DNA of 64,000 nucleotides from Selaginella tamariscina. Lineage: Eukaryota > Streptophyta > Lycopodiopsida > Selaginellales > Selaginellaceae. A model generated the notes under the pieces. That model was not told the DNA's origin. It saw nothing but the letters and a program-made list of their open reading frames with translations, and searched no databases. The stretch's first letter is position 1, and every line of letters starts with the position of its first letter. Where the stretch lies: assembly GCA_003024785.1 (NCBI GenBank), contig PUQB01000732.1, positions 1 to 64,000 on the forward strand, written 5' to 3'. Of the stretch, positions 1 through 64,000 are shown piece by piece. A program made the translations under genes and the position numbers.

Positions 1-1
1 A

Positions 2-1747
2 ACAAAACTTTCCGAGCATACCCGTGAGAAGCTGACAAAAAGATCGGCGTTTTTAGCTAAGCCGAATCTCACAATCGAGCAGTACCATAAGTTATCGGCG
101 GAATGGGACGCTGCCGACACCAACCACTACAACAGCAAAATATGGGAGAAGTTTAAACACACGCGAGCCGTGTGGGAATCTCTTCAGCGACCACAAAGAG
201 CTACCGCAGGGAATACACAATCTGCGGAATATCGGGTAAGCAAATTGTTTGGGCGGGATTTATCTCGCCGGTATATTAATCAGAAAAGTCTGCAAAGAAA
301 CCCAGTAAGACGCCGAAGGCTAAGTCTGTTCAATCTACAAAGGATGTAGACAACGATTTCAAGCTCACATGGTTGAAGCCTTTAAATGGAACAACGATGG
401 AGGAGATGGAAGTCTTGGCTGATTTGGTGATCGATGGCAAACTACAAATTAATAACAGCAGCCCAACCTCTCCTTTTCATCTCAAGGCAATGGAGTTGAA
501 GACGGTCAGGCATTTCAAGGAGTGGTTGGGAATACACTGCCACAAACTGGGTTGGACCTCGACTTCAACATATGAAGAGGTTAGCAAATATTTGCATGTG
601 ACGAACGATGATATGCTTGTCGAATGGGTGAACCAATCGGAAGATCTGGCAAGAATCTATTGCACGCCAACGCCAAAAAGGAGAACATTGGGATGACGCC
701 TTCTCTTATGGCAGTCCTTCAGCAGCGGAGAACCGAATTGAACCTTATAAAGGAGGATGCTACGAATCACGACAAGCCCTACAGATGTTTGTTGTTAGAT
801 TCGGAGACTTTATGGGGTAACATCACTGCTTGTAGGAAACCGTTTCAATTGTTCGTGATGGATCGGCGGGTGTCAAAAAATCTTTCGACAGATAGGGCAC
901 TAGAGGATCTGGTGGAGAAACTTAGCCGTGCAAGCATATACATAGAAGGTATTTATTATTGAATTCATGCTTGCGCTCTTCACTGATACCTACTTTTTCA
1001 GGTATTTATTTCTTGATTCTTGCTCATGTCACCGATACTTTTGCCTTCGCCTTCGCCAAGAAGAATAGACATCGTTGGACAGGATTTTATATGAACGATG
1101 CTAATCCCAAGTGCATTGATACTGTTGTTCACTTGGTTGTTAGGAATGCGCCAAACAATTTCAAGCTTCCAAATGACTGGCCAGGCATCTGTTTGCACTC
1201 CAACGGCCCTGAACCTCCATCCGATACACCGATAGGTATGAGTGACGTATTCGGCAATGTACGTTATCCAAACATTACAAGTCAAGCGGCACGGAGCATC
1301 GTCAACTTGATCAGGGGTCCTCACAGTGATGCGTGGGTTTTTGACTACTGCACTAGGGGGTCCGTCTTGAAGGAGTGTTACCTTCGGCATACATGTGTGT
1401 TTGCCGTTGAGAAGGATAAGACCATGGTTGAGGACCTGAACAAGTGGATAGATTGGGTCTCAACTGAGTACCCCAACGATTCCATAAAGGCGTATTTGAG
1501 AAAGTTCCCTCCAGATAAGTGCGATAGCTCTGAAGGTGAATCTGGTTCAATCTCGGAGTCTGAGAACGAACATCAATCAGATATTAGACCGGAAGTTATC
1601 TCGAGGAGTACAGAACATTCGCACACTCCAGGACCCATGGAAACATCAATAGAAGATGCAGAAGATCTTGAACCATCTCACAAGCGGCTTAGACCTTCTT
1701 CGCCTCACTCAGAAGGTAATAGCGAAGAAGAATTGATAATGAATTGA
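2..1747 (+). CDS. Beta-class DNA methyltransferase-like protein of a mobile element (5' end outside window)
   Basis: Modelled as three exons: 2-235, 289-948 and 1002-1747, with GT..AG introns of 53 bp each (236-288 and 949-1001). The reading frame is continuous across both junctions. Within exon 2 the frame changes once, near 640-695, by a single-base shift. Seen: a strand ending in an acidic residue (PFQLFVMDRRV, about 855-890) where motif IV of N4/N6 amino-methyltransferases would lie. It is followed by RYPNITSQAARSIVNLI and then WVFDYCTRGSVLKECYL with FAVEKD (about 1335-1420), which match the motif X and motif I block (family pattern: H-P-T-Q-K-P ... D-P-F-x-G-S-G ... G-x-E). The order IV-X-I is that of the beta class. 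The DPPY-type catalytic tetrad is not conserved (DRRV), so activity is doubtful. The C-terminus (1510-1740) is Ser/Glu-rich and ends in a basic patch. The phosphatase-like gene follows 205 bp downstream, as in the other two copies. Family call is moderate; biochemical role is unproven. Confidence 0.6.
251..270. repeat. GGCGGGATTTATCTCGCC near-palindrome inside an intron
   Basis: A near-perfect inverted repeat sits within the first intron (236-288) of the methyltransferase-like gene. The same word, as GGCGGGATTAATCCCGCC and close variants, is repeated about 16 times at 61340-62070. It may be a binding site for an element-encoded protein or a relic of an inserted element end. The single copy here is weak evidence on its own. 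Confidence 0.45.
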
Positions 1748-1951
1748 TAGAGTGATGAATAGTTGTAAATGAGTGTAACATAAGGCATTTTTGTATATTT
1801 CTTTTATATTTGTACAGAAAATAAATTCTCAAGGATTAATGAAGCTTTTAGTTCAAACATGGGTCACACATTAACAAGGTAAATAATATACCTTGATAAT
1901 TTTAAGGTCAGCTAATTATCATTTTGCAGATGTAATGAAATAATTGAGAAC

Positions 1952-3152
1952 ATGGATTTTCAGCATTGCCATGAGGTAAGAGAGGGGTTTGGCGACAATT
2001 TTTGTGCCACATGTCAGAATGACAGAGTTCATGCAGGAAATGGATAATAATGCAGCTCAAAACATCGTTACCATGGGGGCCACTTCAGTTTTGCATCATC
2101 ATTTTTATTGGCTTCAGTTCCGAAATCAATTTCTTCAGCGCATGCAATATCTGAATCTTGTAAGGATGATGTACAATTAAATGATGAAGGGATAGGCAAC
2201 GAGGGCAAAAAAGTGAAAGGGAGCAAACAAGTGATTTGCAAAGTATTCAAGAGGCAACGCTATCTCATGTTACTCATGGCCATATTGTGTTGTTGGATGT
2301 CAATGGTGTTCTGCTTCATCGACAAAGGCCCGAGGATAGAAAAAAATCAAACAAGGAGATTTCATTCCTTGTCATGGTAAATTTCGATATGATATTATTT
2401 TTCGTCCAGGGTTGGATCGTCTCTTTCAAAAGCTTAAGGAGATGGGTGCGCTTGTGGGGATTTGGTCATGCATGCAGATTCATAACTTAACACCGCTGTT
2501 GAGTTTACTTAAGAAACATTGTAGTGTTGCAGAAGAGGTGATTCGTAAAGATTGGATTTTTGACCAGCGAATGTGTTAAACCTCTCGAATTTCACAATAT
2601 AAGAAAGGAAAGCAAGCCATACTTCTTCAAGAATGAAAGAATAATTGGGACTCATGGGGAGATCAGTCGCTTAAGGATAACGAAGAATGCACATATGTAG
2701 TAGACGACTCTCCTCAGAAGGCTATGCTCAACCAAAACATTGCTTGTATTCATCCAATCACTTTCGATCCATATTCTGATATCGATATCATGGATGAGCT
2801 AGTGAACTACTTGGATACGTGCCTCAGAAAGAAGAATCTCGAAAATTTTTGTGAGCAGTATCCACCGTATCATACATTTCCTGAAGCTTTTCTTTCTCGT
2901 GATATTGAATTTTATAAAATGAAGGATAGCAACCGGGCGCTTTATAATATTATTCTTAAGGAACGTCAGTTTTTAGATGAGCCTTTATGCAGACCTTCTC
3001 TTATCACATCTTATGTATTAACAAGGATGGCAACTCCCAATTGCATTCGTGAGAGTGTTAAGTGGTGGCAACAACATCAAGATATTGACCAAAATGATTT
3101 GATTAATCCGGAGAGTGATGATTTAGACAAAATGAAAGATTTCTTTGTATGA
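1952..3152 (+). pseudogene. FCP1/NIF-like (HAD superfamily) phosphatase, element-associated, copy A
   Basis: The ATG at 1952 is conserved in position in copies B (6613) and C (56509). An N-terminal stretch contains a CxxC pair (NFCATCQND). At about 2278-2310 the protein reads HIVLLDVNGVLLHR, the HAD motif I of the FCP1/SCP (NLI-interacting factor) family, although the canonical DLDxTL is altered to DVNGVL. After a frame change near 2365 it continues with RPGLDRLF..MGALVGIWSC (about 2400-2475), the family region around motif II. Then comes TYVVDDSPQKA (about 2688-2720), the motif III DDSP signature, followed by an intact C-terminal ORF (2724-3152) ending in an acidic tail. FCP1-type enzymes dephosphorylate Ser/Thr, for example on the RNA polymerase II CTD. 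The second motif I aspartate is Asn here, so catalysis may be lost. At least two frame changes and in-frame stops make this copy a likely pseudogene unless introns explain them. Confidence 0.6.
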
Positions 3153-3489
3153 TAGAAAAAGTATTTATAAAAAAATTAACATGTTGATAAGAAAATGATT
3201 TCATTTGTAATTATGTTTGATAGTATTTCTTCATTATTGTAAACTATTTTTAGAATAATATGAATATTCTAAGATATTTTAGGAATATTCCTTACTAAGT
3301 AAGGTTATTGAAGGATTAATTAATTAATTAATTAATATTTAAGGCTTAATTACATATTAATTAAATGATTAATTAATAATTAAAACTTAAGTATTAATTA
3401 GTAATTTATTTTATATTCCCATTTTCACGTATCATGCCCACTTTAGTTACAACGTGCAAAATTCTGTATATCATTGCGGGATAGTACAT
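3153..3489. other. AT-rich spacer with TTAA runs
   Basis: No gene is seen. It contains a run of AATT/TTAA repeats (about 3315-3400) and a short GAATATTC-rich stretch (about 3250-3295). That stretch resembles the GAATATTC-rich subterminal zones of the transposon at 35529-43837, so the 3' end of mobile element copy A may lie here. No TIR could be identified. Confidence 0.4.
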
Positions 3490-3914
3490 AAACAATGGGA
3501 GAGATGAACACTCATCTCCAAGAACGAGATCTCCCTAAGTATATCTCGGATGATGATACACAACCGACGGATATACCTAAAGATCTAAAAAATAACTGAT
3601 TCTATTTTAGGGAGGAATATTCAAGAGAAAAAGATTATTCCTGTAAAATAGAGTAACCCTAGAAAACAGAGCATTCCTGTGAAACGGATTCAGGATGACG
3701 TGGCAAAATCAATGGCTCAAAGTGCATTGAACCAAGAAATTCAATCACGTTGGACAATTAATACATATTGCCCCATATATTAAAAATCAAATCCTGGAAA
3801 TGTTGAAATTATTCCAAAATCCTACCTGCATACAGGAAATGAAATTCACCGAGTAGAAAAACATTATGAAAAAGAAGGTGATTATGATGGGTATGTGCCC
3901 AACATTACTGTATA

Positions 3915-5271
3915 TATGGTAAAAACAAGATAAAAGAAGTCCTTATAGATGGAGGCTCAGGAGTTAATTTTATTGAGGAACATGCTTGTAAGAAATGGGT
4001 TTAGGACCATTGAGCCTGCTCCTTTTAATTTAAAAATGGCAGACCAGAGAAGTGTCAAGCCTATAGGTATAGTGAGAGGAGTGACTATATCTATAAAGGG
4101 TCTTAAATATAACGTGTCTCTTATTGTCCTCCAAATGGAAGGAAAAGACACTGTATATACTATGTTATTAAGTAGACCTTGGTTAAAAACTGCCAAAGTT
4201 ATACAGGATTGGGGAACAGGAAAGATGACGTTGGGTGAAGGAGAAGGAAAACCAGTGATATACAATCATACTAAAAGGTATGTTAAAAAGGAAAACAGAC
4301 CTCTTATTTTAGAAGGATATGACTGGTTTAATGGCTTAGACGATCAGGAAGAGGTAGAAATTCTGAAAGCTTATCCTGACTTAAAAGTCCTGACAGATAT
4401 AGACTTAAATGTAGTGCTTAAAGGAAAGAAAACTGTTCAGCAGAAGGAAGAAGATAGGCCCGGATTGCAGGAAAAGTTCTATAAGGCAATCCCATATGAG
4501 ATTGATTTACAGGAACAACTTGCGGAGTATACATATGTGTATACTACAGATCCTTTGCAGCAAGTGAATGTAGGTACAGAAAATGAACCTAAGAACCTAT
4601 TCATTGCTCAGGAATTAAATAAAGAATTCCGTGAAAAAAGGATTGAACTTGCTTCAAAAATATCAGGATGTTTTTGCCTAGTCCTATAAAGATCTTAAAG
4701 GCATACCTCCTGAATTGTGTACACACACATACAATTATTACCAGGAAGTGAGCCTGTAAAACAGAGAGCATATAGGATGAATCCTAATTATGCACAGCTT
4801 GTGAAGGAGGAGATAGATAAGCTGTTAAGTGCAGGTTTTATTTATCCTATACAGGGTGCACAATGGTTATCACCACTTGTGATTGTTCCTAAAAAGAATG
4901 AAAAGTTAAGAGTATGTGTAAATTATAAGAAGTTAAATGATGCCACAAAGAAGGATGTTTTTCCTATTCCGTTTATAGAGGATGAGCCTAAGGAACAGGA
5001 AGGAAAAACTATTCAGGAACAGGAAAGAAAAACTATTCAGGAACAGGAAGGAAAAACTATTCAGGAATAGGAAGGAAAAACTATTCAGGAACAGGAAAAG
5101 AAAGCAAATAGTGAGCCTAAGGAACATCATGAAGAAAATCAAGTGCTACAACTCAAGGTATCAACTTCCAACCAAGAACTAAAGGAAGAGAGGAACAACT
5201 TTCAAAAGCATAAAAAGGAGAATCTAGAATATCATGAAGATCAACATCATAAGGAAGGAGTAGGATAGGTG
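3915..5271 (+). pseudogene. Retroelement protease and N-terminal reverse transcriptase remnant
   Basis: The protease active-site segment VLIDGGSGVNFIEEHA lies at about 3937-3985. The following protease and linker sequence is in another frame (open from 3949 to 4689), so there is a frameshift right after the active site. A second open stretch (4717-5070) carries the RT entry region: YRMNPNYAQLVKEEIDKLL, then PLVIVPKKNEKLRVCVNYKK, the usual RT domain 1/2 block. The polymerase domain then breaks off at KKDVFPIPF (about 4975), just before the catalytic part, and is replaced by an in-frame 24-bp minisatellite and a Glu/Lys-rich tail up to 5271. No YXDD motif is present, so it cannot encode active RT. 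Confidence 0.6.
4991..5086 (+). repeat. 24-bp minisatellite, 4 units
   Basis: Four units of AGGAACAGGAAGGAAAAACT plus ATTC lie head to tail, with a partial fifth unit beyond. In frame the unit encodes the octapeptide QEGKTIQE. The fourth unit carries a TAG. The array begins exactly where similarity to reverse transcriptase stops. Confidence 0.85.
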
Positions 5272-5308
5272 CAGTGAGGACACTGCAAAGATTCAAGGTG
5301 GGGAATAG

Positions 5309-5850
5309 TGTTAGAGGCAAAAAATATAGCATGTAGGAACTGCATACATAGGACTTTTCTACGGTGGAGGAATAACTTGTAGGAAAGTAGTAGTAGGAAA
5401 TATCCTGTGTACAGGAAAAATCCTACAGCAGTAGGAAAAATCCTACAAGGTAGGAAGAATCCTACGGTTGCAGGAAGTAGACAATTATGACGGTTGGAGG
5501 AGGACAGGATTCGGTTAAGGCAAGCTAGGACAAGAAGGGGGAAGACTATGAAGGCTATGGAGGCTATGGAGAGCAATGCATGAGAGAGAGAGTATCTTTG
5601 GGAGAGAAGTAAGTTTCCACACTTGCTATCTCTTTGTATTCATATAGTAATGTAAGTGCATGTTTATGGTGTATTGTGAATGCTTATACATGGCAATGGC
5701 CAAAGCAAAATCCTATCCTTGACCTTAGAGACGAGATAAGTACATATATAAAACTCTCTATTGGACGAAATCCCTACACTTTAACTTGCAAAGCTTTTCC
5801 TACGCTGTGAATAGTGATTTCTGCACACAGGAAAGTTTTGTATGTTAACA
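5309..5850 (+). repeat. 3' LTR of the truncated retroelement
   Basis: It begins TGTTAGAGG after a purine-rich tract (about 5291-5308) and ends GTATGTTAACA, giving TG..CA ends. It contains a repeated TAGGAAAAATCCTAC-type motif (about 5395-5465). It is partly similar to the 526-bp solo LTR at 7099-7624. The ends are inferred from that comparison; no target-site duplication was verified. Confidence 0.55.
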
Positions 5851-5879
5851 CTTCATTACTAGAAATAAGCCAAAGAACT

Positions 5880-6362
5880 TCAACCTTTAGATGAGTGGAA
5901 AGGAGTATGCTTTCACTCAAATTTGTTTGCAACGACTTGTACACTACCAGCCAAAAGAAAATGTTCAACAATGTAATTTATGCATGTGCGACTGCACACA
6001 GTATCATGGACCTAGTCAGGGGTCCTTTGGAATTTGTCTGAGTATTCAATTTTTTGTACTAAAGGGTCTGTTGAAGTGCTACATCCCGAAACCGTGTGTT
6101 TTTTGCCATTGATATAGATGAGACAGTAGTTGATAACTTACAAATGTGGATAGAACGTTTCTCAAATAACTACTTGAACAAACCAATCCAGAAGTATATA
6201 AAAAAGTATCTTTTGGAGAACGATGAGAACTTAAACTTTACATCAATAAAGAATGACTTTGCATCAGTGTCTTTTTCCAAAGGAGAGGATGAAGTTAACA
6301 AAGGAGAAGTCACACAAGGACAAACTAATAAAACATTGTCAAGTAAAGAATCATCAGAATGA
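5880..6362 (+). pseudogene. Methyltransferase-like C-terminal remnant, copy B
   Basis: This matches the C-terminal third of the methyltransferase-like gene at 2-1747. The segment after TCAGGGGTCC (about 6017) corresponds to the motif I region but contains stops. After a frame change it reads FFAIDIDETVVDNLQMWI, parallel to FAVEKDKTMVEDLNKWI of copy A, and then an acidic, Ser-rich tail ending at 6362. The 3' flank (6363-6612) is nearly the same as the flank of copy C (56130-56508). The N-terminal half is missing; the retroelement LTR at 5309-5850 abuts its left side. Confidence 0.55.
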
Positions 6363-6612
6363 TAAAGTGATGATGATAAACCTATTCCCAACGACACAGA
6401 GCATCCGCTAGGAACTCTGAAAGTAACAAAGTAGAAGATAATTAAGGGGTCATACATAGTTGTAACTTGTAAATGGGTAACATAAGACAATTTTTATTGT
6501 ATATGTTGTACAAAAAAAATAAATTCAAGGGCAAACATGAATCATGCTTTATCAAGGTAAACAAATATTACCTTGATAATTTTATTTCCAACTCGTTTAG
6601 AGCCAATATAAC

Positions 6613-8480
6613 ATGAAGAGCAAGGATTTTTATCAAGCGCACAAGGTAAGAGAAGGGTATGACAAAAATTTGTTGTGCCATATGTCAAGATGACATAGTT
6701 CATGTAGAACTTTAACATCAACACCATTGAAGACATTGTTTCAGTGGAGATAACTATGGCATGTCTTGGCGAGTGGTTTGAGGTGTCTAGCACTCCACAA
6801 GATTTATCCCTTCCACTAGAAGATGCAATTTCTAAATCTCAATTTCCTAGTTTGGCAAATAAAGCAAATGAAATGGAAATGCATATTGTCGTTTGAAGGA
6901 TTTGTCTCCTAGTGGAAATACTAATTTCCTTGAGATTCAAGAATTTCAAGAAGAAGAACAAGTTAATATTTGAGACTACAAAACGATTTAGTGATGATTT
7001 TAAATGAGCCTCTCCAAATCAAACCTTTAGTGGCGATAATGCCAAAATAAATTATGGTTAGAATTCAAGGAGTAGTAAATGCACTTGACTAATGTCCCTG
7101 TTAAAGGTAAAATATTAGGAGCATAGGACATCCTACTGTAGAGAGAATAAGGGTAGGAAGGTCTATAGTAAGCATGGAAGGAAAGGTTGTGAAGAAGGAA
7201 AATCCTTACCGAGAGGAAAAGGTGAGTAAGGAAAAGGAAAAGGTAAAGGATGACGTGGCGAGAGGAAGAGTAGTTAAGGGGAGTTAAGGCAACGAAGGAG
7301 GGTCTCCATTTGAAGTTCCAACAGGAGATAGAGGTTCTCTACACTTTGTCTCTTGTATTCATGTAGTAATGAAAGGTGCATAATATAAGATCTTGTGTGT
7401 ATGTATGTGTACTCTTAATGAATGGATCTAACAAGGCAATAGCCAAAATCCGTTCTTGCCCTTGACTTCGGAGACCAGTCATTGTGGCTTTGAGAGAAGG
7501 AGTTTTAATATATGTAAATGTGGAGAGTTGAAGGAAAGAGAGTGTGTAGCCTTTCCTAGAGGTTAGGAGAAAGGAAACCCGGTTAAACAGGAAAAGGTGG
7601 GATTTCCAGTTTTCCTGTTTAACAGTCCCACTACCTCAGTTGTGCAGGAAGAAGAGGAGTTCAAGTCTGGGGTTCAACTAGAATGTAGATTGGCATTGAG
7701 GAGGTCATCTTAACAAATATGGAGACACTTAAGATATTGTTGAAAGTGTGCAAGCTCAATGCTTGGTGATGGAAGTTGCAAAGACAACCAATGACAAGAT
7801 GATTGTTACCCAAATGATTAAAGTGTTGCATTAGACAATAGACTATGAAGATGAACTGTTGTTTACACCTATTCCTAGCAATCTTCCTAGTGGAATGTAC
7901 ACATCACCAGATTCACCAGAAACCCTCGTCGCAAGTCAAACCTTATCTTTCTTAATATCAATGGCGTGCTTTTCCATTGACGCAAACGTAAAGAAAGACA
8001 TAGAGAGATCAAACAAGGAATCATGTTGCCTTGTGGTGATAACTTTTACAAAGATATTGTCTTATGCCCTAGCTTGACAAAACTTTTTAATAAGCTTAAA
8101 AAGATGAACACGATTATAGGCATTTGGTCCTGTGCAATGCAATACAATATAGAAGCACTCCTTCAAAAGCTTTACATTCATAATGTAGCAGCATTCAAGG
8201 TGATTGACAAGGAGTTCATCTTGTATTAGTGATGTTACAAGGATGCATTTTTTAAATCACTTACAACCATTGCTTAAGAAGGACAAATCGGTCTTCTTTA
8301 AAATGGAAAAGTACATTGTTTAAAGGTCAGACATTTACAAGATGCTCAAGATACAATATTTGTTGAAAACATTTTTTTTGATGTCACTCAAAAAGTTGAT
8401 TGTTGCAATGAACTGCTTGAGCAATAGCTTTCTTTGTCCAAAGAATCTAGGTCATTGAAAGTGAGTAGAGATCCTTGACA
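6613..8480 (+). pseudogene. FCP1/NIF-like phosphatase remnant, copy B, interrupted by a solo LTR
   Basis: The ATG at 6613 starts a stretch aligning with copies A and C. A 526-bp solo LTR (7099-7624) interrupts it. Downstream are a motif I relic (FLNINGVLFH, about 7950-7980), the segment IVLCPSLTKLFNKLKKMNTI followed by IGIWSC (about 8055-8135), and a relic of the region before motif III (about 8285-8420, KSVFFKMEKY). In-frame stops occur throughout, so it is non-functional. A motif III DDSP was not found. The copy ends near 8480-8600, where chromovirus G2 is inserted. Confidence 0.55.
7099..7624 (+). mobile_element. Solo LTR inserted in phosphatase pseudogene copy B
   Basis: It begins TGTTAAAGG and ends CCTGTTTAACA, a 526-bp unit with short inverted ends (TGTTAAA/TTTAACA). 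It is flanked by the 5-bp direct repeat GTCCC (7094-7098 and 7625-7629). The homologous copy C shows the uninterrupted sequence at about 56950 (TAGTGTCCCGCTACCTC), which is the pre-insertion site. It belongs to the same LTR family as 5309-5850. Confidence 0.85.
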
Positions 8481-8619
8481 TTGTCACAAAGACTTCTCTA
8501 AATTAATCACGAAGGGCAATGTCGTCCTAATTGATGTTGTGTAAAAGTAATCAAAAGTCAAAAGCATATTCAGATGGTACACAAGAACCTTGCTATAATT
8601 GTCAAAACTTGGTTATTGC

Positions 8620-9251
8620 TGTCAAGCCACGATCCATGAACAAGGAAGAGAGTAGGATTCCAAGAACAAGAAGGCTTGACTCAGGAGCAGGACAGGGAGC
8701 AAGACAGAAACTAGGAACTCAAGAGCAAGACAAGGCGCAGGATAGGATCCAGGAGCAAGACATGAACATGATAGGATTTGGGAGCAAGACAAGAGCAGGA
8801 CAGGAAGGCGCAGGATAGGATCCAGGAGCAAGACAGGAACAAGATAGGATTCGGGAGCAAGACAAGAGCAGGACAGAAACCAGGAACAAGACAAGAGCAA
8901 AAGGCAATGAGCAAGACAAGAGCAGGAGGCAAGGAGCAAGACACAAACAAGACAAAACAAGAATGATCATAGAAAGACTGGTGTTGATAGTAACTGATTG
9001 TACAACAATTAGGTCGAAGCTTTTATGCTCACAACTCCAAGAGCTAATCTAGGCATGAGTACTAAAAGTGGCTGCATGCATCTAAAAGTGGTTATGTGCA
9101 TGCAGAGGCTAAAACGAGTTCACATGTCCCCTAGGCATCCTGTAGGCATATCATGTGGGAATATCCTGTAGGAATATCCTGCAGGCATATCCTGTATCCC
9201 GTATCCTATATCCTGTATCTGGAATCCTGCATCCTATATCAGGTCGTGACA
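8620..9251 (-). repeat. 3' LTR of G2, with internal minisatellites
   Basis: It starts TGTCAAGCCACG and ends GTCGTGACA on the plus strand, the reverse of the G3 LTR termini. Positions 8685-8960 hold an irregular tandem array of GGAGCAAGACA / GGACAGGAACAAG words. Positions 9125-9240 hold repeats of CCTGTAGGAATATCC and its variants. Long leucine/cysteine-rich open frames across this LTR are by-products of these repeats. Confidence 0.8.
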
Positions 9252-9261
9252 TCACCTCCTC

Positions 9262-10405
9262 CTAAGGACGAGTTCCACGAGTCTTGGGACTTGGTTTAGC
9301 AGGATAATGCCGATGAAAGGTAGCAACCTTGAAAGAAACATGGACGAGAATCAAGGATGCTGCAACTTCGTACTCAGGTTCCTCGTCAATGACCACAAGA
9401 GGGGGAGGAGAAGAAACATGACCAGGAAGAGAAGAAGGATGATACGGCTCCAACAAAGAGGTGTGAAACACAAGATGAAGTTTCACCGTAGATGGTAACT
9501 CAAGTCGGAAAGCTACAGGATTGACCTCCGCCACAATCCTGTAAGGGCCCAATCGTTGAAAATCCAACTTAGAAGAAGGCTTGTTGGCGAATATGTCAAC
9601 GAAGAAGCACACGAGATCACCAATCTTGTATACAGGTGCCGGCTGACGGTGAGCATCAGCATGATGCTTGTATCATTCCTGTACCCGCTGAAGATGAACC
9701 CGGAGATCATCCTGTACCTGACAAAGAAGTTGAAGACGATCCTGTACTACAGGAGCGGAAGAAGGAGAAGCAGGAGGAGCAAAGTCAAAACGTGGATAGT
9801 AGCCTGTAAGAGCAAAGAAACGTCTAGCCTGTAGATGCATGAATGGAGTTGTTGTGGGGCAAACTCCGCCATTGGAAGAAGGTCCAACTAGTTGTCCTGT
9901 TGGTAACTGATGAAAGCAAATATTGCTCCAAAGTTTGAATTGTGCGTTCTAACTACCCATCATTTGTGGATGATATCCTAAAGAAAGATCCTTTAACGTG
10001 TAGACTTCAAAGAAGTCTCACCAAAACTTGGACATGAATTGTGGGCCTCGATCATAAACAATGTCTCAGAAGACCATGATGTCAGAACACTTCACGGAAC
10101 ACCTCAGCAGTTGTCTAACCTGTAGCCGTCTTGTTGTAGGGTAGAAATGAGCCTGTTTGGTGAAACGATCAACCACACAAGAACTGTATCGAATCCACGA
10201 GAAGGAGGATCTATGAGGAAATCATAGAAATGGATTTCTAAGGAGCAGAAGGAACATGAAGAGGACGAAGAAGACCAGAGGGTGCATGATGAGGCATTTC
10301 GACCTGTTACAGGTGTCACAGCTTCGTACAAATCTTTCCACAAAACCTCACAACCCAGGCCATCAATAGTTGCGAGTCACCAACTCCACTATCTTGGCCA
10401 CCACC
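9262..10405 (-). pseudogene. G2 integrase C-terminal region, decayed
   Basis: Minus strand. Nearest the LTR is a region (9612-9262) with the family segment LGPYRIVAEVNPVAFRLELP followed by HLVFHTSLLEPYHPSSLPG, the GPY/F-type tail of the integrase. A short relic of a chromodomain-containing end follows (FHRHYPAKP). Compared with G3 (33280-33557), the chromodomain core is deleted. Farther upstream (10100-9990) the integrase core is only a relic, with DRGPQFMSKFW readable. Several stops and frame changes make it inactive. Confidence 0.65.
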
Positions 10406-10564
10406 AAAATGTCCTGTAGTCGGGGTATCATGACATCCTATACCACACGAGTCCTGGAAATACCAACAAGAACGTACATGAGACCTTCCCGGTACAAGAG
10501 TCCATCCTGTATGGCGAACAACTTGTATTATGAACGGGAACTGGAGGAAGAGGAACTTGCGATG

Positions 10565-11980
10565 TCAAGACGAATGTGTGAGAAACATTCTTTGCCAAGT
10601 CGTCTGTAACCAACTGCGAATGGATGTTCTGTAGGAGTGTTGAATTTGCTGAAGCCTAATGAACCTGTAGTGCCGCAAGTCAGAATTAATTAGGACCCAA
10701 CAACACTTGCCTTTGACAGTTATATGCAAGATCGCCTGGGTCGGTGCAAGGTAAGAGCGCCTAGACAATGCGTCCACCTTGCCATTTCGAAAACCGGGCA
10801 TGTAAACGATGACGAAATCAAAACGTGATAGGAACTCTGCCCACCTAGCCTGTCGCTGACTGAGAACTCGAGCCATTTGAAAATACTCCAGGTTCTTGTG
10901 ATCTGTAAGAACTTGTACAGGACACAGCACCTTCCAGGAAATGCCGCCACTCCTCGAACGAATCCATAATGGCCTTAAATTCCTTGTCATGAATCTCGTA
11001 ATTGATCTCTGCCGAAAGGAACTTACGAGAGTGAAAAGCTACAGGATGAAGCAACTTGTCTTCTCTAACTTGTGATAGGACGAATCCTACTGCAAAATTG
11101 AGGCATCTGCTTCAACGAGAAAAGGACGAGAAGGATCAGGATGTGCTAAAATCGGAGCTGTCGTGAAGGCGTCCTTGAGTGTTGTGAATGCATGTTCCGC
11201 CTTGTCGGACCAAGAGAAAACCCTGTGCGCTTGGTGAGTTCGTGAGTGGAAGTACACGCTTGGAGAAGTCCTGTATGAACCGCCTGTAGAAGTTTGCAAA
11301 GCCAAGGAAACATTGTACATCTCGTACAGACTTGGGCCTCTCCCACTCCACGATGGTCTTCACCTTGTGCATGTCCATGGAAACGCCAGCAGGAGAGACG
11401 ATGTAGCCCAAGAACTACAGAATCCCTATAAAAAACACTTCTCCAACTTCGCATACAGGCCATGCTCGCGAAGCCGCTGTAGAACTAATCGTACATGCTT
11501 GTCATGTGCCGCCTGGTCCTTGGAGAAAATCAAAATGTCGTCGAGGTAGATCACCACAAACTGGTCCAAGAAGTCACGAAAGATGTCGTTCACCATGTGT
11601 TGGAACACGGCTGGGGCATTGGTAAGGCCGAAAGGCATCACCGTGTACTCGAAGTGTCCATACCTTGTACGAAAGGCAGTCTTCCACTCATCGCCTGGAC
11701 GAATCCGTACAAGGTTGTAGGCCCCTCGTAAGTCGATCTTCGTGAACACCTTTGCTCCTCGCAGCCGATCGAGAAGTTCCGGGATCAATGGCAACGGGTA
11801 CCGATTCCGAATGGTGACTTGATTCAAACCCCTGTAGTCCACAACCAAACGTAAACTCCCATCCTTCTTCTTGACAAAGAAGATAGGTGCTCCTGCAGGG
11901 GACTTTGAGTGACGAATGAAGCCGGATGCCAAGTTGTCCTCGATGTACTGACGAAGAACCTCCAACTCTGTGGGTGACAA
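10565..11980 (-). pseudogene. G2 reverse transcriptase and RNase H
   Basis: Minus strand. The RT block 11980-11426 is intact over about 184 codons: [21 protein letters not shown], then [28 protein letters not shown] and the catalytic [13 protein letters not shown] frame change follows at about 11440, then [12 protein letters not shown] and [17 protein letters not shown] (11410-11280), the RT thumb and connection. RNase H is spread over frames at 11100-10640: [42 protein letters not shown] and KVDALSRR. Frame changes at about 11440, 11270 and 10930 disable the polyprotein. Confidence 0.8.
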
Positions 11981-11999
11981 TGCATAAATCGGTCCGAAT

Positions 12000-12665
12000 G
12001 GTGGAGTCTTTCCTTCCGCAAGATCAATAGGACAGTCGTAGGACCTGTGAACAGGAAGAACTGCAGCCTTGTGCTTGTCAAAAACGTCCTTAAAGGAGTG
12101 ATACTTGGATGGTAGGGAAGAAAGAGGAGAAGGAGAAGGAGAAGGAGATTGAAAAACAGGGAGTCGGATACAGGAAAGGTAGAAGAGGACGTAGGAGTTA
12201 CTTGAAAGGCAAAAAGGTGGAAAGGAGCAGGATCAGTGGCAAGTTCATGCATGGTAGTGGTAAGAACTCGGAGAGGAGAAGGAGGGAGCTGTGACTGAAA
12301 AAGAGGAAGGATCTTGGGGGTGGAACAGAAGCAAGTAAGAAAAGAGGCAGGATTGGAAAAACCTGTGTGGATGTTGACGAGTGTACAGGATTGGAAGAAT
12401 CCTGTACAGAAGTCCGTGGTTGCACAGGAGTGAGGAAGCCTGCGAGTGTGCTGACGAACCAACAGGAGGTGGATCCTGTTGAGGAGGAACCTTCGACACT
12501 GATACAGGATTGGAAGAACCCTGTACAGGAACCGCAAACTTACAGGAGTGGAGAGAGCTCGGATGTGCTGAGGAACTGACATGAGGTGAATCCTGTCGAG
12601 GAGGAGTCTTCAACACTGTACAGGAACAGGCACGGTCAATCCTGTAGCTTGTACTGCCTCAGACA
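12000..12665 (-). repeat. G2 protease-RT linker with degenerate tandem repeats
   Basis: Repeats built on CAGGATTGGAAGAACCCTGT and related words occur at about 12370-12625. The plus strand is rich in GAGGA/CAGGA. The equivalent linker in G3 (32199-32900) has expanded. No conserved domain is present. Confidence 0.65.
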
Positions 12666-13645
12666 CTAAGGATGTATCCTGCACGCAGGAAGGTACAGGA
12701 TTGATCCTGGCTGCGGAGAGGAAAACGTGAGCGTCCTAGACCTCCAGTCGATCTGCGGATTTGCAACAACGAACCATGGCATGCCCAAAATGATGGGAGT
12801 CGACCGAGTCTTGATCAAGTTGAAGGAAATGAACAGTTGAATGTGCCATGACTGCAAGAGAGAGGTTGGTAGCATGGGTAACTGCGCCAGAAGCAATCAA
12901 CGACCATCGGCCACCTCTACAGGAACTGCACGCTTCAACTTCACCACCGAAATGCCATGTTGAGTTGCAAAAGTGTCATCCATGAAGCATGCATTTGCAC
13001 CAGTGTCTAACAGGGCAAACTCCTTGAGCTCTCGATTATTGAGATGAATGTGTACAGGAAACTTGAGTGATGGAATGGTATGAGCAGCACCAATGGAGCC
13101 TGCACCTACGTCCAACTTCGCGGCTCCTAGACGAAGTGGACATTGAAGTTTTCCGACTGAACTTCAGCTTCAACTTCACGCGTCTTGAACTTCCTGGCTT
13201 TAATAGGACATTCTGCCACCTTGTGTCCTGCTTCACCACAATACAAGCATAGGTTCTCACTGCGACGACGTTGCTTCTCAGCAGCGGAAAGAGAGCCACG
13301 CTTGGATTTCTCAACCTCCATAGGAACTACTCCAGAAGGTGGTGCAGGAACATGTACCACAGCTGCAGGATTGGTTTGCAGGAACTGTTGACGGGATCTT
13401 TCCTGACGACGCTCGAACAAACGGTTGTCGCAACGAACAGCTTGTTGCATGATCTCGCTAATGTTTGGGCATCCGGTAACGTAAGGAAGAAGGTCCTTCA
13501 CATCATCCCTCAACCCAAAACGGAAGTGTTCGATCAATGCAGTCTCGTCCCATGGAATGTTCGTGCAAAGTTGCTGAAATTCGGATGCATAGACGGAAGC
13601 TGGTCGGGATCCTTGAGTGAGCTTTCGTAACTTCGTGCATGTCAT
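12666..13645 (-). pseudogene. G2 gag (CCHC knuckle) and protease
   Basis: Minus strand. The gag 3' half (13645-13127, 172 codons) includes the capsid end (IPWDETALIEHFRFGLRDDV) and a zinc knuckle LCLYCGEAGHKVAECPIKA with CX2CX4HX4C spacing. Protease follows at 13115-12666: EFALLDTGANACFMDD (active site DTGA), later STPIILGMPWFVV. A frame change separates gag and protease. The nested element G1 begins at 13640, so the 5' part of gag continues beyond it at 20931-21380. Confidence 0.75.
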
Positions 13646-14596
13646 AGTTTTTACTATGACTCGACCCTTTACTTTGGGGTTTGATTGTTGTTACTTACCG
13701 AGTTGTGTGACGAACCCTAGATGTAGTAGGAAACAGGCCCGTTTAGTGCACTTGGGTATCTAGTGATGGTCCGGCCGGGTGTCATTAGGTATTTGCAAGA
13801 AACTCTAGGCGAAGCTAGAACTTACCTTTTAAAAACTCTCCCTCGGTTTGACGTTCTAGGTTATAAAGTATAGCTTGTCAAAATAAGGGTTAGGGACACT
13901 CCTAGGGTTGACCTAACCCTAGGGTTTCCCTAATCCCCCCCCTAGGGGTTAGGTTTAGGGTTAGGTTAGGACAACCAGTTTCTCTAAGGCTGGCATTTCC
14001 GTGCCAGCCCACTTACTCATTTAGGTAAACAGGGGGGGGGGGGGGTCCGTCACATAAATAAGGTAGAGTATATGTAGTGAGGCTTCCTGGGTTCAAGAGA
14101 GAGCTCGTTAACCTCCTACCGGTGCAAGCTAAGCTTGTGTCGTCAAGGTGCAACCCTCCGTTGTGCCGCCCAAACTTCCACACGACAGGGTACAACCCAC
14201 CCTAGGGTTAAACTATCCTTATCGTTGACAGGATCTTGCCTTTGAGATAGGGGCATGTCACTTCCAAGGAGTTAGTCAGATTCCTTGGTCCGAAACCTGC
14301 TCGCAAGCTCAAAGACATTGCCCGAGTTCACGTTCCGCAAAACTAGTGGTTGAGGCTTGCTCCAGCCGCCTCAACCACGCCAAGCTAGGAACGACACCTA
14401 AAGCTCGGCTAGTCCGTGTATCCTGATTCACAAGGTGAGTCTCGTTTGTGGACTTAGTCAGCTAGGGGTTTGACTTCCTAAGGCTTGGGTTCCTAATACG
14501 GGTTACTTTACCAGGTTCCGTGGGGTTTCCAAGAGAGGGGATTCCAGGTTGGCACCTGGCAAGCCGCCTTTGTGGCACCAGGTAAAAACTCTGACA
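13640..14596 (+). repeat. 5' LTR of G1
   Basis: TG..CA ends. It opens with a 20-bp palindrome (GTCATAGT, four T, ACTATGAC). A CCCTAA/TTAGGG-rich block lies at about 13905-13975 and a poly-G run at about 14032-14045. The TTATAAAGTATA at about 13861 is a possible TATA element. Confidence 0.9.
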
Positions 14597-14598
14597 AT

Positions 14599-14611
14599 TG
14601 GTATCGGAGCC
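14599..14611 (+). other. Primer-binding site of G1 (tRNA-iMet type)
   Basis: TGGTATCGGAGCC lies two bases after the LTR. The standard plant initiator-Met PBS is TGGTATCAGAGCC, so there is one mismatch. Confidence 0.85.
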
Positions 14612-14923
14612 AGTTCTCTGCGGTCAGTAGGACTGCCTTAAGTCGTAGGGTGTTTCAATGTTTAGATAACTCTAAATTCTTGTTATACTCTATTGCTTTT
14701 GGTTGACATGTCTGTATTCTGCGCAGAGAGTTTGATCCTGTGAGTTGTCAAACTTCGGAGAACACTTGCTCAGTGAGTCGGCATGAGATTTTAGGTATGT
14801 CCGAAAGTCTTATGCTAGTTTAAGCTGATGTGTGTGGGTGTACAACCTGTGCAGGGTGTTTCTAGTTTCACATTGGGAATATTCCAAGCATATTCTCCGA
14901 GTGTTGACACTAGGGTTCAATAC

Positions 14924-15827
14924 GATGAGCAAGAGAAAGCAACCAGAGCCTGAGGCAGAGAGGGCTGTCGCAGAGGCTCAAAATGAGGAGATGGATGAGG
15001 TTGATCCAGGTCGACCCCCTAGGGTTAGACAACGACCTGGTTGGCGAGAAATAATGATGGATGCCCTAAATGAACTTCGAGGGGATGTTCTGGGGTTGAA
15101 CGACCAAATCGATAATGTTTGCCGTTCGGATTCCAATGAATACTGCAGCGCCAGATGTTCCACAACAAGACACACGGAAAAAGAAGAAGAAGCATGACTC
15201 AGAGTCAGGTTCCTCTGAATCAGATTCTTCGATGGAAGTGGTTGGTGGAGGTCCCAGTAAATTCAAACCGGTTAAGCCTTCGAATTTCATGGGTTCAAAG
15301 GATTACAAGTTTTGGATGACTGGTTGTATGATATGGAAAGCTATTTCGAGGCTGCTTCCGTGAGAAAGACAGAAAAGGTTGCATGTGCCAAGCAGTTTCT
15401 TAAAGAAGAAGCTAAGACTTGGTGGCGAATTGTTGAAGGTGAACGTGGATACCGAAACAGCTGGAAGCACATGAAAAAGGAGATCAAAAAGCAGTATATG
15501 CCGGATGATCTCGGTTTGCGATTGCGTGCTGACCTGGCACTTTGTCAACAGGGAGTTCGGGGAAGTCCAATGGACCACGTTTATCGATTCGAAAGTGTAC
15601 GGCGATTGGTGCCAAATATGAGCGATGATGAAGCTCGAAGTTGCTTCATGGCTAGCTTGAATGAGAAACGCGAAGAGATCTTAAGGTACAAGCCAACAAG
15701 CTATCGGGAATGTCAAGAGGCAGCTCAAAAGGTTGCTTATGGCATGTCGTTAGAAGACTTGTACAAAGGGGAGGAAGCAAAACCTAAAAAGGAGGTTTCC
15801 TCCAAAGTCTGGGTTCAGAAGGTTTGA
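14924..15827 (+). pseudogene. G1 gag (capsid)
   Basis: The ATG at 14924 opens a Glu-rich N-terminus (MSKRKQPEPEAERAVAEAQ). The frame changes near 15110-15175 and again near 15315. The capsid-type domain then runs to 15827: DDWLYDMESYFEAASV, EAKTWWRIVEGE, KKQYMPDDLGLRLRADL and RRLVPNMSDDEARSCFMASL, typical of Ty3 retrotransposon gag. A basic tail ends at 15827 and the CCHC region is in another frame. Confidence 0.8.
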
Positions 15828-15989
15828 TAGGCGACCAGATCAATCGCCATCAATTCGAAGTGCAAGTCCCTTTGTCGGCAGTTCCAAGTTTTCGGACACA
15901 TCAAGACCCACCGGATTTCGGAAACCATTGGCGTTACCACCTCCTCAGCAGCCAAAGGATCGGCTCCAAAGTCTGCTCCCCCGCGTTCC

Positions 15990-16694
15990 GCAGGCGGGGT
16001 CGTGAAATGTTATAATTGTAACAAGCCTGGTCATTTTGCTAAAGAGTGTCCGGCACCCTCACAACAATCAGGACATTTCAAGGCGATGGTAGAAGAGGAA
16101 GTTGCTGAACCAGAAACGCTTGAAGATCCGGAAGATGAGTCAGAAGAGGTAATGTTGTGCCAGACACAACCTGCCTTATTCGCTATTCAAGACAAAACTG
16201 ACCCTTTGCTATATTTGACAGGAAGGATACGAGGGGACCGAGTCCGAATGATGATCGATACTGGAGCAACATACAACTTCATATCGACTAGTCTAGCTCG
16301 TCGATTGAATTTGGATGTAATAAAGATGTGTGAAATAAAGATCAATTTTGGCAAAGGTTCTCAAAATACTAATAATATAGCAAGGGCAGTTCCTGTCCAA
16401 ATCAAAGATTGGAAGGCTAAGCTAGACTTAGTTGTCTTGAATATGACGGGGTTTGACTTTGTTTTGGGTATGGAATGGTTCCATAAACATGTAATCGAAA
16501 TGAGGGGTTCGGAGACAATCGAATCACGCTTGCAGCAGATAAAGAAGACATTAAAAGACCACGCTCAAATGGAAACGCTAACTGATAAGGATTGGAATCC
16601 TATGTTCCTTACCTTAACTCAGTTGCGTAAGCAGTTAGACATCGGGAACGTGTGTTTCTTGCAATGGTTTTGGATACTGGTGAAGTCAAAATAG
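15990..16694 (+). pseudogene. G1 nucleocapsid zinc knuckle and protease
   Basis: CYNCNKPGHFAKEC (about 16008-16050) is a CX2CX4HX4C knuckle. The protease active site MMIDTGATYNFIS is at about 16250-16290 and the later FVLGMEWFHKHV at about 16460-16495. The open frame ends at 16694 before RT, so there is a frame change between protease and RT. Confidence 0.85.
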
Positions 16695-16751
16695 GAGATG
16701 GTCAAGAATCTGTTCCTAACCTATTTTGGAAGTCTTGAACATGTTTAGGAT

Positions 16752-18060
16752 GTGTTGCCAGAAGACTTGCCGCCGAGTTACCTCCACGTCGAGTTGTGGA
16801 CCACAGATAGAGTTTTGCCAGGTTCGTCTCCACCGGCAAGAGCCCCATATCGGTTGAATCCTCAAGAGTTAGTAGAATTGAAGAGACAGCTGACAGAATT
16901 GATGGTCGAGGACACATTCGACCTAGTCGATCGCCATATGGTGCACCTATCTTGTTTGTAATGAAAAAGGATGGTACGATGCGAATGTGTGTGGACTATC
17001 GAGCGCTGAACGCGATAACTATCAAAAAATAAGTATCCTCTTCCACGAGTGGACGACTTATTTGATAGGCTATCAAAAGCAAAGTATTTTCAAGAATAGA
17101 CTTGAGATCGGGGTACCATCAGATTCGGGTAGCAGAGAATGACATTGAGAAGACCGCTTTTCGAACGCGTTATGGATCATTGAGTTTCTAGTCTTGCCAT
17201 TCGGGTTGTGCAATGCTCCAGCAACTTTTTGCACAATGATGGATGATGTGTTTAGAGACTATCTAGACGAGTTCGTAGTGGTGTATATTGATGACATTCT
17301 ATTTTCAGTTCGACAATTGAAGAACATGTGGAACACTTAGAAAAAGTGTTTCAGAGGTTGAGAGAGAACCAGTTGTATGCTAAAGAAAGCAAGTGCGCAT
17401 TTGGTCAAACCAAGATAGATTTCTTGGGACACTTGATCTCAGGTGGGGAGGTTGCCATGGACCCAAAGAAAATTCAAGCTATTACGAGTGGATGACTTTA
17501 AAAGATGTGCATGAAGTTAGATCATTTCTTGGTCTGACAGGGTATTACCGAAGATTCATAAAGGGTTACTCGGAAATAGCGGCCCCATTGACAGATCTTA
17601 CGAAAAACATTCCATGGCATTGGACTCCAGAGTGCCAACGTGCGTTCGTCAAACTCAAAGAGGCTATCTCTTCTGAGCCAGTTTTGCAGTTGCCCATCTT
17701 TGAAGATCCCTTTGAAGTAGAATGTGACGCTTCCGACTTTGCAATTGGTGGTGTATTGCAACAGAAAGGACATCCAGTGTCCTTTTTCTCGAAGAAGTTA
17801 GATGCCGCGCAAACTCGATGGCCTACTCACGAAAAGGAGATGTATGCTATTGTTGCTTCCTTGGAGTATTGGCGTCATTATCTTCCAAGTCATGGTACTG
17901 TGGTTTGGACAGATAGTGTAACTCTAAGGTATTTTGAAACGCACGCAGCCGAAGTATGCTAGATGGCAGCAGAAGTTGGCACGATTTCAGCCTGAAATCA
18001 AACATAAAGCGGGAAAGGACAATGTGGTAGCTGATGCACTCAGTAGAAAGGGTCATCTGC
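16752..18060 (+). pseudogene. G1 reverse transcriptase and RNase H
   Basis: The RT entry is at 16752-16960 ([17 protein letters not shown]). The palm is split over frames at 16960-17390, with [27 protein letters not shown] and VVYIDDIL all readable. The thumb and connection (VRSFLGLTGYYRRFIKGYSE) and the RNase H domain (FEVECDASDFAIGGVLQQKG, then KEMYAIVASLEYWRHYL) lie in 17393-17962. RNase H ends with KAGKDNVVADALSRKG at about 18005-18050 after another frame change. At least four single-base shifts make this polyprotein unreadable as it stands. Confidence 0.85.
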
Positions 18061-18289
18061 GAATTATGTCAGCACCCATTTCAACTTTAGTGGATGAATT
18101 TGTGACGGCGTATCCTCAGGACAAGTTTGCTAAAGAGGCTTTGAGCCTGGTGGCAAAGAGGAAACAAGTTCATCAGTTACGAAGAGATGGTAATGTTCCA
18201 GCAGGAATAGAAAGTCGAATGGATGCACTCAAACAGGCGCATTTTGCGGTACGGATGGAGTTCTTTATTATAAAGAAAAGAGACTCTAT

Positions 18290-19610
18290 GTTCCAGAAGG
18301 GACATGGAGGGAGAGGCTGTTAAGAGAGCATCACGATGTTCCTTTAGCAGGACATGGTGGAAGGCATAAGATTGGCTTTGTTGAAGCAGGGATTCTATTG
18401 GCCGGGTATGATAGATGATGTTGCCAAATATGTCAAGACATGCCCCACATGTCAACAAGTAAAGAGCCGATCGCAAAAACGAGCTGGGAAGTTGCAGTGT
18501 ATACCGATTCCAGAGCGGCCATTTCAAAGTGTTACTTTGGACTTTATCATGGGATTGCCAAAATCTTGTGGTTTTAACGCGCTCATGGTGGTAGTCGATC
18601 GGTTTTCAAAGGTTGCTCATTTCATTCCAACTGTAGAGACAGTGAATGCAATTCAAGCAGCGAAGTTGTTCTTCCACGAAGTCATAAGAGTGCGCGGACT
18701 ACCGGAAACCATGATCTCAGATCGGGATCCTCGGTTTACGGGGAAGTTTTGGGGGACATTGTTTAAGCAGTTTGGTACGATGCTCAAGTTCAGTACAGCC
18801 TACCATCCACAAACTGATGGTCAAACGGAGAGGGTGAACCGACAAGTCGAGGACTATCTCAGATGCTATGTTCAAGGTGATCAACTTGATTGGGCTGAAC
18901 ACTTGGATATGGCTGAGATATGTTACAATAACTCGACACACTGCAATCGGATGTAGCCCGATGGAGGTGTTAACTGGGAATAAGGGTGGTATTCCTCAGA
19001 GTATGGTGTTACCGAAAGACGATAGCAATCGAGTTCCATCTGTAGCAGAGTTCACGGGACAATTGTATCGAACATGGGAAGCTGCTCGTCAAGCGATGGC
19101 TGCAGCACAGGAAAGGTATCGTCAGCAGTACGATAAACATCGGCGGGATGTAGAGTATCAGGTTGGGGACATGGTATTGTTGAGTACCAGAAACCTGAAG
19201 GTTCCAACAACTCTTTCGAAGAAGTTTCTATCGCACTACATAGGCCCATACAAGGTGGTGAAGCGAGTAGGGAAAGTGGCTTATGGGTTAGATCTTCCTC
19301 AGAGTTGGGAACAATACACAATGTGTTTCATGTCAACTTGCTTGAGCCATTCCACAAGGATGAGAAACATCCACATAGATATCATAATTTACGTCCGCCT
19401 CCAGAGTTAGTTGGTGAGGAGAAAGAATTTGAAGTTGAGGCATATTAAAGGGGGAAACATTCATGGACGGCGAAAACGTAAACGTGAATATCTTGTTAAG
19501 TGGAAAGGGTACCCGCATGCGAGTCGACATGGGAACCATTGGAGAATCTGCAGAACGTGATGGAGTTGGTGAATGAGTTTGAGACAAGGTCTCAAACTGA
19601 TTAAGAAATA
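18290..19610 (+). pseudogene. G1 integrase with C-terminal chromodomain
   Basis: The integrase zinc-binding HHCC region (GHGGRHK ... CPTCQQVK, 18350-18465) precedes the catalytic core, with VTLDFIMGLP, VVVDRFSKVAHFIP, MISDRDPRFTGKFW and AYHPQTDGQTERVNRQVEDY (18530-18870). After a frame change come the linker with QVGDMVLLSTRNL and the IGPYKVVKRVGKVAY (GPY/F) segment (19160-19285). A chromodomain (EYLVKWKGYPHAS, then a shifted WEPLENL, 19485-19570) closes the ORF. Frame changes lie near 18310, 18950, 19310 and 19525. Confidence 0.85.
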
Positions 19611-19978
19611 AAGTTATTTCTTCTTAACCTAGGGGCCGACAGACAACCTTAACTAGAGGCCTCCAATATAAATTCTAGTTAACTTAAAGAAATTAACTAA
19701 CTTTTGTCTGTGTCGGGTGACAGACTTTGCAGACGTGCAAAAGGTCTCCAAGTGACTTCTTGTCGCAGGTGGTGCCTCCGGCAGCTGAGTTGTTGCTCAG
19801 TGAACGACGGTTCTGAAGTACTTGGCTTCGCTAATGCAAGGGGGGTAATAAAACTTGTGAACTTTTTGGCTGACTCCGCATAGAGTGATTAGTGTTAGTT
19901 TTAGTTAATTTTTCTAACCTATCTAGTCTTGGAGTTAGACGTCAACGAGGACGTTGACATTTCCAAAGGCGGGGAGTG

Positions 19979-20925
19979 TGTCATAGTTTTTACTATGACT
20001 GACCCTTTACTTTGGGGTTTGACTGTTGTTACTTACCGAGTTGTGTGACGAACCCTAGATGTAGTAGGAAACAGGCCCGTTTAGTGCACTTGGGTATCTA
20101 GTGATGGTCCGGCTGTCATTAGGTATTTGCAGGAAACTCTAGGCGAAGCTAGAACTTACCTTCTAGAAACTCTCCCCGGTTTGACGTTCTAGGTTTATAA
20201 AGTATAGCTTGTCAAAATAAGGGTTAGGGACACTCCTAGGGTTGACCTAACCCTAGGGTTGCCCTAATCCCCCCCCTAGGGGTTAGGTTTAGGGTTAGGT
20301 TAGGACAACCAGTTTCTCTAAGGGCTGGCATTTCCGTGCCAGCCCACTTACTCATTTAGGTAAACGGGGGGGGGGGGGTCCGTCACATAAATAAGGTAGA
20401 GTATATGTAGTGAGGCTTCCTGGGTTCAAGAGAGAGCTCGTTAACCTCCTACCGGTGCAAGCTAAGCTTGTGTCGTCAAGGTGCAACCCTCCGTTGTGCC
20501 GCCCAAACTTCCACACGACAGGGGTACAACCCACCCTAGGGTTAACTATCCTTATCGTTGGCAGGATCTTGCCTTTGAGATAGGGGCGTCACTTCCAAGG
20601 AGTTAGTCAGATTCCTTGGTCCGAAAACCTGCCCGCAAGCTCAAAGACATTGCCCGAGTTCACGTTCCGCAAAACTAGTGGTTGAGGCCTTGCTCCAGCC
20701 GCCTCAACCACGCCAAGCTAGGAACGACACCTAAAGCTCGGCTAGTCCGTGTATCCTGATTCACAAGGTGAGTCTCGTTTGTTTAGTAGCTAGGGGTTTG
20801 ACTTCCTAAGGCTTGGGTTCCTAATACGGGTTACTTTACCAGGTTCCGTGGGGTTTCCAAGAGAGGGGATTCCAGGGTTGGCACCTGGCAAGCCGCCTTT
20901 GTGGCACCAGGTAAAAACTCTGACA
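19979..20925 (+). repeat. 3' LTR of G1
   Basis: 947 bp. It follows a purine-rich tract AAAGGCGGGGAG (19965-19976) that is a credible polypurine primer site. It differs from the 5' LTR by about 25 small changes, mostly single-base indels. Confidence 0.9.
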
Positions 20926-20930
20926 GTGCA

Positions 20931-21380
20931 TGTAGAATGGTACTTATTAGGATCTCCAAAGTAGCTTCAAAGGCAGTCACGAACCTTCAAAGTCTTCCAT
21001 CAATGGTCGTCACACTCCAACAAGGGGGCAACCCATCCTGTGGAAATCCACTTAGTAAGGATGCCCAAAGGCCAACCTTTTGTGCATCAGTCGAGTAGCG
21101 GCGTTGTATGCGGATCAAGAACGGATTTGATTCAGAAACCTTGGAAATCGACCATTACCACTAAATTTTTCTGGCATGCTGATCTTCGGCTCCGAAGAAA
21201 GTTCGATGAAGGGGGACCACCAATGCCTGAGAGAGAGCCTGTGCAGCAGCCTTGGAGGATGCATCAGCAGTTGCATGTGCGCGTTGGTGGAACTTTGCAG
21301 ATCGGTGACCACTTGGCGCAAAGTGGCTAGCTCATGAAGCAACATTTGGTGCTCATTTTGAAGTGTCAAACTCAGCCATT
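20931..21380 (-). pseudogene. G2 gag N-terminal part (beyond nested G1)
   Basis: Minus strand reading from 21380 toward 20931. It includes FQNEHQMLLHELATLRQVV with an initiation region near 21378, then KISMPEKFSGNG (about 21195-21160). The homologous G3 segment is 30750-31250. The region ends at the duplicated GTGCA next to the G1 LTR. This establishes that G1 inserted into gag of G2. Confidence 0.75.
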
Positions 21381-21474
21381 ATCTATGAAAGAAAAAAATG
21401 GAAAATGAAGAAAAAGAATCAAGGAAAAAAAGTAGCTGAAAAACAGAGAGCTATGAAAGCAATTATTATCAAAC

Positions 21475-22076
21475 TGTCAAGCCACGATCTAGGAACAAGG
21501 AAAGAGCAGGATTCCAAAAATAAGAAGGCTTGACTCAGGAGCAGAACAGGGAGCAAGACAGGAACTAGGAACTCAGTAGCAAAACAAGCGCATGATAGGA
21601 TCCAGGAGCAAAACAGGAACATGAATAGATTTGGAAGCAAGATGAGCAGCAGGACAAGAAGCGTAGGATAGGATCCAAAAGCAAGACAGGAATAGAACAT
21701 GATCCGGAGCAAGACAAGAACAGGATAGGAACAGGACAGGGAACTAGGAACAAACAGAGCATGAGGCAAGGAGCAAGACACAAACAAGACAAGAACAAGA
21801 ATGATCGTAAAATGACTAGTGTTAATAGTAACTGATTGTACAATAATAAGGTCGAAGCTTTTATGTTCACAACTCCAAGAGCTAATCTAGGCATGAGTAC
21901 TAAAGTGGCTGCATGCATCTAAAAGTGGTTATGTGCATGCAGAGGCTAAAACGAGTTCACATGTCCTCTAGACATATCCTATGGCATATCCTGTAGATAT
22001 ATCATGTAGGAATATCCTGTATCCGTATCCTGTATCTTGTATCTGGAATTCTGCATCCTATATCGGATTCATGACA
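21475..22076 (-). repeat. 5' LTR of G2
   Basis: Same termini as the other G2 LTR (TGTCAAGCCACG ... ATGACA on the plus strand), 602 bp against 632 bp, with a shorter GGAGCAAGACA-type array. The adjoining internal sequence (minus strand GTTTGATAATAATTGC) does not start with the TGG expected for a tRNA primer-binding site. G3 has the same sequence at 30651. Confidence 0.8.
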
Positions 22077-23145
22077 ATTGCCGTGCATGCTTGGAAAAAT
22101 ATATCCCATGAGTCAAGAGTGATGAGTCCTTCTCAAGTAAAGGTGCATCAATGAGGAGTGTGCCTACAAGATCCACTTATGCTGTAGCCATAAGGTACTA
22201 GTGTGGGTGTAACTAAAAGACCAGTTGAACTTAATTTGTGAAACCCTAAAATTGCGACTTTGAACCATCAAACTTGATTGGTAGCTGACTTTTGATTCTA
22301 AAAACTCGTGATCATAATGATTATCTTGTTGATCCTGTACAACCATTGATTCTCAAGCTGTAATTGTTGAAACTATTGCATAAGGAGTTCTGTATTGATA
22401 AAGAACATGTTGAGGAACTTGAAAATTTAGAACCAAGAAATTTAAAAGATTCTAGTAAACTATTCAAGAACCAAGTTTAAAAGACATGAAACAAGTTGGA
22501 TTACACATATCAAAATGAAACAAAAGGCTTAGCTCTTAAAATGGCATTAAACTAGAATGTTTAACCTTGATCATGTCAGCCTCGTATATATATAAAGAAA
22601 GCCAAATCTGGACTTTAGATTATTTTGTATTTGAATTATCCATATCCATATCCATATCCTGGATTTAACTAACTTTAAGAACCCTTTATCTATATTTGTA
22701 TATGTACGTTAGACTTGGCTAACTTTAACTACCCTTATTCATATTCATATCTGTATTGTAGATTTGGTTAACTTTATGACCCTTATTTGTATTTGTATCT
22801 AAGTTAAATCATCACACGTACAATGGAAAATGTGAAGTAAAACCGTGAAGTGGAAACCCTAATATATGATGTTTCATATCTGATTTTGTTATATCGTATA
22901 AAAGATACACATTATGGCGGGAAGTGTTAAACAGCATCATCATCATCATCATAATAATAATAATATAACTAATTAATGTATTGTAGACATAAGATATTTG
23001 TCCTGCTTACTTCTCATGCCACATGGCATACATGTAACATGTGGCATTGCCACGTTTCTGTTACCATGTGCATGTGTAACATGTATACCTTTTATAAGCG
23101 TTGAGTTAATTTCAATAATAAGATTCATCACCAGTTATCTAATCT
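22077..23145. other. Spacer between G2 and the P450 gene
   Basis: No gene is seen. A CCATAT repeat lies at about 22637-22662 and a CATCAT...ATAATA microsatellite at about 22935-22965. A TTTATAAG at about 23092 is a possible TATA box for the P450 gene, whose ATG is 50 bp downstream. Confidence 0.5.
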
Positions 23146-24062
23146 ATGGAAGCTATAGTTTTAGCAATAGCAGTTGCTTCCTTGATTGCAATATTATGGC
23201 TTCACAAAAGCATGCAAAGGAGTATCTTTCCGCCAGGTCCACCAGGTTTCCCAATCATCGGAAACTTACATAATTTAGGAGCGTTACCTCACCGGACCTT
23301 CTCCAATCTATCTAAGAAACATGGTCCCATTATGATGATTAAACTCGGTTTAGTCCCGACCATCGTGGTTTCTTCAGCTGCACTTGCAAAAAGGTTATGT
23401 CTACACACGATCTTGTGTTTGCATCCAGGTACGTATATAATGTTGTGATTTATGTGATACATTTAATAGTCATATATATAATTATATAATTATACATATA
23501 TCATTTAATTAACGTTTAATATTTGTAAATTTCAATCAACACACTTTCTTCGCTTTATCGTATCAGTAGTCATGTTAAATAAACACTACTATTATTAGAA
23601 ACATTACTATTATTATTCCTAATCATATTACCTATATTAGTCGTATGATCTATTCAACATAAATATGATAGTATAATTACATTTAATTAATGTTTAATGT
23701 TTGTAACAAATTTAATGAGTAATATATTCACAATAGACAATCGACATACTTTCTTTTTCGCTTTATTGTATTAGTAGTCATGTCAAACACTATTACTATT
23801 ATTATGCTTAATTTCTCCTAATTATACATACGTCTGGATATTAATCAAACTTATTAAAAAATGACAAAAATAAAGTTAAAATATGAAATCAAGAATTATG
23901 ATACTGCTGTGCTACACTTTAATTCTTCATCAGTTTTTAAATATTGTCAAAAGGCACAGTAAAACGGTTCTTTATGTATTTCTTATTGGGATTCATATTT
24001 CACTTTATATTAATATGATTGATGATTTAACAGTAAGTACACCTCTCCCCCCTCTCTCTCTC

Positions 24063-24093
<31 letters not shown>

Positions 24094-25405
24094 TTAGAGT
24101 CTAATGACATGTACTTTTTCTAGACCAAAGCTCACAAGTGCAAAGCTCATGCTGTATAATGCAAGGGATATGGGGTTTGGACAGTATGGGCCACACTGGA
24201 GAATGATGAAGAAGATATGTATGATAGAATTGTTTACAATGAAGAGGTTAGAGGAATCACAAAAGATACGATCAGAGAGATATCCAGTTTTCTGAAATCC
24301 GTAGTTCAAGAGGGTCAAAATGGTAAAATTGCACTTGAAATTAGCACCAAATTGAAAATGCTAAACACTAATGTCATTACTATGATGGCATTGCATAAGA
24401 AGTTGATTGGTGACTCTTCTTGTGATGATCTCTTGGAATATATGTTACAAATGCTAGACCTCCTTGGGGCTTTTGTGGTAGGGACTACATCCCTTCTCTA
24501 TGGTGGCTGGATTATAAACGTGTTAGGAAAATGAAGTCTTTGCATAACGAGCTTGACCGAACTTTGCAGAGGATTGTAGACGAACACAAGATCTCGGAAA
24601 GTAAAAAGGAAGACAATGTAAACGATGTCATTGATGTACTTCTCTCACAAGAGATCAGTGACAATGATATTAAAGCTACGGTCTTGGTAAGTTGTGTGTG
24701 TGATTAAATAATGAACAATATAAGATGTTTTCTCTGCAGGATCTCTTCTTAGCAGGATCAGATACGTCCTCAATAGCAACAGAGTGGGCAATCTGTGAGC
24801 TCATAAACAATCCCAAGTACATGCACAAAGTTCGTGAGGAGATCGATGGTATAGTTGGTTCTAACCGGATGGTAACTGAAGCAGATCTTGGCAAACTTAA
24901 CTATCTTCATACTGTTGTTAAGGAGACATTCCGTTTACATCCCCGTGCCTTTGTTGCTACCGCATGCATCAACTCAAGAATGCGTAGTCAATGGTTATAA
25001 AATACCCGACAAAGCAACCGTTTTCGTGAATGTTTGGTCCATTGGAGAGATCCAAAGTAAGTATCTTACACTGCACATGTAACATATTAATTTTTGTATT
25101 TGTTAAATGCAAGTATGTGGGAGTCAGCAGAGGTATTTAACCCGGACAGGTTTAATGAGAAAGCCATTGATGTTAAAGGGAAGGACTATGAGCTGATACC
25201 ATTTGGATCGGGACGAAGAATGTGCCCTGGTATGTCACTTGGGTTAAGATTGTTTGAGATAACACTGGCTCACCTGGTGCATGCATTTGAGTGGAGAGTA
25301 GAAGAGCAAGAGCTTAGCATGGAAGAAGTGTGTGGATTGACTATGAGAAGGAAGTGCCTATTCAAGGCATTTGCTACACCACGATTACCAATGGAACTGT
25401 ACTAA
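23146..25405 (+). pseudogene. Cytochrome P450, CYP71 clan, four exons with several frameshifts
   Basis: A heme-thiolate monooxygenase anchored in the ER by an N-terminal helix. Exons: 23146-23428, 24124-24686, 24740-25056 and 25114-25405, all with GT..AG borders. Introns are 695, 53 and 57 bp. Seen: membrane anchor (MEAIVLAIAVASLIAILWL), proline hinge PPGPPGFPIIGN, the C-helix segment WRMMKKIC, I-helix oxygen-binding AGSDTSS (exon 3), K-helix ExxR in KETFRLHP, and the heme loop FGSGRRMCPG with its cysteine ligand (exon 4). The end CLFKAFATPRLP is normal for the clan. Single-base frameshifts are apparent near 23393 (exon 1), 24275 and 24485 (exon 2), and 24985 and 25045 (exon 3). This is a pseudogene or a copy with sequence errors. 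All key motifs are otherwise present. Subfamily and substrate cannot be told. Confidence 0.85.
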
Positions 25406-27520
25406 AGGTTGCTTATATGCTTTTGTATTTGCATCTAGTACAATGAATGTATATATAAGTCACATGTATTTGAAGTGTGTATACGGTTTTGCCTTATTTA
25501 TATATATAGATAGACACACACACACTTCCAACCAGTTTACCTGATTGATAATGTCCCATTCCATACCATGGGACGGTTATGTTACACAGCCCTTTTTTTT
25601 TATTAGTGGTAATTAATGTATTTAAGAACAATTATATATACCAAATCGTATTTTATAGATAAAATGCATTGACCATATTAAAGGTTTTTAATTTATATTT
25701 TTTAAATGCATATAAAGTCGTTAAAATAGTTATTATAACCTACCAAATTAAAAGTGTTATTTTAAAATTCTTTTATGATTTGAGTTACAAATATATATTC
25801 ACTTTCTTAATTATAAAGATAGATTTAAATTCAAAACCTTAAAATGTTTTGTAGGTTGTTATTACATTATTTTATATCACCATCCTTCACTATAAGTGTC
25901 ACATGTGATTGTTTAATCTTTTACAAAAGAATGACTTATAATGTTATAAACCCATATCATCAACTGAATTAATAACATCCATCACTATTTTACTCATGGA
26001 TAAGTGTCACAAATAGTTGTTTAGTAAGATTTTACTCATGAATAAGTGTCATAAATAATTGTTTAATTCTTACTAAATGATGATCTTATTGTGATAAACT
26101 TATGTCAATAATTGAATTAATAATATATAAAAAAGATATCCTTTGATACTAATTAACCCATGCCATCCATTAAATTAGTCTCCATATTATTTATTGTTAA
26201 GTGAATAGTTAAATTTTTTAATTCCACATGAGTCATAATTCTTTAACATTTTTATTTATTAATTAAAAAGAAAACACTAAAACATTTACATATTTACCTT
26301 ATGAAACTTAAAATTACAAATTTACCCTTATAAAGTTTTGAACATTTACAATTATATTCATATATTAAAAATATAGACTTACATCATTATAAAATATGGA
26401 ATTACAATATTATTTCAAATTACTTGACTCACCACTATTTCAAATTATATACATACATGTTTGTTACAATTGATCTCATGATAATAATTACATGATAACT
26501 TTTGATTTTCACAGTTGTAACTCATGTTTTTTGTTTAAATATTTATGACTTCAATAGTGTTAAGAGGTAACAATGTCATTATACTCAATGGTGTTCAAGG
26601 TCAACTACACCATTGTATGAATTGTAATATGCACACAACAACTAACATAGATGTATATAATAGTGGTTGTTGAACGAGCACATATAATTTCAATTTATTT
26701 TTGTCCTTTTGCTTATGTATATAAACAAACATGTTTTTTCATTTGGACTTCTAACATAATAAAATATAATAGTAAGATAGCATATTAATGCTATAATACA
26801 TTACATCTTACACAATATTTTCTATTTTATTCAGTAAAGCAAATAAAGCAATTTTTTTAAATTTATTATTTTTTCAAATCTACGTTCAAAAAAAATTAAG
26901 ATGATCTTCTTTTGAATAATCTTGACCAACTCAATGATTAGTTATCTCTTTAATCTCAAGTAATTATGATTTATTTTGTTATGTTATAGATTAAGTGTTC
27001 AAAAAGCTCCCCTTTGAAAAATATAATTGCTCATAGTTTTTTTTACATTGTTATTAAAACCTAATCAACTACAAATACTTTCTTTTCACGAATCTTGTTC
27101 ATAATTTCATCAAAAGTTAATAAATAAAAAAACAACACAAACAACCTCTACAAGAGCTAAAGAAGCTTTGCACTCTTGAATTTTTTTAAAAATTTCTTTA
27201 TTATATGCTTTATAAAGAAGCATTATATTTAATATTAATTAAAATTAATATAAATACACATTGTTGATTGTAATTATAATTTTGCTTGAATATTATAAAA
27301 ATACTCTTACTCTTTTAACACTCTTCAATTAGAATAATCTAGAATATTCTATTCATTAACATATATTTAAGGAAAAATAAAATAAAAGAAAAAAAAATAA
27401 AAAAATAAACTAATTAAATTGGCTACTGACAAGTCCGTGAGTTGTCTAACTTAATAGTATCGTTCACAATGGAAAATCTTATTATCTCAATTAATGTTTT
27501 TCATTCGTACATGTTTTTTT
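25406..27520. other. AT-rich intergenic DNA
   Basis: About 2.1 kb of strongly AT-rich sequence with no credible ORF. Partial direct repeats of ATAAGTGTCAYAAATARTTGT occur around 25890-26070 (several units of TTACTCATGRATAAGTGTCA). The P450 transcript 3' end probably lies in the first 100 bp. Confidence 0.5.
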
Positions 27521-28593
27521 TTTGGACAACCAAGAGAACAATGTGTTTAAATGGTGTTTTCAGTGGTTGTGTATTATCCTTGCACCCAAGTCAAACATGG
27601 TAGCCTTCTTCCTCATCTTGCATGACTAAAACAAACATCCCCTTAATATGAATATTTTTGAGAGGGTTAAATAATCTTGGTCTTCCATTTATTGGGCCGC
27701 AATAATGGTCATCATGCTTCGACTCTTTCTCTAATCGATTGAAAGCTCCAGATTCATGAACCCTTTCATTTCACCGAGAGGTCAGCCAGAATGCATTGTG
27801 GAGAGTAGGAAAGGCCATTGGTGGTTTCTTGAGCTCTTGTCCCAATAGTTAAGTATTGGGATGTAAAGATTGGAATAGCCTATTGTGTGTTGTTTGTCCA
27901 TCCTTTGGTAGTGCATCCCTCCATTGGTCCATGTACTTGCTAATTCCTTGCACAATCCTATCCACCTCCTTGATTTCTAGATGTAAGGGGACTAACTTGA
28001 AATCACTTGTTGGCAGTAGAGGTCATCCATCTTCTCATCTTTTGAACAATTCTATCAGTTATGGCCTCCATTCTACATATGTTGGTCTAAGTTATCATTG
28101 CATGATAGGAATGTCATCCTTCATGGTGAAATAATATTGCAAGGGCTTGCGATGCCCGTGACCTTATCACCATCATCCTTTAAATAGCCTTTCACATATC
28201 CTTGAAGTTTGGGACCTTTGTGATCAAAAAGCTCTTGCACTAGCCAATATACACCTCTCGAACAAGTTCATGATATGAGGAAGAGTGAATGAATTTGATC
28301 TTCTTGTCAATTTTGATTGCTTACTTAAAAGAGCATCTATATCCTCATGTGTGTGTCCAACCATCAAAAAGGTCAATGTGATGGTCTTAAAGATTGCTCT
28401 AGCAACTAGAATAGACAGATATGCAAATCAAAACATGTTCTTGTTCTCACTACCACAATTGGCCATTTGGAGCAAAAGGTTTGTTGCCAAAGGCTTGGAA
28501 TCACTTGGAACTTATTGTGAGTTGCTTGCAACAAGGGTGGTTGAACCACATATTAACATGTTGTTTGCATGTGTTGCCACCAACATAGCATTA
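27521..28593. other. Unassigned region with short open frames
   Basis: Two plus-strand open frames (27856-28134 and 28285-28614) show no domain I recognise. The second runs into the solo LTR at 28594 and has a continuation of the host sequence after 34197, so whatever this was had been interrupted by that insertion. It may be part of an older decayed mobile element. Confidence 0.35.
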
Positions 28594-30159
28594 TGTCAGA
28601 GTTTTAACCCATAGGGCTAGCATGTGGCAACACGTGACTGCCAAGTGACCTTCCGGCATCAATTCCATGTATGAGCAACGTTAAGTCTTCCAAGATGACC
28701 CTAAGAGTCTGACTCAGATGCCTAGTTAAACAGAAGACTTAGAGTAATATCCTAAGCCCCCTAAAATGATCATCCTAGAGGTTATCCCAAGTAGACTTTA
28801 GGATCCTATCCCAGTAGACCTAGATAGGCTCATGCCAAAGGAGATGTGTCTCACACATGCCCCCGTGACAGAGCTAAGGCATCGTCACTTACCCCTTGAG
28901 GAATCACCCTCATCCGGGAGAACAACCCTTTAGGGTGACAAGGGTACCTTGAACCACGACTAACCCTTAAGGGTTCGAGTGGCCAAGTCATACCCTAGAC
29001 CTAGGGCTAGTACTTAGTGAGGACATGAGTGTGCGCCATAGGAACACGAATATTCTGCTAAGAAAACTCTCTAAGGTTAAGTTTGGATAACCCTAAGTAC
29101 ATGACCTTACGAGTGCCTCACAAAAGGGCTCTTGTTAACAAGCTTAGGTTGTTCAACCCTTGGATTCCAAGAAGAACACTCCCCTATCCAAGTGTGCCAA
29201 AGCACACCTAGTTATGAGACCTAACCTCCCTTGAGCGGATGCCCAAGGCTTAGCACCCTAGTGCAAGCACAAGCATGCCTGTCTGTTAGAGTATCCAACC
29301 CCTTGGCGACAAGTCCATGACACAACCCTAAAGGGCATGCCTCGAACGTTGTATCGTGTGACGTCTAGCCCAGTGTCACATTTTCCATGTGACACTGCCT
29401 TCCACGATGTGAGCTATCATGCCATAACCTTAGATCAAGAGTTACACCAAGTGCCACAAACGTGGCTCTTAAATGCCAACTTTAGAACCCTTCAGTGAAC
29501 CCTCAGGAACTAGGTAACATGAACCTGTCAAATAAGATCCCGCCCACAATTGGACAAGGACACAGATGTGCCTTGCTTGGCTTGGCCATGATGCTACACC
29601 TAGCTTGACTTGGAGGAGGAGGCTGGAGACAAGCCTCTACCTCTGCCTCTTGAAATGTGCATTCCAACGAGACCTCCCAGGCATGGATTCGCCAATGTTA
29701 AGGGTAAGCTACCCCGAAGGTGGGACGTACCCATGTCATTTGGAAGTTAGGGCGGCACAACATAGAGTTGTACCTTAACGACATAAGCTAGAGCTTGCAC
29801 TAGCAGAAGAACAACGAACTCAATCATGAACCCAAGAGCTCCCCTACTCATACTCTACCTTATTTATGTGATAGAGCCCCTGACATAAGTGGGCTGGCAC
29901 AGAATCTTATTCCCAAAGGGAATATACTTGGTGAGTTATCCATCGACCCTAAACCCTAACCTGTCAAACTTAAGGGTATTTCTTAACATATCCAGCATGC
30001 CGAACTCACCGGAGCTAACCATTAACCCAACCAGGACATAGAAAATGAGGGTAAGAGTTTTTTAAAAGGTAAGTGCTACCTTTGCTTAGAGTTTCTCGTG
30101 ATATCTAAGGACAACCGGCCGGACTATCCTTAAACATCTAAGTGCACTAAGCGGGGCTA

Positions 30160-30650
30160 TGTCACAACCCGATACAGACTGCAGGATTCCGGATACAGGA
30201 TACAGGATATACCTACAGATATGCTTGCAAAATATTCCTACAAGATATACCTACAGGATATTCCTATAGGATATGCCTATAGGATATGCTACAGGATATG
30301 CCTAGAGGATAAGGGTCACTATTCTTAGCTCATGACTAAATTAAACTCATGACCAGATTAGCTTGGAGTTGTGAGCATAAAGCTCCGACCTAATTGTTGT
30401 ACAATCAGTTACTATCAACACCATTCTTACTACGATCAATCTTGTCTTGTCTTATTCTTGTCTTGCTCCTTGCTTCTTGTTCTTTCCCTGTCTCACTCCT
30501 GGATCTTGTTCTGATCCTGTCTTGCTCCTGGATCCCATCTTGTTCCTGTCTTGTTCTTAGTTCCTTCTTGCTCTCGGTCTTGCTCCTGAGTCAAGCCTTC
30601 TTATTCTTGGAATCCTGCTCTCTTCCTGGTTCCTGGATCGTGGCTTAACA
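30160..30650 (+). repeat. 5' LTR of G3
   Basis: TG..CA ends. Repeats of the ACAGGATATNCCTA type (30195-30310) and CTTGTCTTGCTCCTG type (30440-30600). The sequence immediately after it (GTTTGATAATAATTGC) is not a normal tRNA-complementary PBS. Confidence 0.8.
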
Positions 30651-30749
30651 GTTTGATAATAATTGCTTTTATAGCTCTCCGTTTCCCAGCTACTTTTTTT
30701 TTTCTTGATTCTTTTTCCTTCATTTTCCTCCTTTTTTCTTTCATAGATT

Positions 30750-31381
30750 ATGGTTGATTTTGAGCACTTTCAACGCGAGCACCAAATGTTGCTTCATGAG
30801 CTGGCCACTTTCGCCAAGTGGTCACCAATCTGCAAGGTTCCACCAACGCGGCGCATGCAGCTACTGATGCATCTCCAAGGCTGCTGCGCAGGCTCTCTCT
30901 CAGGCATCTTGGTGTTCCCTCTTTATCGAACTTTTCTTCGAGAAAGATCAGCATGCCAAAAGTTCAGTGGCAATCGTGCTGATTTCCAAGGTTTCTTGAA
31001 TCAGATCCGGCTCTTGATCCGCATGCAACCACGCCGCTACTCGACTGATGCACAAAAGGTTGGCCTTTTGGCATCCTTACTAAGTGGATCTCCACGGGCT
31101 TGGGTTGCCCCCTTACTGGAGCGTGACGATCCATTGATGGAAGACTTTGAAGGTTTCATGGTGCCTTTGAAGCCTGCTTTGGAGATCCTGATAAGTACCG
31201 TTCCGCATGCACGAAGTTACGAAAGCTCACTCAAGGATCCCGACCAGCTTCCATCTATGCATTCGAATTTCAGCAACTTTGCACGCATTCCATGGGATGA
31301 GACTGCATTGATCGAACACTTCTGTTTTGGGTTGAGGATGACGTAAAGGACCTTCTTCTTACGTTACCGGATGCCTAAAAA
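30750..31381 (+). pseudogene. G3 gag N-terminal part
   Basis: ATG at 30750 (VDFEHFQREHQMLLHELAT). The capsid region contains QKFSGNRADFQGFLNQI, QKVGLLASLLSGSPRAWV and IPWDETALIEHFCFGL. The open frame ends at 31346, followed by a frame change into the rest of gag. It is homologous to the G2 gag parts at 20931-21380 and 13127-13645. Confidence 0.75.
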
Positions 31382-31393
31382 TTAGCGGAGATC

Positions 31394-32202
31394 ATGCAAC
31401 AAGCTGTTCGTTGCGACAACCGTTTGTTCGAGCGTCGTCAGGAAAGATCCCGTCAGCAGTTCTTGCAAACCAATCCTATAGCTGTGGTACATGTTCCTGC
31501 ACCACCTTCTAGAGTAGTTCCTATGGAGGTTGAGAAATCCAAGCGTGGCTCTCTTTCCACTGCTGAGAAGCAACGTCGCCACAGTAAGAAGCAGGACACA
31601 AGGTGGCGGAATGTCCTACTAAAGCTAGGAAGTTCCAGACATGTGAAGTTGAAGCTACAGTTCAATGTCCACTTCGTCTAGGAGTCGCAAAGTTGGACGA
31701 CGGTGCAGGCTCCATTGGTGTTGCTCATACTATTCCATCACTCAAGTTTCCTATACACATTCGCCTCAACGATCAAGAGCTCAAGGAGTTTGCCCTGTTA
31801 GACACTGGTGCAAATGCATGTTTCATGGATGACACTTTTGCAACTCAACATGGCATTTCGGTGGTGAAGTTGAAGCGCGCAGTTCCTGTAGAGGTGGCCG
31901 ATGATCGTCTAATTGCTTCAGGCGTAGTTACTCATGCTACCACACCTCTCTCTTGCAGTCATGGCGCATTTAACTGTTCGATTTCCTTCAACTTGATCAA
32001 GACTCGGTCGACTCCCATTGTTTTGGGAATGCCATGGTTCGTGGTTGTAAATCCTCAGATCGACTGGAGGTCTAGGACGCTCACATTTTCCTCTCCGGCA
32101 GCCAGGATCAATCTTGTACCTTCCTGCGTGCAGGATACGTCCTTAGTGTTTGAGGCAGTACAAGTTTCAGAATTGACTATGCATGTTCTATATCAGAGTT
32201 GA
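31394..32202 (+). pseudogene. G3 gag C-terminus and protease, zinc knuckle partly deleted
   Basis: The stretch IMQQAVRCDNRLFERRQERS matches gag of G2. The CCHC knuckle is incomplete: compared with G2 (CLYCGEAGHKVAEC), the first half is deleted at about 31585, leaving only the VAEC-type end in another frame. Protease follows with EFALLDTGANACFMDD (about 31785-31835) and STPIVLGMPWFVV (about 32010-32045), open to 32202. Confidence 0.75.
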
Positions 32203-32905
32203 AGTTTCCTCCTCGACAGGAAACACCTCATGTCAGTTCCTCAGCACATCCACAGGCTCTTTCCACTCATGTAAGTTCGCAAATTCCTGTACAGGGTTCT
32301 TCCAATCCTGTATCAATGTTGAAGACTCCTCCTCGACAGGATTCACCTCATGTCAGTTCCTCAGCACATCCACAGGCTTTCTCCACTCCTGTAAGTTCGC
32401 GGATTCCTGTATAGGGTTCTTCCAATCCTATATCAGTGTTGAAGACTCCTGTCAGTTCGTTAGCACATTCTCAGGCTTTCCTCAGTTTGTGATTTCCGAA
32501 GGTTCCTCCTCAATAGAATCCACCTCCTATCAGTTCGTCAACACATTCTCATGCTCTCCTCAGTTCACGGTTTCCGAAGGTTCCTCCTTGACAGGATCCA
32601 CCTCCTATCAATTCCTCAGCACATTCTCAGGCTCTCCTCAGTTCGTGGTTTCTAAAGGTTCCTCCTCGACAGGATCCACCTCCTGTCAGTTCCTCAGCAC
32701 ATTCTCAGGCTCTTCTTAGTTCACGGTTTCCGAAGGTTCCTCCTCAATAGGATCCATCTCCTGTCAGTTCGTTAGCACATTCTTAGGCTCTCCTCAATTC
32801 GCAATTTCCTATACAGGGTTCTTTCAATCCTGTATTAGTGTTGAAGATTTATCCTCGACAGGATTCACCTTATGTCAGTTCCTCAGCACATCCGCAAGCT
32901 CTTTC
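32199..32905 (+). repeat. Expanded degenerate minisatellite in the G3 linker
   Basis: About nine imperfect units of 60-120 bp share CCTCCTCGACAGGATCCACC and CAGTTCCTCAGCACATTCTC. Two frames are open over much of the array, giving Ser/Thr- or Ser/Pro-rich repeats. It occupies the place of the deleted pol. The G2 linker (12000-12665) has a shorter version. Confidence 0.8.
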
Positions 32906-33557
32906 CACTCCTGATTCACCTCCTGTCAATTCATCAGCACTACAGGTTGCTCCTCCTGTTTCTCCTTCTTCTGCTTCTGTAGTACAAAATCGTCTCCAGC
33001 ATCTTCGTCAGGTACAGGATGATCTCCGGGTTCATCTTCAGCAGGCACATGAACGATACAAGCATCATGCTGATGCTCACTATCAGCCGGCACCTACATA
33101 CAAGATTGGTGATCTCGTGTGGCTTCTTCATCAACACATTCGCACCAACAGGCCTTCTTTTAAGTTGGATTTTCAACGATTGGGCCCTTACAGGATTGTG
33201 GCGAAGGTTAATCCTGTGGCTTTCCGACTCGAGTTACCATCTACGGTGAAACTTCATCCTGTGTTTCACACCTCCTTGTTGGAGCCGTATCATCCTTTTT
33301 CTCTTCCTGGTCGTGCTTCTTCTCCTCCCCCTCATGTGGTCATTGCCGGTGAACCTGAGTACGAAGTTGCAGCCATCCTTGATTCTCGTCTTCATCGCCG
33401 CCAACTTCAATACTTGGTGAATTGGAAAGGTTATTTGCCTACTGATCACACTTGGGAACCTGCATCCAACTTACTTCATGCTTCTTCTAAAGTTGATGCT
33501 TTCCATCGGCATTATCCTGCTAAACCAGGTCCCAAGACTCGTGGAACTCGTCCTTAG
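32838..33557 (+). CDS. G3 integrase C-terminal domain with chromodomain (remnant ORF)
   Basis: An intact open frame of about 239 codons. It starts in the repeats, then joins the integrase tail: LRVHLQQAHERYKHHADAHY, YKIGDLVWLLHQHIR, LGPYRIVAKVNPVAFRLELP (GPY/F module), HPVFHTSLLEPYHP and finally a chromodomain LQYLVNWKGYLPTDHTWEPA (about 33400-33465). The catalytic integrase core is absent. Chromodomains of chromoviruses target integration to heterochromatin. Whether this fusion is translated is unknown. Confidence 0.7.
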   Translation: MLKIYPRQDSPYVSSSAHPQALSTPDSPPVNSSALQVAPPVSPSSASVVQNRLQHLRQVQDDLRVHLQQAHERYKHHADAHYQPAPTYKIGDLVWLLHQHIRTNRPSFKLDFQRLGPYRIVAKVNPVAFRLELPSTVKLHPVFHTSLLEPYHPFSLPGRASSPPPHVVIAGEPEYEVAAILDSRLHRRQLQYLVNWKGYLPTDHTWEPASNLLHASSKVDAFHRHYPAKPGPKTRGTRP

Positions 33558-33568
33558 GGAGGAGGTGC

Positions 33569-34094
33569 TGTCACAACCCGATACAGGATGCAAGATTCCG
33601 GATACATGATACAGGATACAGGTTACAGGATATACCTACAGGATATGCCTGCAGGATATTCCTACAGGATATGCCTGCAGGATATTCCTACAGGATATGC
33701 CTATAGGATATGCTACAGGATATGCCTAGAGGATAAGGGTCACTATTCTTAGCTCATGACTAGATTAGACTCATGACTAAAGACTCATGACCAAATTAGA
33801 CTCATGACCAAATTAGCTTGGAGTTGTGAGCATAAAAGCTCTGACCTAATTGTTGTACTATCAACACCAATTTTACTATGATCAATCTTGTCTTGTCTTG
33901 TTCTTGTCTTGCTCTTTGCTTCTTGTTCTCTCCCTGTCTCGCTCCTGGATCTTGTCCTGATCCTGTCTTGCTCCTGGATCCCGTCTTCTTGTCTTGTTTC
34001 TAGTTCATGTCTTACTCTCGGTCCTACTCCTGAGTCAAGCCTTCTTATTCTTGGAATCCTGCTCTCTTCCTGATTTCTGGATCGTGGCTTGACA
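33569..34094 (+). repeat. 3' LTR of G3
   Basis: 526 bp, preceded by the purine-rich AGGGAGGAGGTGC (about 33556-33568), a plausible polypurine tract. It is closely similar to the 5' LTR, with extra copies of the ACAGGATATGCCTGCAGGA repeat. Confidence 0.8.
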
Positions 34095-34192
34095 GGCTGT
34101 TTCTCAGTACATCTAAGGCTTGTCAACATAGTACAATAGGTAACCAAAGTCAACTTCCAAAGTAAAGAGGAGTCATAGTAAAAACTATGACA

Positions 34193-35404
34193 CATTGTCT
34201 ATGGTCAAAGGTAATGTGTCTATAATTGCATAATGCAATTGTTGTGAGAGGTTCCTTCTATCTCACAAGTCTCCAATATATTGCTAATGTTGGTGTTCAA
34301 GACTTTAAAAGAACAACCTTGGACTTGATTAGGTTTTTCAAGAGGGGCATAAGGGAGCTGAGATAAAACAAGGAGACACAAAACAACTGCCTTTAAAATG
34401 AGTTGGGAATTTTAGTCATGGCTTCAAGATGGGTCTGGATTTGGGTCTTCATTTTGCTTTACAACATGCATGGCAACATGCTTTTAGTAGCACAACTATC
34501 AGCACTAGTCTATGCCATTTGTCTAACTGCTTTTCTATGTAGATCATTGGGCTGATCCGCACATAGTACACAAATGTAAATTTATATACTATTTAGCAAA
34601 TTCGTTGATTCGCACTTAGTACATAAACCTAAAACCAATACCTAAATTTATGTATTTCAAAAAGTTTATGTACTAAACGTTAAAACCATTCTAATCCGCA
34701 CTTAAACGCAAATTTATGTACTACTTAACTCAAATTTATGTTCTCCCATTAAGTGCATAAAATTTGGGAAGTACACAAAAATATATTATGCTAAAGATTC
34801 TTTAGGGTTCATGGCGCAAGGAGCTGGGACTCATGGTGCGGTGAAGGTGTAGCAAATTCAGCCATGGAAAATTCACCGGCACCCATATCGATTTAAACAT
34901 GACGATCAACTCGTATAGTATCTAACAAGACTTAATGGTAGTTCTTCTTTTCAATACATTTCAAAATTTGAAATTCAAATGATTCTTAATATTCAGGAAT
35001 TTTTTTCAAAGAAGTTTGGTTCTAAAACTGTCGATGTTAAAAGTTTATACGACTAAATATAAATAATAATCTAACAAGAATTCTATCTAATGCTACATAA
35101 TTTTGGTGAAAATTAAATGTTGGCAGTTTCCTCACAATAACATTTTGTAAAATTTAAAACACATACAGCTTATATATCTTGTTATTCATTTTGTGCTTAA
35201 GCAGAAATCATACATGAATTCGTATGTCCTTATACAGCTAAACAAAATGGTGTTGCTGAAAGGTGTTAACTTTATATTTTTAATATTTGTTATAATTTTT
35301 AGAATTGTTTGTAAAGGTTGAGCTGTAAAGATTAAGATTTTAAATTGTCATTTATAAATAATAAGTTTTAACTTGAAATAATAATAAATGCCATATTTTA
35401 AAAA
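34193..35404. other. Decayed sequence with a Ty1/copia integrase relic
   Basis: Mostly non-coding. A 21-codon stretch at 35207-35269 reads HEFVCPYTAKQNGVAERC, matching the copia integrase signature (usual pattern H-x-x-S-x-P-Y-T-P-Q-Q-N-G-V-A-E-R). Nothing else recognisable surrounds it. The part at 34550-34770 repeats words such as AATTTATGTACTA and CGCACTTA. Confidence 0.5.
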
Positions 35405-35528
35405 CCAGAGAAGACTTATGTAAGTCATATCTCCCAAACCTGCAGGAATTATTATCTTCTAAGAACAAGAGATTAATATAAATAAAAAAACGTCATGGTT
35501 CTTTTTTCATACTCAGAGACTCCACAAT
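35405..35528 (-). pseudogene. tRNA nucleotidyltransferase pseudogene, 3' fragment
   Basis: Matches 47782-47951 of the CCA-adding enzyme gene (from CCAGAGAAGACTTATG to CAGAGACTCCACAAT) with an internal deletion. The rest of the duplicate continues on the other side of the DNA transposon at 43838. Therefore the transposon inserted into an already duplicated gene fragment. Confidence 0.8.
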
Positions 35529-35566
35529 GAGTGTCGCCATTTTGGAGGCTTGGGGCCCAGGAGGCC
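35529..35566 (+). repeat. Left terminal inverted repeat
   Basis: GAGTGTCGCCATTTTGGAGG followed by CTTGGGGCCCAGGAGGCC. It pairs imperfectly with 43800-43837; the GGAGGCT and CAGGAGGC blocks are shared. Confidence 0.8.
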
Positions 35567-35571
35567 TGGGC

Positions 35572-35650
35572 TCGAATATTCAAGAATATTCTAGAATATT
35601 TTGGAATATTCTTTCTGGTCGGCAGTATTGGCCTCAGTCGGCAAAAAAGA
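35572..35650. repeat. Left subterminal zone: GAATATTC repeats and a CAGTCGGCA word
   Basis: Several overlapping GAATATTC palindromes (35574-35612), then GGTCGGCAG and CAGTCGGCA (35616-35643). The right end has the same two components (43673-43800). Confidence 0.7.
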
Positions 35651-35722
35651 ATTCTATTAAAACTGTTGTATTTCTTTTTAATTTTTTTTTATTAGCTTAA
35701 TTTATTACTCAATATACATTAG

Positions 35723-38700
35723 CTAAAGTTTCTTCTTCATCTTAAGTAAAGCTGCAGTTCTCGAACCACCAGTTACGCTTGGACGTGGAGGTGTTTGAGT
35801 AGGTAACTCTTCTGGTCTAATGTTCTCTGCAAGCTTGTTTGTTGCCAACCTAGAGAGTTCGAAACTCTTCTCGGTTCCTATAATATTCCTTCCGAGCTCG
35901 ACGGCAGCTAACAATGATGACCCGGTTCCGGAACCAATATCCCAGACTAGGTCGCCAGGTCTACTGAGACGCTCGATCAAAAGCTGCATGAGTCGAACAC
36001 TCTTCGGTTGAATCATAATCCTGCACAATCTTCCATTAGGATAAACATAGCAAAGCACTTCCTTACCAAGCCTCCTGATAACGGTCGGCAGTGTCGACGA
36101 GGATCGTGTTCGTCAACGCCAGAGGGTTTGGCCTCTTCGACTTCTTCTCAGAGCTTTGCAGCACCAAGAGAACTAACAAGTTATCCTGCCACATAGACCA
36201 AGTTAAACTTGAACTTGAATAGCTAGCTTACCTTAATTTTGTCACGGTATCCCCAGCCTCGTGCACGGTAGACGCTGTAAGTCCCTGCAACCTCCAAGTT
36301 GATTACTGCAGCCGCCTGAATCACCGCCGAAACAGAAGGAGAACTCGCGAAGACGACCATGAAACCACTCGCTGCCAAGTGCATTCCACTGAACTGCAAG
36401 GCCTCCTCAAACTTCACCGGATCTAGCTGCACAATGTCCTTGTTGATGCTAGCACCTCCATATACAAGCTCATTGGGCAAGTCGAGGATGATGAGGTTGA
36501 AGCCGTATTCACCTACCACTTCCTGGAACAACGTTTGTGACTCAACCGTATGTAGTCTGTCAACCTGTTCGGAGCTTGGTGTACACCTCTGTCTGGGAAG
36601 CACCTGGCTCGAAGAAAGACCTGCTCATCTCCTCCATGTCGCACACAGCTAGGTCGTAGGATCCACGGGATGCAGCCAGGGTCGGGATGAAGGTCATCAG
36701 GTCGTCCTTGATGTCCAAACTAGCTACAAGTGGCTGTACCTCATTGATTGTAAAGTCGAATGCCGGCGGAGGTGCTGTAGAAGAGCTTGGTCCCGCTCCC
36801 GATCCCTTTGCAGGTGTAGTTGTCTTCCGCACCGTCTTCTTCATCTTGCTCTTCTTGATAGCCTCTACTTCTTCTGGCTCCCAAACAATCGCTGGTAGAT
36901 CATTGGCGTGCATGTCGAATAGTGTGCTCTCCCAAGCTGGTGGCTGTTGCGACGGACAGTCGAGCCAGAATGGAACATGCTCCCGTTCGAACGGTGTTAG
37001 AGCTCCTCTGCTCTTCGACCACATGTGAGGCTCGCTTGTATGATCTGTCCACAGCTTCATCGTATGGGACGGTGTCATTTGCTTCGCCAGTATGAACCTG
37101 CAACACAAAGTCAGACAGTAGCAATGCTGGATTGAAAGCTTACCTCCATATCATCCGACGCGCAGATTCCTCACGCTCCAGAAACTCATTCGGCTCCATC
37201 GAATAAGTGAACCGTATGCAGTCATGGAAGGGCTGAAAGACCAGGCACTTGCTCCGAATTCTCATCTCGTCAAACCAGCTCATGAAGTCGACATCCGTTC
37301 CAACTTCTTCACCATCCTCTCGCAACCCCTTAAGGATCTGAATGGCTTCCTCGCGCACAGCCTTCCAATATAAGTCCAAGGTGAACCACTTGATCCACTC
37401 TTTGTCCTGCATGCCCGGTAGCCCAAGTGTCTGTTGTTCTGCCTTGGATTCGAGACGGGTGAGCTTGTTCAGGTATCGGAGTCGCAGCATGTTTGGAATC
37501 TTCGCCCTTGACATCGCATACAGCTTCTCAATGCCCATCCAGCGACACTGCTTATGAGAGATGTTTGTCACCTTCTGGAACCACTCCTCCCCCAAGTCTG
37601 GGTCTATGATGGAGAGGAACTTGTGCATACGCTTGTCATGCTTCTTGTACACTAGCTGCTTTAGGTTCACCTCAACCTGTGAATTGCCCTTAGCACTGGT
37701 GACTGCTCTGTCGAGATCATCGTCGATCTCGTTCTGCACATAGAAAGTTAAAAATTTCTTTCCTATAAATTAAATCGGAGGTTACCTTGAAAAGTATCTT
37801 TGCGCAGATCAGGTTCGGAAGAGGATGCCAAGCCGTCTTTCCTGATGAACTCTCCTTCCACTTCCGCACCTCAAGACGATCAACCTCCGTGAGTGACTCG
37901 AGGATTTTCTGAGTTCCTTCTGTACTAGTGCAGACCGCCTTTACAGCGAGGAGAATATGTGGTAGCGTTGTTTCCACAGATGTTGCTGAAGATCTGTTCA
38001 ACGAAACTGTAAGTCTAAACTCTTAACAAAAAGAAAAGAAAATACTCACATGTTAATCGATTGGAACATCGAAACCAGTTGAAGAATGTCGAGGTTCTCC
38101 GTGGAGATGAAACTCGATCGAACGCGAATAGCCCATCGCTGGTTGTCCTCTGCATCCTCTCGGTACAGCTTCTGCAAAGCCTGTAGCCTATGGTTCCCGT
38201 CCCAGCAGCTAAACTTCCTGTTTGAGAGCCTTGAAGCCCACTGTTTGTACTCCGGCTGAGTAAGAGCTTGCTCGAAAGACCGGTGCTGCTCGTACTGAAT
38301 CGTGTCCTTCGACAGCTCCGATAGCTCCTCAGCAGTGAGTCGATCTCCGATGGACAGAATGAACAAGGCCGTGTTGCGTAGATAACCAGCCTTCTTCAAC
38401 GATGACACCAGCCTGTCCAAGTCCCCTGGGTTCACTCGTCGAACCACCTCGTTGGAATGTATTCTGCAGATGGGCACATCAGGAGGATCACCAAGTCCCT
38501 TGATAGTAATTTTGTCGAGCAGGTTTGCTGAGCTCTCCAAATGCAGGCTCGCCGGTATGCTGTATAACTCCTTCGGCTCCTTATCGCTCTTCGCCTTCTT
38601 GCCTTTTGAATCAGCTTTCCCGCGGCCTCTCTTTTTGCTGACTGCCTCCTCCAAGTCGTCCTCGCTAGCTTCAGCTGCCTCTGTCATCTGCACTTGCTCG

Positions 38701-38945
38701 TTCAGGACTGCAACCTCAGCGGATGAAGGAGGCAACTGCGACGAGCTCTCCGGGAAATCTGTGATTGTTGGTGGAGGCTGTTCTTGCTCAACTGCTACTA
38801 CTCCAGACTGAGTCACTGGAGGATCCTCCTTTGCTACATTAGATGGTTCTCCTCTCTTGCCTCGCTTCTGCTTCGATATCCTCTTCTCTTCCCGTGGCTC
38901 TTCATCAGGCGCAGTCTCTAGTAGACGTTTTGAAGCTCTCACCAT
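35723..38945 (-). CDS. ParB-like domain fused to a beta-class DNA methyltransferase (transposon-borne)
   Basis: Minus strand. Exons: 38945-38050, 37993-37786, 37733-37144, 37097-36232, 36185-36067 and 36020-35723. All introns are GT..AG and 46-56 bp. The total is 2977 bp, one base over a multiple of three; a single-base frameshift near 36564 accounts for this, giving about 991 residues. Start MVRASKRLL; residues 1-130 are basic and acidic with KKRGRGKADSKGKKAK (nuclear-signal-like). Residues about 155-310 are ParB/sulfiredoxin-like: VPICRIHSNEVVRRVNP, DLDRLVSSLKKAGYL and the WDGNHRLQAL box corresponding to GERR-x-x-A of ParB. A long middle part follows, with no family recognised. The C-terminus has FNLIILDLPNE (motif IV position; DLPN instead of DPPY), MIQPKSVRLMQLLIERL (motif X) and LVWDIGSGTGSSLLAA with IGTE (motif I). 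The IV-X-I order is beta class. ParB-methyltransferase fusions are known in phages and bacteria. A role in marking the element's DNA is inference. Confidence 0.78.
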
Positions 38946-39020
38946 TTTGTAACTCTGGAAAGTAAACACACAAGTCAATTGATGAGGAGTCAAAATAAAA
39001 AAACAAACAAAGATGACTAA

Positions 39021-39990
39021 CCTTGTGGCTGCCGACTCAAGCTAGATGCTGCCGACCCTCTCAGTCGGCAGAGAGATGTAGAAGAAAAAACCTGCCGACT
39101 GAGATAGTTTGTGCCGACTCTGTCAGACGGCACTGAAGAGATAATGGTGCCGACTGAGATAGGATGGTGCCGTCCCTCTCAGACGGCACAAATGGGAAGA
39201 CCCATTAACTGTTTTAAAAGAAATACTTGAGACGCAAAGAAAAAAAAAACTAATTCAAAATACCTTGTGGCTGCCGACTGAAGAAGGATGGTGCCGTCAC
39301 TCTCAGTCGGCACAAATGGGAAGACACTATAACTCTGAAAAAAAACATTGTTATACGGATACTTGAGCCGCAAAGCAAAATATAAACAAATTCAAAATAC
39401 CTTGTGGCTGCCGACTGAAGAAGGATGGTGCCGTCACTCTCAGTCGGCACAAATGAGAAGACACATTAACTCTGAAAAAAAACAATGTGATACGAATACT
39501 GATCCAGAAAGCAAAAAAATATCGAACATACCTTGTGGCTGCCGACTGAACTAGGATGGTGCCGTCACTCTCAGTCGGCACAAATGGGAAGACCCATTAA
39601 CTCTGAAAAAAAAACCTTGTGATACGAATACTTGAGCCAGAAAGCAAAAAAACAAATCGAAAATACCTTGTTTTTGCCGACTGAACCAGGATGGTGCCGT
39701 CACTCTCAGTCGGCACAAATGGAAAGACCCATTAACTCTGAAAAAAAACATTGTGACACGTATACTTGAGCCGCAAGGAAAAAAATAAATAAATCGACGA
39801 TACCTTGTGTTTGCCGACTGAACCAGGATGGTGCCGTTGCTCTCAGTCGGCACAAATAAGAAGACCCTATATCTCTGGAAAAAGAAATACTTTGAGCAGC
39901 AAATCATAAAATACAGAAATTACACATACCTTGTGGCCGCCGGCTGAGCAGGATGGTGCCGAGAATCTAAATCGGCACAGAAATCTCCAT
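39021..39990 (-). repeat. Tandem array of exon-like units with TGCCGACTG/CAGTCGGCA hairpins
   Basis: Units start (plus strand CCTTGTG...) at about 39021, 39263, 39400, 39531, 39666, 39803 and 39929, mostly 126-137 bp apart. On the minus strand each unit looks like an exon of about 71 nt, with acceptor TTTTTTTTCAG before AGTTA and donor CAAG before GTAT, followed by an intron-like stretch of about 60 nt. The same acceptor and AGTTA precede the methyltransferase ATG (38945). Inside each exon-like unit TGCCGACTG and CAGTCGGCA form an inverted pair about 20-25 nt apart. Most likely these are duplicated 5' leader exons of the methyltransferase gene. Several units are also open in one or two frames, so a coding role is not excluded. 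Confidence 0.75.
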
Positions 39991-40475
39991 TGTTATACTT
40001 GGGCGCTGCACGAATCGAGTCGAAATGGATGGCGCCGCAGTGGAAACCGTAACTCTGAGATCTGAGATTGAAGAAACCCTCTGGATCTGCCGCAGTGGAA
40101 ACAGATCTGAGATTGAAAGAACCCTAGCCGCAATGGAAACAGTAAACCCTATCTACCAAAAAACCCTAGCCGCAATGAAAACAGTGAACCCTACGGAATA
40201 AATGTGACATTAATATTTAGGGTTTATTTTAAAATATGTGAATAATTGGTAAATGTGAAGATATTTCAAATCATAAAAGGTAGAAATTAAATTAAATCGG
40301 TGATACTAGAGAGGACATCATTAAGAACACTGTGAACTGGGCAGCATAGAATTAATTATATACAAACGTGTATTCACGTTTATTGTTAACGATTGTAATT
40401 TTTTTTTGGTAAGGAAAGTGTGTTTAATCTTTTGCTTTGCTTTCCTAAACCACCGAGCTTTCTCCTTGCGTTGTC
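39991..40475. promoter_or_regulatory. Divergent promoter zone of the transposon genes
   Basis: Between the exon array and the transposase ATG. It contains four copies of GCCGCARTGRAAAC (about 40033, 40088, 40128 and 40170), two of them within CCCTAGCCGCAATG repeats. The remaining 270 bp up to 40475 are AT-rich. Two transcripts must start in this zone or in the array. No certain TATA box was chosen. Confidence 0.5.
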
Positions 40476-43400
40476 ATGGCCAGAGTTACCTATGAAGGCA
40501 TTGACAAAGATTTCCCAGTCGATGAAGATGGAAATGCTTTTGTGTTTGAACATGATCTTCACATTGCTTTCAACATTCCTTGTTGGTTCAGTATACATGT
40601 GGTTCAATTGATGTCAGTTTCTGCGAGTTCTGGAGAAGATGTGGAGTTGTTACCAGAAGGCAATGCATCAAACCAGTTTGTCTTTTACACATTGTGCCCG
40701 GCAAAGGGCCCGTTGTTCAGGTTGCGGACAGAGGAGCGTGAGGAATCCATGCTGGTGTGTCTTCTAAGAGCAGACAAATGTAGGATAGGGAAGGATCTCA
40801 TTGGTTCGTCTGAAGTTAAACGAGTCTCTGAACTACCGCAGATATACAATGGAAATGTCATTTTCGAACTTCCCCCTAAGACAGAAAGCACAGAGAAGTA
40901 CTCGGGGATGAATCGCAAGGATGGCTGCTACCATTGGACACACCCGAGCACAACACACTGGCATGTTCCGGCGCGAGTCAGTCGAAGTTCATGTGTCGGA
41001 CATCTCCAATGCATCAATCCTACCTGCCCCTACTTGGCTTTTGAGAAGAAAGCAAATGAATGTCACTTCAAGGGTGCTGTGGAGAAGGCAAAGACAACTG
41101 AGACAGGCAAAGTAATAGGCATAAAATGTAAGCATTGTGGAGAGGAGCCATTGCTGGTGCACACTTGTCCGGCTTATGTGTACTACATTCTGCCAGACGA
41201 CATTTCTTTTACAAGGTTGTTCATTCACAGAGGTGTTCATCAGCATCCAGTCAGCCCCTCAGTGTCAGCTTCAAACGTTCAGCGAGCCAGATCTAGTGTC
41301 AGCAACGTGGTAAAGAGCAGTCCGCGAACCAATCAACGAGTGATTGAGTTTCAAGCCGCGCGTGAGCTCATCTTTGAAGAACTTTTCAAGGAAGAAGGAG
41401 AAGTCTCGTACACTGGTTTACTCTCAAAACTTGAACCTCTAACAAACCATCGAAGGTATTTTTTTTAGATCTCTACACACTGACGTGACCTTTTCTTTAG
41501 GACTCGGGACTGGATTACACAATCAAGACAGAAGGAGACACACTTTAGAGAGGGTTACGAGGGTCTTCTGGAGCTGAAGACAAAGCTGCCAATACCTTTC
41601 ATTCACGTCATACATGTTCCAGGGATGGAACTGCATGGTGCTGAGGAGCAGCCTCTGATCTTCAAAATGACAGTTGAGGGACCGGGTTCAGGAGTTGAGT
41701 ACATCAGAAGGTGTCAAAGTGGAGGAGACCTTCATGATCAATGGGTTGTTCTGGACCACACGCACCGCATACCAGACTGGGCGACCAATTGGAATACACC
41801 TTTATGACCCATTGTAAGTTGTAAAACTCTTCATAACACTTTCTAATCTTCGTTATCTAACGCTCTCTTGCAGTGTCAGATCCATGGTGACTATAGCTTA
41901 CGCAGATATGTGCCGCGAAGATAATGTTGCAGTGCTGAAGTTCTTGAACACAATGCTAGAGGTTTGTAAGAAGCAGGGTTTGGAGAATGTCAACTTTGCT
42001 GGTTTCATGTCGGATGAGGCTGGAGCGATATGGATAGCCTTGCGCCAAGTATTCAACAACGGAGCAAAGATGAAAGGGAGGGAAAGAAGCTGTCTGTTTC
42101 ACTTTATGCAATCCGTGCGTCAGGTGACAAAGAAATGGATCGCAGAAGAACATCGCGAAGAACACATGAAGCTTGCTCGTGCCTGGCCTGCAGCACTGAA
42201 TGAACAATCTAAGAAAGAACAACTGGCAATTCTCGAGTCTTTTTGGGAAGGACGAGCGTCAAACATTCGAGCTTTGAAGACATGGCTGTCTTGGTGGATC
42301 AGGCATGAGGACCACATCTCCATGGCGGAACTGGGAGACATGACAGAAGAAGGACTCGCGAGCGTTCCAACTACAAACAATGCTGAAGTGATTCACGCGA
42401 GAGCAAGAAGAGCAAGATTGGCCAAAAGAGTACCACTGCTGGAGGCGACAATGTTAGACCTCACCGATGCAGTTATGCAGAGTGCGAAGGTGAAAGCGGC
42501 AATAGAAGGGAGGTATACAGGGTCAGGGCCTTCGAAGGAAACTCTGTTGAAACGAGTGCAACGCAAACTCTCTGAGGGGAAAAGTGTATCTCCATCAACA
42601 ATTATTAATCTGGTGGAAGGCGAGGAACACTTGACCAGCCCGGAGTTCACGAGTACCACTAACGTTCGAGTGCAAACTGTTAGGAGAACAGTCACAGGAA
42701 CAGAACAGTCTGATGCTCGACGTTCACACAGACATGATGTAGAGTACACAGAGCGGGTGGTCCAAAACAACAGGAGAAAGAGGTTAAGGTTCGAAGAGGT
42801 TTCGGAGAGAGAGATTGCTCAAACAGAGTGGGCCATCAGACGAATCGGAGCATCCAGTAAGGTTAAGTGTTTGGGGATGAATCAGGAAGGAACTGCTCTG
42901 TGTGGAAAACCAATCGGTTATCCAAGCAGAGTGCCAGCACCAGGATTCTATGGAAAACGAATGTACATTGATGCCTTGGGGAATGAGGAGTATGTACAAC
43001 AGATGATGTGGTTCTGCCCAAAAGATTCAGGGTGTTTCACGCGGCCAAACGGCAAAATTCTTCGGTCACGAATTCCAACACCACCAACGGTTTGGCCTGT
43101 GCTCAAGGAAACGAAGCTGACAAGTGAGGAGGTCAGAGAACTACAGGATGCAGGCTTTGTTCTGGAAGGTTTACAGGGGATGGCAGGAAGAGTAGATGAG
43201 GGTCAGAAGGACAAAACACCATCGCCACCACGTGGAGCTGGATCTACAACAATTCCACCTTTCGAAGGACGTATGGTTCGGACTCCAACAAAAATGTCTA
43301 AGGAACAAGAGAAGAATTTCCGCAAGGCCAAGACGTTTTTAGGTTGTGTGCGAAATGTTGAAGTGACAGCTAGAGGACGGAAGGAGGCTTTCGTTGTGTC

Positions 43401-43641
43401 GGCAGGAAATGACTCTGCAAAGGTGACTATTAATACTTATCCTTCATGCAGTTGTTCTACATTTCAGAAGAGCAAAAGTTGGAGCCCATGTGTACACATG
43501 TACTTCGTCTATAGCCGTGTGCTTGGCTTGAACCCGGAAGTCACATATTTTCTACAAAGGCGATCGCTCAGTGACATGGAGGTCCACCGTTTGCTGGTGA
43601 ATTGCAACAGAGTTCATGACCCACCGGTGCTACAAGGATAA
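40476..43641 (+). CDS. MULE-like DDE transposase with SWIM zinc finger
   Basis: Exons 40476-41455, 41501-41813 and 41874-43641, with introns of 45 and 60 bp. The sum, 3061 bp, is one base too long; a single-base insertion near 41765 restores a protein of about 1019 residues. The N-terminal part has a zinc-binding region resembling FLYWCH/WRKY-GCM1 fingers: CVGHLQCINPTC, then CKHCGEE, HTC and HRGVHQHPV (about 41000-41260). DDE core: VVLDHTH (first Asp, about 41745-41765), RPIGIHLYDP, then FMSDEAGAIWIALRQVF (second Asp, about 42006-42055) and CLFHFMQSV, the family C-x-H block. A basic region and a CX4C..C-type cluster follow (42870-43045). The C-terminal SWIM motif CSCSTFQKSKSWSPCVHM (C-x-C-xn-C-x-H) lies at about 43447-43500. 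It would bind the TIRs and subterminal repeats and catalyse excision and insertion. Confidence 0.82.
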
Positions 43642-43672
43642 ATGGTTTAGGGTTTAGGATAATGTTTATTAA

Positions 43673-43799
43673 GCCAGTCGGCATATATTAAGCCAGTCGG
43701 CATATTAAAAAAACTTATATATTCTAGAATATTCTTGAGAATATTCTAGAATATGCTAGAATAACCCTAGAATATCCGCGAATATACTAGAATAATATG
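43673..43799. repeat. Right subterminal zone: two CAGTCGGCA words and GAATATTC repeats
   Basis: AAGCCAGTCGGCATAT occurs twice (43673-43703). It is followed by a run of TCTAGAATATTC-type palindromes to about 43795. This mirrors the left end. Confidence 0.75.
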
Positions 43800-43837
43800 A
43801 AGCCTCCTGAGCCGGAGCCTCCTTTTCGCCGAGACCC
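43800..43837 (-). repeat. Right terminal inverted repeat
   Basis: On the minus strand it starts GGGTCTCGGCGAAAAGGAGG and continues CTCCGGCTCAGGAGGCTT. Followed directly by the second CTCCACAAT. Confidence 0.8.
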
Positions 43838-43846
43838 CTCCACAAT

Positions 43847-44545
43847 CACCGCATTCGAGACCGGTTGCTGTCAAGAAATGCCTAGTAACCTGATAAATAG
43901 AGAGCCATTATAGTTTAATCCCAAGGATCGTCATCGCCAGCTCCGGATCGAGTAACCTGGCAGCTGCACAGCTTTAAAATAAAATCGAGAAACTATAAGA
44001 GGGTCCTCACCAAAACGAACAGATCTCAGGACACGCAATGGATCATTCAAAAACGTCTCAAGCGGGATAAGCGTAGTCCTGATAAAGACCTGTTCGCAAC
44101 ATTAAGACATAGCATAAAACAAATATAGCACGTGCATACCTTGCCCTGTGAAATCCTTAAGCTGTTGTGTGGCAATGTTATAACATACTGTTTATCTTGA
44201 GGTCCCGGCGGGGTTGGTGTACCAATTTACCAAATGTCTGAGTAAGTTAATCGCAGACAGAGATCGCTCGTGCTAGTATCACTTGAATAAGTCAGATTAA
44301 CAAAATCAATACTCTGACCGAGAATACCAGGCGATCCGGATTCCTGAAAATATATAAACGTGTAAGGCACCATGAAGGTGCACCTTGCAATTGCCATAGG
44401 TGCTCAACACTTGCCAAGCAAAATTGTGCACCCAAAGAAGTCACAGAAAGCGTCATATATAACCTGCGGAGCCGTGCAAATCCATACCTTATCGCGCACC
44501 CAGACACCAGCGACTTCCAGCCCGCCATTTCTAAAATAAGTGCGG
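43847..44545 (-). pseudogene. tRNA nucleotidyltransferase pseudogene, 5' fragment
   Basis: Similar to 47952-49430 of the functional gene but collapsed by deletions. The segment with the conserved DDPLRVLRS region (around 44040-44080) lacks about 22 bp. Most exons 5' of it are shortened, and the copy skips the first exon to join a stretch matching the upstream flank at 49407-49430. Together with 35405-35528 it forms one duplicated gene fragment split by the DNA transposon. Confidence 0.8.
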
Positions 44546-45321
44546 TTTTGATTGTTGTGTAGACGTTGTGCCACCCAGACATGGTGAAATCCAAGAACTA
44601 GCATTTTAATAACGCATATGAAAGGGTTGGCGAAGAATTTCTGAGCTTGCTTACTAGTCAGTTTCGCATCTTTTACAGGCTACCCAGAGTTAAACTATGA
44701 GAATCTGTCGCAACAGCCGGAGCCAACTTATATATGAGGCGATTTCGCAAGAAGAGGTTTATCACTTTCAAAACCGTAACATATCAAAATCGTGTGACAA
44801 AGCATATCAAAGCCTGCCAGTTGCGTGCTGGGAAATTGTACAACGGTCCAGCATATTCCTCGTTTCAATTACCAGTAAATAAAAGTAGTGCCTCTTGTTA
44901 TAAAAACAGAGTTTGGAAGCGACAGCTTATTAATTTTATATTGGTTAATATAATAATTCAAATAAACCAAAATGATTAACTAAGATATTCTTAGAACCTA
45001 AATATGTATATACGCTAGTTATGTTAATTAATGCATCACTTACTTAAAACCTAGATATGCCATCAGTTGTTTGCAAGAGTAGATAAAAAATGCCTAAGAA
45101 GTTTCAATTTGAGGTTTGCATTCCTTATGGCCTTCATGCTACTTTTGGAATCTGAATTTTCCCGGGCTTGAGTTATAAAATGCTGGAAACTGATGGATTT
45201 AGAGCAGGATCAGAACTTAATACACAGCTTAGTTAGCATAACAATGATTTTTAGTATTTAAAATCATAATGTGATTATTTAATGCTTCAAGCAGCTCCAA
45301 ACAGGCACTGCGATTTTTTCA
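44546..45321. other. Intergenic, nothing recognised
   Basis: Two short overlapping frames (44697-44882 and 44734-44979) have no recognisable family. The part after 44930 is AT-rich. Confidence 0.4.
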
Positions 45322-45555
45322 TCACTCTTCTGTAAATTTCTGAATGAGGAGAGGGATCTTGTTGGGAGGCTGGACATTCCTTGTTACAAGAAGTGTGAAA
45401 CCGTACTGGCAGCAGTATACGTAGTTATAGCAGTCGCTAAAAAGTTTGCAGCCGTGGTACTCTTGGGATTTGTCACAATATTGAATGCAAGATGTCACGG
45501 GCCTATGGGTGGTCCATACAAGCAGCAGTAAGCTAAAGCAGATAGTTGAATACAT
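45322..45555 (-). CDS. Putative small secreted cysteine-rich peptide
   Basis: Minus strand, true ATG at 45555, 77 residues. The N-terminus MYSTICFSLLLLVWTTHRPV has a hydrophobic core like a signal peptide, with a possible cleavage near Ser22. Six cysteines follow with spacing C-x3-C-x8-C-x5-C-x5-CC (residues 23-49), then a Cys-free tail. This is the layout of plant small secreted cysteine-rich peptides, but I match it to no named family. No neighbour supports it, and a random ORF of this size is possible. Confidence is low. Confidence 0.3.
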   Translation of the reverse strand: MYSTICFSLLLLVWTTHRPVTSCIQYCDKSQEYHGCKLFSDCYNYVYCCQYGFTLLVTRNVQPPNKIPLLIQKFTEE

Positions 45556-45798
45556 AAGACCTCACATTTCTGAGGCGTGCATTCTCCACCTCTGCTAATG
45601 CTACTATGAATGCTAGCATTTGGATCTGAATCTTCCATGGGCTCCGCTTCAAACTCCCACAAGAACAACCGGAGGAGGAGCTAATACTCTATTAATGCTC
45701 TCGACCAAGGGAAATGCGGAATGAAACAAGAGTGAGGGCCAAGGGGAACCGAAATCCAGTCTCAAAGACCGATACAAATGCTAAAAACACACACCTCG

Positions 45799-46810
45799 TT
45801 ATGGCCTGCACCAAACCGTACTATCCAACCCAGCATATCTTGAAACAGCTCCATTGCAGGCTTGAAGTGACCATTTCCACCGTAACCTCCCAGCATTGTA
45901 TTCCAAGCCTGCAAGCCTCTCAAAGGCATTCCCCAGAAGCTCTATCGATATGCCCATTGTGGGCATACGTTGCAAGCATAGTGTTCCTGGAAAGCACATC
46001 CCAACATTGGCATCTGCTCGAACACTGACAAAGCCTCCCTTGGAAAATCGTTCTGCACCAGCAAAGACAGAATTCCAAGCCACCACATCTCTCCGCAGCT
46101 GCTTCTCCGGCATTGAATCGAACATTCCTTTCGCCTGTAAGATGCAGCATATCCAGCAAGCATAGCGTTCGTGGTGTATTCGTCCTGTGTTCGAACAAGC
46201 CTCATAGCCAGCCAGAAGAGCAGTCCAGGAAACCACATCTTTTGCAGGCATATCATCCAACAATGCCTTCGCTTTTTGCAAATGTCCAATGTGGGCATAT
46301 GCTACGAGCATGCTCGTCCACGAAGCTGGGGTTCTTTCTGGCATCCAGTCGAACAATATCTTGGCTTCTTCGAATCTGATCGTAAGCTGAAACCATGGTT
46401 CCCCACGACGCTGCATCTTGCATCGGCATCTTCTGGAACACAATCGCGGCCTCATCCAGATGCCGCTTCTCGCATACGCTGCGAGAAGCGCATTCCAGGT
46501 AACCACACTCCTGGGCACTCGATCGAATGTCTTCTTCGACTCTTCCATGCATCCCCTGCGCGCAAAGACGCCAATCATGGTAGCTCCGGAGAATACATCT
46601 GGATCCGGCATCTTCCGGAAGGGGCAGGTGGCCTCCACAATATGCCAGCATGAGCACCCAGGAGTAGGATGTGCCACATCTGCCATACATTTGGATGAGG
46701 TGTTGGAGAGGTAGAATGCCGGCAGTGCCCTTGAACAAGCTGTGTCGAGAGGTGAGCAGCGCGGTGGACATTCCTGACCTGAGAGAGGCTTCTTGATAAG
46801 AGCAGCCCAC
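45799..46810 (-). pseudogene. Pentatricopeptide-repeat (PPR) protein, frameshifted
   Basis: Minus strand. PLS-type PPR motifs are readable across three frames: LQHLIQMYGRCG (about 46710), PDVFSGATMIGVFARRGCME and VVTWNALLAAYARSG (about 46600-46480), RTPASWTSMLVAYAHIGHLQ and KDVVSWTALLAGYEAC (about 46350-46200), and RRDVVAWNSVFAGAERFSKG (about 46090). PPR proteins bind RNA in chloroplasts or mitochondria. About seven repeats are visible, with frame changes near 46680, 46440 and 46190. No start with a transit peptide and no DYW or E domain was found. Probably a truncated pseudogene. Confidence 0.7.
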
Positions 46811-47282
46811 TGTGAAATATATATGAGTAATATGCTCGAATCTATTTTAATCTAAATAAAAAGGGTAAAGGGCAGCTTAACCTTCACATTAATTATTTAG
46901 TAATAATAAAAAAGGGTGGTGACCCAATGTGATGCATATAAGAGTGATTTTAGGCGGTTTTAACTCTTGGCCAGCACTGCGATGACAAGTTGAGTCGGGT
47001 GATGTTGCTGAAAAGGAAAACCATGATTTTGTAAAGCCCAAACTTGAAGATGCAAAGATTGAGGCTGCGAATAACGGTGGTGCTACAACCATCAAGATCC
47101 AAAAGGTCGAAGGTATTGTCGCTCAAGTTAGCAAGAGGAGTCGGGGGATGCTCGTAACGGGAAAAATGGCCATCACGTCCAGGCACCAAAGACCGCATCT
47201 GATCTGACATATAAGTAGATTCCAGTTGTTGCCGCTGCCATATGTGCACGACAAGTATTCACGCTTCCACTGGTGGCGAAGT
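46811..47282. other. Intergenic, nothing certain
   Basis: Short minus-strand frames (47249-46950) contain no motif I can defend. The 3' end of the tRNA nucleotidyltransferase transcript (minus strand) must lie here. Confidence 0.4.
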
Positions 47283-49324
47283 TTATTCCCTTTTGGCTTT
47301 CAAATAACGTTTGACATTTTTGACGTTGCCAGATACAATCCAGTCCTCTTGCCTTGGCTTCTTATTCTGATGAGGTTGTATTGAAGCTTGTGCCCTCAAC
47401 CATTCTCTGCATTCTTTATCGCTACCTGTAGGATTTTCCAACTGCCACAGTAAGATGCGATGTCCCTGCAGCAGCAAACACGTTCAAAATCAGGAGTCAG
47501 AAACTCAAGCACCACTTAAGATTACCCATTCTTTATAACAGGACCATCTACTAGATTCAGCTCTGCTTTGATATCATTCCCGTTGAGCAGATGCTTCATG
47601 TTAGTCAGACCTGATTCCAAAACACTGTCTTCGACTGCTTTGCAGACTTCGAGCCGCTTATGGGGCGGAGCTTCCATAAGTGAAAAGAGCATTGCAAATG
47701 CTCGAACATTATGCAGATCCTTTAATAGTAGACCTGCTTTTACCCGCGTTACTCCTTCGAATGGAGCTGATTCTCCTTTCTCCAGAGAAGACTTATGTAA
47801 GTCATACCACTCCTGGAAACAAGGATCTCCCACTGTTTTGTGCAATCGTTCCACCTGCAGGAAGTAGTATCTTCTAAGAACAAGAGATTGGTATAAATAA
47901 AAAACAGCTTACTGCAGGTGCCATGGTTTTCTTTTTCATACTCAGAGACTCCACAATTACCGCATTCGAGACCGGTTGCTGTCATGAAATGCCATCAAAT
48001 AAAGGACAAAGAAACATTAAAAAGAAAGAACGTACCATGTCTTTACCTTTGCCGTAAACAAGATCTTTAAATGGAAAGAGAAAACTGCCAAGCAAGATTA
48101 GCCTCCTCTCTTCTTCCTGCAATATGATTCTAGTCAGTTCAAACTTCAAGATGTGAAGACCTCTTACACTGAGATCTTGATTAAGTTCGTCCAGCATTCC
48201 TAAAATGCCTTGCAAATACTTCATGCAGGATGTTTCCCAATTCTCAAAGATCACTGGTGGCTTAAATACATCCTCGAAATAGCCCAGCTCATGTAGAAGA
48301 TGCACTGCTTTATTCGGCCCCTTACCAAACAACATGCTAGTAACCTGATAAAAAGAGAGCCATTATAGTTTAATCCCAAGGATGGGACGCACCTCATTAG
48401 CAACACGCTCCTTCGATACTTTCGTGGCCAAGGCATGCCTCACTGCCGGAGAAGAAGCCGTGATCGCCAGCTCCGGATCGAGTTTGAAATCAAACCTGGC
48501 AGCTGCACCAGCTTTAAAATAAAATCGACAGATGAGAAACTATAAGAGGGTCCTCACCAAAACGAACAGATCTCAGGACACGCAATGGATCATCCAAAAA
48601 CGTCTCAAGCGGGATAAGCGGAGTCCTGATAATGCCATTTTTTAAATCGGATAGACCTGTTCGCAACATTAAGACATAGCATAAACCCAATATAGCACGT
48701 GCATACCCTGTCCCGTGAAATCCTCAAGCTGTTGTGTGGCAATGTTATAGAACATACTGTTTATCGTGAGGTCCCGGCGGTAAGCATCTTCAGTTGGTGT
48801 ACCAAATGTCTACACATAAGTTACGTAAGTTAATCGCAAAACAGAGATTGCTCGTACCATTTGTGGTATTCTGGTGTCACTTGAATATGTCTCTGCTCGA
48901 AGATTAACAAAATCAATACTCTGACCGAGAATATTCAGCTTGGCAGTCTCCAGGTGCTTGGAGCGGTCCGGATTCCTGAAAATTTAAACATGTAAGACCC
49001 CATAAAGGTCAGAAAAACTGCACCTTGCAATAGGCTTGTACTCCTTGTCCTTTGAAACGACACCGATTTGCCGTAGGTGCTCAACAATCGCCGCGCAAAA
49101 TTGTGTGCCCGTCATGTTATCCAAAGCAACATCTAAGTCTTCCGATTTCAGCCCAAGCAGCTGCGCCACAAAAGCGTCACGAAAGACAACGCCGTGCAAA
49201 TCGATACCTTATCGCGCACCCAGCCACCAGCGACTCGGAGCTCCGTCCTCATATCGCAAGTCTCGACTGCCGCTAGCAGAACCCTGAAGAGTCCCTTCTC
49301 CTCTGCTGAGAGCACGATCGCCAT
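47283..49324 (-). CDS. CCA-adding enzyme (tRNA nucleotidyltransferase)
   Basis: Adds or repairs the 3' CCA end of tRNAs, using CTP and ATP; in plants it serves nucleus/cytosol and organelles. Minus strand, ATG at 49324 (MAIVLSAEEKGLFRVLLAAV). Exons 1-4: 49324-49208, 49160-49024, 48975-48858 and 48809-48707; then further short exons, with introns of about 45-60 bp. Seen: motif A VAGGWVRDK (G-G-x-x-R-D) at the end of exon 1 and LKSEDLDVALDNMTG (metal-binding D-x-D) in exon 2. Exon 4 has YRRDLTINSMFYNI. The next exon has TFLDDPLRVLRSVRFG. The helical C-terminal half covers 48340-47283 (FGKGPNKAVHLLHELGYFED, then MKHLLNGNDIK, then WQLENPTGSDKECREWL). The junction of the last two exons (about 47515 and 47465) was not resolved in frame. 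A partial duplicate lies at 35405-35528/43847-44545. Confidence 0.88.
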
Positions 49325-50139
49325 CGCAGTTTGAACCCTAAAAAGTACTAGGTTTAGGGTAGAACAGAGGATTAGGAATCATTAGACGGAATATTGGGAA
49401 TATACCACTCCAGCCCGCCATTTCTAAAATAAGCTAATTTGAATTAAAGTCGTGCTTGCTATCGCCCTTCCGGTTGGTGCTACAAGTATAAGCTAGAAGC
49501 TAGGGCAAGAGACCTCGCAAGTTCTGATCACTATGTAGTTGTGGATTCAAGTCTCTATCAATATCTAGGATGAATTGCTACAGATTGTGTTGTTCTTGCT
49601 GCTGTGCTAGGGGACTCAGGCTCCGGTAAGATTTTCAGCAAGTCCTAGATCAGATTCTTTCCATCTGTTCTCATCTTGATAGCAATCCCACTGTTTTGTA
49701 TAGCAATCGCCTCAGGCAAGCCATGACCGCGTTTAGTTGCCAAGCGCAGCGAGTTCTTCTCATACCCAGGCTCAATCTCCAAGCACATCTCGTCAATCAA
49801 CATAGACTCCGGTAAGATTTTCAGCGACTAGATGAGAGGAATTGCTGCGACAACAATCGCTGACAAGACCAAGGTGTGCCAATCAGTCTCCAACCGCACA
49901 ACAATTGCCTTAGAGCCATGCCGCTCCAAGCTCATATGCATATTTTCCCCCTTGACAGGCTCAGTCTCTTGGTACACCTACTAGATCTTCGACAACTTCA
50001 ATCACCAAGTGTATCTCGTCAATCATCTATTTCCGTTGAACAATCTCCTCGTTTAAGCTTTGACATCAGTGAACAGTCAATGCGGTTAAAGTTTGCAGTA
50101 AGATTATATTCTTCGATCTACATTCTTCCTCCTATTTGT
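49325..50139. other. Upstream flank, no gene recognised
   Basis: Contains a direct repeat of CTCCGGTAAGATTTTCAGC (about 49620 and 49808). One open frame (49876-50157) reaches the LTR of element G4 and has no domain I recognise. Confidence 0.35.
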
Positions 50140-50144
50140 GTATG

Positions 50145-50502
50145 TGTAAGGAAGTAGACTTACGTAATGGACTCATAACTGCTAAGTGAATATTCAAGAA
50201 TATACTAATGATAGGTGTACATAGATCTAGAAGTCCCATAAAGGTACATAGTCCATAATAGAAGAGTCCATAACATAAAAGGATATAGGCCTATGATATA
50301 AAAAGGGACAAAAGTATTTAGGGTGATCACGGTCCTTAGGACGAGCTGGGTACTAGCGAAAAGTATTGTACTAGTGTGTTAAAAACACGATATTGCAAGT
50401 CTGCATATTGCATGAGGGAGAACACCACGTGTTCTTTGGTTGGGAGGTTTGAGTTGGCAAATCTTGTGTGCGTGTCCATACACGTGTATTAGGAGCGTTA
50501 CA
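50145..50502 (+). repeat. 5' LTR of G4
   Basis: TGTAAGGAAGTAGACTTACG to GGAGCGTTACA. Nearly identical to 54255-54620 over the shared part, so the insertion is fairly recent. Confidence 0.85.
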
Positions 50503-51880
50503 ATTGGTATCAAGCCACACGATCATGAGCGACAACCCTGTGGTTGTGCCTAGAGTGATTGAGGCTAAGAAAGGTGAAGAAATTAATATGGAAGTCGAAC
50601 ATGAAAAGGGAACAACTCTGTTTTGGAATATGAATGGACTAATGAAGCTCTTACTACTAAATTTGCTTGTGTTAAATCCACTCTGAAGACACTTGTGAAA
50701 GATGTTCATGAGGGTCTTGATTTTTTTCGTGATGAGCTATGAGGGTTATCGAAAGTTTCGTGGTTTTAAGGGTTCCTCTTCCAAACATTTTGAAAAAAGG
50801 CTTGTGCTGAATTTTGATGGTTGTGGCGGGCCAGTGATAGCTATTGCTTAGTTAGCTAATGCTAAAAAGCTAGTGGAATTGCAAGGCCTTACGTTAGATG
50901 AAGCTTTTCATATAGTGACTTTTGCCTTGATAGGAGATGCACTCAAGTGGTGACATTGTGTGAGTGTAGAAAGAGGAAAAAGTGGTCGATTGGTGGACTC
51001 ACTTGAGGAGTTTAAGAAGTTATTTTCTTCTGAATACTCTCTTGCCAATGATTTTAAGGTGGCACTGCTAGCACTACGTAAGTGCACACAGCAAAATAGT
51101 TTGGATAGCTACATCAAAGAAATGACTAATTATTTCTCAAGGACTGTTTTACCAATGGAAGTCCAAAAGACGTACTTTTTGGATGGATTGGTAAGTCTAA
51201 TTATGAAATCTCAGTTGGATGTTCTTATCGTGATAAGGGACGGTTTGAAGAAAATAATTAGTCATTTCTTTGATGTAGCTATCCAAACTATTTTGTTGTG
51301 TGCACTTACATAGTGCTAGCAGTGCCACCTTAGAATCATTAGCAAGAGAGTATTCAAAAGAAAATAACTTCTTAAACTCCTCAAGTGAGTCCACCAATCG
51401 ACCACTTTTTCCTCTTTCTACACTCACACAATGCCACCACTTGAGTGCATCTCCTGTCAAGGCAAAAGTCACTACATGAAAAGCTTCATCTAACGTAAGG
51501 CCTTGCAATTCCACTAGCTTTTAGCATTAGCTAACTAAGTAATAGCTATCACCGGCCCGCCACAACCATCAAATTTGGCACAAGCCTTTTTTCAAATGTT
51601 TGGAAGAGGAACCCTTAAAACCACGAACTTCCGATAACCCTCATAGCTCATCATGGAAAAAATCAAGACCCTCATGAACATCTTTCACAAGTGTCTCCAA
51701 AATGGATTTAACACAAGCAAATTCAGCAGTAAGAGCTTTATCAGTCCACTCATACTCCGGAATAGAGTTGTTCCCTTCTTCATGTTTGACTTCCATATTA
51801 ATTTCTTCACCTTTCTCAGCCTTAATCACTCCAGGCCAACCACAGGGTTGTTGCTCATGATCGTGTGGCTTCAATACCAA
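50503..51880. repeat. Large inverted repeat made of gag (two arms of about 630 bp)
   Basis: Left arm 50503-51134 and right arm 51254-51880, about 90% alike by eye, spacer about 120 bp. The left arm reads gag on the plus strand (VERGKSGRLVDSLEEFKKLF). The right arm reads the same gag on the minus strand (51514-51197 and 51937-51641). The right arm ends at the reverse complement of the primer-binding site (GGCTTCAATACCAA, about 51866-51880). RT sequence resumes directly after it. Confidence 0.88.
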
Positions 51881-54230
51881 GTAACTATTCGAGAACAAGA
51901 TGTGATGAAAACAGTTTTTCGAACTCGACAAGGTCATTATGAATCTTTAGTAATGCCTTTTCAAATTGGGTTGACTAATGCACCTGCTACTTTTATGACA
52001 TTAATGAATAACATTTTTCACGGTATATTGACCAATTTGTGCAAGTGTTCTTAGATGATATTTTAATATATAGTAAAACTCCTACCAAACATTTGTTACA
52101 TTTAAAACTAGTGTTAAAAGTTTTACGTAAGCATAAATTATATGCGAAAATGTCTAAGTGCGAATTTTTTAAACCCGAAGTAGAATATTTAGGTCATGTG
52201 GTTTCTTTTGAAGGATTAAAAGTTGATCCTAAAAAGGTGGCAGTTGTAAAAAATTGGCCAATTCCACATGATATGAATGAACTACGTAGTTTTATGGGTT
52301 TAGCTAATTATTCTAACCGTTTTATCCTTGGATTTTCAAGGGTAGCTTTGCCTTTAACAAACCTACTTAAGCACGATGTACCCTTCGTGTGGGAAGCTAG
52401 TCAAAATGATAACTTTGAAATGTTTAAGTCTTTATTAACTAAAACACATGTGTTTGTTATAGCAGATAATGCAAAACCTTACGTGGTATATGCGGATGCC
52501 TGTGGGGCGGCACTTGGTGCTGTGCTCATGCAAGATGGGCATGTAATTGCTTATGAAAGCAAATAACTTAGTGATGTGGAAAAGCATTATTCCACATATG
52601 AACAGGAACTATTGGTTATAGTTCATGCATTAAAGTTATGGAGACATTATTTCCATAATGGCCAGCTGTTTAAGGTGTATACTGATCATAAACCACTGCA
52701 GTATTGTAAGACACATAAAGATTTAAATGCTCGCCATGCACGATGGAAATTATTTTTGGATGAATTTCCTTATATGAAAATAATATATAAGGAAGGTAAA
52801 CATAATGTGGTGGCAGATGCATTATCGTGTTAAATGCTTAAGTACTGTATCCAAGTTGCATAGTCCCTTGGTGAATACATTCTGGCTGCTCAAAATAAGG
52901 ATCAGGAAGCTAGAAAATTGCTTTCTATGCATGTAGAGTCGTATACCGTGCATATGGCATGTTATTTTATAAGGGGTGATTATATGTCCCTAAGGATAGA
53001 GAAATACTTTCTCGTATTATGTTTGAGATGCATGATAGCCTGCTGGCTGGACACTTGAGTGAAAAGAAAACATATGATCTAGTTAAACAAAGGTTTTACT
53101 GAAAACATATAAAGAATGATATATGTAATATATCAAAACATGTGCTACATGTCAGTCAGTTAAGGCTGAGCGAGTTGCACAGCCTAGCTTATTGCATCAA
53201 TTAGAAGTTCCACATCAACATTGAGAAAGTATCTCTATGAATTTTATTACTCATTTGGTAAAGACACAGCAAAAGCATGAGCAAATATGGGTTATAATTG
53301 ACTGTATAACTAAGTATGCTCGTTTTTTACCACTCAAAAAAGATGCTAAAGCTGTGGACTTAGCACGTTTGTATGTGTCAGAGGTATTTCCTACCATGGG
53401 TATGCCTTGTGATATGGTTAGTGATCGAGATACTAAGTTTACTAGTGATTTTGGCTTAATTTTTTTCGAGGTTTGGGAATTAAGCTTAAAATTAGTAGTG
53501 GTGATCATCCACAAATAGATGGCCAAATTGAAAGAGTTAATCAAGTTCTTGAGGATATGTTATGAGCTACTGTGGGTAATCACCTAGGTAAATGGGATAA
53601 ATATATTCCCTTAATAGAGTTTGCTTAAAATAATAGTAAGCATGATTCTACCTCTATGAGTCCTTATTATGCAATGTTTGGACGATATCCTCGTACTTTT
53701 TTGGATATTTGTATAGATTGGAAAGAACATATGGCTGATAACAAGGCTTGTGAGTTAACACACACTTGGAGAATATTCTTCAAGACTATAAACGTAATAT
53801 TTTTAAAACTCGTGATCGTCAAGCCAAGTATGCTAATAAGCATCGTTCATTTCGTCACTTTCATATGAGTGATAAAGTCTATGTTGAGTAATATTTCTTT
53901 TGACTTATAAAAGATCTTCTATTGAAGCACTACAACAAGGTAAATATGATAAATTGGCTCCTAGGTATGCTGGTCCATTTGAGATTATTGAGAAAGTCAA
54001 TAATGTTGCATATAAATTACAACTGCCTACTGGGGTGCATATACACCCGTTTTTCATGTTAGCCAATTGAAAAATGCTTTAATTCGAAGTGAATATTGGA
54101 TTGATATCTTTAAAAATGCATGAGCAGTTGATCAACTCCCAGAGCAAGTTGATGGTGCTCCTCCAAAACGTCGATGTGGTAATATATGAGTTAATGTGCA
54201 CACTGAAAACTGGTTCTTCAATCTTTGAGG
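51881..54230 (+). pseudogene. G4 pol: partial RT, RNase H, integrase
   Basis: RT begins abruptly in the palm ([20 protein letters not shown], then [16 protein letters not shown]). After a frame change it has [10 protein letters not shown] (catalytic DD) and GLANYSNRFILGFS (51900-52350). RNase H: YADACGAALGAVLMQDG (52490-52540), HYSTYEQELLVIVHALKLWR and GKHNVVADALSC, ending at 52833. Integrase: [45 protein letters not shown] and SPYYAMFGRYPRTF (53290-53710), with stops between. A GPF/Y-like YAGPFEIIEKVNNVAYKLQL follows at about 53965-54025. RT fingers are missing, replaced by the inverted gag arm. Not functional. Confidence 0.85.
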
Positions 54231-54241
54231 ACAAAGATCTT

Positions 54242-54620
54242 TGTAAAAGGGGGAGGAAGTAGACTTATGTAATAAACTCATAACTGCTAGGTGGAATATT
54301 CAAGAATATACTAATGATAGGTGTACATAGATCTAGAAGTCCCATAAAGGTACACAGTCCATAAATAGAAGAGTCCATAACATAAAAGGATATAGGCATA
54401 TGATATAAAAGGGACAAAAGTATTTAGGGTGATCACGGTCCTTAGGACGAGCTGGGTACTAGCGAAAAGTATTGTAAAAGTATTGTACTAGTGTGTTAAG
54501 AACACGATATTGCAAGTATGCATATTGCTTGGGGGAGAACACCACGTGTTTCTTTAGTTGGGAGGTTTGAGTTGGCAGATCTTGTGTGCGTGTCCATACA
54601 CGTGTGTTAGGAGTGTTACA
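54242..54620 (+). repeat. 3' LTR of G4
   Basis: Ends GGAGTGTTACA, followed by GTATG. It contains one small internal duplication (AAAAGTATTGTA) relative to the 5' LTR. Confidence 0.8.
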
Positions 54621-54663
54621 GTATGCGATGGTTTTGAATTTTCTTTTGAATTTCAACTAGGGA

Positions 54664-55639
54664 GCTACACTAGCACTTCCTCATGTCATCCTAATGACTA
54701 TTGTCCACAAGCTACCTCTGAAACTAATTGGTCAATGCAAGACCGTCTATAAAGCATGGAATAGGAAGTTGGAACCGAGAAGAGTAAACCCTGGCTCTGT
54801 ATTTGCACAAGTTTAGGTGTAGATGCTTCCTGCACATAAGATCAGATGTGGATACAGTTTCGAGCACCACAATTCGAGCGAGTTCATGTGCACTCTTCGC
54901 AAGGCAAACTATTCTGCATCACAAAATCGGGTATCTTCTATACCTGGGAGCCGCTTTGCAATGTGGTACTGCATCTCTTTGGATTGCCCCAGAAGCCAAT
55001 ATGCACATGCATGGAAGGCAAGCTTGTGGTTCTTCAAGCCAAAGAGATAGGTTGGGTGTTCAACTGTTTGTATCTTCAGACACTTGGATGATGCGGAAGG
55101 TTCCCTTCAAGAACTATGAGACCGTGACGGGAGTATGGGCAGTTGTGGAATTTGAACATGCGATTTTCTTCAGGGCCGATATTGGAGGCTACGATATCTT
55201 GAGACATGTACCGGGTGCTGGCTTTTGGGAAAGATCAGGAATACCTCTACCACAGGATGAGCAATGTTCTTCTGGGTTCGTAGAAATGTAGCGATTTGTG
55301 AAAGCAAATTGACTATAGTTGGCACGGTTCGCTGAGGATTGAGATTTGTGCATCTGGCAGTTTGAGAATGACACTTGGACCCTCTTGCACTGTGAAGGTG
55401 TCGCGGCATGGTCAGAACTTGCAAATTGGGAGAATTTCAGTGGGTGGAAGCGAGGAATTGATGTGTTAGAAGCAGCTGGTGAGGGTGAGCTCCTCTTCTT
55501 AACAAGATCACATCAGCACCATGGAGACAAGAGGTTGGTTTGGAGCTTTGATTTTTCCAATAGGCACTGGGGAGAGTGGGGATCAGATTCAGCAGGCAAC
55601 AAAGAAGAACAAGACGTTCATGCTTCATATTTGGCATAG
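54664..55639 (+). pseudogene. F-box protein, broken
   Basis: An F-box-like segment at 54676-54770 (LPHVILMTIVHKLPLKLIGQ, then CKTVYKAWNRKLEP). F-box proteins are substrate receptors of SCF ubiquitin ligases. The following region (54810-55640) carries the beta-rich associated part over several frames: FRAPQFERVHVHSSQGKLFC, ICTCMEGKLVVLQAKEIGW, WAVVEFEHAIFFRADIGGYD and WQFENDTWTLLHCEGV-like text (about 55349-55400). An in-frame stop lies upstream at 54658, and frame changes occur near 54820, 55080 and 55290. The 5' part is missing: G4 ends 43 bp upstream and probably separated the gene from its promoter. Exact subfamily (kelch or other) is uncertain. Confidence 0.6.
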
Positions 55640-56088
55640 TTTGAACAAGCTAGGACAATCAAGCTGGCCTTCAGCTGTGTCACAAGGATAATAACTTGCA
55701 TTAGTCAAATGACCATCATCAGATAAAATGTACTCAAAGTTTCTACAACTTGGTTGCAAGTCAGACCAATTTCCTCGATGCCAATTTCACAACAGCCCCT
55801 TAAAATTGGAGCATGAGTGTACCATAGTTGCTAGGATTTTGCACAAAGTCGGGTAAGGGCCTAGCACGACTCATCAAGGCGTTGTCGAAGTCCAGAGACC
55901 ACGAGTTAAAATAGTCGACACAAGGACGACTAAGTTCTCTAGCGGGTTGCCGTACCCATTGGTGCTAACGCTATGATCACGAGCTTTCAAGCACCTATTG
56001 AGTAGAGTTCCTGCATAGAAATATTGCTTAGAAATTCACATGAGAACTAAGAAATATTGAAGGAAAGCTTTATTACTCTGATGGTGTC
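55640..56088. other. Intergenic, nothing recognised
   Basis: No credible ORF. The last part (about 55985-56088) may already belong to the methyltransferase copy C, which aligns only from about 56089. Confidence 0.35.
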
Positions 56089-56370
56089 ATCGATGAGTTG
56101 GTGCCGAAAGATTGGGATATCTGTGACAAACTAATAAAACTTGTCAAGTAAAGAATCATCAGAATGAGAAAGTGATGATGATAAACCTATTCCCAAACGA
56201 CACAGAGCGTCCACTGGGAACCTTGAAAGTAACAAAGCAATGATGATAAACCTATTCCCAAACGACACAGAGCGTCCACTGGGAACCTTGAAAGTAACAA
56301 AGCAGAAGATAATTAAGGAGTCATACATAGTTGTAATTTATAAATGGTGTAACATAAGACAATTTTATTA
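56089..56370 (+). pseudogene. Methyltransferase-like remnant, copy C
   Basis: A short stretch (LVPKDWDICD, about 56098-56127) parallels FKLPNDWPGIC of copy A. A large internal deletion then joins directly to the Ser/Lys-rich C-terminal end and 3' flank shared with copy B (TAAAACTTGTCAAGTAAAGA). A 65-bp tandem duplication (56177-56306) is present here and not in copy B. Not functional. Confidence 0.5.
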
Positions 56371-56508
56371 TGTATATGTTATAAAAAAAAAATCCAAGGG
56401 CTAATGCAGCATTTAGTTCAAACATGAATCATGATTTATCAAGGTAAACAAATATATTACCTTGATAATTTTATTCCAATTCATGATAATTTTTTAGAGC
56501 CAATAAAC

Positions 56509-57434
56509 ATGGAGAGCAAGGATTTTTATCAAGCGCACAAGGTAAGAGAAGGGTATGACAAAAATTTGTTGCACCATATGTCAAGATGACATAGTTCATG
56601 TAGAACTTTAATAGAAACACGAAGACATTATTTCAATGGAGATAACTATGGCATGTCTTGATGAGTGATTTGAGGTGTCTAGCAATCCACAAGATTTATC
56701 CCTTCCACAAGAAGATGCAACTTCTAAACCTCAATTTCCTAGTCTGACAGATAAAGCAAATGAGATGGAAATGCAAATTGTCATTTGCAGGATTTGTCTC
56801 CTAGTGGAAATACTAATTTCTTAAGATTTAGGAATTCCAAGAAGAAGAACAAGTTAGTAATGATTTTAAATGAGCCTCTCCAAATCAAACCTTTAGCAGC
56901 GAAAACAAATGATGGTTAGAATACAAGGAGCAGTAAATGCACTTGACTAGTGTCCCGCTACCTCAATTGTGCAAGAAGAAGAGGAGTTCAAGTTTGGGGT
57001 TCAACTAGAATGTAGATTGGCATTGAGGAGGTCATCTTAACAAATATGGAGACACTTAAGATATTGTTGAGAGTATGCAAGCTCAATGCTTGGCGATGGA
57101 AGTTGCAAAGACAGCCAATGACGAGATTATTGTTACCCAACCGATTAAAGTGCTATATTAGACAATAGACTATGGAGATGAACCGTTGTTTACATCTATT
57201 CCTAGCAATCTTCCTAGTGATCACCAGACTCACTAGAAACTTCCTCGTCACAAGTCTTTCTTGATATCAATGGCGTGCTTCTCCATCGACGCAAACGTGA
57301 AGAAAGACACAGAGAGATCAAACAAGGAATCATATTGCCTTGTGGTGACAACTTCCACAAAGATATTGTTTTGTGCCCTGGCTTGACAAAACTCTTTAAT
57401 AAGCTTAAAAAGATGAACGCGATTATGGGCATTT
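56509..57434 (+). pseudogene. FCP1/NIF-like phosphatase remnant, copy C
   Basis: ATG at 56509 (MESKDFYQAHKVREGYDKNL), homologous to copy B through 57434 without the solo LTR that interrupts copy B. The motif I relic FLDINGVLLHRRKRE is readable at about 57261-57300 with only D-I-N-G left. The copy is cut at 57434 by the LTR that begins at 57435, in the middle of the IMGI segment that precedes WSC in copies A and B. Confidence 0.6.
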
Positions 57435-57893
57435 TGTCATAGTTTTTACTATGACTCAACCCTTTACTTTGGACGTTGATTGTTGTTACCTATTGTATTA
57501 TGTTGACGGACCCTAGATGTAGTGAGAAACAACCCTACTTAGTGCACTTAGGTGTTTAAGGGTAGTCCGGCCGGTTATCTTTAAATGTCGCGAGAAACTC
57601 TAAGCGAAGGTAGCACTTACCTTCTAGAAAACCCACCCCCAATTTTGACGTCCTAGTTAATATGAGTTTTACATGTTAAATAGGGTTAGGAACACCCCTA
57701 AGGTTGACCTAACCCTAGGTTGCCCTAACCCACACCCTAAAACTCTAAGTCTTTTGCCTAATTGGGCCCCTAAGTTAAACTCTTAGGGTTATCTTAGAAG
57801 ACTTAACGTTGCTCACACAGGGTGATGACGCCGAATGGCCACTTGGCAGCCACGTGTTGCTACATGTTGGCCCTTTGGGTTAAAGCTTTGACA
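57435..57893 (+). repeat. LTR (459 bp) of the TGTCATAG family
   Basis: Starts TGTCATAGTTTTTACTATGAC within the copy C phosphatase pseudogene and ends GCTTTGACA. It is followed by a perfect initiator-Met PBS, TGGTATCAGAGCC (57896-57908). The body resembles shortened forms of the LTRs of G1 and of 28594-34192 (GTCCGGCCGGTT, CGAGAAACTCTAAGC-like blocks). No second LTR lies within the window. Confidence 0.75.
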
Positions 57894-60800
57894 ATTGGTA
57901 TCAGAGCCATTCTCTACGGTCAGTAGGACTGCCTAAAGTGTGGTGTGTTTTGGGTTTAGTTAGTTTAAATTCTTGAAGTACTCTATCACTTTGGCTAATG
58001 TCTGAATTCTGCATGGAGAGTTGGTCTTGAGATGTATAACTCTTCAGAGTACACCTACTTCATAAATGGGTGTGGGTTATGGACTCGAATGTCAAAGGTA
58101 ACACTTGGAAGTTAACTTCCAAGTTGTATGCCAAGTTATTTTACCTTGTGGTCGTCTAGGTTACTTTACCATATACTTTTACAAGACATGGCATGTTAGT
58201 TTGTTCTGGCTTACAAACTAAGTCTTGTGAGGTGGGTCTTGTGATATCCTAAGTCTACACATTATTGGAATTTTTTTTTTTTCTTTAAAGGTGTTTGAAT
58301 TTGGGATAACACATGATTTGGAAATAAACAGTGTCCATTGAGTTTTGGCTTAAGGCAAGATTCAATATTAGGTTCGGCAATAGTGTTCAAACGGGGAAAG
58401 GCTTATGTTAAATGTGCATCTTTGACTTTGGGAGAAGGGGCGTATTCAAACATAATAGGGAACACTACACTTGACATAAAGTGTAAAATAAGCTCTCATT
58501 ATAGTGCATGTTTCCGAGAGTGTAACTCCAGAAGTAGACTATGGTGTTGAACTTGTAATACAATGGAATGTCAGATATTAACATATGATGAATATGTTAA
58601 GTAGTTGGTTCGAAGATCCAATGTAATCAAAGTATTGTCCATATTTTGATGACACTAGTTACAAATAACATTAGGTGAAATAGTTTACTAAGTTCAAGTT
58701 ACTTAATTTAACAAAGTACAACTTAAAATCTTAGTTGGTTAAAAGTGTTTACTTTGTATTCAAGTTAGCTAGCCTAACTAACTTGATTATGAAGTTATCT
58801 TTGTGGAATCATAAAAATGAGATAGAATAATAGATTTTGTCAGTAGACGGATTTAATGTTGCATCCCTATCAATGCAGCTTTTGGGATAGATGGCATGAT
58901 CTATTATAAAAGTAATGTTGGAAACATACGTTTATAATTTCAGTTTACTGATAATGAAGAACTTGCATAGTGAAGGCGTTCGACGCACACTTGTGCATTT
59001 TCATTATTAACTCTTTAATCTTGGAATCTGTAACGTTGTTTGCAATGTGGGAATAAGGGTGATTCCTTGGTTAAGAAGAGCATGATTTGGGATTCTCCAC
59101 TTTGTTTATTGACTAAGTAAGGAAACTTGCTAAGTTTGATAACTTATGTTGAGAATTATTAATGAGCTAGTAACAATTGGATTTCCACTAAGCCAGTAAC
59201 AGTCAGATTTCCATTGGAGGTTTAAGTGCATGTACTTCCTTAGAGAGTTGGTATTTGATGAAAATCAAAAGTTGGTATTGTTTTCAATAACGATTTCATT
59301 TTAAAGTCGAATACAATTATTCAAAAGATGGTTTCTTGACTTTGCATCGTGGTCGCAAATGTGGGAACTCAAAGAACTTAGAAAATAGGTATCTTCAGTT
59401 ATTTGAAATATCGAAAAAAAGAACTATTCTTGACTCAAGGTTTAATTGTATTCCTTGGGTTAGTTATTAGTTCTATCTCAAGGTTTGATGATGTTTCTTG
59501 AGTTGGTTTAATATTCTTGTAAGTATGATATTGAGTAGCAGGATTAGCTCAAGAAGATGGTTTCCCTTCTTGATGATCGTGATACAATGTCCCTAACGTA
59601 TGGTCTAATGTCTAATACGAAAATATGGGGTTTCCTATCACCTCATTCATTGAGATATTCATATTTTAAACTTTGAAAGTATTTATGACAATCTTTTAAG
59701 ATTGATTATAAATTAACTTGTCAAAGTATAGTATGGTATCTCTTGAATATTGAGTTTGGAGCGCTCAATATTAAGACTTGGTTATGGTCACATCATAATC
59801 ATGAAATATAAAGACTCAAGCGGATTTGAGTTTGACACTTTGGTAAGGTAGTACTTTAGTGTAATAACTTGAAACATGTTTTCAAGTTAGTTAAGAAATG
59901 AGGAGTTTCTCAATACATTGCTTGAAGAGCAATGTGGTACGTTGATGATTGCTAGGTGTCTAGAGTGAATAATGTATCTTAATTTGATGTACTGAACTAG
60001 ATATTTTATTCATGTGTGGGAAGATCTATTGAATTATAAGGTATGACTGAAACATGAAGTTGATATAACACTTCAGTGTTATGATAATTTATGTGGAGAT
60101 TGATATCTTACTAAATCAGTTAGATGAACCAGACATTAGTTCATGATTCCTCTTAATCTCTAAACAAAGTTCCTCGGAATACTGTCATAAATTATGTTTC
60201 CATCTTAAAACTGAATTTTGGTTCATATAAACTAAGACCATGTCTATATTATAGTTGTAGCATTTTGATAAATTGATATGATTGTAAGTTTTTATCCGCT
60301 AGTATAACAACTAGTTAATAATCTTAGGATTTGAACGTTAAAACGATCATTATCCATTCGAGAGTATCAATATCAAAATTGTAACTATTTATAGAATAAG
60401 GATTAAGAGATGTTTATCAAAACACTAATTACTCCAATTAGTGAAAATGCTATACTTCAGTATAGTGTTGAGAAACATTTACATAATCAATTTGAGAGTT
60501 GGACATGAATATAATGTTACGAAGGCGTGCAATATTCTAAGTTCAAAGAGACTTTTATCGTGAAAACTAAGTTTTAAAATTTGGTATTTTTAAACATAGT
60601 GAGATGAGAGTTAAGAATTATGGAATGGCATCTAGTATGTTGTGCTCTTTGGAGAATGAGTACAATAAATGTGCTAATTAAGACACGTACTATACATAAT
60701 AATATATCAATTTATTTATTGTATTAGTGTATAATAATATATATAAATAAACTTAATAATATATACTTGAATATTAAGAATGTAGAATAATTACAAAAAT

Positions 60801-61200
60801 TTCAGAATATTAAACAGCTTGAATCACTTGAATGACATTAAATGCAATTTTAAAACAATCATTGGAATTGGAGAGTATATATGTCAGACTGTCGGTTATT
60901 TGTTTCAACTCATTTTAAATTTCTTTTTTGTTATTTTCAAAAATTTCGAATTTCTGACATAAGTATTATCGGTTTGACATGTAAATTTGAAAATGCATTT
61001 AATTTCCCACTCAAATTTAGATCTGGTTCTTTCTCCGGCAAAGGTTTCTTCATTTCTTTATTTTTCACTTTTCAGATTTTCTTTTTTCTTCTTAGTGATC
61101 AGCTCAGGAGCGACATTAAATTGGGTGTGCTATTATTTATAAGAAAGCATAGCGCTTTCAGTGCTGTTTACAAGTAAGTATTATAAACAAATTTAGATAT
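57894..61200 (+). mobile_element. Non-coding internal region after LTR and PBS (LARD-like candidate)
   Basis: After the PBS the first 130 bases resemble the G1 leader (CGGTCAGTAGGACTGCCT). The following 3 kb contain no gag or pol motifs and only short ORFs (58338-58550 and 60881-61177, neither recognised). Repeated short words such as AAGTTAACTTCCAAGTT suggest local duplications. The sequence is AT-rich after 60600. It could be a large non-coding retrotransposon derivative or a very old element. Its right end is undefined. Confidence 0.4.
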
Positions 61201-61339
61201 ATTTATAAAGATTCACTTTCATACATTCTCTCTTATATTTTAGAATTTAGGGGTTTAGGAATGCATTAGGATTACAATATATTCTGTTAGGGATTTATTC
61301 CGTTTAAATATACTTCTAACTTAATATTCTCGATTAGCC

Positions 61340-62070
61340 GGGGTGGCGGGATTAATTCGGCCATTTTTTTCACCTCTTCGAAGAGGTGGCGGGATTAATC
61401 TTGCCACCATATCTTTGATAGCTATGGCAGAATTAGTCCGGGCAATGCTTCTCCGGGCAATGCTTCTTCGCCTCTTTAAAAGAGCGACGAGATTAATCCC
61501 GCCGCTAACTCTTTTAACTGATAAAAAATTACTTGAATTTATTAGAAAGAGTTATCTACGGGATTAATCTCGCCAACCATTTTAAGAGGCAGAGAAGGGG
61601 TGGCGGGATTAATCTCGTCACCACTTCCCTATTTTAAATATTTGTGGTAGGATTCATCCCGAGATCTCTTTGAAATCATAACTTCGGAGAGAGTTGTGGA
61701 TGGGATTAATCCCGCCGCCTATTCCCCGTCGTCAGAGTTGTGGGCGGGATTAATCCTGCCCCTTTTCCTCGTCGGAGGGATTTGCGGCGGGATTAATCCC
61801 GCTGCCTCTCTTCGACGAGGAAGATCCGGCGGCGGGATTAATCCCATCGATTCTTCCTCGTGGGAGGGAATCGGTGGAGGGATTAATCCTGCCGAGTCTC
61901 TCTGATGGGGTAGAGTTGACGGCGAGATTAATCCCGTCGACTCTCTTATAAGGGGTAGCTTCGTCGGCGGATTAATCCCGCTGGCTCACTCCGAAGGGGT
62001 ACAGTCGGCAGCGGGATTAATCCCGCCCATCGTTCCTTGTCGGAGGGAGTCGTGGGTGGGATTAATCTCG
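61340..62070. repeat. Array of about 16 GGGATTAATCCC palindromes
   Basis: GGCGGGATTAATCCCGCC or a close variant recurs about every 40-50 bp, from 61347 to 62065. The intervening sequences are variable but often contain CCTCGTCGGAGGGA or TCTTCGACGAGG, themselves inverted. The palindromic core is far more conserved than the spacers. It lies about 130 bp upstream of the coding relic that starts near 62199. It looks like a set of binding sites at the end or promoter of a DNA transposon. Confidence 0.85.
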
Positions 62071-62198
62071 CCCATTAGTTGTATTAATAAAGCATGAGAT
62101 ATTATCTCTATACATAATTATGTATTATTGCACATGCATATTATTAAGCAATCGTAGTTCCGATTTCTTAGAAATATTGCATAATAAATGTCATAAAT

Positions 62199-64000
62199 AA
62201 TACAGTTTTTGTGCAAGACAATATATAGTACTGGAGATAAAGTATGTCTTCTTCGGAACAATGAGATAGTTGGCACTGGAACTATGGAAGTTCGAGATGA
62301 TAATGCATCATGTCACAATATTGCCCAAGGATCTTGTGTATACGTATGGGTGAACACCATTTTCAAGCATGTTGAGGTTCCGGGAATGGAATTTGAGGAG
62401 GTTCTCCTGTATTGTGGAATTTGGATGAAGTCGAGGCTGACACAGAATATACAGAGTCATAAACAAACAGTAGCACGAGTTTTCCAGATGATGGCTTGCC
62501 TGCTTTGATGAATGAGGTGATTCTCTTTCTTTCATGAGATTGAGGTTGGGAGAGGCATCATCATAATATAAATCCAATGGAAGCAGTGTCAGAAGAGAAA
62601 CTAGGGTCCGACTTCATGGGTGTAGTTGTGATAAAGGTTTCACCTAATGGCACATTGCATCCTGGATCCCTCGTGAGGTGGCGAACATCTGAATTAAGAC
62701 GGCAAGATGGTTCAACATATTCTGGGTTGGATTTCAATAATAACAACCCGGAAGAACAACTCATATTTGAAGAGGTTCCTTGCATTGGTCTTATTGAAAG
62801 AAAAAGGCGATTCATGGGTTGCAAATCTTCCCTTGCAAGTTTCAATAAGAGGGTGAAGATGGATCCTACATCTTCCGAAAGTGTTATAGCATTTCCACGA
62901 TTGATTGCTGCAAGAAGAAGTGTTGTCAGATGGCAGACCGGAATGAAATTACCCAATGTAGACATGTATTTCGTACGCTCACCCAAAAGCAAAGGCATGA
63001 GTTTGTATATGCTGCACTAACTAGGTGTATTGATGGAATGGCCTCAGACACAGGTTATTAGAGTACATCCATGGTATTTAATAAGGTGGCCATCTGCTTC
63101 AAAGCTTGGTACAGTATATACGGGATCCCAAAGACCACGTTCTACCGTCGAAGGGATGAGCCATAAAGATACTCAAGGCTTTTGTGGAAGCAAATGCAAA
63201 CAGGATGCCTCACAAATGCCGAACCACAAATGCAGGGGCAGGGAAAATCTCAAGGTTTTGCCTTCAATCTACACTCAATTGAAGCTATGTGAATATGTGA
63301 ACAAGTGCCTCAGCTTGATGGGGTTGCAAGCAAACTGCACTGGTACCTTCAACAACATATGGAATACTCATTTTAAGGATGTGGAGATTGCAAAACACTC
63401 TAGCTTTTCCAAGTGTGACACTTGTACATCATTGAAGGCTGCAGAGGCTTGTGCAAAAACCTTGGTGGAGATCACTGTCATTCAAAAGAAGATGGAGGCC
63501 CACATGATTGCACAACAAACTTGTCGGTCTCAGTACTATGCACACCGCATGCTTTCTGTGTCACGCCCATCAGAGTACTTGTGCTTGATCCATGACAAGA
63601 TGGATCATTCAAAGACCAACATTCCAAAGCTCGTTGCAATACCAAAGTGCCTTGGAAATGTCATGAAACTTTTGATTTCATTGACAGGTGTGTTAACACA
63701 TGGACACGGTTGTGAGTCATATGGACACTTTTCACTTCCACATTGGTCTAGCGACTCCAATTTCACTATTGGGTCATTGGCCATGTGTTTCAGAAACCTT
63801 GAAGCCCACTCACAGACACGTCCTATCAGTGATCTCAAAGTGAAGAAACAACCTTCAACCTTTACATAATGCTCTCATGAACACGTTTGCACTTGAGGCT
63901 ACTTGGGAATATGAGAGGCATTGTCAGCAGCCTGCACAAAAAACAAATGGCCTTGTTGAGAGTTCAGGTTCAGTGGAGGGATCTAGCTTAAATAGTGTAC
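62199..64000 (+). pseudogene. Transposon-type protein with DUF7869-like domain, frameshifted, running off the window
   Basis: Several plus-strand frames form one gene. The N-terminal part (62209-62420, KVCLLRNNEIVGTGTMEV, then VYVWVNTIFKHVEVPG) resembles small beta domains seen in plant transposon proteins. The middle part (62577-63020) is followed by a helix-turn-helix-like KAWYSIYGIPKTTFYRRRDE (about 63099-63160, in a different frame). The best conserved block (63290-63810) is FSKCDTCTSLKAAEACAKTL, YLCLIHDKMDHSKTNIPKL and VLTHGHGCESYGHFSLPHW followed by DSNFTIGSLAMCF. This pattern (zinc-type C-D-x-C, then D-x-M-D-x-S-K, then H-x-S-N) is that of the uncharacterised DUF7869-type proteins, as I remember it. 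At least three frame changes. The family name should be checked. Confidence 0.55.

Follow-up and report, generated by a model that had tools for sequence, protein, structure and literature searches.

A recently amplified two-gene transposon of Selaginella tamariscina with a methyltransferase-type second gene and a conserved array of candidate binding sites

The window analysed here is a stretch of 64,000 nucleotides of Selaginella tamariscina contig PUQB01000732.1. Positions 35529–43837 are occupied by an 8.3-kb DNA transposon with two divergent genes, imperfect terminal inverted repeats (TIRs) and a 9-bp target-site duplication (TSD). The TSD, CTCCACAAT, lies at 35520–35528 on the left and is repeated at 43838–43846 on the right. 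It is also present at an uninterrupted paralogous (empty) site near 47950 in the window, which confirms the duplication and bears out the initial annotation of a complete unit. The left TIR (35529–35578, plus strand) runs into GAATATTC-type repeats, while the right end (43719–43837, minus strand) combines repeats of this type with the second imperfect TIR. Alignment of the terminal 50 bp gave a local score of 26, reached by 1 of 2000 shuffles, so the imperfect TIRs claimed earlier are also upheld. The GAATATTC runs resemble heat-shock elements and are placed at the element's two ends and not at its promoter. No Rfam match was found within the window.

Six further places in the genome (L047–L052) were fetched for comparison of the ends. 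The ends of L047 and L050 coincide to the base with those of the window copy, and each has its own exact 9-bp TSD. L049 ends within a few bases of these positions, and a clear TSD was not found there. L048 hits a contig end, and its visible end lies within a few bases of that of the window copy. The more diverged copy L052 has a TSD of 8–9 bp, and L051 is a fragment.

A noncoding divergent promoter region with tandem repeats (38946–40475) separates the two genes. The transposase gene follows on the plus strand, with exon 1 at 40476–41455, exon 2 at 41501–41813 and exon 3 at 41874–43641. Exon 1 is 56% identical to its counterpart in a second family, B, described below; the window copy belongs to family A. 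Candidate DDE letters were located at 41754 in exon 2 and at 42013 and 42385 in exon 3, together with C-x2-H at 42091 and a SWIM-like stretch at 43447–43497. The D, D, E and C-x2-H letters are presumed to be the catalytic triad and motif. The only protein found with exon 3 as query was a distant one, P0001, 26% identical over 99%; viral contigs gave no relatives.

Mutator-like elements (MULEs) have a 9-bp TSD, a D-D-E triad with C-x2-H and a SWIM-like C-terminus, and in these features the element resembles them. The TSD falls in the MULE range (8–11 bp, typically 9) in the window copy, L047 and L050 (exactly 9 bp) and in L052 (8–9 bp). Unlike MULEs, however, the element has short, poor TIRs, and Pfam MULE gave no hit, either on the spliced catalytic segments of the two families or on single exons. 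The SWIM model scored 15.7 bits on the transposase and 17.5 bits on P0001, both below the Pfam cut-off of 19.6. The DDE part of the DDE/SWIM transposase proposed initially stands as presumed letters, and its SWIM part stays under the cut-off. The Mutator-like assignment is weakened, its support coming from TSD length and motif resemblance.

The second gene lies on the minus strand, and both gene models agree with the divergent arrangement described earlier. Open frame and splice sites give seven inferred exons, where six had been counted before, and a product of 977 residues. Exon 1 (38050–38945) contains the start, a low-complexity N-terminus and a ParB-like region with a DGNHR box at 38187–38201. 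It is followed by exon 2 (37786–38014) and by exon 3 (37144–37733), which encodes a conserved middle region in which Pfam finds no domain and which shares 65% identity with family B. Exon 4 spans 36587–37097. Exon 5 (36232–36522) carries a motif IV variant, LDLPNE, at 36469–36486, and exon 6 (36067–36185) is defined by its open frame and splice sites. Exon 7 (35723–36020) contains motif X, QPKSVR, at 35993–36010 and motif I, DIGSGT, at 35924–35941.

The C-terminal part of the predicted protein has a clear N6/N4 DNA-methyltransferase motif X–I region. Pfam N6_N4_Mtase scored 35.8 bits on the whole protein (E 1.1e-8, cut-off 26.7), 39.3 bits on exon 7 alone and 39.8 bits on the family B exon. 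Exon 7 matched PHROG_67 with E 3.8e-12 and 231 phage records; the annotated ones among the matches listed were mostly methyltransferases. The best solved-structure match to the protein was MboIIA (E 0.0021). A search of 5.8 billion proteins, with the best 8000 word-sharers scored, gave no relative of the second protein at E 1e-3, and viral contigs gave none either. The family B exon 7 found nothing in plasmids at E 1e-8.

The expected catalytic motif IV, (D/N/S)PP(Y/F/W), was not found. The protein reads DLPN instead of DPPY: Asp and the second Pro are kept, and neither the first Pro nor the aromatic residue is there. In profile comparison DLPN aligns with DPPYNV of ParB–methyltransferases, in a local match that is weak (E 0.2). 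DLPN is present in family A (the window copy, L047, L049, L050, L052, L009 and L013) and in family B (L014, L015, both arms of L053, and L054); L048 has the same letters in a shifted frame. Decay of the window copy alone was rejected as an explanation, since the variant is common to both families. Because DLPN replaces DPPY wherever the motif was read in the two families, methyltransferase activity of the predicted protein is doubtful. The initial view of a complete transposon whose second gene is of methyltransferase type is supported. Its beta-class methyltransferase holds for motif X–I and fails at motif IV, and the proposal that the protein binds and methylates element DNA is weakened.

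The ParB-like fold of the initial annotation is suggested by profile comparison and unrecognised by Pfam. No ParB_N match was obtained at E <= 10 on exon 1, on family B or across the whole genome, in a search whose control was found in 11 of 14 genomes. The box DGNHRLQALQKL matched the ParB halves of ParB–methyltransferases with an HHalign probability of at most 3%. In a profile comparison with these halves the local score of 19.9 was equalled by 2 of 150 shuffles, and by 1 of 150 after post hoc removal of a 41-residue insert. With loosened gaps these counts were 14 and 5 of 150, respectively, and in global mode the score of 2.1 was below the shuffle mean of 3.2. Three colinear local profile matches to ParB–methyltransferase fusions were found, of which the last alone is strong. 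The ParB exon of either family gave nothing convincing against phages (best E 7 and 2) or the PDB, and the ParB alignment found no relatives in viral contigs. The ParB-like assignment is only suggestive.

A copy search of the 300.7-Mb genome showed that the second gene is widespread. It gave 1534 candidates for the ParB exon, and all 150 matches that were scored had E <= 1.7e-91. Full score and 100% protein identity were seen in 77 of these 150, including the window copy; very recent amplification of the family is the best explanation. Among the matches listed, 46 of 75 transposase matches had a divergent ParB-exon match 1.5–9 kb away. Family B has the same layout at about 56% protein identity. 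Between A and B, pS and pN were 0.81 and 0.29 for the second gene (897 codons) and 0.73 and 0.30 for transposase exon 1 (326 codons), so that synonymous change is saturated and amino-acid change restrained. Counts against the diverged copy L052, itself broken, gave ratios of 0.39 for the second gene and 0.59 for the transposase. Since family B keeps the layout, the minus-strand gene is judged from these comparisons to have belonged to the element for a long time and to be under purifying selection. A host gene trapped once, the case that the initial annotation had named against itself, was rejected by copy number, the second family and the restrained amino-acid change; further copies with both genes, for which it had proposed a search, were found.

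The aligned copies contain broken frames. The window transposase has a 1-bp insertion in exon 2 that is not present in the five other aligned copies, and the transposase is open throughout in none of the six. With the exon model used here, the second gene is open throughout in the window copy only, the first stop in the other five falling at residues 397, 407, 407, 397 and 54. Exon 3 of the second gene has many short indels at sites that are polymorphic between copies, and its undisturbed length was found in 16 of 35 matched locus entries (some places counted twice). The position of these indels makes assembly consensus errors a likely, though not proven, cause of the breaks. Unless such errors are responsible, copies sharing one break may have multiplied as a non-autonomous lineage, since in 28 of 78 rows for transposase exon 3 the match begins only at residue 116–117.

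The noncoding parts of the element carry a repeated word, AGTCGGCA. It occurs 18 times in the window element, always within 1,920 bp of noncoding sequence in three stretches and never in either gene, compared with twice in the remaining 55.7 kb of the window. Fifteen sites lie in the central promoter region at 39030–39852, in tandem repeats and many as inverted pairs. Subterminal sites are found on the left (GTCGGCA / CAGTCGGCA, 35618–35643, plus strand) and on the right (CAGTCGGCA, 43675–43702, plus strand), in each case 19 bp apart. The centre of the one full family B element examined (L054) has AGTCGGCA 19 times; overlapping words aside, none of the other top-listed 8-mers occurs in both centres more than twice. 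The 18-bp palindrome of family B was found at 1,135 genome places and its reversed control at none. Six of eight arrays, among the arrays and matches listed, lie 3.15–3.17 kb from a methyltransferase match. Retention of the word by two long-separated families suggests a self-recognition system. The conserved CAGTCGGCA array is a candidate for the set of binding sites that an anti-silencing or regulatory model requires, which goes beyond the earlier reading of the locus.

The preferred interpretation, given a probability of about 0.5, is a VANC- or TnpA-like self-recognition system that uses a ParB/methyltransferase-type protein in a recently amplified two-gene cut-and-paste transposon. The transposase would move the element. 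The second gene would encode a DNA-binding protein of bacterial or phage ParB–methyltransferase descent, with the predicted task of recognising CAGTCGGCA sites that the element itself carries, in the promoter region common to both genes and close to its two ends. Binding there would allow both genes to be expressed despite host silencing, control transposition, or both, a role like that of VANC in VANDAL elements and TnpA in En/Spm. Owing to the DLPN motif, we infer that the methyltransferase fold serves chiefly as a scaffold for binding SAM or DNA. The second protein is presumed to bind the sites, which could be bound by the transposase instead. Self-recognition is argued against by the lack of Pfam support for ParB, the broken frames, a family A site count raised by tandem duplication, and the fact that the diverged copy L052 has only six sites left. 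A more specific version is tentative: a bacterial or phage ParB–methyltransferase turned to parS-like use, its ParB-type part loading on palindromic CAGTCGGCA arrays while a SAM-binding, catalytically altered fold shields the copies from silencing or coordinates how they move.

Less probable is a second protein of the maize MURB or En/Spm TnpA type, a transposition accessory factor with no silencing role, the arrays being sites for the transposase or a transposase repressor. The presence of sites close to the two ends, and not in the centre alone, would fit this, and second genes of other two-gene MULEs (mudrB, mutB) have such roles (PMC6446971); nevertheless, the central promoter region, not the ends, contains 15 of the 18 sites, and the word is absent from the terminal 50 bp. 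An active DNA N6-adenine/N4-cytosine methyltransferase that marks element DNA for anti-silencing, target marking or distinction of self from host is unlikely. The conserved motif X–I, the retained Asp and second Pro of motif IV and the restrained amino-acid change are in its favor, but wherever the motif was read in both families it lacks two residues of DPPY, the first Pro and the aromatic one, and it is opposite DPPYNV that the weak profile match places DLPN. A passenger gene, captured from bacteria or host and without element function, is very improbable and by the A–B comparison largely refuted: gene capture is common in DNA transposons (PMC6446971), motif IV is altered and frames are broken in five of six aligned copies, but both families have this gene at the corresponding position, with synonymous change saturated and amino-acid change restrained between them, and 77 copies of its ParB exon encode an identical protein.

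Among known systems, the Arabidopsis VANDAL elements offer a close description-level parallel to the preferred self-recognition reading. They share an extra DNA-recognition gene (putative here), a 9-bp TSD (PMC6446971) and a short motif in noncoding tandem repeats, and VANC21 binds such an arrayed motif in VANDAL21 (PMC5735166). The VANDAL21 motifs all point one way and vary from one subfamily to another (PMC5735166). The Selaginella element, in contrast, has a ParB/methyltransferase-type protein, many inverted site pairs and a word common to families that are about 56% identical; the last two features argue against the VANC parallel.

Bacterial and phage ParB–N6_N4 methyltransferase fusions such as the Wolbachia phage WO DNA methylase (L055) show the same succession of ParB box, motif IV and motif X/I. 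The WO enzyme has 409 residues and DPPY, compared with 977 residues and DLPN here, and the fusions differ from the second protein in its long N-terminus and middle region and its setting in an intron-containing eukaryotic transposon. En/Spm TnpA is likewise an element-encoded protein that binds a short repeated word; it is likened by description, as the superfamily and the protein are different.

Mobile elements with DNA-modification enzymes are also found among fungal DNA transposons, which encode TET/JBP dioxygenases, and among retrotransposons with cytosine methyltransferases; such enzymes are discussed as counter-silencing (PMC12730594, PMC5890265). The enzyme classes and hosts are different, and the available text of these papers names no gene like the second gene. 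Transposons with their own epigenetic machinery (VANC, TET/JBP, retrotransposon DNMTs) are few and informative. The present element would add a case from a plant (lycophyte): a bacterial-type DNA-methyltransferase fold, possibly preceded by a ParB-like part, in a family active so recently that many copies are identical in protein and with a candidate binding word defined.

The element (window 35529-43837) is flanked on both sides by the 9-bp duplication CTCCACAAT, and an uninterrupted paralogous sequence lies near window 47950. At its termini it has imperfect inverted repeats, whose local score of 26 was reached by 1 of 2000 shuffles. The complete unit described in the initial annotation, with a 9-bp TSD, an empty site at 47951 and imperfect TIRs, was thus confirmed. 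Six further genome loci (L047-L052) were compared with this copy. L047-L050 are 99.2-99.4% identical to it over the same span, L052 is a relative with 92-95% identity and L051 is a fragment only. The termini of L047 and L050 are the same as those of the window element, each with its own exact 9-bp duplication. L052 has a duplication of 8-9 bp, L049 showed no clear TSD at its ends and one end of L048 is cut by a contig end. Elsewhere in the window are a 1.4-kb inverted repeat (50497-51885, arms 89% identical) and, named by eye, a Ty3/gypsy-like reverse transcriptase frame with related repeats (11426-12232, minus strand; 8619-9782; 32947-34095) and a PPR-like open frame (45799-46851, minus strand).

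The assembly (300,702,823 bases, 1391 contigs) was searched with exon 1 of the minus-strand second gene, the ParB exon. Of 1534 candidates 150 were scored, every one strong, and at least 77 had the full score with 100% protein identity, the window copy among them. With transposase exon 3 as query, 75 of 2740 candidates were scored. For at least 46 of the 75, a ParB-exon match in divergent orientation lies at a distance of 1.5-9 kb; the other 29 have no such partner among the matches listed. The genome-wide search for further copies proposed earlier found many, often with both genes paired.

A second family, family B, has the same arrangement. In its member L054 the proteins are about 56% identical to those of the window element, and the transposase is partly degraded. 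For the second gene, pS and pN were 0.81 and 0.29 between the window family and one arm of L053 (897 codons), and 0.82 and 0.26 between the window family and L054 (812 codons); for transposase exon 1, pS was 0.73 and pN 0.30 between families (326 codons). Synonymous change is saturated and amino-acid change restrained in both genes, so the two have been maintained together by selection. A host gene trapped once, the alternative raised in the initial annotation, is contradicted by the shared arrangement in L054 and this restraint. L053 (G000:C531:71000-80900, 765-8203) derives from family B and is palindromic: its two second genes lie inverted, head to head, and it showed no transposase and no clear TSD.

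With splice sites inferred from sequence, the second gene has seven exons on the minus strand, not the six first proposed, giving an open frame of 977 aa. Its last exon is recognised by Pfam N6_N4_Mtase (35.8 bits in the whole protein, 39.3 bits for the exon; cut-off 26.7) and has a match to the PHROG_67 DNA methyltransferase (E 3.8e-12). The protein was also compared with a profile of 112 ParB-methyltransferase proteins (out of 120; 380-450 aa, mostly bacterial or metagenomic) plus the Wolbachia phage WO DNA methylase. Three colinear local matches were obtained, first the ParB box, then motif IV and then motif X-I, with E values of 0.13, 0.2 and 4e-5 and probabilities of 0.5%, 0.3% and 70%, respectively.

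In local mode the ParB box alone scored 19.9, where shuffles averaged 12.8 and 2 of 150 reached its score; in global mode it scored 2.1, under the shuffle mean of 3.2. Once a 41-residue insert had been removed post hoc, the match widened to cover the ParB core, with a score that 1 of 150 shuffles reached. Looser gap settings were worse, with 14 of 150 shuffles as high, or 5 of 150 with the insert removed. Pfam ParB matched neither the ParB exon nor family B, nor anything in the genome, while a control search gave matches in 11 of 14 genomes. The proposed ParB-like fold is suggested by a weak colinear match at the box and lacks a Pfam match; ParB identity of this half is likely but unproven.

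The weak local match (E 0.2) sets the motif IV position, in exon 5, against DPPYNVAYGD of ParB-methyltransferases, but this position reads DLPNELVYGG. The aromatic residue and first proline of motif IV matter for ordinary catalysis in the N6/N4 methyltransferase class. Because both are lost, ordinary catalysis by the second protein is doubtful. The Pfam and PHROG_67 matches support a second gene of methyltransferase type. Decay of a single copy was ruled out as the source of the altered motif: the letters are identical in L047, L049, L050 and L052, in L048 (with indels nearby) and in L009 and L013, and family B has FDLPNG in L014, L015, both L053 arms and L054.

Under the inferred exon model, the second gene is open throughout only in the window copy among six aligned copies. 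In L047 and L050 the frame is first interrupted by a stop at residue 397, in L048 and L049 at 407, and in L052 at 54. In four of these five the stop is caused by short exon 3 indels, which differ from copy to copy at polymorphic sites; exon 3 length is undisturbed in 16 of the 35 locus entries matched there. Because the indels vary among copies and fall where copies differ, they are likely, though not proven, to be assembly consensus errors in a high-copy repeat. Single-base gaps between near-identical copies (L018-L052, exon 3, window 37651-37682) sit at copy-polymorphic sites, which suggests the same source. Exon 2 of the window transposase carries one extra base pair, absent from the five other aligned copies; family B reads through this place as they do. 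The whole transposase is open in none of the six. Among 78 exon-3 matches listed, 13, including the window, span all 583 residues without a stop, and 28 begin only at residue 116-117 (near window 42240), a start that accompanies a common 1-base gap in L047-L049. These late starts may reflect a single break passed on to many copies, or else a consensus error that recurred.

The D, D, C-x2-H and E positions were located in the transposase together with a SWIM-like C-terminal end, features that resemble those of Mutator-like transposases, as first annotated. Nevertheless, the Pfam MULE model gave no match and the SWIM match was below the Pfam cut-off, so the transposon is best called MULE-like and not a MULE. 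Outside the genome, protein P0001 (644 aa, sources lgn/ena) is a distant transposase relative that aligns with 99% of exon 3 at 26% identity.

Within the element the word AGTCGGCA was counted 18 times, once in the left, 15 times in the central and twice in the right noncoding stretch, and never in either gene; the remaining 55.7 kb of the window has two. Shuffled noncoding DNA gave 0.03 on average, although the observed central count is inflated by tandem duplication. The same 18 occur in L047, L048 and L050, 17 in L049 and 6 in the diverged L052, none inside genes. The centre of L054 has 19. The next word common to both families' centres, CAGTCGGC (13 and 20), overlaps AGTCGGCA; of the top 8-mers listed as shared, those free of such overlap are common to both no more than twice. 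Many family-B sites adjoin, forming the palindrome CAGTCGGCATGCCGACTG, an 18-mer with 1,135 occurrences across the genome (reversed control, 0). Six of the eight arrays listed have a methyltransferase match at a distance of 3.15-3.17 kb, and the other two have no such neighbour among the matches listed. Family A, that of the window element, has AGTCGGCA pairs at wider spacing and, close to either end, direct pairs that are 19 bp apart. Runs of the GAATATTC type (GAA-nn-TTC), which resemble heat-shock elements, were seen at both ends in both families: at window 35574-35611 and window 43719-43795, and at the ends of L053 and of L054.

Among the open-licence papers listed on ParB-methyltransferase transposons or MULEs, Selaginella MULEs, eukaryotic adenine methylation in transposons, VANC/VANDAL and retrotransposon methyltransferases, no title or abstract opening describes such an element; the initial annotation likewise knew of no plant transposon described with this fusion. 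Related cases are MULEs with extra genes (PMC6446971), DNA transposons of fungi with TET/JBP genes and other elements with SET genes (PMC12730594), and retrotransposons carrying cytosine methyltransferases (PMC5890265). VANC21 binds the motif YAGTATTAY, which forms arrays within noncoding tandem repeats (PMC5735166). Here a second gene of DNA-recognition type, together with one short word repeated through noncoding DNA, could work in a VANDAL/VANC-like manner; alternatively, the transposase is a candidate for binding AGTCGGCA. The VANDAL/VANC-like reading draws on a shared design, a second gene of DNA-recognition type and a short word arrayed in noncoding element DNA. The present element differs, however, in that its second protein is of another type, many sites are in inverted pairs and the word is conserved between distant families.
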